A DNA stretch of 55,610 bases from an uncultured Chthonomonas sp. (lineage in GTDB: Bacteria; Armatimonadota; Chthonomonadetes; Chthonomonadales; Chthonomonadaceae). The notes beneath the pieces were generated by a model. That model was not told where the DNA came from, did not search any database, and saw only the letters and a list, made by a program, of their open reading frames with translations. A program made the translations under genes and the position numbers. Below are positions 1 to 55,610 of the stretch, piece after piece; positions within the stretch are counted from its first letter, which is position 1; each line of letters begins with the position of its first letter. The stretch covers positions 1 through 55,610 of the forward strand of contig CAIONQ010000063.1 in the NCBI GenBank assembly GCA_903859705.1. Direction: 5' to 3'.

Positions 1-177
1 ACAGCTTCGAAACTGACTGGAAGTTACGCGACAAAGTCACTTTCGGAGATTCAGTCGTTACTTTCGCTACAGGTGAATGACCTCATTAAAGTGGGCGTAC
101 CAATGGAGAAGATCCGCATTCTGGAGTACCGGCTGGCACAAGAATACCCTACCCTTTATATTATAGGAGCAAGATAA
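1..177 (+). CDS. C-terminal end of a truncated ORF, possible toxin tail
   Basis: Frame 1 is open from the first base and ends at a TAA at 175-177, leaving 58 codons of a protein whose start lies outside the window. The visible tail is mixed hydrophobic and charged and ends in YPTLYIIGAR. I recognise no domain in it. The stop shares its last base with the ATG of the next gene (TAATG), so the two are probably translationally coupled. The following genes resemble an immunity array, so this could be the end of a polymorphic toxin whose cognate immunity protein is the next ORF. That idea rests only on position; no catalytic motif is visible. Confidence 0.55.
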   Translation, partial: TASKLTGSYATKSLSEIQSLLSLQVNDLIKVGVPMEKIRILEYRLAQEYPTLYIIGAR

Positions 178-626
178 TGGAACACAGTGACGACAAAATA
201 TTCGCCGAGTTTATGGATACTCTTTATACATTAGCTGTGAGTTCAGTTCCATCGGTGCTCAAAGCTGTGGTGCATGCACAGGCAAGTCGCAATGTAACAA
301 GTTATCAAGAACCCAAGGAATGGCTCGATGGTTTGAGCAACGAGGACCGTAAGATCTTTGACTTTCTCTTGAGGTTAGGTGCCGGAATGTCAGTGGTATC
401 GGTACTGACCTTAGTCGATGGGATGTCTGGTGTTATCCATGCCGGAAACATGGTGGGAGATGCAGAGCTGAAGCTCAGTTTATGGAACAACATAGACGAT
501 GTTTCTGAAACGCCTCCGGACCGGACTGTAACTGTCAGCAGCGGCACGGAAATTACTGATGCCAGTCTGCGATTTCACAACATGGTTTACAAGAAGCTGT
601 CGGAATTACCTGAAGAGTTGGAATAG
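177..626 (+). CDS. Hypothetical 149-aa protein, candidate immunity protein
   Basis: This is a complete acidic ORF of 149 aa with no signal peptide and no clear transmembrane segment, so it is probably cytoplasmic. The middle has an EWLDGLSNEDRK stretch followed by a hydrophobic helix and LVDGMSGVIHAG. The C-terminus is acidic. I do not recognise the family. It overlaps the preceding ORF by one base and is followed 8 bp later by a fragment of a double-CXXCG immunity gene. A decayed second copy lies at 3084-3351, again next to a double-CXXCG gene, so the two families seem to have been duplicated together. A role as immunity protein for the upstream ORF is an inference from gene order, size and charge. 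Confidence 0.6.
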   Translation: MEHSDDKIFAEFMDTLYTLAVSSVPSVLKAVVHAQASRNVTSYQEPKEWLDGLSNEDRKIFDFLLRLGAGMSVVSVLTLVDGMSGVIHAGNMVGDAELKLSLWNNIDDVSETPPDRTVTVSSGTEITDASLRFHNMVYKKLSELPEELE

Positions 627-634
627 ACATAGCA

Positions 635-961
635 ATGCATGGAGCGCAACCGCAGAAACACTTACAAGTTTGCAATACAGGCGATCACTTCCGATCTGGC
701 CCTATTAACTACAGGGACAAATACAGCGTCAACCATAAATCCTATCACGTGTTCCAGGTTCCTGACGAGGCGCAGTGGGATGGAAGCGATATCCTTCGAC
801 TGGACCACCCGTTTATCGGGCACACTTTTGTAACACAGCGGTGGGTGGAAACGGTGCCTGAGAGCAAGTACGATGGTATTACCTGTGTACCGATTGCGGA
901 GATGCTGCGCGTGCGAGAGAGTTTCATACGGACTTATCACAGGCAAACCACATGCGAGTAA
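635..961 (+). pseudogene. C-terminal fragment 1 of double-CXXCG immunity paralogue
   Basis: The 108-aa ORF begins 8 bp after the preceding gene. From about residue 43 it matches the last third of the full-length paralogues at 2280-3056 and 3512-4282, sharing WDGSDI, the FVTQRWV core and PESK. The first 40 residues are unrelated to the family. The cysteine-rich N-terminal part and the CPVC motif are absent, so no zinc knuckle can form. The 3' part is a near copy of 2012-2230. It could still be translated, because it has an ATG close behind the upstream stop, but it is best read as recombination debris or a domain cassette. Confidence 0.6.
713..930 (+). repeat. Direct repeat, copy 1 (mate at 2012-2230)
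   Basis: About 218 bases are shared in direct orientation with 2012-2230. Only scattered substitutions are seen by eye, and long identical runs include the bases encoding DHPFIGHTFVTQRW. The repeat covers the C-terminal fragment only, which points to a recent duplication of that piece rather than of a whole gene. Confidence 0.8.
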
Positions 962-1155
962 ACTTAATCGCAGCAGGTGGTGATGACAATATGCTTTCTA
1001 CCCAATGAATACAACGGCAAAATGCTTTGCTCTAATTACATCCCAAAGGAGCTATGTTACATGCGTACATCGATCCAAAACTCAACGGAACTCCGTGACG
1101 AGTGATTTTATTATCGCTGTGTGTTTATTAGTTGTTTAGATAGAAAGCTACAGTA

Positions 1156-1934
1156 ATGGCGCCTACGATATATTCGTTAGTGGAGGATACAGCGGTACTC
1201 CACGTGCATTCGAATATATTTTCAGTGAAGTCGGCATGCAAGGGATAAGGTGTGAAGGCTTGCCAGGTTGTTGTGGGGGAACGTGGTCGAATGCCATTGC
1301 ACGGATGCCCATTGAACCTCCGTCAGGCACTTGCGTTAAACATGAGTACGGAAGTTGTGTGCCAGCTCAAGTCTATCAATTACAGGCACAAAAAACCCGT
1401 AACGTGCTTGGTTTGCCTGCAGATTATCACTTATCGCCGGGTTTAATCATGGGTAAGATGCACGTTAGATACATGCGCCGAAGCCGACTTTCTATGGAAT
1501 GGCCGTATCTTTTTGGATTTATCGTAAATGACCCACTACTGAAAAAGATGAAACGCAGCAATTTGACCGGATATTCGGCTTACGATGTGGTGATTGAAAG
1601 GGAGGCCGGCTTAAATGTACTGCCGACACCACATTTTAATGAGATTCTGGTTACAGGTAAAGGCGGGCTTGCCGTAACCGATCCGCCCATACAGCCAAAG
1701 CTACCTTGCCCGGTTTGCCACAGAAACCCAACAGAACGGGTGAATTACCGCAGTATTGCTCTGGATGAAAGTCAGTGGGACGGCAGCGACATCTTTCGCT
1801 TTGCTCACCCGTTTACCGGGTATATTTTTGTAACACACCGTTGGGTTGATGCCATACCTGAGAACAAATTCAGCGGGTTTAAATACAGATCAACTGGCGG
1901 AATGATGCCTGGAACCAAAGCGATACGCAGATAA
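1156..1934 (+). pseudogene. Double-CXXCG (SitI6-like) immunity paralogue with apparent frameshift near its start
   Basis: From 1236 the reading frame is open to 1934 and gives a protein colinear with the intact paralogues: GIRCEGLPGCCGGTWS, an AYDVV segment, ILVTGKGG, CPVCHRNP, then DESQWDGSDIFRF and FVTHRWVDAIPE. Homology continues upstream of 1236 in the same frame as GGYSGTPRAFEYIFSEVG, but without a start codon. The first residues of the family (MTKIYR in the intact copy) match MAPTIYS, read from an ATG at 1156 in another frame. A one-base loss around 1176-1182 would join the two. The second zinc motif is degenerate, with CPVCH in place of CPVCG. This is a broken gene, a sequencing error, or a gene starting internally at 1236. 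Confidence 0.65.
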
Positions 1935-2011
1935 ATGTGCGGTTTATATCCCAATGATGCTACCATCAACAGTCAACTGATTATGCGTTAACAGTTGCTT
2001 TCCACTTTAGA

Positions 2012-2230
2012 AGGGACAAACGTAGCGTCAGCCAGAAATCCTATCACGTGTTCCAGGTTCTTGATGAGGCGCAGTGGGATGGGAGCGATATCCTTCGACT
2101 GGACCACCCGTTTATCGGGCACACTTTTGTAACACAGCGGTGGGTGGATACGGTGCCTGAGAGCAAGTTCGATAGTTTTACCTATGTACCGATTGCGGCA
2201 ATGCTGCGCGTGCGAGAGAGTTACATTAGG
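2012..2230 (+). repeat. Direct repeat, copy 2 (mate at 713-930)
   Basis: This is the second copy of the C-terminal immunity fragment, in the same orientation as 713-930 and matching it almost base for base in the central part. The flanks diverge at both ends, which defines the repeat unit. Confidence 0.8.
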
Positions 2231-2236
2231 CCATAA
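2012..2236 (+). pseudogene. C-terminal fragment 2 of double-CXXCG immunity paralogue
   Basis: The frame reads RDKRSVSQKSYHVFQV, then DEAQWDGSDILRL and the FVTQRWVDTVPESK core, ending at the stop at 2236. The only start codon close to the conserved part is a GTG at 2048, with no convincing ribosome-binding site. The N-terminal two thirds of the family are missing. Its stop lies 43 bp before the start of the next full-length paralogue. I read it as a gene remnant, the duplicate of the fragment at 713-930. Confidence 0.65.
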
Positions 2237-2279
2237 CAAAATCAGAGCATGTGTACCCACATGTAACCGAGCAATTGAC

Positions 2280-3056
2280 GTGACAACAATCTATAGAATA
2301 ACCTGGGCATTCCGTGGCAAAATGCCTGCATCGACATATATCGATAGTGACCTTGGAATGCCAGGCATTAAATGCGAAGGCCTGCCTGGCTGCTGTGGCG
2401 TAACCTGGTCCGATGCTACGGCAAGAATTATGACGGTGCCACCACCTGGCACCTGTAATAAATATGAGTTCGGAGCCTGCGTGCCAGCCGAGGTCTTCTT
2501 GAAGCAAGCCGAGAAAACCAGACGAGCGCTCAACCTACCCGGGGATTACGAGCTATTGCCTGGTCTCAATATCGGCCGATTGCATATTAAGTGTTCGAAA
2601 GTAACAACACTTGTTATGGAGTGGCCAGCCCTCTACGGATTTATCGTTCGAGAGGATCTGCTGAATGCCATTGAGAAACACGGATTGACCGGATTTGAAA
2701 AGTCTGAAGTGGTAGTTAAACGCACAGCATCTATGCTCCTTAAGCCCTTTCCGAAATTTACGGAAATTCTGGTTACTGGCAAGGGCGGATGGGCAAGAAC
2801 CGACCCACCTCTGGTAATTGAGCCAGCATGCCCGGTTTGCGGCCGCCGCCCAACCGACAACAAGGACTATCAAAACATAGAGCTGGATGAAAGCCAGTGG
2901 GACGGCAGCGACATCTTCCGCTTTGAGCATACCTTCGGCGGTTATATATTCGTTACCCAGCGTTGGGTGGATTCTATACCCGAGAGCAAATTTGATGGAT
3001 TTGAATACGAGAGTGTCGGCACAATGCTTGCCACTCGCAGGAAGTTTTTGAGATGA
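2280..3056 (+). CDS. Double-CXXCG (SitI6-like) immunity family protein, intact copy A
   Basis: The protein has 258 aa from a GTG start, chosen because it aligns with the ATG of the paralogue at 3512 (VTTIYRITWAFRG against MTKIYRITRAFRG). The open frame continues further upstream, but that part overlaps the preceding fragment. Visible features are a cysteine cluster CEGLPGCCG near residue 30, conserved cysteines in GTCN and GACVPAE, ILVTGKGG, a CPVCG knuckle, and a WDGSDIFRF...FVTQRWVDSIPESKFDGF tail. The order matches the Myxococcus double-CXXCG paralogous family (Gmx_para_CXXCG, PF09535), some members of which are SitI immunity proteins against SitA toxins. It is probably a cytosolic, toxin-neutralising protein. 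Family assignment is from memory of the family pattern; the immunity role is inferred. Confidence 0.7.
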   Translation: MTTIYRITWAFRGKMPASTYIDSDLGMPGIKCEGLPGCCGVTWSDATARIMTVPPPGTCNKYEFGACVPAEVFLKQAEKTRRALNLPGDYELLPGLNIGRLHIKCSKVTTLVMEWPALYGFIVREDLLNAIEKHGLTGFEKSEVVVKRTASMLLKPFPKFTEILVTGKGGWARTDPPLVIEPACPVCGRRPTDNKDYQNIELDESQWDGSDIFRFEHTFGGYIFVTQRWVDSIPESKFDGFEYESVGTMLATRRKFLR

Positions 3057-3083
3057 CGTGTGTGAAATATTTGCATACTGAAC

Positions 3084-3351
3084 ATGGCTAGCCACGATTT
3101 CATACTGCGTTTGTGCTCTGGGCTTTCTGTAACTGGCTTCTTGACCGGAATCGATGGCATAAAGCGAGTGATCCCATCTGGCTGTGCCCTTGGGGAATGG
3201 AACTGACGGCTAATTATGGAACGACTTAGAGAACGAGACTGAAACTCCGCCAGATCGAACAGTAACGATATCCAGCACTATCAATAATATAGAATTGAGC
3301 TACATAATTCAAAATTTATCGTACGAAAGGCTACAGGTGAGACAGCAGTAA
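3084..3351 (+). pseudogene. Decayed second copy of the 149-aa gene at 177-626
   Basis: From an ATG at 3084 the frame reads DFILRLCSGLSVTGFL, then IDGIKRVIPSG, and stops at 3204-3206. This aligns with DFLLRLGAGMSVVSVL and VDGMSGVIHAG of the 149-aa protein. After the stop, homology resumes in another frame as ETETPPDRTVTISS, matching VSETPPDRTVTVSS, and runs to a TAA at 3349-3351. The first 55 or so codons of the family are missing, and an indel near 3206-3235 shifts the frame. The remnant sits between two intact double-CXXCG genes, so the ancestral unit was probably 149-aa gene plus double-CXXCG gene. The region 3352-3511 holds nothing else I can identify. Confidence 0.75.
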
Positions 3352-3511
3352 CCAGAAGAGTAGATGGTAGATATGGCTTCCGAGTGTGAATAAAACTGTG
3401 GCAAACTCGGGCGACTCTGATTAATTACCGGCGTTCGTAATTATCACTGGAGACGTTCCTTCGACGGAAGTTGTGGTGCAGGACCGCCTATTGACGGTCA
3501 ATAGGGGCAAT

Positions 3512-4282
3512 ATGACAAAAATCTACAGAATAACACGGGCATTTCGTGGAAAGATGCCCTCTTCAACATACATTGAGCGTGAACTTGGGATGCCCGGCAT
3601 CAAATGCGAAGGGCTGGCCGGCTGTTGTGGCGCAACCTGGTCCGATGCCGTGGCAAGAATTGCCACAGAGCCGCCACCTGGTACCTGTAATGCATATGAG
3701 TTCGGAGCGTGTGTGCCTGCAGAGGTCTTCTTGAAGCAAGCCGAGAAAACCAGAAGAGCACTTAACCTTCCCAGGGATTATGAGTTAAGGCCAGGTCTCA
3801 ACCTCGGCCGATTGCATATTAAATGTTCGAGCATGAAAACACTTGCTATGGAGTGGCCAGCCCTCTTCGGATTTATCGTTCGAGAGGATCTACTCGATGC
3901 CATCCGGCGGCACGGCTTGAGCGGATTCGAAGAGTCAGAAGTAATCGTTAAGCGTGCTGCGAATATGCTGTTGAAACCCATTCCCAAATTTACCGAAATT
4001 CTGGTTACCGGCAAGGGTGGATGGGCGGTAACCGATCCGCCTCTGATAATTAAGCCTGCATGTCCGGTTTGTGGCTGGGTAGAAATGGAAGAAACTGCCT
4101 ATAGCACCCTGTCGCTGGATGAAAGCCAATGGGATGGGAGCGATATTTTTAGGTTCAATCACCCGTTTGATGGGTACATATTTGTGACACAACGTTGGAT
4201 GGATGCGATACCCGAGAGTAAATTTGACGGGTTTCGATATGAAACTACCGACGAGATGCTTTTGGCCCGCAGTAAGGTATAG
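3512..4282 (+). CDS. Double-CXXCG (SitI6-like) immunity family protein, intact copy B
   Basis: The protein has 256 aa. The ATG at 3512 has AGGGG at 3503-3507 and aligns with the family N-terminus; the frame is open 13 codons further up but without homology. Order of features: IYRITRAFRGKMP, GMPGIKCEGLAGCCGATWS (first cysteine cluster), GTCN and EFGACVPAE, LRPGLNLGRLHIKC, REDLLDAI, FTEILVTGKGGW, CPVCG (second knuckle), DESQWDGSDIFRF and FVTQRWMDAIPESKFDGF. It is a close paralogue of 2280-3056. The CXXCG knuckles probably bind zinc. It would act in the cytosol as an immunity protein if the family analogy holds. No partner toxin for this copy is visible in the window. Confidence 0.7.
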   Translation: MTKIYRITRAFRGKMPSSTYIERELGMPGIKCEGLAGCCGATWSDAVARIATEPPPGTCNAYEFGACVPAEVFLKQAEKTRRALNLPRDYELRPGLNLGRLHIKCSSMKTLAMEWPALFGFIVREDLLDAIRRHGLSGFEESEVIVKRAANMLLKPIPKFTEILVTGKGGWAVTDPPLIIKPACPVCGWVEMEETAYSTLSLDESQWDGSDIFRFNHPFDGYIFVTQRWMDAIPESKFDGFRYETTDEMLLARSKV

Positions 4283-4350
4283 CGTCTGCGACTATCCGGG
4301 TAGCTTTAGGTTGGCATTAGCAATAGCAGGCAACAAATATCTACTCTTAA

Positions 4351-4518
4351 ACCTACACCTACAATGGCAGCGATATCTTTCACTTCGATACTCCTTATTA
4401 CATAACTACCTATGTTACACAACGATGGGTAGATGCCATTCCGGAGAGCAAATTTGATGGATTCCAGTATTACCTGGCGGGAGAGTCAACGGATATTCGT
4501 AACTCCGAGCGTAGCTGA
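4351..4518 (+). pseudogene. C-terminal fragment 3 of double-CXXCG immunity paralogue
   Basis: The open stretch lies between a TAA at 4348 and a TGA at 4516-4518. It reads YNGSDIFHFDTPYY, then TYVTQRWVDAIPESK and FDGFQYYLAGES, which is the family C-terminal signature. No start codon suits it and the rest of the gene is absent. It closes the array on its right side. The next gene is an unrelated chromosomal-type gene on the other strand. Confidence 0.65.
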
Positions 4519-4572
4519 GTGGCCAACCTGCCTCTGAGAAAGGCTCGCTGGTTTCAGCGGCGCGACGCTAAT

Positions 4573-5427
4573 TCAATGCGGCCAGAGTTTTATACATACC
4601 GCTCCGGCCGCCACCACGGCAGCCGCGCACCAGCGTGGGATGCCAACTGGCTCTTTCAAACGATGGGCTGCAAACAGCACGCCGAACAATATGGATGTTT
4701 CTCGCAGCGCTGCCACCGAAGATATGGAGCACAGCGTCATCGCCCATAGTGCGGCAGTATAGGCTGCGGTAGAAAATGCGCCACCCAACAGCCCGCGCTT
4801 CCAATGCGTTTTGATGTGAGCGCCAACGGGCTTGAACCCGCGCCACAGCAGCCCAATTGGGATAAACAGCAGCGCAGTTAGCACAAAATCCCAGCACGTA
4901 TACGCCGCCGCCGATGCAGATAGCCGGGCGCCGCGCCCATCCACCAGGGTATATAGCGCAATCATCAACGCGTTGAGCAGTGCCAGCCCAAGTGGCCGGG
5001 CGACGGATTTTAAGCCACCACCTGGCCTGTGCTGAAATGCCAGCCAAACAACGCCTGCCGAAATAAGCCCGGTACCAAGCCGCTGGCCCGCTGGTACCAC
5101 ATCATGCATCAGTAAAGATCCAATCGCCGTTAATGCTGGTGCCGCTCCCCGTGTAACCGGGTACACCACACTCATTTCGCCGTGCTGGTAAGAAAGCGCA
5201 ATGAGCGTGAAATACACAACATGAATAATTGCCGAAAGCCACAGCAGTCCCCAGCTTTCGGAAGAAATATGTTTGAGAAATGGCAGCGCACACAGGCAGA
5301 TGGCCGCGGCCCCGCCAAGCAATGCCAGCGTATCCAGATACCTGTCCGAACCACCCTTCACGAGCCCATTCCACACGGCATGGAGCACAGAGCCCGTAAG
5401 GACGATTACCATTACATAAACAGGCAA
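4573..5427 (-). CDS. EamA/DMT-superfamily transporter
   Basis: The 284-aa protein has about ten hydrophobic segments and the two-repeat layout of the drug/metabolite transporter superfamily. HAVWNGLVKG near the N-terminus and SVVYPVTRGAAPALTA after the fourth segment are typical of EamA halves. It is an inner-membrane permease of unknown substrate. The start is a TTG at 5427 with GGAGG five bases upstream on the minus strand; the first ATG lies five codons in. It begins 20 bp after the stop of the propeller protein gene (5448-7520), so the two probably form an operon and the permease may carry a product of that enzyme. The substrate link is inference. Confidence 0.75.
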   Translation of the reverse strand: MPVYVMVIVLTGSVLHAVWNGLVKGGSDRYLDTLALLGGAAAICLCALPFLKHISSESWGLLWLSAIIHVVYFTLIALSYQHGEMSVVYPVTRGAAPALTAIGSLLMHDVVPAGQRLGTGLISAGVVWLAFQHRPGGGLKSVARPLGLALLNALMIALYTLVDGRGARLSASAAAYTCWDFVLTALLFIPIGLLWRGFKPVGAHIKTHWKRGLLGGAFSTAAYTAALWAMTLCSISSVAALRETSILFGVLFAAHRLKEPVGIPRWCAAAVVAAGAVCIKLWPH

Positions 5428-5447
5428 ACAATCCTCCAGAACTTACT

Positions 5448-7520
5448 TCAGGGCTGTATAGCTTCCAGGCAATCCAGCGGAAGAGCATGTTTATCCGATT
5501 TCAGGGTAACCGCGTGATACATGCCAACCAGGTCTGTGCGTTCCAACACAACCTTGCTGGCTCCCGCCTTTGTGGCATGCAAGTTTATTTCACCTGCCGG
5601 CACACCATCCACAAGCACAGTAACCACCCCGTAATCGGGGCCAACCGGCATCCACAATCGAAAGCCATTTCCCCTAAAGTTCCATTTTACTCTCTCAAAT
5701 GGGGATGTGCAGATGCATCCGCTGCCAGCATGCCACTCTGCACCAACACTGTGGCTGTAGCTGCCTTCTGCCACGCCCGCTCCAGAGATGGCCTCGCTTG
5801 CCAGCCACAGATGCGTCGCAGGCTGCGGCTTGCCATTAACCTCAAAACGGAGTACCTCCAGGTTGGTGCCCGGGGCCAGAAGCAAAGCCAATGGTGCCGC
5901 AGTCGCGGGCGTTTCACCATTCCAAATCGCCGCTCCATCCAGTGTTAAGCTGGCGCTATCTGCACGCCGTTCAATGGTTATGCGGTGCTCAGGGCTATCC
6001 GCCGCTACCCCAGTTGCATAAACTGTTTCTTTGCCGACGGCATCTACACGTACGACTGCCCATTTTCCCTGACCAATTTCGAGTGCGCACTGGTTCCACC
6101 AGGCTCGCCTGTCTGGCTTGCCATCTGCCCTGCCTTCGGCGCCCAGTGCTGCAGCAAATCCCCAGGCAAAGCGCGCCTTGCTGCCATGCAGTTTAAACTT
6201 AGTTTCCAGTTTAAAATCTGCATAGGCGGCATGCGTTGCAGTTATGCTGGGGGCACCATGTGCAGAAAGTGTAAATCCCCTGGCATTAAACGGCTTATTC
6301 CAAGGGCGGCTTGCTTCCGCAATAACCCCGGCGCCATTTGCCTGTGTGCGAGATGGAAATAGCACATCCAATGCGCCATCGCCGCTAACCACACCTGCCA
6401 GGGTTTGCCCCCACAACCCATACGCCTCATCTGGCCGCCAGCGTGCGTGCCACACTGATCCATGCTGATAAACGCTCCATGCCTCCGGGTGTTCCGCCTT
6501 CTCTATTGGGGCACGCATCAGAATCTGAAAATTGCGGTTCATTCCCACCGAGGTGCGCGGGTCGTACACGTAACCTTCGTGCTGGAAGGCTGGAAAAGCC
6601 TCCATCGGAGCCGGATAGTACTGATCTCCTTCAAGCGAGGCAACCAGCGTAGGGTGCGACCACGGACCCATAGGATCCTTCGCCGTAACTGCTACCTGTC
6701 CCCAGGCAAAGTGACTGCCAGAATCTAGATCGATCAAAGCCAGCCAGTCGCTCTTACGCCGGATCAGCGAGGTTGCATACACTCTGCGATAACGGGTAGC
6801 CGTTGGGTTGGCCTTCTGCACTTCGGTAGTTCGCAAAATGGGGTTTGGTGCGCGGTGAAACGGGCCTTCCGGTCTATCTGCCCATGCATAACCGCAACCG
6901 CTATCGGCATCCCCTGTCGGGTTGGATGCATTGCTCCATGTGGTGTTGTCGGTACACCAATCGTAGCTCATGTGGTATTTGCCGCCGCTGTAAATAACCT
7001 TTACATCGGGAGCAATATTGCTGTGTTGGGTATCGCCTGTAAACTTAAACTTATCATTGTCAAAAATTGGCCCAATCAGCGCCCAGATTTTGCCCCTATC
7101 TTCCGACATGTAAACAACGCAATGTGTCGTTGGTCCGCCCGGGTTCAGCGCATACCCTTCCATATATAGCCCAACATAGGCATACAGGCGGCCGCTAACC
7201 GGGTCATCCAGCAATGAGGCGTTAACCGGCCACAAAAACGGTAAGGTACCGCTAACAACGGGCTGGCCTGAGACACGCTCAAACGAATCGAACGAAGGAT
7301 CGCCCAAAATCGGGTGGCGAAGCCAGGCATCTGCATTCTCGCTGCGGGCATAATCAATCCTGGTTGTATGTGCCGTGGCTTTCCAGCTGCGTGGCAAGGC
7401 AGGCGTAATTCCACCCTTGCTCTGCGCAGTTGCAGAGGGCGCTATCCCGGTAACGGATGTCGCGCATAGCACAGCGGCAGCGAGGCGGGTGGACCTGAGA
7501 TTTTGAGAGATTGTGGGCAT
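5448..7520 (-). CDS. Secreted beta-propeller protein, probable glycoside hydrolase (GH43-like)
   Basis: The protein has 690 aa from the ATG at 7520; the open frame extends upstream, but the N-terminal signal sequence (LAAAVLCATSVTGIAPSATAQ) starts naturally at this ATG. The first 400 residues show the repeated aromatic and aspartate pattern of a five-bladed propeller: LLDDPVSGRLYAYVG, YMSEDRGKIW, GKYHMSYDW, GYAWADRPEGPFH, WGQVAVTAKDPMGPW. These blade signatures are typical of GH43, GH117 and related enzymes. The C-terminal 280 residues look like beta-sandwich domains, with FKLETKFKL and ITIERR...LTLDGAAIW resembling a LamG-like or carbohydrate-binding fold. Exact family and substrate are not determined. 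It is probably exported and acts on a polysaccharide, upstream of and in operon with a DMT permease. Confidence 0.6.
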   Translation of the reverse strand: MPTISQNLRSTRLAAAVLCATSVTGIAPSATAQSKGGITPALPRSWKATAHTTRIDYARSENADAWLRHPILGDPSFDSFERVSGQPVVSGTLPFLWPVNASLLDDPVSGRLYAYVGLYMEGYALNPGGPTTHCVVYMSEDRGKIWALIGPIFDNDKFKFTGDTQHSNIAPDVKVIYSGGKYHMSYDWCTDNTTWSNASNPTGDADSGCGYAWADRPEGPFHRAPNPILRTTEVQKANPTATRYRRVYATSLIRRKSDWLALIDLDSGSHFAWGQVAVTAKDPMGPWSHPTLVASLEGDQYYPAPMEAFPAFQHEGYVYDPRTSVGMNRNFQILMRAPIEKAEHPEAWSVYQHGSVWHARWRPDEAYGLWGQTLAGVVSGDGALDVLFPSRTQANGAGVIAEASRPWNKPFNARGFTLSAHGAPSITATHAAYADFKLETKFKLHGSKARFAWGFAAALGAEGRADGKPDRRAWWNQCALEIGQGKWAVVRVDAVGKETVYATGVAADSPEHRITIERRADSASLTLDGAAIWNGETPATAAPLALLLAPGTNLEVLRFEVNGKPQPATHLWLASEAISGAGVAEGSYSHSVGAEWHAGSGCICTSPFERVKWNFRGNGFRLWMPVGPDYGVVTVLVDGVPAGEINLHATKAGASKVVLERTDLVGMYHAVTLKSDKHALPLDCLEAIQP

Positions 7521-7614
7521 GGGTGAATAGAAATTGCGCAATCGGCGACCAATACAGTTGTTTGCCTGTTGGTGGCGGCAAGCTATAAATCCTGCCCACA
7601 ACAGCCAGCCTTGC

Positions 7615-7650
7615 AAAAACGGCTCCCATTGGCAGAGCCAATGGGAGCCG
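7615..7650 (-). terminator. Rho-independent terminator after recA
   Basis: The stem GGCTCCCATTGGC/GCCAATGGGAGCC at 7621-7649 is a perfect 13-bp inverted repeat with a three-base loop. On the minus strand it is followed by GTTTTTG (7614-7620). It lies 25 bp past the recA stop and separates recA from the propeller gene. Confidence 0.9.
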
Positions 7651-7674
7651 CAACAAAGGAGAGGTTGTAAACCG

Positions 7675-8730
7675 TTACTCCTCGTCCTCATCCATAACTG
7701 CCGCTATAACCGCGGTATCCGGGAGGCTATGCTTTCGGATTTTGCCTTCAATCTCATCCATCAGGCCTTCGTTATCTTCCAGGAAGTTGCGCGCATTTTC
7801 CCGGCCCTGGCCAAGGCGGATATCCCCATAAGAGAAATAAGCGCCACTCTTGTGGATAATCCCCAGGTCCACACCCATATCCAGCATAGAACCAGATCGG
7901 GAGATACCCTTGCCGAACATGATATCGAACTCTGCCTGGCGGAAAGGTGGAGCCACCTTGTTCTTAACAATCTTCACCTTAACACGGGCACCAACGGCAT
8001 CTGCGCCGTTCTTCACGGTTTCGGTGCGTCGTACTTCCATTCGCACGCTGGCATAGTACTTCAGTGCAAGGCCGCCCGAGGTGGTTTCCGGGTTGCCAAA
8101 CATAACACCAATTTTCTGCCTTATCTGGTTGATAAAGATTGCAGCGGTGTTCGTGCGGTTAATGCTGCCAGCAACTTTGCGCAGTGCCTGCGACATTAGG
8201 CGTGCATGCAGGCCAACATGGGAGTCTCCCATATCGCCTTCCAGTTCTGCCTTGGGCACAAGCGCAGCAACGGAATCCAGAACCACAATATCGATTGCGC
8301 TGGATCGGATTAGGGCATCCATAATATCCAGAGCTTCTTCACCGGTTGTGGGCTGGGAGATAAATAGGTTATCCACATCTACGCCAAGTTTGTGAGCGTA
8401 TTCGGGATCAATGGCATGCTCAACATCCACATAGGCGCAAACGCCGCCCTTTTTCTGTGCCTGAGCAATACACTGCAATGCGATGGTGGTTTTACCGGAG
8501 GATTCTGTACCGTAAATCTCTGTGATGCGGCCACGGGGAATACCGCCAACTCCAAGAGCCATATCGAGCGCGATGGATCCTGTAGAAACGGCATCTATTA
8601 CCAGGCGGGTAGACTGCCCAAGTCGAATAACACTGCCTTTACCAAACTGCTTCTCGATGTTGCTAAGGGCCATATCCAGCGCTTTAGCGCGCTTGGGATC
8701 AACGCCTTTACCTGCCTCTTCAATTGCCAT
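7675..8730 (-). CDS. recA: Recombinase RecA
   Basis: RecA forms ATP-dependent filaments on single-stranded DNA, catalyses strand exchange and triggers LexA self-cleavage. The protein has 351 aa from the ATG at 8730, which matches the usual length; the frame is open 85 codons further upstream but that part is not RecA-like. AAAGGA lies 11 bases before the ATG. Seen here: [20 protein letters not shown] at the start, Walker A GTESSGKT at 74-81 (threonine where proline is common), [24 protein letters not shown] (Walker B), [21 protein letters not shown] (L2), and an acidic MDEDEE tail. It is a monocistronic unit with its own promoter at 9028-9056 and terminator at 7615-7650. Confidence 0.98.
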
Positions 8731-9020
8731 AGTGTGAGTCGTCCTTTCGTTCACCCCGCCTGGCGGTGGTGATGCTCCGTGAAGGCGCAGCGGCACTCCA
8801 TCCACCATTGCCGGCAGCTGTCTATTGGAATTACAGCGGCACAAACAATGCGTGCGATTTGCCCATTCGGGCGGGAGCGCGGGTGGCTTCCGGCGTTCTG
8901 GCTCATACCGATACGGGGCGAACCCCGCATTTGACCAGGCCAGATGCATTTGCATCGGCCCCGGAAAGGTCTCAAAACTGCGCAATCCTCACCAAACAGG
9001 AACGGATGTTACGCAACTTC
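8731..9020 (-). other. Long 5' leader of recA
   Basis: About 290 bases separate the predicted transcription start near 9021 from the recA ATG. The stretch holds no convincing small gene; open frames run through it, but none has homology or a clear ribosome-binding site. I see no recognised riboswitch. Leaders this long often carry regulation, but nothing specific is visible. Confidence 0.4.
8999..9013 (-). promoter_or_regulatory. LexA-box-like palindrome
   Basis: The plus strand reads GGAACGGATGTTACG, an imperfect form of the GAAC-N4-GTTC SOS box used by Gram-positive-type LexA proteins. It lies just downstream of the predicted recA transcription start, where a bound repressor would block recA transcription. 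The last base of the right half-site is A rather than C, so it is a weak match. Confidence 0.4.
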
Positions 9021-9027
9021 TGTCTAC

Positions 9028-9056
9028 ATTATAGTGATCACGTGTACAGGTGTCAA
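9028..9056 (-). promoter_or_regulatory. Consensus sigma-70 promoter for recA
   Basis: On the minus strand TTGACA (9051-9056) and TATAAT (9028-9033) are separated by exactly 17 bases. Both hexamers are perfect. It is the only clear promoter between recA and the convergent-side terminator of the upstream gene. Confidence 0.85.
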
Positions 9057-9084
9057 GTCGTTTTGTAAAATTTCCGCTCAATTC

Positions 9085-9128
9085 AAAAAAAAGCGGCTCT
9101 CATCTTCTCCACTAAAGATGAGAGCCGC
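9085..9128 (-). terminator. Rho-independent terminator of the blaI-M56 operon
   Basis: The arms GCGGCTCTCATCTT (9093-9106) and AAGATGAGAGCCGC (9115-9128) form a 14-bp stem, followed on the minus strand by an eight-base T run (9085-9092). It starts about 24 bp past the stop of the M56 gene. Confidence 0.92.
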
Positions 9129-9151
9129 ACTTCTGGCCGCACTAGCGAGTA

Positions 9152-11665
9152 CTACTGCCCCGCTGGCAGTGGAACGTTGGTGAATTTAAAAGGGATACGC
9201 TGAGTTATTGCAGACTTATTCGCGATAGATAAAACAAGCCCGGCTGGTGTCGCGCCATCGGCCGGTGCCGGGAAGCTCAGGCGAATGCTCTGCTTCTCTG
9301 CGCCCTCACCCCTGCGAGAGTTGCTGGAGCCTTGCCCACCGTTGTTAATGCTATTTCCATTCCGGCTATTGTTCTGAGTATCCTTGCCGCCAAAACTGCT
9401 GTAGGCACCTCCGTTGCTAAGCCCGCCGAAGCGCGCTGAGGCGGTGCTGCCGTTGCCAGCGGTCACGCTCATGGAGCTGGGAAGGTAGCTGCGTTTGTTC
9501 TGATCGAGGAGTTCCACCTGTGTACCTTCTCGATTTCCAAAGTTCTGCATCCTTGCACCGGGTACCCGGTGCGGGGCTTGAGCCATTGCGAACGCATCAA
9601 TACTGTGGCCAGGGCTAAGCACGCTTAGTTCAATATCAACATTATTGCCACTGATCCGGTAGCTCTCTACCTTCACGGTTATATCTCCAACAGTTTTTAT
9701 TGCGCCCACTTTAAGGTCAGTTACACCCAGCTCCACGCGTATGGGCTTGTCTTCTTTAACCAACAGCGCTCCTTCCAAAGACTTGAGGCTTTTGGCACCC
9801 GTATCTGCAATCTTCAGATAGATAGCGCTCTGGTAAACACCATCGATCCGAGGTTCCATTAACGGCTGTGCCGCCTCCGATTGCTTTGATTCTGCACCGC
9901 TAAGCTCAATAGCAATGGCCCGCGGAGAAATACCGGCGATCTGTTGCAGATCGATGCTGTTGGCTGCAGTTACCCACAGCGAGATCTCCACATTGGGTGT
10001 AAAGCGTACGCCATTTGCCGAGAAGGAGACAGAACTTGGGCCGCCGGGCTGATTAGTTAGATCTGTTTGATCCAGGTAGACAGTGTACTTACCTGCAGCG
10101 GCCTTAAGCGGCTCAGCGAGTATTTTGGGGCTACGTATACCGCCAGATATGAATGGGGAGGAAGAGCCACCAGAGCTGGCGGCGCTATGTGATTGCGCAG
10201 ACCCACCGCTGCCTGATTCCACCCCAATTGTAACTCCCGATTGCCCACCAGAAGTTTCGACTGCCGGGCCGCTGGTGGCACCCGAAGATTGGCCCTCAGC
10301 AGTACCAGTGGTATGCCCAACGCCTGTTCCGTTACTCTGCCCGCCGCTCTGAGTTTGCGGCAATCCCGCTAACGCCGTGGTAACATCCCGCCGGCCTGCC
10401 GAGCTGCTTGCGCTGGCTACCCCCTTACCAACGGATGAAGCGGCTCCAGGTATTGTTTTTACGGTGCTTGCCGCAACCCCTGATCTGGGGGCATTGCCAC
10501 TAACAGAAGATTGCACGTGCGGTAAGTCAGCTGCCGAGGTGCTGGATTGAGCAGATACTTGCCACGGCACGATGCCAACAGATGCCAGGGAAAGCAACGC
10601 TACACTTCTGCGGCCAAAGCTATTAGGAGTGGTGAACGAGTTAGACTTCATCGCGAGTAATCTCCTCTTGAGTGTTTGATACGAATCGGCCATGCCAAGC
10701 ATGACATGTTCAGAGCGCACATCAGAGCAGCGGCGGGCGGCCACCCGCAGCAACAGAGAACCATATTCGGCTACAGGTGCCAGGGTTACTTTAAGGGCCA
10801 GGGCATCAGAGTCCATCTCCTGTGCCGTGTTTAGCTCATGCAATCCAATCCATACAAGTGGGTTAAACCAGAAGAGGATGCGCGCCAACAGCGGAAGCCA
10901 GGCCCACAGCAGATCGCGTCGGGAGATATGCGCCAGTTCATGAGCAAGCATCAGCTCAAGTTCCGATGCGCCGCAATCTATTAGCAATGCTTCGGGCAGC
11001 AATATAACGGGTTTCAATCCACCAAGCACCAGCGGTGTGTCCCCGCCCCGCCATGCCATCAGCCAGGGGATGTGCTTTAGTCCCATTCGGTGAGAAATCT
11101 GGGCGCAACTCGTTATCAGTTCGCCTTCCTGAAGCGGGTAACTGCTCCGATATATTTTCAGTGCAGCACGCCATTGCAGCAGCAAGCTTGCAGCAAATCC
11201 AGCAGCCACCATCCCCCACACAGCCATTGCCCGGGCAAGTAATGTTGGGGCAGCCGCATTTGTCAAAGATGATGTCGGCCCGCTTGCCTGCACCTTTGTA
11301 GATACAACTGCCTGTGAATCTGTTTGGCTTGTGGGTGTGGGCTCGATTACCGCAATGGCCGTGGCTGTGGCATGCCCGGAAATTGCGGTCGCTGGCGCAA
11401 CTTGTGCCGTCCTGTGTGCATTGGCAGTGTTTACACTGGGTGGCAAAATAGGCACCAACACAGGTGTGCTCCATACAAAGGCGGTTATCAACTTCAGGTA
11501 TGCCAGGCGCCACAGCCAGCACTGCGTTACAGCAGCCATCCGTGGCCACATATGTACTGCAGACCATACCAGCGCAAGCGCCAACCCACCTTGCAATGTT
11601 GCCCGAAACAATGCCGCCGACCAGGATGCAGCAGCGGTGTTCAGCATCAAGATGAATCCATTCAT
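9152..11665 (-). CDS. M56-family (BlaR1-type) membrane metallopeptidase with long extracytoplasmic region
   Basis: The protein has 837 aa and starts in a 4-bp ATGA overlap with the blaI stop. The N-terminal half has membrane segments and the zinc motif HELAH at 242-246, followed by FWFNPLVWIGLHELNTAQEMDSDALAL, the usual third-ligand region of M56 proteases. A membrane segment near 345-365 precedes about 150 residues of Ser/Gly/Thr-rich low-complexity sequence, then a beta-rich domain of about 150 residues, then a second Gly/Asn/Ser-rich stretch and a short C-terminal beta segment. In BlaR1/MecR1 a ligand outside the cell activates the protease, which leads to BlaI cleavage. The usual penicillin-binding sensor domain is not visible here, so the stimulus is unknown. 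Confidence 0.85.
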   Translation of the reverse strand: MNGFILMLNTAAASWSAALFRATLQGGLALALVWSAVHMWPRMAAVTQCWLWRLAYLKLITAFVWSTPVLVPILPPSVNTANAHRTAQVAPATAISGHATATAIAVIEPTPTSQTDSQAVVSTKVQASGPTSSLTNAAAPTLLARAMAVWGMVAAGFAASLLLQWRAALKIYRSSYPLQEGELITSCAQISHRMGLKHIPWLMAWRGGDTPLVLGGLKPVILLPEALLIDCGASELELMLAHELAHISRRDLLWAWLPLLARILFWFNPLVWIGLHELNTAQEMDSDALALKVTLAPVAEYGSLLLRVAARRCSDVRSEHVMLGMADSYQTLKRRLLAMKSNSFTTPNSFGRRSVALLSLASVGIVPWQVSAQSSTSAADLPHVQSSVSGNAPRSGVAASTVKTIPGAASSVGKGVASASSSAGRRDVTTALAGLPQTQSGGQSNGTGVGHTTGTAEGQSSGATSGPAVETSGGQSGVTIGVESGSGGSAQSHSAASSGGSSSPFISGGIRSPKILAEPLKAAAGKYTVYLDQTDLTNQPGGPSSVSFSANGVRFTPNVEISLWVTAANSIDLQQIAGISPRAIAIELSGAESKQSEAAQPLMEPRIDGVYQSAIYLKIADTGAKSLKSLEGALLVKEDKPIRVELGVTDLKVGAIKTVGDITVKVESYRISGNNVDIELSVLSPGHSIDAFAMAQAPHRVPGARMQNFGNREGTQVELLDQNKRSYLPSSMSVTAGNGSTASARFGGLSNGGAYSSFGGKDTQNNSRNGNSINNGGQGSSNSRRGEGAEKQSIRLSFPAPADGATPAGLVLSIANKSAITQRIPFKFTNVPLPAGQ

Positions 11666-12057
11666 TCCTGGCTTCCTTTCGGCCGAGTATCCATGCCCTT
11701 AACCAGAGCCTTCAGCTCCTCAAGCTCTTCCGTCGAAAGTTTTGCTCCCTGAGATAGAAAGGCAACAAACGGAGATAGCGAACCCCCGAGAGATCGCTCC
11801 ACAAAGTCTCTCACCAGCGTTTGCTGTAAGTCAGCCTTTTGCACCAGTGGCGTGTACCTGTGTGCTCCTGTCCCTTCATCCCGCTCCAGGTAGCCTTTCT
11901 GCCGCAACCGCTCCATAAGTGTCAGCACCGTGGTGCGTGCATACTCATTTGTCCGCGCAAAATGGTCCGCAACTTCTCGCACGGTAGCCGGGTGATGGTC
12001 CTGAATATATGTTAGGATCGCCAGCTCTGCTGGTGTTATTCCAGATGCAACGCCCAT
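11662..12057 (-). CDS. BlaI/MecI/CopY-family transcriptional repressor
   Basis: The protein has 131 aa. An N-terminal winged helix (AELAILTYIQDHHPATVREVADHF, ARTTVLTLMERLRQKGYLERDE) is followed by a short dimerisation part (SLGGSLSPFVAFL, LSTEELEELKALV), the normal size and layout of BlaI/MecI. The ATG at 12057 has AGGAGGT six bases upstream. The gene overlaps the M56 protease gene by 4 bp, the standard repressor/sensor-protease pair. It should bind the two operators at 12070-12113 and repress its own operon until the M56 protein is activated. The targets beyond this operon cannot be seen. Confidence 0.92.
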   Translation of the reverse strand: MGVASGITPAELAILTYIQDHHPATVREVADHFARTNEYARTTVLTLMERLRQKGYLERDEGTGAHRYTPLVQKADLQQTLVRDFVERSLGGSLSPFVAFLSQGAKLSTEELEELKALVKGMDTRPKGSQE

Positions 12058-12069
12058 GCATTCACCTCC

Positions 12070-12113
12070 TGACTATGTTTGTAGTCAATATTATTGACGA
12101 CAACTGTAGTCAA
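12070..12113 (-). promoter_or_regulatory. Two BlaI-type operators over the blaI promoter
   Basis: Operator 1 (12070-12087) is TGACTATGTTTGTAGTCA, with perfect six-base arms. Operator 2 (12094-12113) is TTGACGACAACTGTAGTCAA, which differs from ACTACAnnTGTAGT at one position. The centres are 25 bp apart. On the minus strand TTGACT at 12108-12113 could serve as the -35 element, so bound repressor would cover the promoter. The rest of 12114-12313 holds no feature I can support apart from the GGGAGA ribosome-binding site at 12302-12307 of the divergent gene. Confidence 0.8.
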
Positions 12114-12313
12114 AAAGTTTACAACGATTCAATATTTTTTTTGAGGGAAAATTCCACGCAATCAAAGGGCAATGCCGCCAACAATTCTGTGCTCCAGGGC
12201 TCCCTTGTTCCCACGGCTTCCCGCCTCCATGCAGGAAACACCCACTCTCAAGCGGGAATTCAAGCGTAACTTAACAACACCTGAATGGTTATGTACTTAC
12301 CGGGAGATTGGCA

Positions 12314-14731
12314 ATGAAACGGCGAGAGCTCTTAAAGCAGATTGGTGCAACAGGCGCACTTCTGTGTTTAACAGAACCATTTCGTAAAGCAACAGGGCAG
12401 CTTGCGCACGCATCATCAGATCCAGCCTTTGCAGATGCAATAACACTGGCCGAGGCCGGCAAAGCGCACGCATGCATCGTCACACCGGCATCTGCCAGCA
12501 TTTCCGAGCAGATGGCTGCAACCGAACTGGCACACTACCTGGGTTTGATTGCAGGTGCCGAGTTTACGATACACAGTGAAGACAACTTTCCAGATGCCGA
12601 CACCCGCATTTTTGTAGGGCCAACCTCATATGCATCTCAACTTGGAATAGATGCCCACAGCCTGGGTGCAGAAGAGTGGATAATCCGCACCGTAGGCGCC
12701 GATATCCTGATAGTGGGGGGCAAACCGCGTGGAACCCTGTATGCCGCCTACAACTTTTTGGAAGATGTGCTGGGTGTGCACTGGTGGAACCCCTTTGAAG
12801 AGAGCGTGCCCACCAACCCGGATCTGCACATTGCATCCCTCAATCTTCACAGTAAGCCTGGCCTGCAATACCGCGATATCTACATGCTTTATGGGCACGA
12901 TGGCGGCCTGTTTGCGGCCAGAAACCGCCTGAACCGGGATGGCGATGCCCGCATACAAGAGCAGTATGGGGGCGCGAGAGATTACGGGCTGCCGTATCAT
13001 GTGCATACCTTCGGTGCCTACTTTCCGCCTTCTCAGTATTTCGAAACGCACCCGGAATGGTACTCACTAATCGATGGCAAGCGCACCGCCACCAATGCGC
13101 AGTTATGCCTCACTAACACAGCGCTACGCGCCGAGTTTCTGCGTAAACTGCGCGCTAACATTACGGCTTCACGCGCGGCAGCAGGCAAAGCGGGCATCAC
13201 GCCGCCGCTTGTGTTCAGCGTATCTCAAAACGATTGCCTTAACCCATGTCAGTGTGGGCCGTGCCAGCAAATAGCCACGGCTGAATCTTCGGAATGCGGA
13301 CCCTTGCTGCACTTTGTAAATTACCTGGCCGATGGCATCCGGCAGGAGTATCCGGAAGTTTTTATCGATACGCTTGCCTACCAGTACACCCAGCAGGCGC
13401 CAAAAACTGTTCGACCCCGCAACAATGTAATAGTTCGGCTATGCAACACAAATTCCGATCAAACACAGCCAATAACGGCTGCCGTCAATACACCCTTCCG
13501 TGAGCAATTGCAGCAATGGAGCAAAATTGCTCAAAACTTACGAATATGGAACTACGCGGTTACCTATGCCGCACCCATCGGGCTCCCCATGCCATCAGCT
13601 CAGAACTTTGGGCCAGATTTTCGGTATTATGCCAGCCACCATGTGGAAGGCGTATTTACCGAACTGGAGTTTGAGATACTTGCAGATATGCGAGATTTCA
13701 AAGTGTGGGTTATGGCAAAGCAGTTAGAATCCCCCAACAAAGCGTACGCCGCCCTTGTGCACACATTTACCGATGGGTTCTACGGCCCCGCTGGCCGCTA
13801 CATTCGCCAGTATCTCTCCGAACTCCAAAATGCCATGCTCCTGGATACAGCCGCGCACCCGTCACCGGGGCAATGGAATGGAGCATCCCTTTCCTACCTA
13901 AAACCCCTGTTTGTAAACCGCGCACATCAACTCTTTGATCAGGCAGAAAAGGCCGCTGGCACCAATGCCATGCTAGTGCGGCGCGTTCGGCATGCAAGGT
14001 TGCCGCTGGATAGGGCCTCTGTACATCTCTATCTGCGCCTTGCCGCAGATTGGCAGGCAGCTGGCCGCGCTGCAAATCAAATGCCGCCCAATCGTACCGA
14101 TGTTGCACGCAGAGCAATGAATACCTGGATAGAACAGGCTCACCTGCGACTCCCTGCAGGCGCGCAAGAGGAAGAAGAGTTCCGCGCCATCGCCGATCTG
14201 CGGAGGTATGCCATGCCTGCCGATAAAGCATCCCTGCCAGAAAAGTTTCGGAACTTGCCCACCTACAGCCTTTTTGATTACACAGCCCCAATGTCTCGGA
14301 ATGCAGATGGCACCGTCAAAATAGTGAAAGATCCCGAAGCAGAAACGGGCCTTGCCGATAAGTTGGATCTCACTGCCGATAATGTCGAACTAAAAGAAAA
14401 GTACACGCTTCCAATGCCATGGGGGCTCTATGGCCCAGCAAACAAAACGTTTGCGGGCAGCAGCGCCATTAAGGCCCAGGATATACCCGGCCCGGGTTAC
14501 CACTGGTACAAAATGGGCGAATTTGCAATCGCTCCGTCGTTTTACATCTACTTTTTCTGGAGCTGGATTATTCAGTTTGATATCGAAAACGCATACAACC
14601 CCGTAAATCCCACTCAGAAATTTGAAGTATGGGCAAAAGTAAAGTTCACGGGGCGGCGCTTTCCGTACACGCGCCCCAACGAATCAGATGCGATCTTTGT
14701 TGAACGAGCGGTACTGGTAAAGCCACCGTAA
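12314..14731 (+). CDS. Secreted DUF4838 protein, glycosidase-like
   Basis: The protein has 805 aa from the ATG at 12314, six bases after GGGAGA. The N-terminus KRRELLKQIGATGALLCL resembles a Tat signal. Residues of about 45-170 form an alpha-glucuronidase/GH20b-like N-terminal domain (ATELAHYLGLIAGAEF, GTLYAAYNFLEDVLGVHWW). This is followed by the DUF4838 region, with HTFGAYFPPSQYFETHPEWYSL, VFSVSQNDCLNPCQCGPC, VNYLADGIRQEYPE and RLCNTNSD. The C-terminal third is less conserved. DUF4838 proteins are common in polysaccharide-degrading bacteria, but their reaction is not established. It stands alone between the blaI promoter region and a Uma2 gene. It is probably an exported carbohydrate-active protein. 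Confidence 0.8.
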   Translation: MKRRELLKQIGATGALLCLTEPFRKATGQLAHASSDPAFADAITLAEAGKAHACIVTPASASISEQMAATELAHYLGLIAGAEFTIHSEDNFPDADTRIFVGPTSYASQLGIDAHSLGAEEWIIRTVGADILIVGGKPRGTLYAAYNFLEDVLGVHWWNPFEESVPTNPDLHIASLNLHSKPGLQYRDIYMLYGHDGGLFAARNRLNRDGDARIQEQYGGARDYGLPYHVHTFGAYFPPSQYFETHPEWYSLIDGKRTATNAQLCLTNTALRAEFLRKLRANITASRAAAGKAGITPPLVFSVSQNDCLNPCQCGPCQQIATAESSECGPLLHFVNYLADGIRQEYPEVFIDTLAYQYTQQAPKTVRPRNNVIVRLCNTNSDQTQPITAAVNTPFREQLQQWSKIAQNLRIWNYAVTYAAPIGLPMPSAQNFGPDFRYYASHHVEGVFTELEFEILADMRDFKVWVMAKQLESPNKAYAALVHTFTDGFYGPAGRYIRQYLSELQNAMLLDTAAHPSPGQWNGASLSYLKPLFVNRAHQLFDQAEKAAGTNAMLVRRVRHARLPLDRASVHLYLRLAADWQAAGRAANQMPPNRTDVARRAMNTWIEQAHLRLPAGAQEEEEFRAIADLRRYAMPADKASLPEKFRNLPTYSLFDYTAPMSRNADGTVKIVKDPEAETGLADKLDLTADNVELKEKYTLPMPWGLYGPANKTFAGSSAIKAQDIPGPGYHWYKMGEFAIAPSFYIYFFWSWIIQFDIENAYNPVNPTQKFEVWAKVKFTGRRFPYTRPNESDAIFVERAVLVKPP

Positions 14732-14850
14732 ATCCTTTTTCTCACGGCCGGCCGGTGCAACGCAATCGCTAATATCCTATGAAAAAAAGCTCAGGGCTGG
14801 CGCCATGCCAATAGCTTATGTGAGACAGGCAACGTATGTTTCTTCGCCCT

Positions 14851-15465
14851 TTATGCTTCTACCTTATCTTCCCCAGCATCTTGTACAGCCGCAAACTCAA
14901 TTCCATCATAAACATCAGAAAGAAGAAGCCTGCACGCAATAGAGGGCACATCAATCGCGGTTTCCTGTTCCAAACCCGTGATAGATTGTATCCTCCAGGT
15001 GCCGTTGGGTTCTTTTGAGTACAGATCGATCATCGGCTCTTTTTGAGAAACCAGAATGTAATCCTGTAGCGACTCTATGGTGCGGTAGTAGGTAAACTTT
15101 TTGCCACGATCATAGGCTTCTGTAGAATCTGAAAACACCTCAACAAGCACAACGGGATTGGTAACCACGTCTTTTTTAGAATCGTGGAATGCTGGCTCCC
15201 CGCACACAATAGAAACATCGGGGTAGGTGATAAGCGTGGAGTTTGCCGAGGCAATACGCAAATCGCTGGAGTAAACGCTACATGGTTTCCCTTTTAGCTG
15301 CACAACCATACTCGCAATTACACTTGCCGCAATTCTGGCATGCTGTGGCGATCCACCGGTCATCGCATAGATGCCGCCACATAGAAACTCACTTTTAGCA
15401 GATGCCTCACGCTCCAGCGCGAGGTACTCATCCGGGCTGAATTCTGGTTTTGTTTGGGCAACCAT
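14851..15465 (-). CDS. Uma2-family (DUF820) putative nuclease, copy 1
   Basis: The protein has 204 aa. The restriction-endonuclease-like core shows YPDVSIV (aspartate), then VVLVEVFSDSTEAYDRGKKFTYYR (glutamate and following residues) and LQDYILVSQ, the usual order in Uma2. The ATG at 15465 has GGAG eight bases upstream. It is a near copy of 16227-16835, with the main differences in residues 60-75 and at the C-terminus. Uma2 proteins occur in many copies in cyanobacteria and Armatimonadota, and their physiological role is uncertain. The short gap 14732-14850 before its stop holds nothing I can identify. Confidence 0.88.
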   Translation of the reverse strand: MVAQTKPEFSPDEYLALEREASAKSEFLCGGIYAMTGGSPQHARIAASVIASMVVQLKGKPCSVYSSDLRIASANSTLITYPDVSIVCGEPAFHDSKKDVVTNPVVLVEVFSDSTEAYDRGKKFTYYRTIESLQDYILVSQKEPMIDLYSKEPNGTWRIQSITGLEQETAIDVPSIACRLLLSDVYDGIEFAAVQDAGEDKVEA

Positions 15466-15515
15466 ATTCTAACTCCGAAATGCAAGCAGGATAGTTAAAT
15501 TATTGCACAGCGGCC
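14851..15515 (-). repeat. Uma2 direct repeat, unit 1 (mate at 16227-16885)
   Basis: The coding sequence and about 50 bases upstream are nearly identical to 16227-16885, in the same orientation. Shared upstream landmarks are CTCCGAAA, ATAGTTAAATTATTGCA and GGCCAGCGC. The repeat ends near 15515. The two units flank a single small lipoprotein gene. Confidence 0.85.
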
Positions 15516-15619
15516 AGCGCCTTCTCCTCGGGATTAGCAGATGGGGAATGGCTCTATTCGGCAGTGGGACAGGTTATCATGGGCATCGATTGCCAGCATC
15601 TGCATAGTGCCTCGCCGAT

Positions 15620-16006
15620 TTATTTTGTATTACTTGCCGCGTCACTGGTTTTCTTCAGGTTCTTGGCAGCGCGTTGCGCAATGTCGTCGTTGCCTGTTGC
15701 CAGTTGTGCCCATAGTGTCCTTGCCTCTGGCAAATGGTTGGAATGGGAATAATCAAAGGCAAGCCCATCCTGATATTGGCGGTTGCCTGAATCTTCTTTA
15801 AGGGCCGCATGCCATTTCTCAATGGATTTTGCGTACTCTTTGCGGGTCTCCAAGACCGCTGCCTCTGCCGCCAGCGCCGCGCCTTTATTCGAGACCGCCG
15901 TTTGCACGGCGGGGTTTGGCTGCTCAGGCTTATGTGAACACCCAGCCATTACGTATGCCCCACAAACAACCATTGCTACTCTGTTGAGAATACTAAGGGT
16001 TGACAT
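15620..16006 (-). CDS. Small TPR-like lipoprotein
   Basis: The protein has 128 aa from an ATG at 16006 with an AGGAGA site upstream; a longer frame exists but lacks a signal. The N-terminus ends in the lipobox YVMAGC, so it should be lipid-anchored in the envelope. The mature part has a helical repeat look: ALAAEAAVLETRKEYAKSIEKW, LAFDYSHSNHLPEARTLW, ATGNDDIAQRAAKNLKK. This fits one or two TPR-like hairpins. No partner is apparent. It sits between two Uma2 copies and on the same strand, with spacer on both sides. Confidence 0.75.
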   Translation of the reverse strand: MSTLSILNRVAMVVCGAYVMAGCSHKPEQPNPAVQTAVSNKGAALAAEAAVLETRKEYAKSIEKWHAALKEDSGNRQYQDGLAFDYSHSNHLPEARTLWAQLATGNDDIAQRAAKNLKKTSDAASNTK

Positions 16007-16226
16007 AAGATCTCCTCTTATACGGTTATTGGAACGAAGCGGTACCGAACAATGTAATTCCTGCCAGCCATTACGCAAAGTTGAGCAACCGCGTTTCAGC
16101 CAGGTGCAGCTTAATAGTCCCTTTCCGGAGCATGGTGCCAGAACCTACTGCATCCTCAAGATATCAGAAACTGTAGATTATGGTGCCGACCAGATTTGTA
16201 TACCTTGTCTGTTGTCCCAACCTCCA

Positions 16227-16835
16227 TTATTGCAATTCATCCCCAGTATCTTGTACCGGGGCAAACTCAACTCCATCATAAACATCAGAAAGAAGAAGCC
16301 TGCACGCAATAGAGGGCACATCAATCGCAGCTTCTGGTTCCAAACCCGTGATAGATTGTATCCTCCAGGTGCCATTGGTTTCTCTTGAGTACAGATCGAT
16401 CATCGGCTCCTTTTGAGACACCAGAATGTAATCCTGAAGCGACTCTATGGTGCGGTAGTAGGTAAACTTTTTGCCACGATCATAGGCTTCCGTAGAATCT
16501 GAAAGCACCTCAACAAGCACAACGGGATTGGTAACCACGTCTTTTTTAGAATCGTGGAATGCTGGCTCCCCGCACACAATAGAAACATCGGGGTAGGTGA
16601 TAAGCGTGGAGTTTGCCGAGGCAATACGCAAATCTCTGGTGTACACATGGCACTGCCTGCAATTTAGCAGTGGTCCGATACTCATAATTATATTGCTTGC
16701 GATTTCAGAGTGCTTTGGCGATCCACCGGTCATCGCATAGATGCCGCCGCACAGATACTCGCTTTTAGTAGATGCCTCACGCTCCAGCGCGAGGTATTGA
16801 TCCGGGCTGAATTCTGGTTTTGATTGGGCAACCAT
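16227..16835 (-). CDS. Uma2-family (DUF820) putative nuclease, copy 2
   Basis: The protein has 202 aa with the same core as copy 1: YPDVSIV, VVLVEVLSDSTEAYDRGKKF, LQDYILVSQKEPMIDLYS. The proteins are nearly identical from about residue 78 to 175. They differ most at residues 50-75, where this copy reads SEIASNIIMSIGPLLNCRQC and copy 1 reads ARIAASVIASMVVQLKGKPC. The difference is concentrated in one block, which suggests divergence or gene conversion after duplication. No neighbouring methylase or toxin gene is present. Confidence 0.88.
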   Translation of the reverse strand: MVAQSKPEFSPDQYLALEREASTKSEYLCGGIYAMTGGSPKHSEIASNIIMSIGPLLNCRQCHVYTRDLRIASANSTLITYPDVSIVCGEPAFHDSKKDVVTNPVVLVEVLSDSTEAYDRGKKFTYYRTIESLQDYILVSQKEPMIDLYSRETNGTWRIQSITGLEPEAAIDVPSIACRLLLSDVYDGVEFAPVQDTGDELQ

Positions 16836-16885
16836 ATTCTATCTCCGAAACGCAAGCAGAATAGTTAAATTATTGCATAGTGGCC
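16227..16885 (-). repeat. Uma2 direct repeat, unit 2 (mate at 14851-15515)
   Basis: This is the second unit of the tandem duplication, including the upstream tail ATAGTTAAATTATTGCATAG. It ends just before the stop of the ankyrin gene, so the 3' end of that gene marks the repeat border. Confidence 0.85.
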
Positions 16886-16892
16886 AGCGCGC

Positions 16893-18089
16893 TCATTGCG
16901 GCGCCTGAACTTTCTCCGGTGCCATGCTGCGGTTCGGCAATATGTAATGATCCAGTGTCCAGGGTTTGCTGGCGCCGGTAGCCGTGGCTCCGTGTGATTT
17001 TAATTGGGCAGCCACATCAAGCAGGTGCGTTCTTTCCTGTTCTGTTTGAGCTTTAGAAAGCCTCTGATTTACAACGTCTAGTGCCGTGCAGCCGTTGGTA
17101 CCGCGCTGATTTACCTCCAGGCCGGGTACGGAGGTGAGAGCCCAGGCAGTAACAGCAAGCTCGGGGTTTGTTACTGCAAACATTAGTATAGTATCGCCGT
17201 TGCGGGTTTTTTGTGAGATATCTCCACCCAGAGCAGCAACACGCTTTACAATGGCCAGGCCGCAGTGCGCAGTGGCCATCATAACGGTGGAAATCCCAGT
17301 AGCAGGCGTAGTATCCTCCACCGTTGCCCCATGGTTCAGCAGGTAAGTGGCAACTTCGTCGTTTCCCGCTGCACACTGGCAAAAGAGAGGTGTGCTGCCA
17401 TCATACGCCGCCGCACTGATATTTGCGCCATTGGCTAAAAGTACTTCAGTTTTGCGCCGGTCTGCAGAAAACAGGGCAGTGCGCCCGGTTTCAATGTCCT
17501 TGGCATTTGCAGATGTCCCGTTCATCAACAGTGCCAGTGCATCGTCTTTTTCTGCTATGCAGAGATTCCTGTAGGCATCCTGCTCTATACCTGGTTTGGA
17601 TGATACCAGCTGCAGTACTAACTTATGCATGCGGCGCTGCACTGCTATATCTAGCAGGGTGTGCCCGTGGCTATCGCGCTTAAACGTGGTGGCCCCTGCG
17701 GAATGCAGGGCTATGGCGAGGTTCTCAAACCCCTCGGCTTCACTGCTATCTGGTGGCCCAAGTTTTTCAGAGGCCTCTATCAACAGGTCCAGCCCGGAAA
17801 TGCGCTCGCCAAACTCTTCCACCGAAGTTTTGTGCTGCATATGGGTTTTGACGCGCTGCCATGCAATGCCAAATGTGGGTTCTGCCCCGGTAGGAAGTGC
17901 CCCATAACCATCAGAACCCCGGCCAACAATGTCCTGTGCTTTCCGAAAGTCCAGCGCTTTAATAGCGGTAACAAGCTCCCGCTTGCGAATCAGGGTGTGC
18001 AATTCGGCGCGTACGGATAACAACACCAGCATCACTGCCAGCGCGATAAGTGCAAAAAATGTTGATGCAATAAAAGCGTTGCGTTTCAT
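16893..18089 (-). CDS. Membrane-anchored ankyrin-repeat protein
   Basis: The protein has 398 aa. An N-terminal hydrophobic segment (FIASTFFALIALAVMLVLL) preceded by MKRNA should anchor it, with the rest outside the cytoplasm. Repeats follow from about residue 140: HTLLDIAVQRRMHKLVLQLV, GRTALFSADRRKTEVLLANGANI, GSTPLFCQCAAGNDEVATYLLNHGA, GISTVMMATAHCGLAIVKRVAALGG, GDTILMFAVTNPELAVTAWAL, GCTALDVVNQRL. This is six or so ankyrin repeats, a protein-binding scaffold. The partner is unknown. The 248-bp space to the divergent gene at 18338 should hold promoters for both, but no strong match stands out. Confidence 0.85.
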   Translation of the reverse strand: MKRNAFIASTFFALIALAVMLVLLSVRAELHTLIRKRELVTAIKALDFRKAQDIVGRGSDGYGALPTGAEPTFGIAWQRVKTHMQHKTSVEEFGERISGLDLLIEASEKLGPPDSSEAEGFENLAIALHSAGATTFKRDSHGHTLLDIAVQRRMHKLVLQLVSSKPGIEQDAYRNLCIAEKDDALALLMNGTSANAKDIETGRTALFSADRRKTEVLLANGANISAAAYDGSTPLFCQCAAGNDEVATYLLNHGATVEDTTPATGISTVMMATAHCGLAIVKRVAALGGDISQKTRNGDTILMFAVTNPELAVTAWALTSVPGLEVNQRGTNGCTALDVVNQRLSKAQTEQERTHLLDVAAQLKSHGATATGASKPWTLDHYILPNRSMAPEKVQAPQ

Positions 18090-18337
18090 AACGGCATTTC
18101 GTTTGTCTAAACTATTGCGGTTTACGTTCCAAGTGAATGGTACTCATTCGCCATTTAGCGGCCGAGCAGTGCATTAGTATGCCATCCTGGCGGCTTGTGG
18201 AGCAACAGCCCCGGCGGTTTGCGTACAGTATCTGTGCAGGAACTGGAGTGCGCGTGTAGAAATAAGGGCAGCACGGCATAGCATGATGCCCCTGCGTGTT
18301 TAACAGCCAATAGATTGTGGGTGAGGGCGATTATAGT

Positions 18338-20380
18338 ATGAACCTTCGTAAGTTTGCCCGAAAACTTTGGTACTTCGCGCCGGGGATCCTGGCGATGCTT
18401 GCCGTTTCTACAGCCAATGCGGCCCCGCCCGCCCCTCACCGGCCCGCCCCTCCGGATCCAGAGGTAACCTGGGCAAACAGAATTCTGCCTCTGCTGGATA
18501 AGCAGTGCCTTAAATGCCATGCCGGTGTGCGCCAGCGTGGTGGGCTGGATTTGCGCTCGCTGGATACCGCCCTGCGCGGTGGCGATTCCGGACCGGCACT
18601 TGTGCCAGGACAGCCAACAAAAAGCCGCCTGTTTCAGTACATTCAGCCTGGCGCTGCAGATCATATGCCCCCAGATCCACGCAAACAGCTAACGCCTGCG
18701 GAAATTGCAGAGGTGCGTGGCTGGATCGCTTCCCTCCCTCCCTCCTCTAAGCCTCTGCCAGCCAATGCCACGGCGGATAAAACCTGGGCCCAGGCCTACC
18801 TCGTGGATTACAAAGCAGCGGTCAAAAGCAAAGATGTACTGCCTGCCGGCACAGCTGGCAGCCGTGCCATAGACTGGTTTATGCTAAAATCCTGGCAGAA
18901 GGCGGCCGTTCAGGCTTCGCCAATCTGTGATGACGCTTCCTACTTGCGGCGTGCCAGCCTGGATATTATAGGCAGGGTTCCCACGCGGGAAGAGAGCACA
19001 CACTACTTTGCAGATACCGCCTCTCAGCGGCGTGCGCATCTGGTGGATGGATTGCTTTCCAGCCCGGAATATTCTCGCCGAATGCGAGAGCTGTTTGATC
19101 CTGTTTTGATGGGGCGTGCAAGTGCCGATAGAGCGCGGGAACGCACCGATCGTGGCTGGTATGCATTTCTTGAAAATGCCTTCGCCACCGATGCACCCTG
19201 GAATGAAACGGTGCGACAGATGATTGTTGCACGCACGGCTCAGGGACCAGCACGCGGGGCAGTGTGCTTTCTTTCCGAACGCGGAGATAACTTTCAGGCC
19301 ATGGCTGAGGCCGTTGCGCCGATTACATTTGGTGTTCAGGTCGCCTGTGCACAGTGCCATAACCATCCTCTATCCTGGGAGATCGAGCAGAGGCACTACT
19401 GGGGAATGGTTTCTGTATTCAATCGGAGCAAAAACACCGATTCTGAGGTAGGTCCAGGGGTTTCCGAAAGGGCCACCGGCGGGTTCATCAACTTTACAAA
19501 CCTTAAAAAAGAGTCGCAGCCAGCAGCCCTTGTGTTCCTCAATGGCAAAAGCGTGGTTGAAAAGGTGCCCGGCCCCAATGAGAAAGAGATAGATACCCCG
19601 GATCTGTACCTGGTTCCACCCGCGAAAGATGGCAAGCGCCCGCATGAACCAGCCGTGCCGAAATTCTCTCGCCGAGAGCAGTTTGCAGAATCAGTAACAA
19701 AAGATAACCCAATGCTTGCCCGAGCCATGGCCAACCGCATATGGGCCGTGATGCTCGGCAGGGGCATAGTGCACCCTGTCGATCAGATAGATTCAAGGCA
19801 CAGAGCATCGCAGCCAGAACTACTGGAGTGGCTCGGAGCAGATTTTGCGGCAAGCGGATACAGGGTGAAATCTCTGATTCGTGAAATTGCGCTTTCCCGG
19901 GTGTATCAGCTGGATTCACGCCCGGCAGGCAAAACGCCTCCTCTGCCCGAGACCTTTGCTCGCGCTCTTGATAAACCACTTACTGCCGAACAGCTGTTGC
20001 GCTCTATAGGCGTTTGCCTGGCGAACAATCCGGAGGCGTTGGTAAAGCCAGATCTAGTTCGCGCCTTTGCAGATGAGTTTCCAGATGTTATGCCCGAGAA
20101 CTACAATCCAACCCTGCAACAGGCGCTATTTCTCTCCAACTCTCCGGCAGTAAACAGGCTCATTGCGCCTGATGCAACCAATCTAACAGCCCAGCTTGTG
20201 CGGCAGGCAGGCAGCGAAAAGGTAGTTAAGCTTGCCTTTTATTCGGTGCTCGGCAGAAGCCCGGACGCCACCGAGTTGCAGCAATGTGGCCTTATGCTGA
20301 AGGGCACCGCCACCGATAGGGCCGCAAAAAACCTGGTGTGGGCCCTGCTAACTAGCGCCGAATTTATGCTTAACCACTGA
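18338..20380 (+). CDS. DUF1549/DUF1553 protein with c-type haem motif (PSCyt1)
   Basis: The protein has 680 aa from the ATG at 18338; a GTG seven codons upstream is possible. A signal peptide ends near ANAA. A planctomycete cytochrome-c-like domain carries the haem-binding motif CLKCH at residues 57-61 and ends with MPPDPRKQLTPAEIAEVRGWI. A DUF1549 part follows (RRASLDIIGRVPTREE, LLSSPEYSRRMRELF, APWNETVRQMI), then CAQCHNHP, a second possible haem motif, and a DUF1553 part (NPMLARAMANRIWAVMLGRGIVHPVD, LLEWLGADFAASGYRVKSLIREI). These proteins pair with DUF1501 partners in Planctomycetes and Armatimonadota; their substrate is unknown. It is the first gene of a three-gene operon. Confidence 0.9.
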   Translation: MNLRKFARKLWYFAPGILAMLAVSTANAAPPAPHRPAPPDPEVTWANRILPLLDKQCLKCHAGVRQRGGLDLRSLDTALRGGDSGPALVPGQPTKSRLFQYIQPGAADHMPPDPRKQLTPAEIAEVRGWIASLPPSSKPLPANATADKTWAQAYLVDYKAAVKSKDVLPAGTAGSRAIDWFMLKSWQKAAVQASPICDDASYLRRASLDIIGRVPTREESTHYFADTASQRRAHLVDGLLSSPEYSRRMRELFDPVLMGRASADRARERTDRGWYAFLENAFATDAPWNETVRQMIVARTAQGPARGAVCFLSERGDNFQAMAEAVAPITFGVQVACAQCHNHPLSWEIEQRHYWGMVSVFNRSKNTDSEVGPGVSERATGGFINFTNLKKESQPAALVFLNGKSVVEKVPGPNEKEIDTPDLYLVPPAKDGKRPHEPAVPKFSRREQFAESVTKDNPMLARAMANRIWAVMLGRGIVHPVDQIDSRHRASQPELLEWLGADFAASGYRVKSLIREIALSRVYQLDSRPAGKTPPLPETFARALDKPLTAEQLLRSIGVCLANNPEALVKPDLVRAFADEFPDVMPENYNPTLQQALFLSNSPAVNRLIAPDATNLTAQLVRQAGSEKVVKLAFYSVLGRSPDATELQQCGLMLKGTATDRAAKNLVWALLTSAEFMLNH

Positions 20381-20402
20381 TCTACAGGCAGAGATACAAA
20401 CC

Positions 20403-21749
20403 ATGAGCTTTGACGAAGACAACAATCAGAAGCCAGCGGGAGATGGCACGTGCCAAACTCCAGAGCATACCGTTCACCGCCGCTTGTTTCTGCAGGGTGC
20501 ATTTGGTGCCGGGGCTGCCTCCGTAATGAGTTTCAGCGGCCTGTTTTCACTGCCTGCCATTGCAGAGGCGGCAAAGAGGCAGCAAAAGCGATGCATTTTG
20601 CTGTGGCTTTGCGGAGCCCCTAGCCAGTTTGAAACCTGGGACCCCAAACCAGAGAGCGCCTACAGGGGCCCGTTTGGCTCTATTGCCACAAAAATCCCGG
20701 GAGTGCGCTTCGGCGAAATGATGTCGAAAACGGCCACCATCGCAGATAAACTCTCAATAGTTCGCTCTATGCGAACCAAGCCGGGAGAGCACTTTCAGGC
20801 TATTGATCTGCTGCAGCGCGGTGCCGAGCCCCGGGATCCTTTTGTGCGCCCCACTCTTGGCTCTGTATTGGCGCAGCAGCTCGGGCAGTTAAACAATCCC
20901 ATTCCAAACTTCATTTTGCTGGATCCCTGCCCGGAAGGGAATGAGTTCAAAGCATTTAAGGCGGGAAACTGGGCTGGCTGGCTTGGCGCGCAATATGGCC
21001 CGGTGCGTGCAGGCGGGGAATTCAAGCCGGAGTACGTGGATAGGTTTGTGGATACCACAACCCAGGATGCCGAGCAACGCGAGGCACTGCGCAAGTTTCT
21101 TACGCGCAAGTATCAAAACGAGCGTGCCAGCGCGGCGGCATCTTCTGAAAATGCCGTATTCGATAGGGTGAAAGGGCTGATGAGCTGCGCGCCGCTCTTT
21201 GATCTGAACAAGCTGCCAGCAAGAGATAAAGAACGTTACGGGCCGGGCACATTCGGGCTGCACACCCTTATGGCACGGAACCTGGTGGAGAACGGGGCCC
21301 CGTTTGTGATGGTGGCAAACGGCATGCCCTGGGATTGCCATGTGTTTCAACACGAGATCTATCAGATGCTGGTACCAGATCTGGATAACATCATTCACTG
21401 CCTGATAACTGATCTTGAAGAGCGAGGCATGCTGGATAGCACACTGGTTATAATGATGGGCGAGTTCGGCAGAACCCCCTGGTTAAACGTTGCCCGCGGA
21501 CGAGATCACTACCCGGATGCCTGGAGCATGGCCATGGCGGGCTGCGGCATTAAACGAGGCGTTGTGGTGGGAGCAACCGATAAGGACGGTGTAGAAGTGG
21601 TGGATAAACCGTTTACGGAGAAGAACCTGTTTGCAACCATCTTTTCTGCCCTCGGTATTGATCCCTATGCGGAGTACGAAGGGCCAAATCTTGCCGCCTT
21701 TAGCCGCGTAGAGGAGCACGCTGCCCCCATAAAGGAGGTGCTGCTATGA
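20403..21749 (+). CDS. DUF1501 protein with Tat-type signal
   Basis: The protein has 448 aa. The N-terminus contains HRRLFLQGAFGAGAASV, a Tat-like signal, so it is probably exported folded. Then come ILLWLCGAPSQFETWDPKPE, GVRFGEMMSKTATIADKLSIVRSM, FVMVANGMPWDCHVFQ, and MGEFGRTPWLN near residue 350. These metal-ligand-like motifs match the alkaline-phosphatase-like fold expected for DUF1501. It starts 22 bp after the DUF1549 gene and overlaps the next gene by 4 bp (ATGA). The tight DUF1549-DUF1501 pairing is a known arrangement. A phosphatase or sulfatase-type activity is a fold-based guess. Confidence 0.9.
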   Translation: MSFDEDNNQKPAGDGTCQTPEHTVHRRLFLQGAFGAGAASVMSFSGLFSLPAIAEAAKRQQKRCILLWLCGAPSQFETWDPKPESAYRGPFGSIATKIPGVRFGEMMSKTATIADKLSIVRSMRTKPGEHFQAIDLLQRGAEPRDPFVRPTLGSVLAQQLGQLNNPIPNFILLDPCPEGNEFKAFKAGNWAGWLGAQYGPVRAGGEFKPEYVDRFVDTTTQDAEQREALRKFLTRKYQNERASAAASSENAVFDRVKGLMSCAPLFDLNKLPARDKERYGPGTFGLHTLMARNLVENGAPFVMVANGMPWDCHVFQHEIYQMLVPDLDNIIHCLITDLEERGMLDSTLVIMMGEFGRTPWLNVARGRDHYPDAWSMAMAGCGIKRGVVVGATDKDGVEVVDKPFTEKNLFATIFSALGIDPYAEYEGPNLAAFSRVEEHAAPIKEVLL

Positions 21750-22831
21750 GCCCCACATCACTTCCAATTGCCGATCGCGTACTAACGGAGCTAAAAGAGC
21801 TGCCGTTGCCTTCGGCAGCCCTGGCTTTTGACATTTCCCAGGATCACAAAAAGTACTATGCCGCCTGCTTTGATGGCGTTTACGAGCTGGATGCCGAAAC
21901 CGCAAAGCGCCGCCAACTCTACAAACATGAAAGCTATGCGAGCGGCGTGCAGATAGTGCACGCTTCCTCAGAGGTGATAAGCGCGGGCTTCGATGGCGCC
22001 CTTACGTGGTACAGCCTTGCCTCTGGCAAAACAGTTCGCACGGTAAAGGCCCATAATTTCTGGAGCTGGAAGATGCGCCTTTCTCCGGATCAGAAGCTCG
22101 TGGCCTCGGTAACCGGGCAATACAAAGCAGGTGGATATAAGTATGAGCCCGCTCCCGAGCGTGAACCAAGCGTTCGCATATACGATGCACTTACCGGGGG
22201 GGAGAAAGCCAATTTTCCACATGTTCCATCGGTGCAGGCCGTTGCCTTTTCACCGGATAGCAAGCATGTGGCCGCCGCCAACATCATGGGCGAGGTGCGA
22301 ATTTGGAACATCGCATCTGGCAAGCAGGTGGCGGGCTTCACCACCCCGGATTTTACATGCTGGGGCATTATTAAGAACCACCACTATGTTGGTGGAATAT
22401 TTGACATGTGCTTCAGCCCGGATGGCAAACATCTTCTTGTTTGTGGAATGGGGCCAATGGTAGACCCCATGGCTGGCAACGGCAAACAAACCTGGCAGCG
22501 TTTTGCCTGGCAGGAGAACCCCGCACGTAAGATAGCGCAAATTGACGATAAAGATGCCGGTGCCGGGCTAATGGAAGCCATTAAATTCCACCCGGATCAG
22601 GATGCCTTTGTTATGGCGGGCCGCCTGAACCAGGGAAAATGGAGTGCCGCCATCTTCTCAACCGCCACAGGAAGAATGATAACTGCCACCGATTCTCGCA
22701 TGCGCGTTACGGATAGCGCCTGGCTGCAGGATGGTAAGGTGCTTGCGATTAGTGGTGCCCGGCAGCAGGAGCGCCCAAAGAATGGCGTTTGCCCGGACTT
22801 CGGTTCGATAAAGCTCTATAAATTTGCCTGA
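21746..22831 (+). CDS. WD40-repeat protein
   Basis: The protein has 361 aa and starts inside the stop of the DUF1501 gene (ATGA overlap), so it is translationally coupled. Repeat signatures include SAALAFDISQDHKKYYAACFDGVYELD, VQAVAFSPDSKHVAAANIMGEVRIWN, FDMCFSPDGKHLLVCG and SAWLQDGKVLAISG, which give a seven-bladed propeller. No signal peptide is seen, so it may act in the cytoplasm or rely on the partner for location. WD40 genes often accompany DUF1549/DUF1501 pairs. It may scaffold the complex. The next gene is convergent with only five bases between the stops. Confidence 0.85.
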   Translation: MSPTSLPIADRVLTELKELPLPSAALAFDISQDHKKYYAACFDGVYELDAETAKRRQLYKHESYASGVQIVHASSEVISAGFDGALTWYSLASGKTVRTVKAHNFWSWKMRLSPDQKLVASVTGQYKAGGYKYEPAPEREPSVRIYDALTGGEKANFPHVPSVQAVAFSPDSKHVAAANIMGEVRIWNIASGKQVAGFTTPDFTCWGIIKNHHYVGGIFDMCFSPDGKHLLVCGMGPMVDPMAGNGKQTWQRFAWQENPARKIAQIDDKDAGAGLMEAIKFHPDQDAFVMAGRLNQGKWSAAIFSTATGRMITATDSRMRVTDSAWLQDGKVLAISGARQQERPKNGVCPDFGSIKLYKFA

Positions 22832-22836
22832 TGTGC

Positions 22837-24789
22837 TTAGCAATCGCTTAGCGTGCGTGGCGGAATAGCAGCTCGCAGGGCGTTTGCTACGGCAAGCACA
22901 TCAATAATCTCCTGCCCAAGCGCGCCCTGAACAGGGGTAATGTGCCCGGTTGCGGCAAGCCCCATTCCTGCAATGCTGAGTGCCATGCCACCAACGGCGC
23001 TCTGCAGGGCAATAGTGCGCAGCCGCTGGCCAATGTGAAAAAGCACATCAACGCGCTCCAGAGAGCTCTCGAGAATTACCGCCCCGGCTGCCTCGCTGGT
23101 AATTTCGCTGCCACTGCCAAATGCCACGCCAATAGATGCCGCGGTTAAGGCGGGAGCATCGTTTATGCCATCGCCCAAAAACAACGTAAACTCTCTTGCA
23201 GTTTCTTTCTTCACAAATTCCAGCTTCTGCTCTGGCGTGCAATCCGCATACACTTCTTGAATGCCTACCTTCTCTGCAAGGTCGGCCGCCTCAGACATAC
23301 GGTCGCCTGAAATCAGAACGGTGCGAATAATTCCGTGATGTGGGGCAAGGTGCTGAATGAAATGGGCACCTTCTGCCCTGGGTTCATCCCGGAACTGCAG
23401 TGCCGCGGCGTACTCGCCATCAATTAACACCAGGCACTCCAGCCCGGGCCGCTGTTCCGGCAATGATGGAAGCAATTCTGGGAGGGATCTCGCGATTTGT
23501 GCCCTGCCCGTTATCCGTACTGTATGGCCAGCAACCTGTGCTTGCAGCCCTTCGCCGGGCAGCTCTCGAACTTCTGTGGGCTCGTGACGCATCAGGGATT
23601 TGGCCCCGGCCGCTTCCACAATAGCGGTAGCTAGCGGGTGTTTTGAGTAGCGTTCCACGCTGGCCACCAGGCTCAATACGTCGTCCTGGCTCATACCGGA
23701 TTTTTCTCTCAATGTAATATGGTTCAGCCTCGGGCGGCCGTAAGTGAGGGTACCGGTTTTATCAAATATCGCTACCTTACATCGGCTAATGCTTTCGAGT
23801 ACCGCCGGATCTTTTATAATGATTCCTTTGCGTGCAGCCAGCGAAATCGAGCCTATAATCGCAATTGGGATGGCGATTAGCAGGGGGCATGGCGTGGCAA
23901 TTACCAGAACCGATAGAAACCGAATTGGGCTGTGTGAAATCCCCCAGGCAAGAAATGCAATGCCGAGTGCTGTGGGTGTGTACCACGCTCCCAATTGATC
24001 GCCGAGGCGGCGAAGTTGTGGTCGTTGCTGCTCCGATTGCTGCATTACCCGCATTATGCGAGCATACCGAGAATCAGATGCCGGCCGCTCGCACACAATT
24101 GTCAGCGCGGCGTCTCCGTTAACCGCTCCGCTAAGCACGGGGGTGCCGGGCGCCTTTGCAATCTGGTAGGGCTCCCCGGTGAGGTAAGACTCATCCATAA
24201 AGCCATGGCCATCCACTACGCTGCCATCTACCGGGCACAGAGCATGTGGCAGAACCACCAGGATATCTCCAACTACAACTGACTCCAGAGGCGTCTCTTC
24301 CAGGCGCTCTCCATGCTTTCGAACTGCGGTATGCGGCATTCTGCGCGAGAGTGCGCGCAGAACCGAGGAGGCACTTCGGGAGGCATACACCTCCAGCGCT
24401 TCACCACCCGAAAGCATCAGCACAACCAGAGCCCCTGCCAAGTATTCATGCAAAGCAGTGGATACAACAATGGATATGCCAGCAAGCAGATCGGAACCAA
24501 ACTGGCCAGAACACAACTTTTTAAGCAGCGTGAGAACCAGGGGTGTACCGCCTAAAAGTAGCACAACCTCAAGAGGTATATCCGATATCGGGCTCTGTCC
24601 ACTCAGGAGGGGAAGTTGAATAGAGCCTGCAGAGTGGAGGCACAGGCTGGCAACTATCCCTATAATGGCAAGGGCTGCAGTAATCGCCTGAAACAGGCTA
24701 CTCTCGGGTGCCACGGATTGGGCTTCACTCGCTGGGGACTCTATCGTAGTATTACTATCTGATGGCATGTTGCTAATGTGTGGCTTCAT
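22837..24789 (-). CDS. P1B-type heavy-metal-translocating ATPase with TPC motif
   Basis: The protein has 650 aa. Key motifs: TGEP at 204-207, TPC at 299-301 in the metal-binding membrane helix (followed by PLLIAIPIAIIG), DKTGT at 343-347, SKHPLATAIVEAA, and GDGINDAPALT near the C-terminus. There is no N-terminal CXXC metal-binding domain; the first 30 residues are polar. TPC in place of CPC excludes a classical copper or zinc/cadmium pump and is closer to P1B-4/P1B-5 pumps, linked to Co, Ni or Fe. The metal is therefore uncertain. It acts in the inner membrane. The gene is alone on the minus strand, convergent with the WD40 gene and downstream of the RND terminator. Confidence 0.88.
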   Translation of the reverse strand: MKPHISNMPSDSNTTIESPASEAQSVAPESSLFQAITAALAIIGIVASLCLHSAGSIQLPLLSGQSPISDIPLEVVLLLGGTPLVLTLLKKLCSGQFGSDLLAGISIVVSTALHEYLAGALVVLMLSGGEALEVYASRSASSVLRALSRRMPHTAVRKHGERLEETPLESVVVGDILVVLPHALCPVDGSVVDGHGFMDESYLTGEPYQIAKAPGTPVLSGAVNGDAALTIVCERPASDSRYARIMRVMQQSEQQRPQLRRLGDQLGAWYTPTALGIAFLAWGISHSPIRFLSVLVIATPCPLLIAIPIAIIGSISLAARKGIIIKDPAVLESISRCKVAIFDKTGTLTYGRPRLNHITLREKSGMSQDDVLSLVASVERYSKHPLATAIVEAAGAKSLMRHEPTEVRELPGEGLQAQVAGHTVRITGRAQIARSLPELLPSLPEQRPGLECLVLIDGEYAAALQFRDEPRAEGAHFIQHLAPHHGIIRTVLISGDRMSEAADLAEKVGIQEVYADCTPEQKLEFVKKETAREFTLFLGDGINDAPALTAASIGVAFGSGSEITSEAAGAVILESSLERVDVLFHIGQRLRTIALQSAVGGMALSIAGMGLAATGHITPVQGALGQEIIDVLAVANALRAAIPPRTLSDC

Positions 24790-24830
24790 AAGTGCTCTCT
24801 CTCATTCTGTTTTTTGGGGCAGAAAACAGA

Positions 24831-24874
24831 AAAAACCCTGCGGAACTTGACATTAAGTGTCAGTCCCGCAGGGT
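24831..24874 (-). terminator. Rho-independent terminator after the hopanoid/RND operon
   Basis: The outer stem ACCCTGCGG/CCGCAGGGT and inner TTGACA/TGTCAG pairs span 24835-24874. On the minus strand the hairpin is followed by a T run (24829-24835). It lies about 320 bp beyond the stop of the RND permease gene and just before the P-type ATPase start. Confidence 0.8.
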
Positions 24875-24887
24875 CTTGTGAACCTGC

Positions 24888-25100
24888 TGCTGTCTCTCAT
24901 CTGCAATAAGGGGAGAGACAGCCCGGCCGCACATCAGTACTGCTGATGCCGCCTGTTCTGCCGTTATTCAGTTGTAGATCCTGTGCACAACAAAGAGGCG
25001 CATCGGATCGGTGCCCTCCCGCACCTTCTCTGGTGCGGCCAACCGCGCATCATACGCCTCTGTCAAACGCATGGTACACAGCGGGGGTCGCTGGATTTAC
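24888..25100 (-). other. Structured intergenic segment, possible non-coding RNA
   Basis: Between the RND stop (25198) and the terminator (24831) lie about 320 bases with no credible ORF. Two strong hairpins are visible: GCTGTCTCTC/GAGAGACAGC at 24888-24921 with a 14-base loop, and an outer AGAGGCG/CGCCTCT at 24993-25061 enclosing an inner CCGCACC/GGTGCGG at 25019-25038. On the minus strand a TATAAT-like hexamer occurs near 25152-25157 without a good -35. It could be a trailer of the operon mRNA or a separate small RNA. No known family is recognised. Confidence 0.35.
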
Positions 25101-25197
25101 CCAATCAATTGCTGTTTCTGCCAGACTGCAATTCCAGCAGTGCAACAAACAAATTATACACAGTAGGGCGGAATGTGGGTATCCCCAGATCGGCGGA

Positions 25198-28100
25198 TTA
25201 TTTATGTTTCAGCCTGGTTGTAACATCATCAAACACGCTGTACAGTACAGGGATAACTACCAGCGTGAGAACAGACGATACCATAAGCCCGCCAATCACA
25301 ACAATTGCCATTGGTGCCCTAATTTCGGAGGCACGGCCAAAGCGCATTGCAACTGGCAGCATGCCCACCATGGTTGCGGTAGTAGTCATCAAAATTGGGC
25401 GCAACCGCTTGGCCCCGGCCTCTACAATGGCTTCTGTTCTTGCCACGCCCCGGGATCGGAGCGTATTGGTGTAATCAAGCAGCAGAATAGCGTTACGGCC
25501 CATGAGGCCGATAAGCATTATGATGCCGATGGCAGATACTAGCGACATCCGCTCGCCGGTAATAACCAACGCACCCAGGGCTCCAATAAGCGCCATGGGC
25601 AGTGTAAACATAATTACAAAGGGCGTGCCCATACTGTTAAATAGAGAGGCCATAACGAAGTAAACCAGAACAATGGCAATAATCAGTGCCGTGGCAAAGG
25701 GAATGGCACTGTCCTTGATGTTCTCTGCATCGCCACCCCAGCTGATATCAATTCCGGCATGCGGAACCGCTTTGATGGCCTTATCCATCTCGGTTTGAAC
25801 GGTGCTGAGCGGGGTATCGGCAGATAGGTTGGAGGTAACCGTTACCAGGCGCTGCCCGTTTTGGCGTTCGATATTGGCCGGGCCCGTTTCCCGTGTTACA
25901 GCCGCAATATCTGATAGGTACACCGGGGCACCCTGAGCATCCACCCCCACAGAGAGGTTGCTGATATCCTCGTACTTCTGCCGCTCTGAGCCAGCGAGCC
26001 GAACGCGAATGGGTATTGCTGTGCCTTCACGCTGCAACGCAGTATCGGTATTTCCAGCTATCGAATCGCGAACAATCGCCCCGGCAAGGCCGGCCGCAAT
26101 GCTGCGTTCGGAAGCCCTGTCTCTATCCACTCTTGCCCGGATTTCTGGCTTCCCATTACGAACCGAAACAGCGGGCGAAAGAACACCCGGGATGGCAGCC
26201 AACCGCTGTTTGAGCTGGCGCGCTACGGCAGCCAGTGCCTCTGTGTCGGTGCCTCTAAGCTGAATCTCTACAGGAGAACTGCCGCCAGCAACGCTGCGTA
26301 TCGCGGCCGTTGAGATATCTGCTCCGCGGCTTTTGGCGGTTTCATTCAGCCTGTTTCGCAGCAATGTGGCCAGTTGCTCGTCCGAATTTCGGCGAAGGCT
26401 ATGGGAACGCCCCGCCAATTGATCCAGCAGGCTTGCCTTCTCTTTAAGGCGGATTGTTAACTGGCCAAACTGCATGCCTTCCTGAGGTATGCTGCCGAAG
26501 CCGCCAATTATCTCGCCCACCGTACTTACAACCGCAAACACATCCGGGTTGCCAGCAACAATCTTTTCAGCATCCTTCACCACCTCTACAGTGGCATCCA
26601 GGCTGGCACCCGGCGGCATCTCAATGTTTACGGCAATCTGCCCCTGATCTGCCCCCGGGATAAAATCAGTTCCAAGCTTGAAATAGGAGAGTGTAAAGAT
26701 AGCCGCAAGGCCAAGTAACCCGGCAAGCAGTACAACGGGCCGGTGGTTGAGGGCAAAGCGTACCAGGTGAGAGTACTTAAGTTCTAGTTTTCGGTACACG
26801 CGCTCAAGAAACGCAAACAGCCCCTTTTCGGGCACCAGCTTTTCTCCTTTTTTGTACCAGCGAGATGCCAGCATGGGGGTTACCGAGAAAGATACCACCA
26901 GTGAGAAGAGGGTAGACACGGCTATTACAAGGCCAAACTGTTTGAAGAAGCTGCCAACAATACCACTCATGAAGGCAATAGGAACAAAAACCACTACATC
27001 TACTAAGGTAGTTGTTATGTCTGCAAATCCTATCTCTGCTCGGCCGTTATAAGCGGCCTCATAGGGCTCTTCACCTTCCTGAATGTGCCGGGTAATGCTC
27101 TCGAGAACAACAATGGAGTCGTCTACCAGAATACCAACCGAAAGCGAAAGGGCAAGCAAGGTCATCTGGTTCAAGGTGAACTTAACCAGGTACATCACCA
27201 GAAACGTGGCAATCATGCAAGATGGGATTGCAAGTGAAACAATTAACGTACCGCGCAGATTATGAAGAAATAGCAAGATAACTGCCATTGCAAGAATGGC
27301 ACCTAGTACCAGGCTGGCGTTCACATCTTCCAGTGCATCACGAACAGTTACCGAATCATCACGCAATGTAACGCGCTTTAGATCCGTGGGCATCTCCGGC
27401 TTTATCTGCTCCAACGCTTCGTTCACGCCATCCACAACGGCAACGGTGTTTGCATCGGAGGCCCTGGTAACGATAACTCCAATGCCATCTCGTCCATTTA
27501 CCCGGTTTATTTGCGTCTGCTGTGCCCTGCCTTCTTCAACAGTGGCCACATCGGCAATCGTTAGGGGTGGAGTGGGGAGGGCGGAGGCACCCGGGGTAGG
27601 GAGGCGGCCAGCGGCGGCAGCAAGAGCCGGGCTAACCAGTTGCACCGATCGTATTTCGTTCAGTGTGCCCAGAGAACCAACCAGGCGTACTGTGGTTTCA
27701 CGGTCACCTCTTACGATCTCGCCAGCCGGCACATCCCTGCTGGCAGCTTTAAGCGAGTTCACAACGTCTTCTATGTTAAGGCCATAGCGCACCAGGCTGT
27801 GGCTATCCACGCTAATCTGAATCTCTTTGAGTTCACCACCCACAACCTGGCAGCCAGCCACACCATCTACTCGCTCAATACGCGGGCGGATAGCCTTATC
27901 TGCAAGCGTTCTCAGCTTTTCTGCACTGAGAGACGCGCTTTCCAGGCCGAAGTACAGAACTGGCAGGGCATTGATATCCAGTTTTGCCACCACTGGCGGG
28001 CGGCACTCGGCCGGTAATTGCGCCCGAATAGAATCTATACGCGTCCTTACATCTGCTACGGCGGATTCTATATTGGTGCCGCCAGCGAAAGTAAGGCTGA

Positions 28101-28371
28101 TGATGGATACATTGGCCTGGGAGCTGGAGAACACATCTTTAACCGAACCTACAGTCCCTACAGCGTCTTCCAGCGGGCGGGTAACCTGCGCCTCCATCTC
28201 TGGAGGGCCAGCACCCGGGAATACTGCTGTAACAACCAGAATAGGGAGATCAACCTTTGGGTTCAACTCGGCGGGCAGGCGAAAATAGGCCTGAACGCCA
28301 AGCACCGCGATGGATGCAAGCGCCATCCAGATTAAAATAGGACGGGAAATTGCTAAACGTGTGAACCACAT
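25198..28371 (-). CDS. RND (HAE1/AcrB-type) efflux permease
   Basis: The protein has 1057 aa, the normal length for AcrB/MexB-like pumps. The start MWFTRLAISRPILIWMALASIAVLGVQAY is the classical first helix. The porter domain (PGAGPPEMEAQVTRPLEDAV) follows. The helix SVGILVDDSIVVLESITRHIQEG carries the DD pair of the proton relay. The second half repeats with RPVVLLAGLLGLAAIF and ends in IGIIMLIGLMGRNAILLLDYTN. The pump uses the proton gradient to move lipophilic substrates out. It begins 63 bp after the adaptor gene in a minus-strand run that starts at squalene-hopene cyclase. It could export hopanoid intermediates or drugs; gene order favours envelope lipids, but the sequence does not show substrate. 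Confidence 0.95.
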   Translation of the reverse strand: MWFTRLAISRPILIWMALASIAVLGVQAYFRLPAELNPKVDLPILVVTAVFPGAGPPEMEAQVTRPLEDAVGTVGSVKDVFSSSQANVSIISLTFAGGTNIESAVADVRTRIDSIRAQLPAECRPPVVAKLDINALPVLYFGLESASLSAEKLRTLADKAIRPRIERVDGVAGCQVVGGELKEIQISVDSHSLVRYGLNIEDVVNSLKAASRDVPAGEIVRGDRETTVRLVGSLGTLNEIRSVQLVSPALAAAAGRLPTPGASALPTPPLTIADVATVEEGRAQQTQINRVNGRDGIGVIVTRASDANTVAVVDGVNEALEQIKPEMPTDLKRVTLRDDSVTVRDALEDVNASLVLGAILAMAVILLFLHNLRGTLIVSLAIPSCMIATFLVMYLVKFTLNQMTLLALSLSVGILVDDSIVVLESITRHIQEGEEPYEAAYNGRAEIGFADITTTLVDVVVFVPIAFMSGIVGSFFKQFGLVIAVSTLFSLVVSFSVTPMLASRWYKKGEKLVPEKGLFAFLERVYRKLELKYSHLVRFALNHRPVVLLAGLLGLAAIFTLSYFKLGTDFIPGADQGQIAVNIEMPPGASLDATVEVVKDAEKIVAGNPDVFAVVSTVGEIIGGFGSIPQEGMQFGQLTIRLKEKASLLDQLAGRSHSLRRNSDEQLATLLRNRLNETAKSRGADISTAAIRSVAGGSSPVEIQLRGTDTEALAAVARQLKQRLAAIPGVLSPAVSVRNGKPEIRARVDRDRASERSIAAGLAGAIVRDSIAGNTDTALQREGTAIPIRVRLAGSERQKYEDISNLSVGVDAQGAPVYLSDIAAVTRETGPANIERQNGQRLVTVTSNLSADTPLSTVQTEMDKAIKAVPHAGIDISWGGDAENIKDSAIPFATALIIAIVLVYFVMASLFNSMGTPFVIMFTLPMALIGALGALVITGERMSLVSAIGIIMLIGLMGRNAILLLDYTNTLRSRGVARTEAIVEAGAKRLRPILMTTTATMVGMLPVAMRFGRASEIRAPMAIVVIGGLMVSSVLTLVVIPVLYSVFDDVTTRLKHK

Positions 28372-28434
28372 GGGCTTTTAGAGGGCGGCTGCCCGGTTAG
28401 AAAATGCACTCAGGCAGAAGTGTTATAGGTGCCG

Positions 28435-29673
28435 TTATGGCTGAGCCGAGCCACCGGTTGGCAGATAGATGCGAGCGGAAATACCGGCACGCAATGCCAC
28501 CGGAGTGAGTATTTTAAATCGTACCTTGATAGAGCGCTGATCTGGCTCTGCAACGGAAGCGATATCTGCCACTGCCACATCGATGATACGGCCTGGCAGC
28601 GAATCTAACGTGGCCTTGAGACGCATGCCGCGGTGAATCCCCGCTATTTGCCGCGTAAGTGCCAGTGCCTCGATGCGGAGATTAGCGATATCAACAACAT
28701 TTACCAGGGGCATTCCTGGCTGAGCCGTTTCGCCCATGCGTGCTAAAACGGAAGCAGCTACCCCATTAATGGGGCAGAGCACCCTCATGCTGTTTACTGC
28801 CGAAAGCGCACCCTCCACCCCCGCAAGCGCCTGCAGCGTGGTGGCATGCGCGGAGTTAACATCCTGGTCTGCCACACGAGCGATGCTATCTCTACCCTTG
28901 CGGGCAGAGGCAAGCCCATCTTCGGCAAGCTTTACACCTCGGATGGCGGCATCAAAATCACTGCGAGCAATGGCTATCTTGAAGGGAATACCATTTGGGC
29001 CAGCCTTAACGCGTTTAACCCCATCCAGAGCCGCCGAATAGTCAGATCTTGAGATCTTTAGCTGTAGGCGTGCTCCTTCCAGATCGTTGCGTGAAACACC
29101 CCCAACCTTATTCAGGGTTTCCAGATCTTTCACCGTGGCTTCTGCACGGTCCAGAACCTGTTTCGCTTTGTAGGCTCCAGATTCGGCTGCTTTCAGGTCC
29201 GCACTATTTTCTGCCACCGCTGCAAGCACGCCCGTTTCTGCCTGAGCCTGCTTGTGCCGGGCCTCGGTTAATGTGCCTGTGGCAGTCAGAATATCGGCAT
29301 CTGCTTTCAATAGCAGCCCGTCTTTGCCAGCAGCTGCCTTCGCCTCCTGGCTTTTGGCCGCACGCACCGCGGCACGCGCTGAGAGCAACTGGGAACGCAT
29401 ATCTGAATCATCAAGCTGAACAAGCAGCTGGCCCTTATGTACTGGCTGGTTTTCGGTAACTAGAACCGCGGTGATACGTGCAGGCATTCGCGCCGTTAGG
29501 GAGGCCTGGTGTTCTGCTGTTACCACACCGGTTAGAAGTGGGCCACCCGGGTTTGAGCCAGTAGGCGCTACGGGCCTGCTTTGCGGCATGGCAACAACCA
29601 TGCATGCAGGCATGGCTATGACTGCTGCAAGTGCTGCCTGTAGAAGTGTGGTTTTCGAAATGGTTGGGAGCAT
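28435..29673 (-). CDS. RND periplasmic adaptor (HlyD/MFP) protein
   Basis: The protein has 412 aa. The N-terminus is hydrophobic (LLQAALAAVIAMPACMVVAM), which acts as a signal or anchor. The lipoyl-like half LLTGVVTAEHQASLTARMPARITAVLV...HKGQLLVQLDD is followed by a long alpha-helical hairpin (residues of about 95-260, rich in Ala, Lys, Glu). The second lipoyl half INGVAASVLARMGETAQPGMPLVNV and a beta-barrel (LRIEALALTRQIAGIHRGM) complete it. The protein links the inner-membrane pump with the TolC channel. It lies 20 bp after the tolC-like stop and upstream of the permease gene, so all three parts of a tripartite pump are present in order. Confidence 0.92.
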   Translation of the reverse strand: MLPTISKTTLLQAALAAVIAMPACMVVAMPQSRPVAPTGSNPGGPLLTGVVTAEHQASLTARMPARITAVLVTENQPVHKGQLLVQLDDSDMRSQLLSARAAVRAAKSQEAKAAAGKDGLLLKADADILTATGTLTEARHKQAQAETGVLAAVAENSADLKAAESGAYKAKQVLDRAEATVKDLETLNKVGGVSRNDLEGARLQLKISRSDYSAALDGVKRVKAGPNGIPFKIAIARSDFDAAIRGVKLAEDGLASARKGRDSIARVADQDVNSAHATTLQALAGVEGALSAVNSMRVLCPINGVAASVLARMGETAQPGMPLVNVVDIANLRIEALALTRQIAGIHRGMRLKATLDSLPGRIIDVAVADIASVAEPDQRSIKVRFKILTPVALRAGISARIYLPTGGSAQP

Positions 29674-29693
29674 ACGGTGAAACTGATTTATGT

Positions 29694-31058
29694 CTACCTG
29701 GCACGGTTGGAGCCAGTGTTTAAGTTGGTTGGAATCCCAGCCAACTTATTCACGATGGGATGGCCTTCTCCCTGCACTGTGGCAAATTCAAGAGAAGCTG
29801 CAATAGCTGATGTCGCCGCCGCTGCGCGCCTCTCACGGGCTGCACGCGCATCGCGTTGTGCGGCAAATACTTCTGTCCCCGAGATTCGCCCAACACGGAA
29901 GGCAGTTTCAGCAACCGTTAGGGCGGTTTCTGCTGCTATAACGGAAGCATTTGCAGCCTTTTGATTCTCAACGCTTTGCTTCCAGTTGAGCCAGGCCCTG
30001 CCCACATCCAGATCTACACCGGTTTCTGCCTGAATCAGCAGCGCTTCAAGCTGGCGAACGCGCGCCTCTGCCTCTTTTACATCGCTCCGTGTTTTGCCAG
30101 CATCAAGAATTGGAATCTTGATTTCAATGCTCGCCGCTGCGTAATGTTCGTGCAGAAGGGCAGTGGGTGTTTGTTCGGTTAGCTGGCCGCGTGCACTTAC
30201 CGAGGGCTGCCCCTGCGATTTTGCAAGTGCTGCCCCGGCTCTTGCAGCAGCCAGGTTAATCTTTATTGTCAGCACCTCCACCCGCTGTGATCTCGCAGAT
30301 AGGATTGCGGCATTTGCAGATACGGGAGGCGCTGCATCGGAGGAGAGGGGAGCATAGTTTGCAGCAGATTGTATTGGGCGGCCGAGCGCCTGGTTGAGTG
30401 CCATATTTGCAAGTAGCACGCCATAACGCGCCTTGCTAAGGCCGGCCTCTGCATCGGCCACCTGTGCCGTTGCCTGATCGAGGTCGGCTGGTTTTCCGGA
30501 TCCAGAGGCAACCAGTGCATCCGTTAGTGATCGGAATCGGCGTGCAGCTTCCACACCAGATTCAGCCGTGCGAACACCCTGCCGAGCCTGTTCGAGATCA
30601 ACAAACAACCTCTGAATTCCAGAACTAATATCAAGTAGAGATTTGCGGTATTCGAGCAGAGCCTGGCTCCGCAGCGCGCTGTAACGTTGTTGGGCGGCCA
30701 CTCCGCCAAAACGAAACAACGGCATTTCGAACAGAATATCCAGGCGGCCAGCCTGAGGTGGAAGTACCGAATTTGGCACAGACCCAGCGAGGGGAAGGGT
30801 TACACCTGGCCCCTGCAGCGTGCCGGATGCCAGGGCGGAAACTATAGGGCGTGCAATGGGCCTATCCTGCTCGATACCTGCGAGGGCGGCCTCGTATGCG
30901 GCTTTTGCAGCACGGGAAGCCGGGGCAGAGGTTAGGCTTGCCGCAATGGCTTCGGGCAGCATAACTGGGGGCTCACCCGGCTGCAGGCATGCGCCAGCAA
31001 CCGCGATGCTGATAAGTAGAAGAGAGGTGCCCAGGCGAGGCAGCCACCGGCACATCAT
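29694..31058 (-). CDS. TolC-family outer-membrane channel protein (hopanoid operon)
   Basis: The protein has 454 aa from the ATG at 31058, which follows a GGGAAG site and lies 4 bp beyond the hpnG-like stop. A second ATG is at 31055. A hydrophobic N-terminus (TSLLLISIAVAGACL) is a signal, with a possible lipoprotein cysteine in VAGAC. The rest shows the two TolC repeats: LPEAIAASLTSAPASRAAKAAYEAALAG, then RSQALLEYRKSLLDISSGIQRLFVDLEQARQ, and AETALTVAETAFRVGRISGTEVFAAQRDARA in the second half. The protein forms a trimeric exit duct in the outer membrane. It is the first gene of the pump part of the operon. Confidence 0.9.
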   Translation of the reverse strand: MMCRWLPRLGTSLLLISIAVAGACLQPGEPPVMLPEAIAASLTSAPASRAAKAAYEAALAGIEQDRPIARPIVSALASGTLQGPGVTLPLAGSVPNSVLPPQAGRLDILFEMPLFRFGGVAAQQRYSALRSQALLEYRKSLLDISSGIQRLFVDLEQARQGVRTAESGVEAARRFRSLTDALVASGSGKPADLDQATAQVADAEAGLSKARYGVLLANMALNQALGRPIQSAANYAPLSSDAAPPVSANAAILSARSQRVEVLTIKINLAAARAGAALAKSQGQPSVSARGQLTEQTPTALLHEHYAAASIEIKIPILDAGKTRSDVKEAEARVRQLEALLIQAETGVDLDVGRAWLNWKQSVENQKAANASVIAAETALTVAETAFRVGRISGTEVFAAQRDARAARERRAAAATSAIAASLEFATVQGEGHPIVNKLAGIPTNLNTGSNRAR

Positions 31059-31062
31059 TACA

Positions 31063-31860
31063 TTACTTCCCTTTCGCAGAGGCATTGGGTTCCATCTCAA
31101 TCGCCGGAATTAGTTGCTTAAGAAACTGTTCCAGTGCAGCGGCAGCGGCTGAAGCACCCTTGCCGAGTTTTAGCAGGCCAGGGATAGCGGAAGGTTTGCG
31201 CAAAAGCTCCATCAAGAGCAGTTTCATGCTGGTGTTGCCATCGGCGCCAGTTACCGCATTAAAATCCAGTGGCAAATCTGCGGTAGCATCATCGGTAACC
31301 GATCTCACCGAGATCCAGGATACTCCGTAGCGCGTTGCGATGGCAGCCGCCGCGGCCGTTTCCATGTCCACTGCATCCGCGCCAGTTTGCGAGGCGCACC
31401 TGGCTTTTTCCTTCGCAGTAAGCAGAACCCGGGGTGCGGAGTACAGCGTGCCTACATGTGTGCCGGCCCGTGCCGATACCAGGTCGCAGGCGAGCCTGGT
31501 AGCTTCTGGATCAGCTTCGAGGGGCTGAGGCAAAAGGGTTCCGTCGGGGCCGGTTCCAATTACATGCGTAGCGATTACCAGATCACCGGGATGCATACCG
31601 GGCCGTAATGCGCCCGCAAAACCACATATAATCAGTAAATTGGGGTGCGCAGCGCGAAGTATCTGATCGGTGGCACGGGCAGCATTTGCTGCGCCTGTGC
31701 CAGATACCGCGATGGTAAGCGTGGGGGTATCCTTCCAGCGCAGTGCCTTTCGCTCCTGCGGAAGGGCAAACAAAATACAGGTCCGCATTGAGGTGCGGAC
31801 CCGTATTACATCTTCATAACCATTATTGCCCGAAGGCACTGGGGGTGGAGTGGCAGCCAA
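31063..31860 (-). CDS. hpnG: HpnG-like hopanoid-associated nucleosidase
   Basis: The protein has 265 aa of the nucleoside phosphorylase/MTAN fold: CILFALPQERKAL, VSGTGAANAARATDQIL, LLIICGFAGALRPGMHPGDLVIA, and the purine-site motif ADAVDMETAAAAAIA. In hopanoid clusters HpnG removes adenine from adenosylhopane to give a ribosyl- or phosphoribosylhopane. The neighbours (shc, hpnH, hpnA, ispH) support that role over an MTA/SAH nucleosidase. The start is uncertain: a TTG at 31860 with AGGA nine bases upstream lies 11 bp after ispH, while the first ATG, at 31788, lacks a Shine-Dalgarno sequence. The C-terminal 35 residues are lysine and alanine rich. Confidence 0.8.
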   Translation of the reverse strand: MAATPPPVPSGNNGYEDVIRVRTSMRTCILFALPQERKALRWKDTPTLTIAVSGTGAANAARATDQILRAAHPNLLIICGFAGALRPGMHPGDLVIATHVIGTGPDGTLLPQPLEADPEATRLACDLVSARAGTHVGTLYSAPRVLLTAKEKARCASQTGADAVDMETAAAAAIATRYGVSWISVRSVTDDATADLPLDFNAVTGADGNTSMKLLLMELLRKPSAIPGLLKLGKGASAAAAALEQFLKQLIPAIEMEPNASAKGK

Positions 31861-31871
31861 AACAAGAAATC

Positions 31872-32795
31872 CTAAACCGCTGCGGTTGCTGGCTCGGGCT
31901 CGTAGGTAAGTACCTTTACCCGTACTGCTTCAACCAGATCCTCGGGGGTAGAAAGGCCAGATGCAAGGCCAACCACTTCTACATCTCTAAACGTTTCGTA
32001 CTGAAGCTCTTCGGCATTCTGAACATGAACTGTGTTAGGATTGTGATGGCGGCAAAGCGCGGCAAGCTCCATGGTATTGGCGCTGGTAGCAGAGCCCACA
32101 ACTATCATGAGCTGCACGCGAGAAGCAAGCTCAACAGCATCATCCTGCCGGTTCTGCACCGGTCGACAAATGGTGTTGATAATACGAATTTCTTTGCACA
32201 TCATCAACATCTCATTAACGATTTCGTTGCAGAGTTCCAGAGCATGGGTGGTCTGGAAAATAACTCCTACCTTGCGAAGTAGCTTGTAGCTTGCCTTCGC
32301 GGTATGCAGCTCTTCGATGGAATCAACCACCAGGGCAGGCTGCTCAAGGGCACCGAGGATGCCTTTAATCTCGGCATGGTTTTCATCGCCAACAATCACA
32401 ACCTGGTAGCCATCGCGCTCCAGCATCTGTGCTGCTTCCTGGGCGCGCAATACAATTGGGCATGTGGCATCTACCACTTCAAGGCCTATTGTTTTGGCCA
32501 TCTGGATTTTTGCCTTGGGCAAACCATGTGCGCGAATAACCATCGTTCCAGAGGAATTTTCGTCGTAATCTTCCTCTTTGCGAAGGCCTTTACCCTCAAG
32601 TTCGTCTGTCACGCGCTTGTTGTGAACCAGATCACCAAGGATGAACACGTCTTCGCGCTCGCTCAGTGCCTGCCGGGTGAGGTTGATGGCCCGCTTCACA
32701 CCGAAGCAAAAGCCAACCTCTTTGGCCATGATTACCTTGCGTTCTTTAATCGCCACAGAATTATCTCCACCGACCGTGTCGGGCTGATTTATCAC
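31872..32795 (-). CDS. ispH: 4-hydroxy-3-methylbut-2-enyl diphosphate reductase IspH
   Basis: IspH is the last enzyme of the MEP pathway. It reduces HMBPP to IPP and DMAPP with a [4Fe-4S] cluster. The protein has 307 aa from a GTG at 32795. The three cluster cysteines are in GFCFGVKRA (30), DATCPIV (112) and NTICRPVQNRQ (210). Conserved histidines occur at 58 (GDLVHNK) and 140 (ENHAEIKG). The first 17 residues are not conserved, so an internal start is possible. It lies between hpnA and the hpnG-like gene on the same strand, which places isoprenoid precursor supply inside the hopanoid operon. Confidence 0.95.
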   Translation of the reverse strand: MINQPDTVGGDNSVAIKERKVIMAKEVGFCFGVKRAINLTRQALSEREDVFILGDLVHNKRVTDELEGKGLRKEEDYDENSSGTMVIRAHGLPKAKIQMAKTIGLEVVDATCPIVLRAQEAAQMLERDGYQVVIVGDENHAEIKGILGALEQPALVVDSIEELHTAKASYKLLRKVGVIFQTTHALELCNEIVNEMLMMCKEIRIINTICRPVQNRQDDAVELASRVQLMIVVGSATSANTMELAALCRHHNPNTVHVQNAEELQYETFRDVEVVGLASGLSTPEDLVEAVRVKVLTYEPEPATAAV

Positions 32796-32837
32796 AGGCT
32801 GCCCGCAGGCAGGTTAATGGATTTTCTGGGAGTGGGC

Positions 32838-33833
32838 TCAGCGCGCCATCCCGTTTTTTTGAAACCATCGAACAGCGCGTTCCAGGGCATCCTGAACAGG
32901 AGACTGGGGCAGGCCAAGCTCGTTAACCGCGCGCGAAGCATCGAAATACATGTGATGCCGTGCCATCTTCACGCCTTCGAATGGGTGTGCCGGTTCCTTG
33001 CGGAACAAGCTGGCAAGCAGGTTTTCTATGCCTACAAAGGTGTATGCAACACCATATGGCATCTGAACTGCGGGAGCGCGCCTGCCTGTTAGGGCGGCCA
33101 GCATCTCCAGCATCTCCTTCATAGAGGTATTGCGGTTACCAAGTATATAACGCTCGCCAGATACACCGCGTTCCGCAGCAAGGAGCATTCCCTGCGCCAC
33201 ATCATGCACATCAACCAGGTTGAGGCCCGTGTTAAGGTATGCGGGCAGTTTGCCATTTAGAAAGTCGACAATAATCTTGCCGGTTGGTGTGGGCTTGATG
33301 TCGTTTTCGCCAACCGGGGTAGAGGGGTTTACAATAACCACAGGAAAGCCTTCCTGTGCGAATTTTACCGCCTCTTTTTCGGCAAGAAACTTGGATCGCT
33401 TGTAGTGCCCGATCATATCTGCTTCGGTTACTGGCGTGGTTTCTGTTCCGGAAGAACCATCGGGCGGGATGCCCAGTGCACCCACAGTACTGGTGTAAAC
33501 TGTGCGCTTAATGCCGGAGCGGCGCGCAGCCTCCAGAATGGAGCGCGTGCCGCCGACATTAGAATCGTACAATTCTTGTGGGTTTGCAGACCAGAGGCGA
33601 TAATCGGCGGCTATGTGGTACAGGGTATCACAGCCATCCATCGCTCTTGCCAGCGAATCTGGATTTCGCAGGTCCCCATCCACAATCTCAAGTAGAGAAG
33701 GGTTGAGCTCCAGCAGATTATCTTTTCGGCTGGCCGGGCGCGCCAGAGCACGCACCGGAGTTCCCCCCTCCACAAGAAGGCGAGCAACGTGGTACCCCAC
33801 GAAGCCTGTGCCGCCGGTAACAAGAGCCGTCAC
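32838..33833 (-). CDS. hpnA: Hopanoid-associated sugar epimerase HpnA
   Basis: The protein has 331 aa of the NAD-dependent epimerase/dehydratase (extended SDR) family. The Rossmann motif TALVTGGTGFVGYHVA is at the N-terminus; GDLRNPDSLARAMDGCDTLYHIAADYRLW and the YKRSKFLAE (YxxxK) catalytic motif follow, with VNPSTPVGENDIKPTPTG later. This is the HpnA pattern. The GTG at 33833 is chosen because GAGG stands six bases upstream and the family starts there; a longer frame overlaps the hpnH stop. The role in hopanoid side-chain chemistry is inferred from association; the exact step is not settled. Spacing to hpnH is 25 bp. Confidence 0.92.
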   Translation of the reverse strand: MTALVTGGTGFVGYHVARLLVEGGTPVRALARPASRKDNLLELNPSLLEIVDGDLRNPDSLARAMDGCDTLYHIAADYRLWSANPQELYDSNVGGTRSILEAARRSGIKRTVYTSTVGALGIPPDGSSGTETTPVTEADMIGHYKRSKFLAEKEAVKFAQEGFPVVIVNPSTPVGENDIKPTPTGKIIVDFLNGKLPAYLNTGLNLVDVHDVAQGMLLAAERGVSGERYILGNRNTSMKEMLEMLAALTGRRAPAVQMPYGVAYTFVGIENLLASLFRKEPAHPFEGVKMARHHMYFDASRAVNELGLPQSPVQDALERAVRWFQKNGMAR

Positions 33834-33858
33834 GCGATCCTCGTCTCTGCTGGCCCTA

Positions 33859-34860
33859 TTACTTAGACATCGACCACACAGCAAGCTGAATCTTGCCGTT
33901 CATGGTTTTCATTGCTTCGGATACAGCGCTGTGCTCAAATCCGGAGTGCATTTTGCAGTTCTGGCACTTCGGATCTTTTCGAGACTCCCAGTACTCCCAG
34001 TTGGTTTTCTCCCAGAATGTTTTCCAATCCGGAATAATCTCTTCGCCAATCAGGTAGCAGGGCGCCTTCCAACCGGTGGGTGTGAAGTTTACTGTAGACC
34101 AGGGAGCGCAGGGCAGATCGCGCAGGCCAGCGGCAAACTCCAGGAAGAACGGGGTGGCGTTCACCTTGTACTTAGTAGAGAAATCTCGGATGCGCTTGAA
34201 CTTTTCGTGGATTTGATCGATGGAAAGGAAGATATCCGTGTCAACGCTCTCATACTCGTATCCGGGGGATATGAGGATGCCGTTTGCCTTCAGCTCATCT
34301 ACCATCTTACATAGCTGCTCTACCTCTTCCACGCTGGTCTCTTTAAACACCGTTGTGTTAAGGTAGGTATAGTAGCCTTTTTCGCGTGCCTTGCGTACCA
34401 TCTCGATTGCATGATCGAACACGCCCTTGCGGTTGCACACGTAATCGTGCGTTTCGCGCATGCCATCCAGGTGAATCATCAAGAAGAGATGTGGGCTGGG
34501 CGGGATCTTATCAAATACTTTCTCTTCCAGCTTAAGCGCGTTGGTGCAGAGAATAATGTACTTGTTGCGGGCAACCAGGCCATCAATCAGCTCTTTAAGT
34601 TCCGGGTAGAGGGTTGGTTCTCCGCCGCAGATATTAACAATAGGAGCTCCGCACTCTTCCACTGCTTTAAAGCAAGTTTCCAGCGGAATTCTATCCTTCA
34701 GCTTGCCAGTATGGCGCTCCACTGAACATCCGAGGCATGCCAGGTTGCATGTGTAGAGCGGCTCGAGCATAAGAACCGTAGGATAACGATTCTGACCACT
34801 CTTCTCCATTTTAGAGCGATGCCGGCTCTGCGCCATCATAAAGCCTATGGGAAAACGCAT
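33859..34860 (-). CDS. hpnH: Adenosylhopane synthase HpnH (radical SAM)
   Basis: The enzyme joins an adenosyl group from S-adenosylmethionine to diploptene to give adenosylhopane, the first step of C35 hopanoid side chains. The protein has 333 aa. The radical SAM cluster motif is C38-C42-C45 in YTCNLACLGCSVER. NICGGEPTLYPEL and MIHLDGMRETHDYVCNRKGVFD follow, both hallmark HpnH stretches. The C-terminal region has further cysteines (LPCAPWST, APCYLIGEE, KCQNCKMHSGFE). The start MRFPIG matches the usual N-terminal length. The gene lies 136 bp after the squalene-hopene cyclase stop and is followed by hpnA. Confidence 0.96.
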   Translation of the reverse strand: MRFPIGFMMAQSRHRSKMEKSGQNRYPTVLMLEPLYTCNLACLGCSVERHTGKLKDRIPLETCFKAVEECGAPIVNICGGEPTLYPELKELIDGLVARNKYIILCTNALKLEEKVFDKIPPSPHLFLMIHLDGMRETHDYVCNRKGVFDHAIEMVRKAREKGYYTYLNTTVFKETSVEEVEQLCKMVDELKANGILISPGYEYESVDTDIFLSIDQIHEKFKRIRDFSTKYKVNATPFFLEFAAGLRDLPCAPWSTVNFTPTGWKAPCYLIGEEIIPDWKTFWEKTNWEYWESRKDPKCQNCKMHSGFEHSAVSEAMKTMNGKIQLAVWSMSK

Positions 34861-34996
34861 ATGTGTAACAGTCCTTACTGGCCAGCCGCCAATCCCCTGT
34901 CAGAAGTGGCGGGATAGACTGGTCTGGAAATGAATAGTGCGCGAAAGTTGCTGTAAGTATACCTCAGGGCACCCATCGCAATTCGGATGGGCAAGA

Positions 34997-37114
34997 CTAA
35001 ACCTCGAGGTTAGCAAACCGATCATTCGATGCCGTAACCCTGTCTTTAAGGGCAGGCGCCTCCCCGGTTGTGAACTCATGGTATTGAGCCAGAGCCCACA
35101 GTGGAAAGTAGTGTCTGTAGTAGTGGTATCGGAGGTAGAACACACGCGGGAAGCCCGTTCCAGTGAACCACTCTTCTTCCCACGTACCTTCGGAATCTTG
35201 ACCATTTATCAGATAGTCGAGGCCGCGTTGAACGGCGCTGCTGCTAACATCCCCGGCATTGAACAGGCCCATAAGCGCCCATGCCGTTTGAGATGGCGTG
35301 CTGGGGCCGGTTGCCTTTGGATGCCCGGGATCGTAGGATGCGGCGGTTTCGCCCCATCCGCCATCCTCGTTCTGAACCGCATGCAGCCATTTAACGGCGC
35401 GTTGGATGCGCTCAGACTGCATATCTTCACCAATGCGTGCCAGACCTCGTAAAGTCTGCCAGGTTCCATATATGTAATTTACGCCCCAGCGGCCAAACCA
35501 ACTGCCATCTTCTTCTTGTTCCCGATAAATATAATCAAGAGCGCGGCGCACGCGAGGATCACTCGGGCCAATGCTGTAGAACGAGCACATTTCCAGCGTT
35601 CGCGCCGTAATATCTGCAGAAGAAGGATCCAGCATGGCATTGTGGTCGGCATAAGGCACATACTGAAATAGCGTTTTGTTATTGTTCTTATCGAAGCTGG
35701 CCCATCCGCCATCTTCGTTTTGCATCGCGAATACCCAGTCTATACCCTTGCGCATGGCTTCTCGGGCATGTTCTGGGGCTTCCGACCAGTGCTCACCGCC
35801 CGGGCAGTACGTCTTGTAAAGGGCCATAAGTACCATCACGGTGTCGTCGACATCCGGATAGAACTCATTCTCCATTTCAAAGTACCAGCCTCCAGGCTCG
35901 GTATCCGGGCATTTAACCGACCAATCGCCTTTGCGGGTTGTCTGCTTAGAGAGCATCCACTCGGCGGCCTTTTGCATGGCCTCTGTATCTGCCGGGTAGC
36001 CACTGTCAACCAGAGAGTTAACTACAAGTGCTGTATCCCAAACCGGGCTAACACAGGGCTGCAGGCGCAGGGTTTCCCCATCCTCCATTTCAAAGGCGGC
36101 AAGTTCAGCCAGCTCTTTTGAAATTGCCGGATGGTTGTCTGGCAGGCCCATACACTTGTAGGCCATGATGGCGTGGGTCATTGCAGGGAAAATAGCACCA
36201 AGGCCGCCGCTGTTCTCTTCCCGATCCAAAAGCCACGCCAATGAGCGGTTCAGGGCTTTCTTCCGGAAAGGTTTAACAGGGCTCGCGTCGTACATCTTGA
36301 GCAAACGATCAAAGATGAGGAACACGTTTTTCCAGGTAATTGCTTTTTTATCCCACTCCAGGCGCATGCGTTTGCGATCTCGGCCGCCAACAAATAGCTC
36401 ATCGATGTGGGCGTGGTTGGGGATCGGGCGATGTGGCCTACTTGCATTCATCACGGCCAACGGCACCAGAATGGCGCGCGACCAGGAAGACATGTTGTAT
36501 ATGTTAAAGTAGAACCACTTCGGCATCAGGATGGCTTCCGGAGGAATCGTTGGAACGCCATGCCAATCGTACTGGCCGAACATGGAGAGGTATAGCTTGG
36601 TAAATGTATTGCAGTGGGTAACACCGCCCTGTGCCAGGATGGATCTTCTGGCGCGGCGCATAAATGGCTCGTTGCCAGTGTAACCTGCCAGCTTGCAAGC
36701 AAAGTAGGCTTTAACGGAGGCGCTTACATCCGGCGGGCCACCATTGTAAATGGGCCAGTAACCATCTGAATGTTGTTTGGTTTTAATGTAATTAGCGAGT
36801 TTACGAAATTTTTGTGGCTCTTTACGGCCTAAAAACTGCAGCAGAAGAATATATTCGCTCTCAAGGATGGTATCGCCTTCCAGTTCTGCTACCCAGTAGC
36901 CATCAGGCTCCTGGCGATCCAGAAGGAAGTCCTGGGCGGAACGGATGGCGGTACGAACCGAATCCAGGGACACTAAATCCGAAGCGCGGGTTCTTGCTGT
37001 AGTTTGGGAGGCGCTCGCAGTTCCGGTTACATCCGCGTGCGTGTGATTTTGCGTTTTGGTTCTAGTGCTCAACGATTCACCGTGTAACTGCAGATCCAAC
37101 CTCAGGGTCTGCAT
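34997..37114 (-). CDS. shc: Squalene-hopene cyclase
   Basis: The enzyme cyclises squalene to hopene and hopanol at the membrane. The protein has 705 aa from the ATG at 37114; a TTG at 37138 is the alternative. The catalytic acid motif DVDDT is at residues 421-425. Many QW-type repeats are visible: FLLDRQEPDGYWVAELEGD, TKQHSDGYWPIYNGGP, VFAMQNEDGGWASFD, IYREQEEDGSWFGRWGVNYIYGTW, VKWLHAVQNEDGGWGE and LINGQDSEGTWEEEWFTGTGFP. The first 45 residues are variable. It opens the hopanoid operon, with the promoter at 37467-37496 and a leader of about 345 bases. The leader (37115-37460) holds no ORF I would support. Confidence 0.97.
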   Translation of the reverse strand: MQTLRLDLQLHGESLSTRTKTQNHTHADVTGTASASQTTARTRASDLVSLDSVRTAIRSAQDFLLDRQEPDGYWVAELEGDTILESEYILLLQFLGRKEPQKFRKLANYIKTKQHSDGYWPIYNGGPPDVSASVKAYFACKLAGYTGNEPFMRRARRSILAQGGVTHCNTFTKLYLSMFGQYDWHGVPTIPPEAILMPKWFYFNIYNMSSWSRAILVPLAVMNASRPHRPIPNHAHIDELFVGGRDRKRMRLEWDKKAITWKNVFLIFDRLLKMYDASPVKPFRKKALNRSLAWLLDREENSGGLGAIFPAMTHAIMAYKCMGLPDNHPAISKELAELAAFEMEDGETLRLQPCVSPVWDTALVVNSLVDSGYPADTEAMQKAAEWMLSKQTTRKGDWSVKCPDTEPGGWYFEMENEFYPDVDDTVMVLMALYKTYCPGGEHWSEAPEHAREAMRKGIDWVFAMQNEDGGWASFDKNNNKTLFQYVPYADHNAMLDPSSADITARTLEMCSFYSIGPSDPRVRRALDYIYREQEEDGSWFGRWGVNYIYGTWQTLRGLARIGEDMQSERIQRAVKWLHAVQNEDGGWGETAASYDPGHPKATGPSTPSQTAWALMGLFNAGDVSSSAVQRGLDYLINGQDSEGTWEEEWFTGTGFPRVFYLRYHYYRHYFPLWALAQYHEFTTGEAPALKDRVTASNDRFANLEV

Positions 37115-37466
37115 ACAGCAGCCGTTATGAGAGCCCAACAGGTGCAGTGTGCCCCGAAGGTGCGAATGGCTGGCGGAGCCAGGTGGCTGTGTGCGGAATA
37201 CGGATGAAGCTGTTAGAGCGTTTCAGCTCTCTGGAGCGTTCACATAATCCCAGCACGAAAGTAATAACGATTACCGCTGAGGAAACGTTTCTGCCAAAAA
37301 GCTTGGCGTAGAAACCGCTGTGCTGGAAAGTACACCCCGGGAATGCGGAAGAGAAGCCCGCTCCGCAAAACATGCAGGCGAACAGGCTGGACGTGCAGCA
37401 TACTGTGCGGGCCCACCAGCGCGTGGAACCAGAGCGGATAGTCAGTCTATCCCGAATGACGTAGTT

Positions 37467-37496
37467 ATTCTATCTGTACGCAGTTGTCTTTGTCAA
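37467..37496 (-). promoter_or_regulatory. Sigma-70-type promoter of the hopanoid operon
   Basis: On the minus strand TTGACA (37491-37496) and TAGAAT (37467-37472) stand 18 bases apart. It is the only good match I found upstream of shc. I found no strong promoter by eye in the gaps downstream, so it may drive all eight genes down to the terminator at 24831. Confidence 0.7.
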
Positions 37497-37521
37497 GGAA
37501 ATGAAGGTTGTGTTAATGGTA

Positions 37522-37562
37522 ACAGAGGCTTGCTTAGCCACCATGGCAGAGCAAGCCTCTGT
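37522..37562 (-). terminator. Hairpin terminator after the 415-aa gene
   Basis: A perfect 13-bp inverted repeat ACAGAGGCTTGCT/AGCAAGCCTCTGT lies between the stop of the 415-aa gene and the hopanoid promoter. There is no long T run on the minus strand (TTACCATTAAC follows), but its position is right for a terminator and it separates the two units. Confidence 0.65.
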
Positions 37563-37571
37563 ATTTTACTA

Positions 37572-38819
37572 TCAACCAAGATGGCTGGGATCGTTTGCCA
37601 TTTCTGGAATAACACCAAGGCGCTTCAACTCGCTAACAAGCTTGGAAGCATCGGCCAGCACAATCTGGGCAAATCGCTGAGTTTCTGGATCTGATTTGCG
37701 CCTCAGCAGGTGAGCAGCTTTACACAGGGATGTGATGGGGCCAAGGAGCACATCAACGTTTACAAGTTCCTGAGGCAGCATGCTGGCCGCCTGCTCAAAG
37801 CTAACTCGCCCGGCATGGTCCTCTTCAATACCATCTTCGGCATGTGCCGGAGAATGAAAATCGAACGAAGTGGCGAACTCAACCGGTGTTTCTGGCGCGT
37901 TGGGATCGTATACGTTGGTTGGTGCCGGCATAGAAGATATAGGTTGCGTTGTAACCGTGTCAGAAGTGCGCGTAGGGGTAAGCGTGCGGCCCTCGCGTGC
38001 ATACTGCTCTTCTATTTCGGTAAGTTCTCGGCGGATCGCGACATAGAGGGGAGTTGAGTCCATCTCTTTATCTGCCGAAACGCCGTAATCTTTCTTGTTG
38101 ATGCCGTAGAACATCGGATCGGTAGTGGCGTAGTTAACAAACATTACCGCGATAAATTTCTGGAATACATTGCGGTCAAACATGTACTTGGAAGCATAGT
38201 TTGCGTTATCGCGAACGCTCATTATAACTTCCTGAAACAGAGATACGATGAAGCTGCGCGGATCCATGCGCGATGCGGTTGCGGCATCCACATAGGCATA
38301 GTCGAAGAAATACAGCAGGTTAGCTGTATCCGTATGACCTTCGGTTTCTGCCACGGAGCTGAAGACGTTGAGCTTCATCATGCTATCCAGGTTGCGACGA
38401 GGATAACCCTTGTGCACCATGGCCAGAGAGTAATCTTTAAACTCGCTGTAATCTGTGCCAAGGAAGTGCGCGTGGCCGCTTAGGATCTTATCATGAAGTT
38501 CGGTGAGGCGCCGCAGTAAGTTGCCGCGGGCATCATTAACAATCTCCATCATCTCTTCGCGGATGGGATCATCTTCTGGAAACAGATCAATTGTTTCAAA
38601 GGTGGTGCGGATAACCGCAAAGTCATTGAGGCCGTCTTCCAGACACGGATAAGCGATGCCGACAATCAGGTTATCCGGAATCTCTTCAACGGCATCTGCA
38701 TTCTTGATTCCGCTATTGGGATCCACGAGCGCGTAAAAGCGGTTGTTGGTGCGCAGGCTCTTGATGAGGGCTACTTTGCGCGTATCCTCATTGTTACCAT
38801 TCGAACTTAGATCTGACAT
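37572..38819 (-). CDS. Hypothetical 415-aa soluble protein
   Basis: I do not recognise this protein. It has no signal peptide and no membrane segment. The N-terminal 260 residues are helical and aromatic rich (FETIDLFPEDDPIREEMMEIV, ANLLYFFDYAYVDAATASRMDPRSFIVSLFQEVIMSV, FQKFIAVMFVNYATTDPMFY). A Pro/Thr/Ser-rich linker of about 60 residues follows, then a C-terminal helical part (LVNVDVLLGPITSLCKAAHLLRRKSDPETQRFAQIVLADASKLVSELKRLG). Codon use resembles that of the neighbouring genes, so it is a native gene. It has its own unit between the hopanoid promoter and a secreted protein gene. Confidence 0.8.
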   Translation of the reverse strand: MSDLSSNGNNEDTRKVALIKSLRTNNRFYALVDPNSGIKNADAVEEIPDNLIVGIAYPCLEDGLNDFAVIRTTFETIDLFPEDDPIREEMMEIVNDARGNLLRRLTELHDKILSGHAHFLGTDYSEFKDYSLAMVHKGYPRRNLDSMMKLNVFSSVAETEGHTDTANLLYFFDYAYVDAATASRMDPRSFIVSLFQEVIMSVRDNANYASKYMFDRNVFQKFIAVMFVNYATTDPMFYGINKKDYGVSADKEMDSTPLYVAIRRELTEIEEQYAREGRTLTPTRTSDTVTTQPISSMPAPTNVYDPNAPETPVEFATSFDFHSPAHAEDGIEEDHAGRVSFEQAASMLPQELVNVDVLLGPITSLCKAAHLLRRKSDPETQRFAQIVLADASKLVSELKRLGVIPEMANDPSHLG

Positions 38820-38905
38820 AGTTAGATAGTGCCCTGTTATTCCTCAAGAGTTCCTGATCTCACCGGGCTTTGCTGGCCCTTCTGATCGCGTATCTGGCGG
38901 TATGT

Positions 38906-39574
38906 TTACTTCAGGGTGAAGTGGTAAGAGGCCCCATAATACATGTCGCCACCAACGCAGTCCGCCTTCACCCGCAAGTTTTTCAGGGTTACAAACCCTG
39001 CGCTGAAGTTTGCTCTGCGCCGGTAAAGCTCTGCATTCAGGAAAACCCTCCTGGGCAGCCCGGCTTCCAGGCTTACAAACGCCCCTCCAATTGTACCGGA
39101 ACCCAGGCCCGTGCTGAGCGTGAGTCGCCGAACAACTCGCATCTGCCGTGAAGAGAGCGGAATCCTCTGACTGCCCGCCACGTAAAACGCTGCGTGCTGA
39201 GTGCCTGTGCAGGTAATATCCTGAATACCAAGTACTAAAGACGGCAGGTTTTGAAGTGTAGGCAGCGGATATTGCACGCCGGCAGCCCAGCGTTTTTTTG
39301 GATCCTTTGCAGATTCAAACCGGCTAAATTCCATCTCAATGCCATCGGCCGAAGAAGTCGAGAGCCACGTATAGTCGGTTTTGAATGGGCCAACCATTAC
39401 TTCGGTTTTAATGCTGCTTTCCGATAGCGTAGTTCCGCTGGGCGCCAGTACTATACGGTCGGCCGTGGCAGCACCACCGCTGAAGGCAAGAAGAGCTGCG
39501 GCTATCGCACACGGGCGAACGCCGAACAAAGGTTGGGAGAGCCGACAGTTACGGCTGCCTTTGAGTGCGTGCAT
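38906..39574 (-). CDS. Secreted protein, possible small outer-membrane beta-barrel
   Basis: The protein has 222 aa with a signal sequence (CAIAAALLAFSGGAATA). The mature part alternates hydrophobic and polar residues, as in beta strands: IKTEVMVGPFKTDYTWL, KRWAAGVQYPLPTLQNLPSLVLGIQDIT, GSGTIGGAFVSLEAGL, RVFLNAELYRRRANFSAGFV. It ends in YHFTLK, similar to the aromatic-plus-charged ends of outer-membrane barrels. No specific family is recognised. It lies between an unknown gene and the aminotransferase on the same strand, with 41 bp to the aminotransferase stop. Confidence 0.65.
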   Translation of the reverse strand: MHALKGSRNCRLSQPLFGVRPCAIAAALLAFSGGAATADRIVLAPSGTTLSESSIKTEVMVGPFKTDYTWLSTSSADGIEMEFSRFESAKDPKKRWAAGVQYPLPTLQNLPSLVLGIQDITCTGTQHAAFYVAGSQRIPLSSRQMRVVRRLTLSTGLGSGTIGGAFVSLEAGLPRRVFLNAELYRRRANFSAGFVTLKNLRVKADCVGGDMYYGASYHFTLK

Positions 39575-39614
39575 GAGATTTAACCCTCGCGGCCACTACT
39601 ACCTGGCCGGGCTT

Positions 39615-40844
39615 TCAGCTTTGAAGGCGTTTGAGGAACCGCCGCATTCTTTCCAGCGCAATTTCAAGTTGTGAAAGCGCTGTCGCGTAAGAACAGCGAA
39701 CATGGCCCACGCCTGAAGGGCCAAACGCCGAACCTGGCACTACGGCAACGCGCTCTTCCATAAGCAGGCGCTCTGCAAACTCCATTTCCGTTAGCCCACT
39801 TGCTGCAATGCTGGGGAACGCATAAAACGCACCTTTCGGTTCCAGGCAATTCAGCCCTATGGAGTTCAGGCCGCTCACGAAGAAGCGCCTTCTGCGATCG
39901 TAATCTGCAACCATTTCAAGAACGTCGTGCTCGGCACCGTTGAGAGCTTCCAAAGCCGCTACCTGCGAGGTATGGGAAGCACACAACATGGTGTATTGAT
40001 GCACACGGGTCATCAACGTTGTGATGGCCTCCGGTGCGCACACATATCCAATGCGCCAGCCGGTCATTGCATAAGCCTTGGAGAACCCGTTTAGAACAAC
40101 GGTTCTTTCTCTTGCACCCGGCAACGATGCAACACAGGTGTGATGGCCAACATAGGTTAGCCTATCATATATCTCATCCGATAAAATCAGAAAATCATGC
40201 TTGTTGGCAAGGTCCACCAGCGCTTGCAGGTCTTCGCGGCTCTGAGTTGCCCCTGTTGGGTTTGCCGGCGAACCAAGCAGCAGAGCCTTGGTGCGAGGCG
40301 TTATGGCCGCTTCTATGCGTTCTGCATGCAACCTGAACCCATCTTCCGGATCGGTTTTGATAGGAACAACTACCCCGCCAGCAAAGGCTACACATGGTGC
40401 GTAGGAAACATAACAGGGCTCAGGAACCAGCACTTCGTCGCCAGGGTTCAGAATCACACGCAGTGCAACATCCAAACCCTCTGAAACACCAACCGTAATC
40501 AGGCACTCGGTGTCCGGGTTGAAGTGTGCACTGTATCGATCGGCAAGGTCTTCACATATCTTCTGACGTAGTGAAAGCAGGCCAGAGTTTGAAGTGTAAG
40601 TAGTTTGTCCGCGCTCAAGCGACCATATACCAGCCTCGCGAATGCGCCACGGCGTAACAAAATCTGGTTCGCCCACACCAAGAGACACCACATTGTCCAT
40701 GGTTTGGGCAATATCAAAGAACCTGCGTATACCGGATGGCGGGCAGGCAGAGATAACCTGGTTCAAAGGTTTGCGGATCGGCGTAGCTGTGCTACCGGCA
40801 TCTTGCGGATGAATACCCGTGTTTTCGGTTGTTCTCATGCTCAT
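39615..40844 (-). CDS. PLP-dependent aminotransferase, class I
   Basis: The protein has 409 aa of fold type I. The PLP lysine is in NGFSKAYAMTGWRIGY; other markers are VSLGVGEPDFVTPW near the start, NPTGATQSREDLQAL, LILSDEIYDRLTYVG and a C-terminal VRCSYATALSQLEIALERM. This is the aspartate/aromatic aminotransferase subgroup; the exact substrate cannot be told from sequence alone. It overlaps the Lrp-type regulator gene by 4 bp (ATGA at 40841-40844), so an amino-acid-responsive regulator and an aminotransferase are co-expressed. The pair is read from the promoter at 41454-41482. Confidence 0.93.
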   Translation of the reverse strand: MSMRTTENTGIHPQDAGSTATPIRKPLNQVISACPPSGIRRFFDIAQTMDNVVSLGVGEPDFVTPWRIREAGIWSLERGQTTYTSNSGLLSLRQKICEDLADRYSAHFNPDTECLITVGVSEGLDVALRVILNPGDEVLVPEPCYVSYAPCVAFAGGVVVPIKTDPEDGFRLHAERIEAAITPRTKALLLGSPANPTGATQSREDLQALVDLANKHDFLILSDEIYDRLTYVGHHTCVASLPGARERTVVLNGFSKAYAMTGWRIGYVCAPEAITTLMTRVHQYTMLCASHTSQVAALEALNGAEHDVLEMVADYDRRRRFFVSGLNSIGLNCLEPKGAFYAFPSIAASGLTEMEFAERLLMEERVAVVPGSAFGPSGVGHVRCSYATALSQLEIALERMRRFLKRLQS

Positions 40845-41326
40845 GGAGACACCATCAGTCGGTGATCCGTATCTTTTTCAGCAAAGATATCGCCATCGTC
40901 TTTATATTTCTTAAGCAGAAAGTGCGTGGCAGTTGCGGTTACACGTTCAATAGTAGAGAGCTTCTGGGCCACAAAATCGGCGATTTCACGAATATGGCGC
41001 CCCTCAACTACACAGCGCAAATCGTGAGAACCAGATACAAGATAAACGGAGTGGACTTCCGGATACCGGTAGATGCGCTCGGCGATGTCATCAAATCCAA
41101 CACCACGTGCAGGCATTACCTTAACATCTATAAAGGCGAAAACCCGCTCTTCACCGAACTTATCCCAATCGATCACTGTTTTGTAGCGTCGGATAATTCC
41201 GGCGGCTTCCCATGCGGCTATTTGAGCTGCTACTTCCTCGGTGGCTATGCCTGTAAGGGCGGCTATCTTCTCGGGGGTGGCATGTGCATCGGTTTCGAGC
41301 ACCTTCAAAATATCGCGTTTAGACAT
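40841..41326 (-). CDS. Lrp/AsnC-family transcriptional regulator
   Basis: The protein has 161 aa. The N-terminal winged helix (ILKVLETDAHATPEKIAALTGIATEEVAAQIAAWEAAGIIRRY) is followed by the ligand-binding RAM domain (ERVFAFIDVKVMPARGVGFDDIAERIYRYPEVHSVYLVSGSHDLRCVVEG). The size is normal. It should respond to an amino acid and control the overlapping aminotransferase gene, perhaps autoregulating from the promoter at 41454-41482. The C-terminal 20 residues (KKYKDDGDIFAEKDTDHRL) are an extension with high charge. Confidence 0.92.
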   Translation of the reverse strand: MSKRDILKVLETDAHATPEKIAALTGIATEEVAAQIAAWEAAGIIRRYKTVIDWDKFGEERVFAFIDVKVMPARGVGFDDIAERIYRYPEVHSVYLVSGSHDLRCVVEGRHIREIADFVAQKLSTIERVTATATHFLLKKYKDDGDIFAEKDTDHRLMVSP

Positions 41327-41453
41327 CGGGAAACTTGCTCACTTTTCAGCGGATCGAAACGTAAATAAGAACGCGCGGGCACATCCGCCATACGGGCATT
41401 ACGGCTATGCATTGCCCGTTGTGCAGAACGTAGGATGCGCCAGAATGTGGCGT

Positions 41454-41482
41454 AGTATATCCCGCGACACCTTATTTGTCAA
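41454..41482 (-). promoter_or_regulatory. Sigma-70-type promoter for the Lrp/aminotransferase pair
   Basis: On the minus strand TTGACA (41477-41482) and TATACT (41454-41459) are separated by 17 bases. The start of transcription would be about 120 bases before the regulator ATG. Confidence 0.75.
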
Positions 41483-41575
41483 CTTAAACCGGCCGATGGC
41501 CGACCGTCTGAACCGGTGTTGCTGCGTGCTCAAATCAAGCCTGCATGCGCAACGGGAAGTGCTCGTAATGGGCCA

Positions 41576-41605
41576 TTGACGGCCATTTGCGCCCGGGTGT
41601 ACACT
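41576..41605 (+). promoter_or_regulatory. Possible promoter for the TolC/adaptor pair
   Basis: TTGACG (41576-41581) and TACACT (41600-41605) stand 18 bases apart on the plus strand, about 70 bases before the TTG start of the TolC-like gene. With the divergent promoter at 41454-41482 it accounts for the 348-bp gap 41327-41674, in which I see no other feature. Confidence 0.5.
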
Positions 41606-41674
41606 GCGGTGGTAGGCAAACTTGGCACGACTTTGTGGCACTAAGGCAAAGCGTGCGCTCAGGAGGACAGTGGA

Positions 41675-43438
41675 TTGGCAATCAGAAGTTTTCGGCGCGC
41701 CGCATCTGGCAAGTTTCGAAGCAGAGCGTCGGCACCCGGCGTCCTCAAATATGCCTCGTTGCTTACAGTCGCAAGCGCCTGCGTCTCAATTAATTTAAAT
41801 GCAAACGCACAAAGTGCCCAGATTCCTGGTGCATTTCCGTTGCCCACCGGCTCTCCTCCCACCGGTTTGCAAGCGCCTCTACCACAGCCCGGCGGTGGTG
41901 CTCGCACACCACTGAAGCCGTTTAAAACGTCACCAACATTGCAGGGTGTACTGAACAGAACCCCTGCAGGGCCCCTGGATATTCAGGAGGCAGTTGCTAT
42001 TGGGCTGGCATCAAATAAGGTTCTGGCACTGTCTGAACAGGCCTTGCTTATATCTCAGGGCAAAACATCCGAGGCGCGTGCGGCCTTCAATCCTCAGGTG
42101 GGGTCCACCTTCACGGCAACACAGTTCTCTCAAGAAACAACCGCAAATATCGGTGGCAAAACCCTCGTGCTGTCCAAATCATTCCAGAAGCAAATTGGTG
42201 TTGCAGCTACTCTCCCAATTGATATTAGCGGGCTGTTAAGAACCGCCGAAGATCAGGCTCGTTTACAGGAAGTGATTACACGCCTGGAGATTAACCGAAC
42301 ACGCAACCAGATTGTGTTAGACGTTAAGACAGCGTTTTATGATGTGCTAAGAGCCAACTCGTTACTGGATGTAGCACGCGAGGCCTTGAAAAACTCAATC
42401 ACTCGCCAAACAGACTCTCAAAAAAGGCTAGACGCCGGTGTGGTTGCACCATACGATGTACAACGGGCCGCAACAGACGTTGCCAACTCTGAGCTTAACC
42501 TGCTAAATGCGCAGAACCAGCTCAGCCAGAGCATGTATGTACTCAAAAATGCAATGGGCATTGATATGAATGCTCAAATTACTATAACGGATCGCAACGC
42601 TGCCGTTACACCACCTGGTGTGATTGATCCGGCAAATGCGCCGATAGTGCCACCGCGTTCCACTGCTCCAGACGAGCCAATACCGGATTCAGTGGCACCC
42701 ACGGTAAAGAAGGACGTTGTCGTTAGCGATCCGCTCCCTGTTTTACCCGATTACGCGGCGCTGCTTAGTGAAGCACTTAGAACCCGCCCGGAGATTATGG
42801 AAGCGGATGCAGGCATAGCTGCAGCACACAAAGGGCTCATTCTTGCTAAACGCAGTCAGGATCCCAGCCTCGGGTTGGTGGTAAGTGGTGCATACACGCC
42901 GGATGCCTCCGGGCTATCTGCGCAAACCACTACTGCCCAGGCTGTGCTTACGCTTAACGTACCATTGCTCGAAGGTGGCCTTAGTAAAGCCCGGAAATCT
43001 CAGGCACAGGCAGCTCAGGCCGAGGCGATCACAAATCGCAGAGTGGCAGAAGATGGAGTTGTGTTTGAAGTTCAGTCGGCATACCAATCGTTGAGAATTG
43101 GCCGAGATAGCCTGGCAGTCGCCAACCAATCTGTTGCTCTGGCCCGTGAGGCTTTCCGCCTTGCGCGGGTTAGGTATGGAGCCGGCGTCACTTCTCAGGC
43201 TGGTGTTTCGCCTCTAATCGAAGTATCTGATGCACAGACTGCCCTTACGCAAGCAGAAAGCAATCAGGTTAACGCACTCTACAACTATAACAATGCACGT
43301 TCAAGGCTGGATAAGTCATTGGGCCGTTATGCATTTGTTTTTAACGGCGGCAAGCAGCCATCGTATCTTGGTTACCAGGCACCGCCAGTTACTTCCGAAA
43401 TTAACAGCGGTAAGCCTTTGAAGGGGGATAAGAGATGA
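41675..43438 (+). CDS. TolC-family outer-membrane protein
   Basis: The protein has 587 aa from a TTG at 41675 that has AGGAGG eight bases upstream. A basic N-terminus (RSFRRAASGKFRSRAS) precedes a signal (LLTVASACVSINLNANAQS). The mature part contains the two TolC repeats: DIQEAVAIGLASNKVLALSEQALLISQGKTSEARAAFNPQVG in the first, and DYAALLSEALRTRPEIMEADAGIAAAHKGLILAKRSQDPSLGLVVSG in the second, with helical hairpins after each. The proline-rich stretch between 305 and 335 is a linker. Its 3' end overlaps the adaptor gene by 4 bp (ATGA). No permease gene follows. Confidence 0.92.
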   Translation: MAIRSFRRAASGKFRSRASAPGVLKYASLLTVASACVSINLNANAQSAQIPGAFPLPTGSPPTGLQAPLPQPGGGARTPLKPFKTSPTLQGVLNRTPAGPLDIQEAVAIGLASNKVLALSEQALLISQGKTSEARAAFNPQVGSTFTATQFSQETTANIGGKTLVLSKSFQKQIGVAATLPIDISGLLRTAEDQARLQEVITRLEINRTRNQIVLDVKTAFYDVLRANSLLDVAREALKNSITRQTDSQKRLDAGVVAPYDVQRAATDVANSELNLLNAQNQLSQSMYVLKNAMGIDMNAQITITDRNAAVTPPGVIDPANAPIVPPRSTAPDEPIPDSVAPTVKKDVVVSDPLPVLPDYAALLSEALRTRPEIMEADAGIAAAHKGLILAKRSQDPSLGLVVSGAYTPDASGLSAQTTTAQAVLTLNVPLLEGGLSKARKSQAQAAQAEAITNRRVAEDGVVFEVQSAYQSLRIGRDSLAVANQSVALAREAFRLARVRYGAGVTSQAGVSPLIEVSDAQTALTQAESNQVNALYNYNNARSRLDKSLGRYAFVFNGGKQPSYLGYQAPPVTSEINSGKPLKGDKR

Positions 43439-45054
43439 TTGGCAGGCGTGCCTGCGGGCCAGAAAATAATCGTGCCTACAAAAACCGAATGGCAGTTGGA
43501 GCAGGCGTTGCGCTGTGCGCAGCACTAATGGCTCCCGGCTGCAACCGTGGTGGCCAGTCTGGCGCTAAACCTCCCGTTTCGGCCGAAACAGCGAGCGCAA
43601 AAACAGAAATTCAAGTTTCTTCCAGTGCTGCAGCGATTGGTACAATATCTGAAACGTTGAACATAACCGGTTCTCTGGGTGCGCTGAATGATGTAACTGT
43701 GGGTATCAAGAACCCGGGCAAAATCATTGCTGTTTATGCGCGCGAAGGTGACCATGTGCATGTTGGGCAGGTACTGGCTCAGCAAGACACAGTAGATATC
43801 GAATCACAGAACCGGCAGTCGCGCGCGAATTTACGTGTGGCCGAAACTCGCCTTGAGCAGGCGAAAGCCGCCTACGGCCAGGCTGTTACCAGCCTGAGGA
43901 TCACAGATTCCACTACGGCCGCCGCCGTGAAGCAAGCCCAGGCTGCCTTGAAGGCATCGCAGGATTCCGTTACGCTTATTCGCCGTGGGGCACGTACACA
44001 GGAGCTTGAGCAGAGTAAGCGTGCAGTGGAAAGCGCTCAAGCAGATCTGGATTCAGCGCGAGCAGATGCGGCACAATCCACTTCCGATTTGCGCCGATAT
44101 ACCTCGCTTCACAACACACGCGCTATTTCTGATCAGCAATTGGAGCAAGCGAAAACCGTTAAAACGGCAGCAGATGCACGTGTTCGCTCTGCTTCCTCAC
44201 GTCTGGAATCCGTTAGACAGGCGCTAAGCCTTACCCGGGAAGGTGCGCAAGCAGAAGATATCAATCGTACGCAGGAAGCTGTGAATCAGGCCGATCAAGC
44301 ACTGAAAACTGCGGAGAGCAACCGCGCCACAGTTGAAATACGTAAAGCCGATGTTGAAAGCGCACGTGTTGGGATTGATGCCGCAAATTCTGCGGTTGAT
44401 ACAGCCAGAGCGCAGCTTGCGATAGTTGAGCAAATGCTGAAAGATAGCATCATTCGATCTCCTATCGATGGGGTTGTTGCCGAGCGAAAAGTTGAGCCAG
44501 GCATGCAAGTGGCAGCCGTTAAACCGGATGTGATGCGCGTTATCGGTTTAGACTCACTTTACTTTGATGGTCTTCTTCCACAGAGCCACATCGATGAAGT
44601 TAAAGTTGGTATGCAGGTAACCGTGCTTGTGGATGCGCTCACCGCTCACCCGCTTAAAGGCACCATCGCCCGCATATTCCCGGTAGCTTCGGCCTCTGCC
44701 CGTAGCTTTACTGTGCGCGTAGCAGTTAACAACACGGAAGGCCTGCTGCGTCCACAGATGTTTGCACGCGGAACCATTACTCTTGGCACACATAATCGCG
44801 CGGTACTGATTCCGCGCGAAGCGGTGCTGAACCTTACCGAAAATGGCACAAAGCAAACCGGTAGCGTGTTCATTATCAAAGATGGCAAGGCAGCAAAGAA
44901 GGATGTTACAATCGGTTATTCCAACTTCATAAGTGATGAGATAATCAGCGGAGTTAATCCATCAGACGAAGTGATAACTGTTGGCCAGGGGCAGGTGCAG
45001 GATGGCGATGCCGTGAAATCCGGTTCGGCCACTCCTGCAGCACAACAGCCATAG
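43435..45054 (+). CDS. Periplasmic adaptor (HlyD/RND-MFP) lipoprotein
   Basis: The protein has 539 aa and overlaps the TolC stop. A signal with lipobox LMAPGC near residue 36 suggests a lipid anchor. The lipoyl half (ITGSLGALNDVTVGIKNPGKIIAVYAREGDHVHVGQVLAQQD) is followed by an unusually long helical region of about 250 residues, with repeats such as QAKTAYGQA-like and LTREGAQAEDINRTQEAVNQADQALKTAES. The second lipoyl half DSIIRSPIDGVVAERKVEPGMQV and a beta-barrel (YFDGLLPQSHIDEVKVGMQVTVLVDA) end it. It should bridge an inner-membrane transporter to the TolC channel. The transporter is not encoded here. Confidence 0.9.
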   Translation: MIGRRACGPENNRAYKNRMAVGAGVALCAALMAPGCNRGGQSGAKPPVSAETASAKTEIQVSSSAAAIGTISETLNITGSLGALNDVTVGIKNPGKIIAVYAREGDHVHVGQVLAQQDTVDIESQNRQSRANLRVAETRLEQAKAAYGQAVTSLRITDSTTAAAVKQAQAALKASQDSVTLIRRGARTQELEQSKRAVESAQADLDSARADAAQSTSDLRRYTSLHNTRAISDQQLEQAKTVKTAADARVRSASSRLESVRQALSLTREGAQAEDINRTQEAVNQADQALKTAESNRATVEIRKADVESARVGIDAANSAVDTARAQLAIVEQMLKDSIIRSPIDGVVAERKVEPGMQVAAVKPDVMRVIGLDSLYFDGLLPQSHIDEVKVGMQVTVLVDALTAHPLKGTIARIFPVASASARSFTVRVAVNNTEGLLRPQMFARGTITLGTHNRAVLIPREAVLNLTENGTKQTGSVFIIKDGKAAKKDVTIGYSNFISDEIISGVNPSDEVITVGQGQVQDGDAVKSGSATPAAQQP

Positions 45055-45100
45055 AAATATATGGCGGAGGCATTTTCTCTGGCAGAAAGGCAGCTAACAA

Positions 45101-45340
45101 ATGCTCTTCCCCAAGGCGAGAATGCGCTACACCTCCAGTTACCAGGGCAAGCAGGGAAATCCGGGCTGGATTATTCTGGATCTGACGGGTGCGGATATGG
45201 ATGGCGCGAACAAGCTGTACCTGCCCGCAGAGTTGCTTCAGAAGCTTATAAAGGATGGAGACCTTGCAGGAGACAGGCTGATAGCGGCCCGTTTTCTGCT
45301 TGGCGGAGACGATTCAGAAGAAGACGATGAGTCTGCCTGA
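45101..45340 (+). CDS. Small acidic protein, 79 aa
   Basis: I do not recognise this protein. It is read from the ATG at 45101, 46 bp after the adaptor stop; an internal ATG at 45122 may be the real start. The middle part (GNPGWIILDLTGADMDGANKLYLPAELLQKLI) looks like a normal soluble fold, and the last residues are strongly acidic (GGDDSEEDDESA). A competing frame at 45061-45330 gives an arginine- and tryptophan-rich product without natural features and was not used. It is probably the last gene of the TolC/adaptor unit, before the terminator at 45380-45404. Confidence 0.6.
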   Translation: MLFPKARMRYTSSYQGKQGNPGWIILDLTGADMDGANKLYLPAELLQKLIKDGDLAGDRLIAARFLLGGDDSEEDDESA

Positions 45341-45379
45341 ATCTGCTCACAATGCAGTGCCGCGCTGCCAAAATTGAAA

Positions 45380-45404
45380 CAGCCGCCCAAAAGGCGGCTG
45401 TTTT
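45380..45404 (+). terminator. Rho-independent terminator of the TolC/adaptor unit
   Basis: The stem CAGCCGCC/GGCGGCTG has a five-base CAAAA loop and is followed by TTTTG. It closes the plus-strand unit before leuC. The region 45405-45516 contains a TATACT (45477-45482) that may belong to the leuC promoter, but no good -35 was found. Confidence 0.88.
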
Positions 45405-45516
45405 GTTCCAATGGCGAACTGCAACAACTAACGACGATGAGTGAATTGCAAATGAGTGTATCGATACCCATTGGGATATACTAAATGGGAGCTATACGAG
45501 TACTGGAGGATTGTGT

Positions 45517-46920
45517 TTGAAGCCGAGAACCATGTTTGAAAAGATCTGGGATTCCCACGTTGTCGTGGAAGAGCCCGGCCAGCCTGCGCTTCTTTATATT
45601 GATCTGCACCTGGTGCATGAGGTCACGAGCCCTCAGGCATTTGAAGGTCTACGCCTCGCTGGCAGGCCAGTAAGACGGCCAGACTTAACTGTGGCCACCA
45701 TGGACCACAATATCCCTACCACGGATAGAAGCCTGCCAATTGTAGACCTGATTTCTCGAACACAGATGGATACCCTCAGATCCAACTGTAAAGAGTTTGG
45801 TGTAAAACTTTACGATCTCCACGATAGCCTGCAGGGGATTGTGCATGTAATTGGCCCTGAGCTAGGGTATACGCGCCCTGGCCAAACCATTGTTTGCGGT
45901 GATAGTCACACAAGCACGCATGGCGCTTTTGGTGCCCTGGCATTTGGCATTGGCACATCGGAAGTTGAACACGTTCTTGCAACCCAATGCCTGCCGCAAT
46001 CGCGCCCGAAAACCATGGAGATCAGGGTTAACGGAACACTTGCAGCCGGCGTTACTGCAAAGGATGTGGTTCTTGCCATCATCGGCAAGATCGGTACTGA
46101 TGGCGCAACAGGGTATGCAGTAGAGTACACCGGTGAGGCCATTCGCTCTTTAAGCATGGAAGGCCGCATGACCGTGTGCAACATGAGCATCGAGGCTGGA
46201 GCCCGTGCTGGAATGATTGCCCCGGATGAAAAGACCATTGAATACGTTAAAGGCCGAACCTTTGCCCCGAAAGGGGAAGACTGGGATTCAGCAGCAGCAT
46301 ACTGGCTTACACTTGCAACCGATGACGGTGCTGCGTTCGATACCGTTGTAGAGCTGGATGGCGCCTCTATCGCCCCGTACGTGAGCTGGGGCACCAGCCC
46401 TGGCATGGTTGCTCCCATCACTGCTGTTGTGCCCTCACCTGCAGACTTTGCAGATGAAACGGATCGCAAATCGGTCCAGCGCGCGCTTGAGTACATGGGG
46501 CTAACTGCTGGGATGCCACTTCAGGAGTTATCTCTGGATAAGGTGTTTATTGGCTCCTGCACAAATGGGCGTATAGAAGATCTGCGAGCCGCTGCTGCCG
46601 TTATTAACGGCCACAAAGTGGCAGCTACCGTGCACGCACTGGTAGTGCCCGGTTCCACCACCGTTCGGGAACAGGCCATCGCAGAGGGCCTCGATAAGAT
46701 ATTCATCAACGCCGGCTTTGATTGGCGTGAAGCAGGATGCTCGATGTGCCTTGGCATGAACCCGGATATTCTGCAACCGGGTGAACGGTGTGCCTCCACT
46801 TCCAATCGAAATTTTGAAGGCAGGCAGGGCAAGGGCGGAAGAACGCATCTGGTGAGCCCTTCTATGGCAGCGGCAGCCGCAATCGCTGGCCACCTCGTAG
46901 ACATCCGCAACTGGAAGTAA
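45517..46920 (+). CDS. leuC: 3-isopropylmalate dehydratase large subunit LeuC
   Basis: LeuC with LeuD converts 2-isopropylmalate to 3-isopropylmalate in leucine synthesis, using a [4Fe-4S] cluster. The protein has 467 aa. The start is placed at a TTG (45517) seven bases after GGAGG, giving [16 protein letters not shown], which fits the family N-terminus; another TTG two codons earlier is too close to the Shine-Dalgarno. Seen are [54 protein letters not shown] and [11 protein letters not shown], which supply the three cluster cysteines. It is followed 68 bp later by leuD. Confidence 0.97.
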
Positions 46921-46988
46921 ACCCAACACCTATCGCCGCTACCAACCGGTAAGCTCGGCAGCGGCACGCATCTAAAGAGGAAGCACGT

Positions 46989-47600
46989 ATGCAGGCGTTT
47001 GTAAAAGAGACCGGTCTCGTTGCCCCACTGGATAGGGCAAATGTAGATACCGACCAGATTATCCCCAAGCAGTTTCTGAAAAGAATTGAACGGACGGGGT
47101 TCGGGAAGTTCCTATTTTTTGACTGGCGCTACCTGGATGACGGCGAAACCCCCAATCCAGAGTTTGAGCTCAATGCCCCAAGGTATGCTGGCGCTTCCAT
47201 TCTGGTAGCAGGCAAGAACTTTGGCTGCGGCTCATCTCGCGAGCATGCCCCCTGGGCACTCATGGATTATGGGTTCCGTGCAATCATTGCACCCTCTTAT
47301 GCAGATATCTTCTACAACAACTGCTTTAAGAATGGTGTGCTGCCAATTACAATTTCTGAAGCAAGCGTAAATGCATTGCTTAAGAAAGCCGCAGAAACAC
47401 CGGGCTACACCCTAACAGTGGATCTTGAAACCCAGGAGGTTACAGACTCTTCTGGTTTCCGAGAGGCATTTACAGTGGATGGGTTCCGCAGACATTGTCT
47501 GATAAACGGGCTGGACGATATCGGCCTGACACTGCAAAATGCCGATAACATAGCGGTATATGAGGCAAATCGACCCTCCTGGGCGGCAATTGCCGGATAA
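46989..47600 (+). CDS. leuD: 3-isopropylmalate dehydratase small subunit LeuD
   Basis: The protein has 203 aa and is the swivel-domain subunit that pairs with LeuC. The N-terminus reads [29 protein letters not shown], and [46 protein letters not shown] is diagnostic. The length is as in other bacterial LeuD proteins. The ATG at 46989 follows an AGAGGAAG site. A 68-bp gap separates it from leuC, and the two are probably co-transcribed. Confidence 0.97.
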
Positions 47601-47610
47601 CCCTCTCGAA

Positions 47611-47651
47611 ATTGGGCAAGTAACGTAAACTCAGCGAACACCTTGCCCAAT
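47611..47651 (+). terminator. Possible terminator or attenuator hairpin after leuD
   Basis: Arms ATTGGGCAAG (47611-47620) and CTTGCCCAAT (47642-47651) form a perfect 10-bp stem with a 21-base loop. The downstream bases are AT-rich (ATATACG) but lack a T run. It lies 10 bp after the leuD stop. Confidence 0.5.
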
Positions 47652-47681
47652 ATATACGTCAAAATATTGGCGCGACATCAC

Positions 47682-47711
47682 TTGATCGACTGCGGGAATA
47701 CATAGTAATCT
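47682..47711 (+). promoter_or_regulatory. Weak promoter candidate for the pseudopilin gene
   Basis: TTGATC (47682-47687) and TAATCT (47706-47711) are 18 bases apart, upstream of the ATG at 47802. Both hexamers deviate from consensus. Confidence 0.3.
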
Positions 47712-47801
47712 CATATGTGTGCTGATGGATTCCGGCCCATCATGCAACTCAGTGTTGCCACCGTTCTCAATGAATTAGGTTTGTGGGTGTTGGAGGATAT
47801 T

Positions 47802-48689
47802 ATGCAGTCAAAGAGGCATTCTGGCTTTACTCTGATAGAACTACTCGTTGTCATAGCAATTATCGCCATTCTGGCAGCTATTCTGTTCCCGGTTTTTGCA
47901 CAGGCTCGTGAGCAAGCTCGTAAAATCAGTTGTACCAGCAATCTGAAGCAGATTGGTACCGCTATGCTGATGTACACGCAAGATTATGATGAAACATACC
48001 CGCTGCTTGCAGCGCGTGATCTTGCAGCTAAACCACCGAGCCCAGATTTTCAGGCCGGTTCTGCTGCATGGCATAACGCTATTCAGCCATATGTTCAAAA
48101 CTATCAGGTGTATATCTGCCCGGATTCGGAATACCACAACGCAGATCCGGTTAACTACTTTGATCCCTTCTGGAGCTATTCGATGCCGCCGCTGGCAGCA
48201 ATTGATGGTCTTCAGTCTTGGGGGGATACCTACTACACCCGAGGTGCTTTCACGGCACTTTGGAACGGAATTGGCGGAGCGCTTCCTGATAACGGCCTCT
48301 CGCTCAACACCGTATCGGTTGGCTCTGGTTCAGCGCCAATAGCATCGGTAGCGTCACCTGCATCCATGACGATGATTGCAGAAGGCGCCTGGCCAGACTG
48401 GGGCGCAATTCAGTACGGCGCAGCCAATGCTAACTCATTCTTCAATGCTTGCCATGTAAAAGCAGGCTTTCCGGGATCATGGGGCGCTGCACCGGGCGTT
48501 CAGATGGGCCCGTTTGTACGCCACAATAACTCCAGCAAGGCAACCTGTGGTATGCTCACAACGGGTGGTCAAATGGTAGTAACCTTCTGCGATGGCCATG
48601 CTAAGGCGTTCAAAGTAGATGCGTACTTCGGCATCAAGACTACCGCTGGTGGCCAAAGGGTATATCAGTACCTCTGGCCAAACGAATAG
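47802..48689 (+). CDS. Prepilin-type N-terminal motif protein (DUF1559/H-X9-DG type)
   Basis: The protein has 295 aa from the ATG at 47802, five bases after GGAGGAT; the frame is open upstream. The N-terminus [22 protein letters not shown] is a type IV prepilin/pseudopilin signal with the conserved glutamate, so a prepilin peptidase should cut before the phenylalanine. The segment [25 protein letters not shown], then [10 protein letters not shown], and the C-terminal VTFCDGHAK are typical of the large DUF1559-like families of Armatimonadota and Planctomycetes. It is probably an envelope or secretion-linked pseudopilin; a specific function is not known. Confidence 0.92.
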
Positions 48690-48718
48690 GCAAGCAATTC
48701 AGCCTGAGAGCGCATTCA

Positions 48719-48913
48719 ATGACCCGCAGTAAGATACTGGCAATAACTGGTTTCACAGCCGCAGCTCTGGTATGCTTGCTTACCACTGGCTGCAGCCACA
48801 CCATATCGCGTTCTGATCCACAGCATAAGGATAACCTTACTGAAAAAGAACGCAATTCGGACGGTGAGGGTAAAGTTACCTCGCCGCCCATACCAGCCGA
48901 ACCCAACAAGTAG
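48719..48913 (+). CDS. Small lipoprotein, 64 aa
   Basis: The start MTRSKILAITGFTAAALVCLLTTGC is a lipoprotein signal with the lipobox LTTGC. The 40-residue mature part is polar and charged (RSDPQHKDNLTEKERNSDGEGK), with a proline-rich end. It begins 29 bp after the pseudopilin stop. Pseudopilin plus small lipoprotein pairs seem common in such genomes, so they may form one unit. Nothing further can be said of the function. Confidence 0.75.
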   Translation: MTRSKILAITGFTAAALVCLLTTGCSHTISRSDPQHKDNLTEKERNSDGEGKVTSPPIPAEPNK

Positions 48914-48924
48914 TTTCGGATAGC

Positions 48925-48962
48925 AAAAAGCCCCGCCCTCTCAATTGAGGGCGGGGCTTTCT
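48925..48962. terminator. Bidirectional terminator between convergent genes
   Basis: A 14-bp perfect stem AAAGCCCCGCCCTC/GAGGGCGGGGCTTT with loop TCAATT spans 48927-48960. A runs on the left serve the minus strand and TTT on the right serves the plus strand. It sits between the lipoprotein gene (+) and the deacetylase gene (-). Confidence 0.9.
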
Positions 48963-48999
48963 AACACTCAATATGTTACTCACATTCAACATGAGTATC

Positions 49000-49944
49000 T
49001 TAGCGGATAGGCGGGTGTTGGGGTGAGTTTGTGGCCGTTTGCTGCGGCGCAGTCTTGTGTGCCGCCGCCGCCGCCTCTAGGTGGCTTGCAAGCTGGCTCA
49101 CCGTAACAAATTTGTATCCATCTTTACGCAGGCGGGCGATAAGATCCGGAAGGATATCCATCGTCTGTTCAATGCCATCGTGCAGCAGTACAAGCGCACC
49201 ACCAGATACTTTGCCGATTAACCGCTGCTCCAGCACTTCTGCGCCGGGATTGGCGAAATCTGCCGGATCATCAGACCACAGAAATGTTCTGACTCCCATT
49301 TTTTCTGCACCCGAAAGCACGTTATCGTTGTGGTGGCCACCAGGCGGCCTAAAGCTAAATGTGCGCAGTCCACACGCACGCTGAATAGCATCTGCACCAA
49401 GCTTAATTTCAGACATCACTACCGCCTCTGGTGCATTATCCAGATTAATGTGGTGGTAGGTGTGGTTCGCAACCTCGTGCCCTTCAGCAAGCATGCGCGG
49501 CAGAAGCCAGGGAGCTTCGTCCACCTTCTTGCCAACAACAAAGAACGTAGCCTTTACGTGCTGCTCGCGCAAGAGGTCCAGCAGCCGAACAGTGGCCGCA
49601 GGATGCGGGCCATCGTCAAACGTTAGCGCAATTTCTTTGCCTGCCGGGTCGCCCCTCCACAGCTTAATCACGCGTTGGCCCTTCCAGGTATTTACCTTGA
49701 GCTCTAGGGGGCGCTGTGTGGGCCGTAATAGGGTCGGTTTTTGGCTGAGCACCGGTTTATACCTGGGCTGGCTGCCCTGCATATCCGATTGAGCCAGGGT
49801 TACGGAACACGAAGCAGCGAACGCGCATACCCCTATCGATGCGCTAATAAGCAAGCGCGTGGAACGCGCGAATCGGGGTTTGTTATTGGGAAACTTCAAT
49901 ATCGGTTCCGTACTGGATAAAGATATCAGCTGGTTTTGACTCAT
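49000..49944 (-). CDS. Secreted polysaccharide deacetylase (NodB-homology, CE4)
   Basis: The protein has 314 aa with a hydrophobic segment at 30-50 (LLISASIGVCAFAASCSVTLA) serving as signal or anchor. The NodB domain shows LTFDDGPH with the catalytic and metal aspartates D110/D111, the zinc histidines H161 and H165 in NHTYHH, then FRPPGG and LVLLHDG near the end. Such enzymes remove N-acetyl groups from peptidoglycan or other amino sugars in the envelope. The substrate is not shown. The C-terminal 25 residues are Ala/Thr/Gln rich and variable. It is divergent from the LolA-like gene. Confidence 0.93.
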   Translation of the reverse strand: MSQNQLISLSSTEPILKFPNNKPRFARSTRLLISASIGVCAFAASCSVTLAQSDMQGSQPRYKPVLSQKPTLLRPTQRPLELKVNTWKGQRVIKLWRGDPAGKEIALTFDDGPHPAATVRLLDLLREQHVKATFFVVGKKVDEAPWLLPRMLAEGHEVANHTYHHINLDNAPEAVVMSEIKLGADAIQRACGLRTFSFRPPGGHHNDNVLSGAEKMGVRTFLWSDDPADFANPGAEVLEQRLIGKVSGGALVLLHDGIEQTMDILPDLIARLRKDGYKFVTVSQLASHLEAAAAAHKTAPQQTATNSPQHPPIR

Positions 49945-49965
49945 TCGAAGGGAATACCCTATAAT
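49936..49965 (+). promoter_or_regulatory. Sigma-70-type promoter for the LolA-like gene
   Basis: TTGACT (49936-49941) and TATAAT (49960-49965) stand 18 bases apart on the plus strand. The -35 element overlaps the start of the divergent deacetylase gene. A transcript starting near 49972 excludes the open-frame start at 49964 and supports the ATG at 50084. Confidence 0.7.
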
Positions 49966-50083
49966 GAGAACCTGCTGTGACGAGGATGGACTATTATACT
50001 ACAGGGATGTAACGTGCGCTATCGATCAGCGTTACTACGTACTGGTAATCACATCACTTGATTCATCCGAGAAGAAAACGCAC

Positions 50084-50887
50084 ATGATCCGTAATACTCG
50101 ACGAACAACCTACTTCGCACTAACTACTATTTCTTTAGGGCTGGTATCTGCTGCGCTTGCGTATCCGCTCGCAGCACGTGGCCAGCAATCAACAGCACCG
50201 GTTCAAGGCACCGCCAACGATATCTCCCTTTACGTTGCGCATTTCAAAGACATTAGCGCCGATGTTCGGGTTACGCAAAGCGATACAAAGGAACTCGGAA
50301 AGATCGGCTCCGATTTCAGTGCCAGTTATTCGCTTCGAAACATGTCGCTTCAGTTTAAACTGCCAGATAAACTGCGCCTGGAGGGTAAATCAGCCACTCG
50401 GGGCAATGCTGTGATGGTAATAAACGGCCCCGTTCGTTTTGTAGAGGTTCCACGGTTTAAGATTCACCTGGTAGAGAATCTTGAAAAATCGCCTGTTCGT
50501 CGGCAATCTTTGCTTGAACTAAGTGGTGTGCTCGCCCCGGATACTTTGAAGTTCATGACAGGTAAGTGTCTTCGCCAGGAAACTCTGGATGGGCATAAAG
50601 CGGATGTATTTGAACTGAAGTACACCGTTGGGGGCAGCGGACAGCACTACCAGATATGGATGGATAGAGAAAACAAAACAACCCTTCGACGAGATTGGCT
50701 GGATACAGATGGCAAGCTGAAAGCTACTTTCCTGTATGATCAACCACGCGAAGCATCTTCCGGTGTGTGGGTACCTACGCGTATTCAGGTGAAGAACGGC
50801 GAGGGAGTTATCGCCGCTGTAATCAACCTGGATTCTATTAAAATTAACTCTGGCCTGGACGACACACTATTCGAGGTTCCCAGTTAA
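50084..50887 (+). CDS. Exported LolA-like (outer-membrane lipoprotein-sorting) protein
   Basis: The protein has 267 aa from the ATG at 50084. A signal sequence (TTYFALTTISLGLVSAALAYPLAARG) is followed by alternating beta strands typical of the LolA/LppX half-barrel: YVAHFKDISADVRVTQ, FSASYSLRNMSLQFKLPDKLRLEGK, VMVINGPVRFVEVPRFKIHLVEN, YQIWMDRENKTTLRRDWLD and IQVKNGEGVIAAVINLDSIKINSGLDDTLFEVPS. This fold carries lipids or lipoproteins across the periplasm. No LolB or LolCDE genes are adjacent. It could transport lipoproteins or another hydrophobic cargo. Confidence 0.75.
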   Translation: MIRNTRRTTYFALTTISLGLVSAALAYPLAARGQQSTAPVQGTANDISLYVAHFKDISADVRVTQSDTKELGKIGSDFSASYSLRNMSLQFKLPDKLRLEGKSATRGNAVMVINGPVRFVEVPRFKIHLVENLEKSPVRRQSLLELSGVLAPDTLKFMTGKCLRQETLDGHKADVFELKYTVGGSGQHYQIWMDRENKTTLRRDWLDTDGKLKATFLYDQPREASSGVWVPTRIQVKNGEGVIAAVINLDSIKINSGLDDTLFEVPS

Positions 50888-50938
50888 GTATGCTGCACTC
50901 CCTTTGCGCCTTCTTGTGCGCTATAGAAGGCCCTCTGA

Positions 50939-52567
50939 ATGACTTCTGAATCGTTGCATGGTGCTAAGTATCACAAGGGCCAGGAGTTCTGGCTTCGGGC
51001 CTCCTGGCTATTTATCGCGGTTACAAGCCTGGTCAGGTTAGCGCAAATTTGCGCACCTGGCCTTGCTCCAGATGAGGCATATTACTGGGATTGGTCTCGT
51101 AGACTTTCACTGGGATACTATGATCAGGGGCCGTTTATTGCGTATTTGATACGCTGCACAACGCTTCTGTGCGGTACCAACGCTGCTGCTATTCGCCTTG
51201 GCGCACTTCTTTCCTGTACAGGCGCTCTGATCATTGTGCACCGCATGATGCTACGCTGGTTTGGGCCATTGGCAGCATTTACCGCCGTGGCACTCCTCGG
51301 GTTGTCGCCGTTACTGGAAGTTGGCAGTGTAATTGCTACCTACGATCCGCCCCTTGTGTTTTTCTACACGTTAACGTTTGCTCTGGCAGGCAAGGCTCTC
51401 TATGCGAAAGATTGCGGCAAGGCGAACCGCACGTGGATGTGGGCTGGAGTGGCTGCAGGTTTTGGCTTACTCAGCAAGCACACCATGCTTTTCCTGATCC
51501 CCGGTTTGTTACTGTTTCTTGCACTCTCCGCCGATCATCGCGTGTGGCTGAAGCGCATAACACCCTATGCTGCTTTCGGAATTACTCTACTAATGTATTC
51601 CGGGGTTATCTCGTGGAATGCGCATCACCACTGGTGGACTTTCGGGCACTTACTTTTCTTAACGGCCGCAAAGGGAGGTCCCAAGCCGCCGCCATTTAGA
51701 TATCTTGGTGATTATATTGGCTCCCAGGCACTCCTGGTTGGCCCGGTGCTCTTCCTCGCAGCCTGCTTCGCCCTACCAAGAGAGCTTAAGCTCATTCGGA
51801 AAGTATCCACCGAACTTCCGGAAGGCACGATAGATCCTCATCGAGCCGATGCTTCTCGTAGGCTCTTTCTTCTGTGCATGGGGTGGCCATCCGTGCTGCT
51901 ATTTACTCTGCTTTCACTCAAAAGCAAGGTTCAAGGTAATTGGGCGGCATTTGCCTGGGCACCTATTGTAATGGAGGTCAGCGTACAAATTAGCCAGCAG
52001 ATACAGCCTGGCGGCAAAGCGGCGAAATCTGCGCGGTGGATGGCGCTGTCTGCTGCAGTGTCAGGGCTGGCGATAACAATATTAATGTCCTGGCCGCCAT
52101 TACTTTACAAAATGGGCGTGCGTTTGAAGCCTGATGCAGATCTTTCTAATCAGCTTGTTGGCTGGCAACAAACGGCATTGCGTTTGAACCAGGTGCGAAA
52201 TGAGATGAGCGAAAACGGCAAAAAACCGATATTTATAGTTGGAAGCGGCTATCAGTATTGTGCGGAAATGGCTTACTGGCTACCCGATCATCCCCGGACG
52301 TACGATATGTACCTTCATTACCGTTTAGATATGTACGCTGCGTATGTGGAGGAACTAACAGAAAAGCTCGGTCAAGACGCGGTATTTATTAATGAGACGA
52401 TGGCCGAAGATGCAGACCTGCGCAAAGTGTTTACCGAAGTTACGTGGGATCCGCCAATGCCGATCTATCGTAAACCGTTCTATTCAGAACCAATCCGAAC
52501 GATTTACATAGCAAGGTGCAAAGGCTATCGATTATACACAGGAACCGCCTGGCACTCGGGAGGGTAA
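50939..52567 (+). CDS. GT39/PMT-2-type membrane glycosyltransferase
   Basis: The protein has 542 aa with about ten or more transmembrane segments. The first external loop carries APDEAYYWDWSRRLSLGYYDQGPFIAYLIR, where the DE pair and following aromatic residues are the lipid-phosphate-sugar binding signature of ArnT/PMT-like enzymes. The C-terminal 110 residues form a soluble domain (KKPIFIVGSGYQYCAEMAYWLPDHPRTYDMYLHY). It should transfer a sugar from a polyprenyl-phosphate donor onto an envelope acceptor that cannot be named. It lies 2 bp before the DUF58 gene on the same strand. Confidence 0.88.
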   Translation: MTSESLHGAKYHKGQEFWLRASWLFIAVTSLVRLAQICAPGLAPDEAYYWDWSRRLSLGYYDQGPFIAYLIRCTTLLCGTNAAAIRLGALLSCTGALIIVHRMMLRWFGPLAAFTAVALLGLSPLLEVGSVIATYDPPLVFFYTLTFALAGKALYAKDCGKANRTWMWAGVAAGFGLLSKHTMLFLIPGLLLFLALSADHRVWLKRITPYAAFGITLLMYSGVISWNAHHHWWTFGHLLFLTAAKGGPKPPPFRYLGDYIGSQALLVGPVLFLAACFALPRELKLIRKVSTELPEGTIDPHRADASRRLFLLCMGWPSVLLFTLLSLKSKVQGNWAAFAWAPIVMEVSVQISQQIQPGGKAAKSARWMALSAAVSGLAITILMSWPPLLYKMGVRLKPDADLSNQLVGWQQTALRLNQVRNEMSENGKKPIFIVGSGYQYCAEMAYWLPDHPRTYDMYLHYRLDMYAAYVEELTEKLGQDAVFINETMAEDADLRKVFTEVTWDPPMPIYRKPFYSEPIRTIYIARCKGYRLYTGTAWHSGG

Positions 52568-52569
52568 AC

Positions 52570-53934
52570 ATGAGCACTACGCCAGTGGCGCAGTCCGGCG
52601 CCTCGCCCAATGCAAAACGCACTCGGAAAGCAAAGCGGTTTGAGACGTATACCGGAACTGTGGCCGATTTGGCGCGCTCCAAGGATATCGCTCAGCATCC
52701 CGGGTTCAGAACAAGTACCTCCCGTATATTGTGGCGCTTCTGGTTTGGCAGGCTCACACCTGCGGGGCAATACTTGCTGCTGGTTTCTGGCCTCTTTGTT
52801 GCCCTGGGTTCTAACGCAATGCAAACTCAGGCGTACGCCCCCGCTACTTACTGTGTATCTTTGTGGTTAGTTGCATTCGCCTGTGTGCTCATTTGCAAAC
52901 CGAAAGTGCAGATTGTAGCATCCCATACGGATCGTATTCGTGCTGGAGAACTGCTGCGCGTAGACCTCACAGTCACACAGCTTTCCCGTTTTAGCCGCCC
53001 AGAGTTAAATGTGCTGCCAGTTAGATTGCCACGTGGCCTTGATGTGGTGCCGTTGGATGGTGCCTCATTACCTCCGCTAAAGCAAGGCGAAAAAGCACAT
53101 GCAACACTGGACATAAAGTGCACACGCCGAGGCATATACCGCTGGGGTGGGTTTCGGGCAGAAACAGACTTCCCATTTGGGATTATGCGCAGCTTTTCAA
53201 CGTATCCTCACGGCGAGAGTATTGCTGTGTATCCCGGGTTTATTCCGCTCGATAGCCTAAATATACCGGTTGGCAAACGATACCAGCCGGGCGGAGTGGC
53301 GATGTCATCGGACCTCGGCGAATCGTTTGAGTATATTGGCAACCGTGATTATCGTGAAGGAGATAGTGTTCGTAGCATTGATTGGCGTGCTACTGCCCGC
53401 CTTAATACGCCCATTGTAAGAGAGTACAGGGATGAGTATTTCCTGCGGGTTGGCGTAGTGCTGGATACACATGTGCCACACGCAGGCGGCGATATTGCCA
53501 GGGATACTTTTGAGTGCGCCGTATCCGTTTGCGCAGCCATTGCCGACTATATGGCCAGGGCAGACTATCTGGTAGATCTGTTCGCAGCCGGGCCAGATCT
53601 GTACCACTTAACGGCCGGTAGGAGCCTGGCATATTTGGATCAGATCCTGGATATACTGGCCTGCGTAAATGACTCCGAAGAAGAGCAGTTCAGCGCCCTG
53701 GAACCGGCGCTGTCGGAACATCTTTCCCTGTTAACATCGGTGGTTTGCGTGATGTCAGATTGGACTGAATCTCGAAGATCATTTGTGTACCGCCTTGCCG
53801 CAGAAGGCGCGGGAGTGAAAGTGGTTGTAGTGCGCGATGGAGCAACCACCCTGCCAATAGATAGCGCAGATACGGCATCCCCAATTGTGCAAATCACCAG
53901 GGATGCGTGCAGACAGGGAGTGAGGGTGCTCTGA
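52570..53934 (+). CDS. DUF58-domain protein
   Basis: The protein has 454 aa from the ATG at 52570, with GGAGG six bases upstream in the end of the previous gene. Two hydrophobic segments (YLLLVSGLFVALGSNAM, CVSLWLVAFACVLIC) precede a beta-rich part (LRVDLTVTQLSRFSRPELNVLPVRL). The DUF58 signature follows: FEYIGNRDYREGDSVRSIDWRATARLNTPIVREYRDE. The C-terminus is von Willebrand-like. DUF58 proteins usually occur with MoxR ATPases and transglutaminase-domain membrane proteins; here the transglutaminase partner is next but no MoxR gene is seen in the window. Confidence 0.92.
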   Translation: MSTTPVAQSGASPNAKRTRKAKRFETYTGTVADLARSKDIAQHPGFRTSTSRILWRFWFGRLTPAGQYLLLVSGLFVALGSNAMQTQAYAPATYCVSLWLVAFACVLICKPKVQIVASHTDRIRAGELLRVDLTVTQLSRFSRPELNVLPVRLPRGLDVVPLDGASLPPLKQGEKAHATLDIKCTRRGIYRWGGFRAETDFPFGIMRSFSTYPHGESIAVYPGFIPLDSLNIPVGKRYQPGGVAMSSDLGESFEYIGNRDYREGDSVRSIDWRATARLNTPIVREYRDEYFLRVGVVLDTHVPHAGGDIARDTFECAVSVCAAIADYMARADYLVDLFAAGPDLYHLTAGRSLAYLDQILDILACVNDSEEEQFSALEPALSEHLSLLTSVVCVMSDWTESRRSFVYRLAAEGAGVKVVVVRDGATTLPIDSADTASPIVQITRDACRQGVRVL

Positions 53935-55610
53935 TGGCTGCAAATACAAACACATTGCAAACGGAACGTGTTGGAGTTTCATCAACCCCGTTAGCTATGG
54001 GAATCACCATCTGTGGGGCTGCCATGGTGTTGTGGCAGCGAGAAGGCCGTATGTCGGCAGTATTGCCTGGCCTCTGCGTGTTACTTATAGCCTCCTGGTT
54101 TGTGAAGGTTCGGCTAACCAGCCATACGGCCGCAAATTTGGCCCGAGCAGGGCTTTTTACGCTGGTTTTCGCGATGTACCGCACACATCCTGCCTCAGAT
54201 ATAGGAACGTACATCGATCCGTATTGGCTGGACATTGCCGGGGAGATTGGGCTGTGTGAGGCTGTTATTCGAGCATGGTGCCCGTCTCCCCGTGGTAACT
54301 CTGCTGCCACCCTGAAGGCTATGCCTGTGGTGCTAACCGGGTTGGCGGTGGTTGCGGCCAGCAATACGTTTGACGAAAACCTACCGAAATTAAGCATGCC
54401 GGTATATATGGCCGTGCTGCTCGTTGCTCTGCAGTCTTACAGGGCAAACTCAAACCATGCGGCCCGAAAACGAGCGGCACTCAATTCTGGAATAGCCATC
54501 GCGCTGACAATTGGATGCGGATACTTTCTGTACTCCACGCTGATGATATACAGAGACGGAATCACTGCTGCACTCACGCATGCGTTCAACCCGGCCCGTT
54601 ACTATATTGCGAGTACCAGTCTTAGTGAAGAGAGCCACCTTGCTTCAATGTTTGGTCAGGAAGGCACGCAAGAGCGTGTGTTCCGAATTAAGACAAAGGC
54701 CGATGTTTCTTACATGCGTGGTTCTTCCATGTACCAATACCGCATGGGAACCTGGGGTCCATCTGGGCGAAGCGGAGACCGCAAATACATATCGGTTGGC
54801 AGCTCAGAACTGGAGGCATTGGGAAAAGGGGAGCCTGCCGAGGTAACACGCCTCAGCCAGGCGCGCGGTATCTTCTTTGCACCCATAAACGCAGTATCTC
54901 TACAGATCGATGATGCTGTTAACCTGCGCTGGGCTCGGGATGACGGCGGGTCCATTCGTGCGGATGCACCTCTGCCAGATACATATAAGATGATTGTCGG
55001 TGATCGTGAGCATCAGGGCCCACTGGCTGTGCAACCAGGTGATTTGTACCGAAGGCAGCTGCTGGATCTTCCTGCAGATCTAAACCCACGCATTCGCGCA
55101 CTGGCGTTGAGGATTACGGCTGGCAGCAAAGATGCCATGCGCAAAGCGCGCGCAATCCAGGCTTACCTGCCATCTCATCATGGATATAGTTTGAGCATCC
55201 ATGTAGATAAGAAAGATCCGCTTTCAGATTTTCTGTTTTCAGAAAAGCCCGCACACTGCGAGTTCTTTGCGTCTGCGGCCGTAATTCTGATGCGTTGTGC
55301 AGGCATTCCGGCCAGATACACGGTTGGCTACTATGCCCACGAAGCCGAAGACAACTCTATCATCGTGCGTCAGCGTGATGCACATGCATGGGCAGAAGCC
55401 TGGATTGAGGGTAAGGGCTGGGTAACCATTGATGCCACGCCATCCGAGGGTAAGCCCGATCGCCAGAATGATAAGATACCGGGCTGGCGCAGGTTTATGG
55501 AACGCGTTCAAGACTTCCTGTCGAACCTCAGAAGCAAGATAACCCCAGAGGCAATACTGAAATTTGCTGGTGGGCTTGTAGCTTTCGTTCTGCTGCTATA
55601 CCTGCTTCAG
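53934..55610 (+). CDS. Transglutaminase-like membrane protein, cut at right edge
   Basis: The ATG at 53934 overlaps the DUF58 stop (TGATG), and the frame is open to the last base, so the 3' end lies outside. About 559 residues are visible. The N-terminal 210 residues contain several hydrophobic segments. A transglutaminase core follows with the catalytic triad Cys442 (AHCEFFASAAVILMRCAGIPAR), His484 (RDAHAWAEAW) and Asp500 (WVTIDATPSEG). A further membrane segment begins near residue 545 (FAGGLVAFVLLLYLL-like). This is the DUF3488/TgpA layout that pairs with DUF58. It may act on envelope proteins; the substrate is unknown. Confidence 0.92.
   Translation, partial: MAANTNTLQTERVGVSSTPLAMGITICGAAMVLWQREGRMSAVLPGLCVLLIASWFVKVRLTSHTAANLARAGLFTLVFAMYRTHPASDIGTYIDPYWLDIAGEIGLCEAVIRAWCPSPRGNSAATLKAMPVVLTGLAVVAASNTFDENLPKLSMPVYMAVLLVALQSYRANSNHAARKRAALNSGIAIALTIGCGYFLYSTLMIYRDGITAALTHAFNPARYYIASTSLSEESHLASMFGQEGTQERVFRIKTKADVSYMRGSSMYQYRMGTWGPSGRSGDRKYISVGSSELEALGKGEPAEVTRLSQARGIFFAPINAVSLQIDDAVNLRWARDDGGSIRADAPLPDTYKMIVGDREHQGPLAVQPGDLYRRQLLDLPADLNPRIRALALRITAGSKDAMRKARAIQAYLPSHHGYSLSIHVDKKDPLSDFLFSEKPAHCEFFASAAVILMRCAGIPARYTVGYYAHEAEDNSIIVRQRDAHAWAEAWIEGKGWVTIDATPSEGKPDRQNDKIPGWRRFMERVQDFLSNLRSKITPEAILKFAGGLVAFVLLLYLLQ

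Follow-up and report, generated by a model that had tools for sequence, protein, structure and literature searches.

A tripartite HAE-1 RND pump co-inherited with hopanoid synthesis in Armatimonadota, a candidate exporter of hopanoids to the outer membrane

The window, a 55,610-nucleotide stretch of DNA from a member of the Chthonomonadaceae in the little-studied Armatimonadota, carries a compact block in which genes for hopanoid synthesis run directly into genes for an outer membrane factor, a periplasmic adaptor and an RND permease. Comparison with related genomes indicates that the three latter genes, which predict a dedicated tripartite pump of the HAE-1 type, have been inherited together with hopanoid synthesis and did not come to lie beside it by chance. 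The favoured candidate role of this pump is to carry hopanoids, bacterial equivalents of cholesterol, to the outer membrane. In the proposed mechanism, SHC, HpnH, HpnA and an HpnG-like protein would make C35 hopanoids, with IspH feeding in the isoprenoid precursor; the dedicated pump encoded alongside would pick up finished or nearly finished hopanoids at the inner membrane's outer leaflet and bring them to the outer membrane via the adaptor and TolC, a task that falls to HpnN in Proteobacteria. We regard the case for a single unit that makes C35 hopanoids and carries them outward in HpnN's stead as evenly balanced. The broader proposal, that this Armatimonadota HAE-1 clade is a dedicated hopanoid exporter working through an adaptor-TolC conduit and a non-orthologous replacement of HpnN, may hold but is put forward tentatively.

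All eight genes of the original prediction, which described a hopanoid operon continuing into a complete RND pump, were recovered at their predicted positions on the minus strand, in the order shc-hpnH-hpnA-ispH-hpnG-tolC-adaptor-RND (Table 1). SHC and HpnH both score above the cut-offs of their equivalog models, the combination that marks a C35 hopanoid (BHP) operon, and the SHC translation shows a DVDD motif (DxDD). The shc reading frame is open from a TTG at 37138 (ATG at 37114) and that of tolC from a TTG at 31100; hpnA and hpnH overlap. The hpnG-like product does not reach the curated HpnG cut-off (TIGR03468, 140 against 187 bits), which makes the cautious label given to it in the original prediction apt; its superfamily and position fit, and it is probably a divergent HpnG.

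Table 1. Features of the hopanoid-pump block, listed in the direction of transcription.
Feature	Position	Strand	Evidence
Promoter-like site upstream of shc, TTGACA-18-TAGAAT	37467..37496	-	11/12 matches; consensus match only
shc, squalene-hopene cyclase	34997..37114	-	TIGR01507 754 bits, cut-off 431
hpnH, adenosylhopane synthase (radical SAM)	33859..34860	-	TIGR03470 350 bits, cut-off 225
hpnA, hopanoid-associated sugar epimerase	32838..33884	-	TIGR03466 455 bits, cut-off 368
ispH/lytB, HMBPP reductase (isoprenoid precursor supply)	31872..32795	-	TIGR00216 259 bits, cut-off 188
hpnG-like nucleosidase/phosphorylase	31063..31860	-	PF01048; TIGR03468 140 bits, cut-off 187
tolC, outer membrane factor (OEP/TolC)	29694..31058	-	PF02321 3e-34
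Periplasmic adaptor (MFP), HlyD-type	28435..29673	-	PF16576, PF13437, RND_mfp 90 bits
HAE-1 type RND permease, hopanoid-associated clade 'A'	25198..28371	-	PF00873 811 bits
Intrinsic terminator, end of unit	24831..24880	-	GACCCTGCGGGACTGACACTTAATGTCAAGTTCCGCAGGGTTTTTT; 66-base stretch folds at -34 kcal/mol

The gaps within the block are as short as had been claimed (4-136 bp): the stop of hpnG at 31063 and the ATG of tolC at 31058 are 4 bp apart, and shc and hpnH are separated by 136 bp. A promoter-like site and a terminator corresponding to the claimed single promoter and single terminator were also located. In a scan of the region, the site upstream of shc was the sole minus-strand promoter-like site with 11/12 matches, and just one other minus-strand site had at least 10/12, at 25640 inside the RND gene. 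Between RND and the next gene, at ~24880-24831, there is a strong terminator, a hairpin with a T-run; the pattern scan overlooked it because of its long loop, and the totals of that scan for promoters and terminators showed no excess over shuffled sequence. A promoter and terminator of its own before tolC would have spoken against a shared unit, and no convincing one was found ahead of tolC in the window sequence. One hairpin, at 31807-31774, is terminator-like by score, but its T-run is poor and it falls within the coding sequence of hpnG. The block from shc to RND is presumably co-transcribed as one unit.

To our knowledge, HpnN in Proteobacteria is the only established means by which hopanoids reach the outer membrane. 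HpnN is the precedent for RND-type hopanoid transport (review PMC8277102; PMC12583986), and this MMPL/HAE-3 protein is described as acting with neither an adaptor nor an outer-membrane channel (PMC6394551). The window permease scores 22.6 bits against the HpnN model TIGR03480, far below the cut-off of 751.85, and no protein above that cut-off was found in the relatives (0/41) or in the hpnH-positive genomes (0/15). Weak TIGR03480/PF03176 matches, considered as HpnN hidden elsewhere, were rejected, being either ORFs of ~811-893 aa (about one per genome) or HAE-1 permeases; of the former, the 834-aa one in G000 reads as SecDF. The placing of an AcrB-type pump where HpnN would be is in keeping with the absence of HpnN from every genome examined. 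Both proteins belong to the RND superfamily, are encoded with hopanoid genes and have a proposed role in moving hopanoids from the inner to the outer membrane; HpnN, however, is HAE-3 and is described as acting alone, whereas the window permease is of the HAE-1 type and has an adaptor and a TolC encoded beside it.

The junction between the two halves of the block is conserved. tolC-adaptor comes after hpnG in every one of the 17 genomes of the Chthonomonadaceae (f1), with insertions in G004 and G007, in both genomes of the order's second family (f2) and in two of its third (f3; G028 and G030), and the complete block, this linkage included, is present in G212 of a distant family. The linkage is thus kept among relatives, where its loss would have told against the original prediction. 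The pump can be called part of the hopanoid operon as far as tolC-adaptor is concerned, which stays by hpnG; the RND gene is often elsewhere in the genome. Within f1, the hpnG|tolC boundary is never broken (0/17), against 9/14 for shc|hpnH and 5/14 for adaptor|RND, although Fisher tests on these counts ignore relatedness and are descriptive only. The pump might have come to lie downstream of hpnG by chance in an ancestor and been kept there by slow gene-order change. The pump genes are apart from the hpn genes in most of f3, in f9 and in f32, and the upstream asnC-aat-orf-orf-shc block is likewise conserved with no obvious function, both of which suit such a neutral origin. Yet hpnG-tolC is unbroken while other boundaries in the same genomes often break, and the co-loss and the match between clade and hopanoids described below extend to genomes in which the genes lie apart. 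The phylogenetic profile therefore already weakens this explanation, which has little chance of being right.

The clade-A RND permeases form one clade (n=34, support 100) drawn from HpnH-positive genomes only. They are found in three lineages, between which the rpoB tree puts hopanoid-negative ones: f32 stands beside hopanoid-negative G214, and the hopanoid-negative G033 and G180 adjoin the order. Consistently, the adaptor tree separates the pumps of hopanoid-positive and hopanoid-negative genomes on one branch (support 100). The sole member of the order without shc and hpnH is G024, nested in f3 by rpoB; it is also without tolC, adaptor and clade-A RND and has retained a paralogous RND (paralog B), which occurs in f2 and f3 genomes and does not track hopanoids. 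Within the order, the tolC ortholog is missing only in this genome. The independent contrasts on the rpoB tree number only four, with 3-4 in favour and 0 against (p = 0.125). Clade-A RND was not detected in three genomes that carry hpnH, namely G028 and the incomplete G014 and G215. The conserved linkage, the tracking of hopanoids and the co-loss in G024 together argue for a dedicated, co-inherited pump and against chance neighbours. The seven genomes of f36 have shc and hpnH with neither a clade-A pump nor HpnN, so that the pump is not universally required. The suggestion of an alternative hopanoid route to the outer membrane accordingly stands in part: the absence of HpnN, the co-occurrence and the co-loss fit it, while the transport itself is deduced from these patterns and f36 has neither pump.

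The RND permease is a full-length AcrB-type protein (PF00873 over residues 4-1047) that aligns end to end with the structures of AcrB, MexB and MdtB, the last being its closest solved relative. It falls below the cut-off for the CusA/CzcA heavy-metal (HME) RND proteins (TIGR00914, 424 against 701 bits). The proton relay residues D407, D408, R971 and T978 (AcrB numbering) are kept; the order and f32 have Arg in place of K940. This Arg was rejected as the mark of a dead or special pump, since the corresponding MexB version is reported to be fully active (PMC8300642). The cognate partners, an HlyD-type adaptor and OEP/TolC, adjoin the RND gene, and the three products are predicted to assemble into one pump. 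MdtABC and AcrAB-TolC likewise have a full-length ACR_tran permease, a DD proton relay, an HlyD-type adaptor and a TolC-type channel. Unlike them, the window pump is operonic and co-inherited with hopanoid synthesis; its adaptor α-hairpin has ~207 residues versus 76 in AcrA and MdtA, Arg stands for the relay Lys, and the Phe-rich drug trap of AcrB is mostly absent.

The usual substrates of HAE-1 pumps are drugs, bile salts and solvents. The main rival explanation is that the window pump expels toxic amphiphiles as MdtABC and AcrAB do, with hopanoids as its environment and not its cargo; the coupling would arise from a need of TolC-dependent efflux for an outer membrane of low permeability, ordered by hopanoids. 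The nearest solved RND is indeed MdtB and the relay is that of an ordinary HAE-1 pump. In Akkermansia, exposure to bile brings a joint rise of hopanoid and RND genes (PMC7671984), and a 2015 study points the same way, as far as it is cited in PMC8144471. Such a partnership alone, however, leaves unexplained why hopanoids are tracked by one RND/adaptor clade and not by paralog B, which G024 has kept, and why tolC-adaptor is placed exactly after the side-chain gene hpnG. We consider it unlikely, though a serious contender.

AcrB-type pumps also export terpenes, and the pump, in place of delivering the final lipid, might clear excess squalene/diploptene, or the side-chain intermediates adenosylhopane and ribosylhopane, that would disturb the inner membrane. 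A monoterpene RND transporter has been described (PMC6394551), and hpnG, whose enzyme acts after adenosylhopane, has the strongest linkage. Overflow export would not need the co-loss, though, accumulation of intermediates is not known, and C30/C35 hopanoids are membrane lipids and not soluble toxins; this reading appears improbable.

The sterol transporters BstABC of Methylococcus capsulatus were found by the same genomic logic, and their sterol binding was measured (PMC10942540). In both cases, genes for cyclic triterpenoid synthesis lie beside those of a transport set that spans the envelope and has an RND protein among its parts (PMC10942540); BstA, however, is MMPL/HpnN-like, and neither BstB nor BstC is an adaptor or a TolC protein. 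The heterocyst glycolipid exporter DevBCA-HgdD of Anabaena is also tripartite and TolC-dependent with a membrane lipid as cargo (PMC6161253), the cargo being putative in the window, but it is ABC-driven rather than RND-driven and carries a different lipid. A literature search found no paper that deals with Chthonomonas hopanoids or with hpn clusters containing RND pumps, and a paper on Acidobacteria hopanoid clusters mentions no transporter.

The hopanoid makers examined are without HpnN, and the three-gene set is a concrete candidate for their hopanoid transport. We know of no earlier HAE-1 pump whose cargo is a structural membrane lipid; if the proposal is true, this would be the first, and the role of AcrB-type pumps would widen from poison export to membrane building. 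Chthonomonas is a cultured relative group, G024 provides a natural negative control and paralog B an internal one.

Two further features were tried as hopanoid-specific and rejected. The positions of the drug pocket depart from AcrB, but those of hopanoid-negative relatives do so just as much, and the length of the adaptor hairpin follows lineage, not hopanoid status. In the AlphaFold model of the adaptor, the helices are predicted at pLDDT 86-98.

The original prediction that a hopanoid gene cluster continues into the genes of a complete RND pump is borne out by the gene order, the matches to protein family models and the close spacing of the genes. The product of the fifth gene scores below the cut-off of the HpnG model and is therefore correctly named HpnG-like. 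The best promoter-like sequence on the minus strand, judged by its match to the consensus (TTGACA-18-TAGAAT), is located 5' of shc; the single other minus-strand site that matches in 10 or more of 12 positions lies within the RND gene. On the same strand, a long-stemmed terminator that includes a T-run (about 24880-24831) lies 3' of the RND gene and sets it apart from a P1B-type ATPase gene. Because of the lone strong promoter-like site at one end and the terminator at the other, transcription of the block from shc to the RND gene as a single unit fits the sequence.

Genes of the hopanoid-pump block in the window, in order of transcription
Gene	Position	Strand	Assignment	Remark
shc	ATG 37114 to 34997	minus	SHC	curated model, over cut-off
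hpnH	34860-33859	minus	HpnH	curated model, over cut-off
hpnA	33884-32838	minus	HpnA	curated model, over cut-off; overlaps hpnH
ispH	32795-31872	minus	IspH	curated model, over cut-off
hpnG-like	31860-31063	minus	HpnG model	140 bits; cut-off 187
tolC	ATG 31058 to 29694	minus	OEP/TolC	start 4 bp past hpnG stop
adaptor	29673-28435	minus	HlyD-type	
RND permease	28371-25198	minus	ACR_tran	full-length

A perfect 14-bp hairpin is present at the hpnG coding start (31774-31807, minus strand). It is apparently retained through compensatory changes in the compared genome G001 (locus L039, about 10460-10740), in which the ispH-hpnG gap contains a tandem array of four units of roughly 60 bp. Two ORFs 5' of shc (37572-39574, minus strand; 415 and 222 residues) are conserved across the order Chthonomonadales, where the order asnC-aminotransferase-orf-orf-shc is kept. 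Pfam searches with both ORFs returned zero matches, and the 415-residue ORF also had no NCBIfam match; the pair is a candidate older piece of the hopanoid neighbourhood.

The linkage was surveyed in Armatimonadota by mapping the hpn and RND loci of relatives with profiles made from the window proteins. The genomes compared are mostly MAGs and all the evidence is genomic; the nearest named genomes are Chthonomonas and Chthonomonadaceae MAGs of the same order. Within the window's own family (f1), hpnG is succeeded by a co-oriented tolC in 17 of 17 genomes, and the adaptor gene comes next wherever the contig extends that far. Three small ORFs in G004 and two M16 peptidase genes in G007 (L088 972-3901, block otherwise conserved) lie between hpnG and tolC. 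The f1 chromosomes are not frozen, because shc is parted from hpnH in 9 and RND from the adaptor in 5 of 14 assessable genomes while none of the 17 shows a break at the hpnG-tolC boundary. Fisher tests give p of about 1e-4 and 0.012 for these two contrasts, respectively, values that are descriptive because the genomes are related. The conserved core is therefore hpnH-hpnA-ispH-hpnG-tolC-adaptor, and the f1 genomes with a non-adjacent RND gene carry a clear RND of the hopanoid-associated clade (clade A, below) elsewhere. The block is complete in both genomes of a second family of the order (f2), and the full eight-gene order recurs in G212, from another family of Armatimonadota. In the third family of the order (f3), hpnG-tolC-adaptor is retained in G028 and G030, and the pump genes are elsewhere in seven genomes with a locus visible past hpnG (G018, G021, G022, G023, G026, G027 and G029). 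Membership of the whole pump in the hopanoid operon is thus variable, the RND gene often being located elsewhere in the genome.

Of 291 Armatimonadota genomes, 43 have an HpnH that scores over the cut-off and one more has a fragment. Trees were of a quick type, with SH-aLRT as the only support. The RND tree was built from the best matches, those of hopanoid-negative genomes included. It contains a single clade of 34 permeases (clade A, support 100), 34 of 34 from HpnH-positive genomes; the lower-scoring matches outside the tree may include a hopanoid-negative member. Clade A comprises the order, families f9 and f30 (G036, G213 and G212) and family f32 (G216-G218), and was not detected in G028 or in the incomplete genomes G014 and G215, all of which carry hpnH. 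On an rpoB tree its carriers fall in three separate lineages; hopanoid-negative G214 is sister to f32 (support 100), and hopanoid-negative G033 and G180 adjoin the order. The RNDs of the latter two cluster with paralog B, a second RND outside clade A that is also present in genomes of f2 and f3. The same three lineages group together in the HpnH tree, with family f36 far apart. One branch of the adaptor tree (support 100) divides hopanoid-positive from hopanoid-negative pumps, the choice of sequences being partly dependent.

G024 is the sole member of the order without hpnH; shc is also absent (completeness 96 percent), and only in this genome of the order are tolC and the adaptor missing. The RND that it carries is paralog B rather than a member of clade A. 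Since rpoB nests G024 within f3, the absences read as a joint secondary loss of hopanoid and pump genes, for which paralog B serves as internal control. Independent pairs on the rpoB tree give 3-4 for the association and 0 against, of 4 (p = 0.125), too few pairs to reach significance.

HpnN, the hopanoid RND of Proteobacteria (PMC8277102, PMC12583986), scored over the cut-off of its curated model in 0 of 41 relatives and 0 of 15 HpnH-positive genomes tested. The weak matches fall into two kinds, HAE-1 permeases and ORFs about 811-893 residues long; the ORF of this kind in G000 was inspected and is SecDF. By the curated model, HpnN is therefore truly absent from these genomes. The absence is not peculiar to pump carriers, because f36 has shc and hpnH but neither HpnN nor a clade-A RND. 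At the f36 loci (L158-L164), shc and hpnA accompany an hpnH whose product is far diverged; at one of them (L161, genome G242), a different RND gene is found about 3 kb 5' of shc.

The window permease can be aligned over its full length with AcrB-type structures, and its nearest solved relative is MdtB. The proton relay is intact save for AcrB K940, replaced by Arg (residue 959). Among clade-A permeases, Arg occupies this position in f32 and, wherever the sequence covers the site, throughout the order, and the aligned close relatives have Lys; MexB with this substitution was reported to be fully active (PMC8300642). The Phe-rich drug trap of AcrB is mostly missing in clade-A permeases, but to an equal degree in hopanoid-negative relatives, and the substrate therefore cannot be read from the pocket. 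The window adaptor is predicted to form a hairpin that includes one helix of 100 residues (pLDDT 86-98); the hairpin segment spans 207 residues, compared with 76 in AcrA and MdtA. Armatimonadota RND adaptors have very long hairpins of discrete, lineage-specific lengths (191, about 208, 218, 254 and 381 residues), as if set by lineage-specific periplasm width.

The pump is, in our weighing, probably dedicated to hopanoid biology. Delivery of hopanoids to the outer membrane in the place of HpnN is its single likeliest role, to which we give about an even chance. The lipid would be made at the inner membrane by SHC and HpnH/HpnG, the permease would pick it out of the outer leaflet of that membrane, and an adaptor-TolC conduit in complex with the permease would carry it outward across the periplasm. 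Every element of this reading has a precedent: besides HpnN, these are the BstABC sterol transport set, identified through similar genomic reasoning and backed by binding assays (PMC10942540), and the tripartite lipid exporter DevBCA-HgdD (PMC6161253). The chief rival, which is less probable, is an efflux pump that expels toxic amphiphiles and depends on an outer membrane ordered by hopanoids; in its favour, RND and hopanoid genes go up together in Akkermansia under bile (PMC7671984).

The window also contains a second tolC-adaptor pair (41675-45054, plus strand) with no adjoining transporter gene, followed by aconitase-type subunit genes (45511-47600); the corresponding place in G001 (L039) holds an opposite-strand tolC. 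A LolA-like outer-membrane lipoprotein-sorting protein is encoded at 49964-50887 (plus strand).
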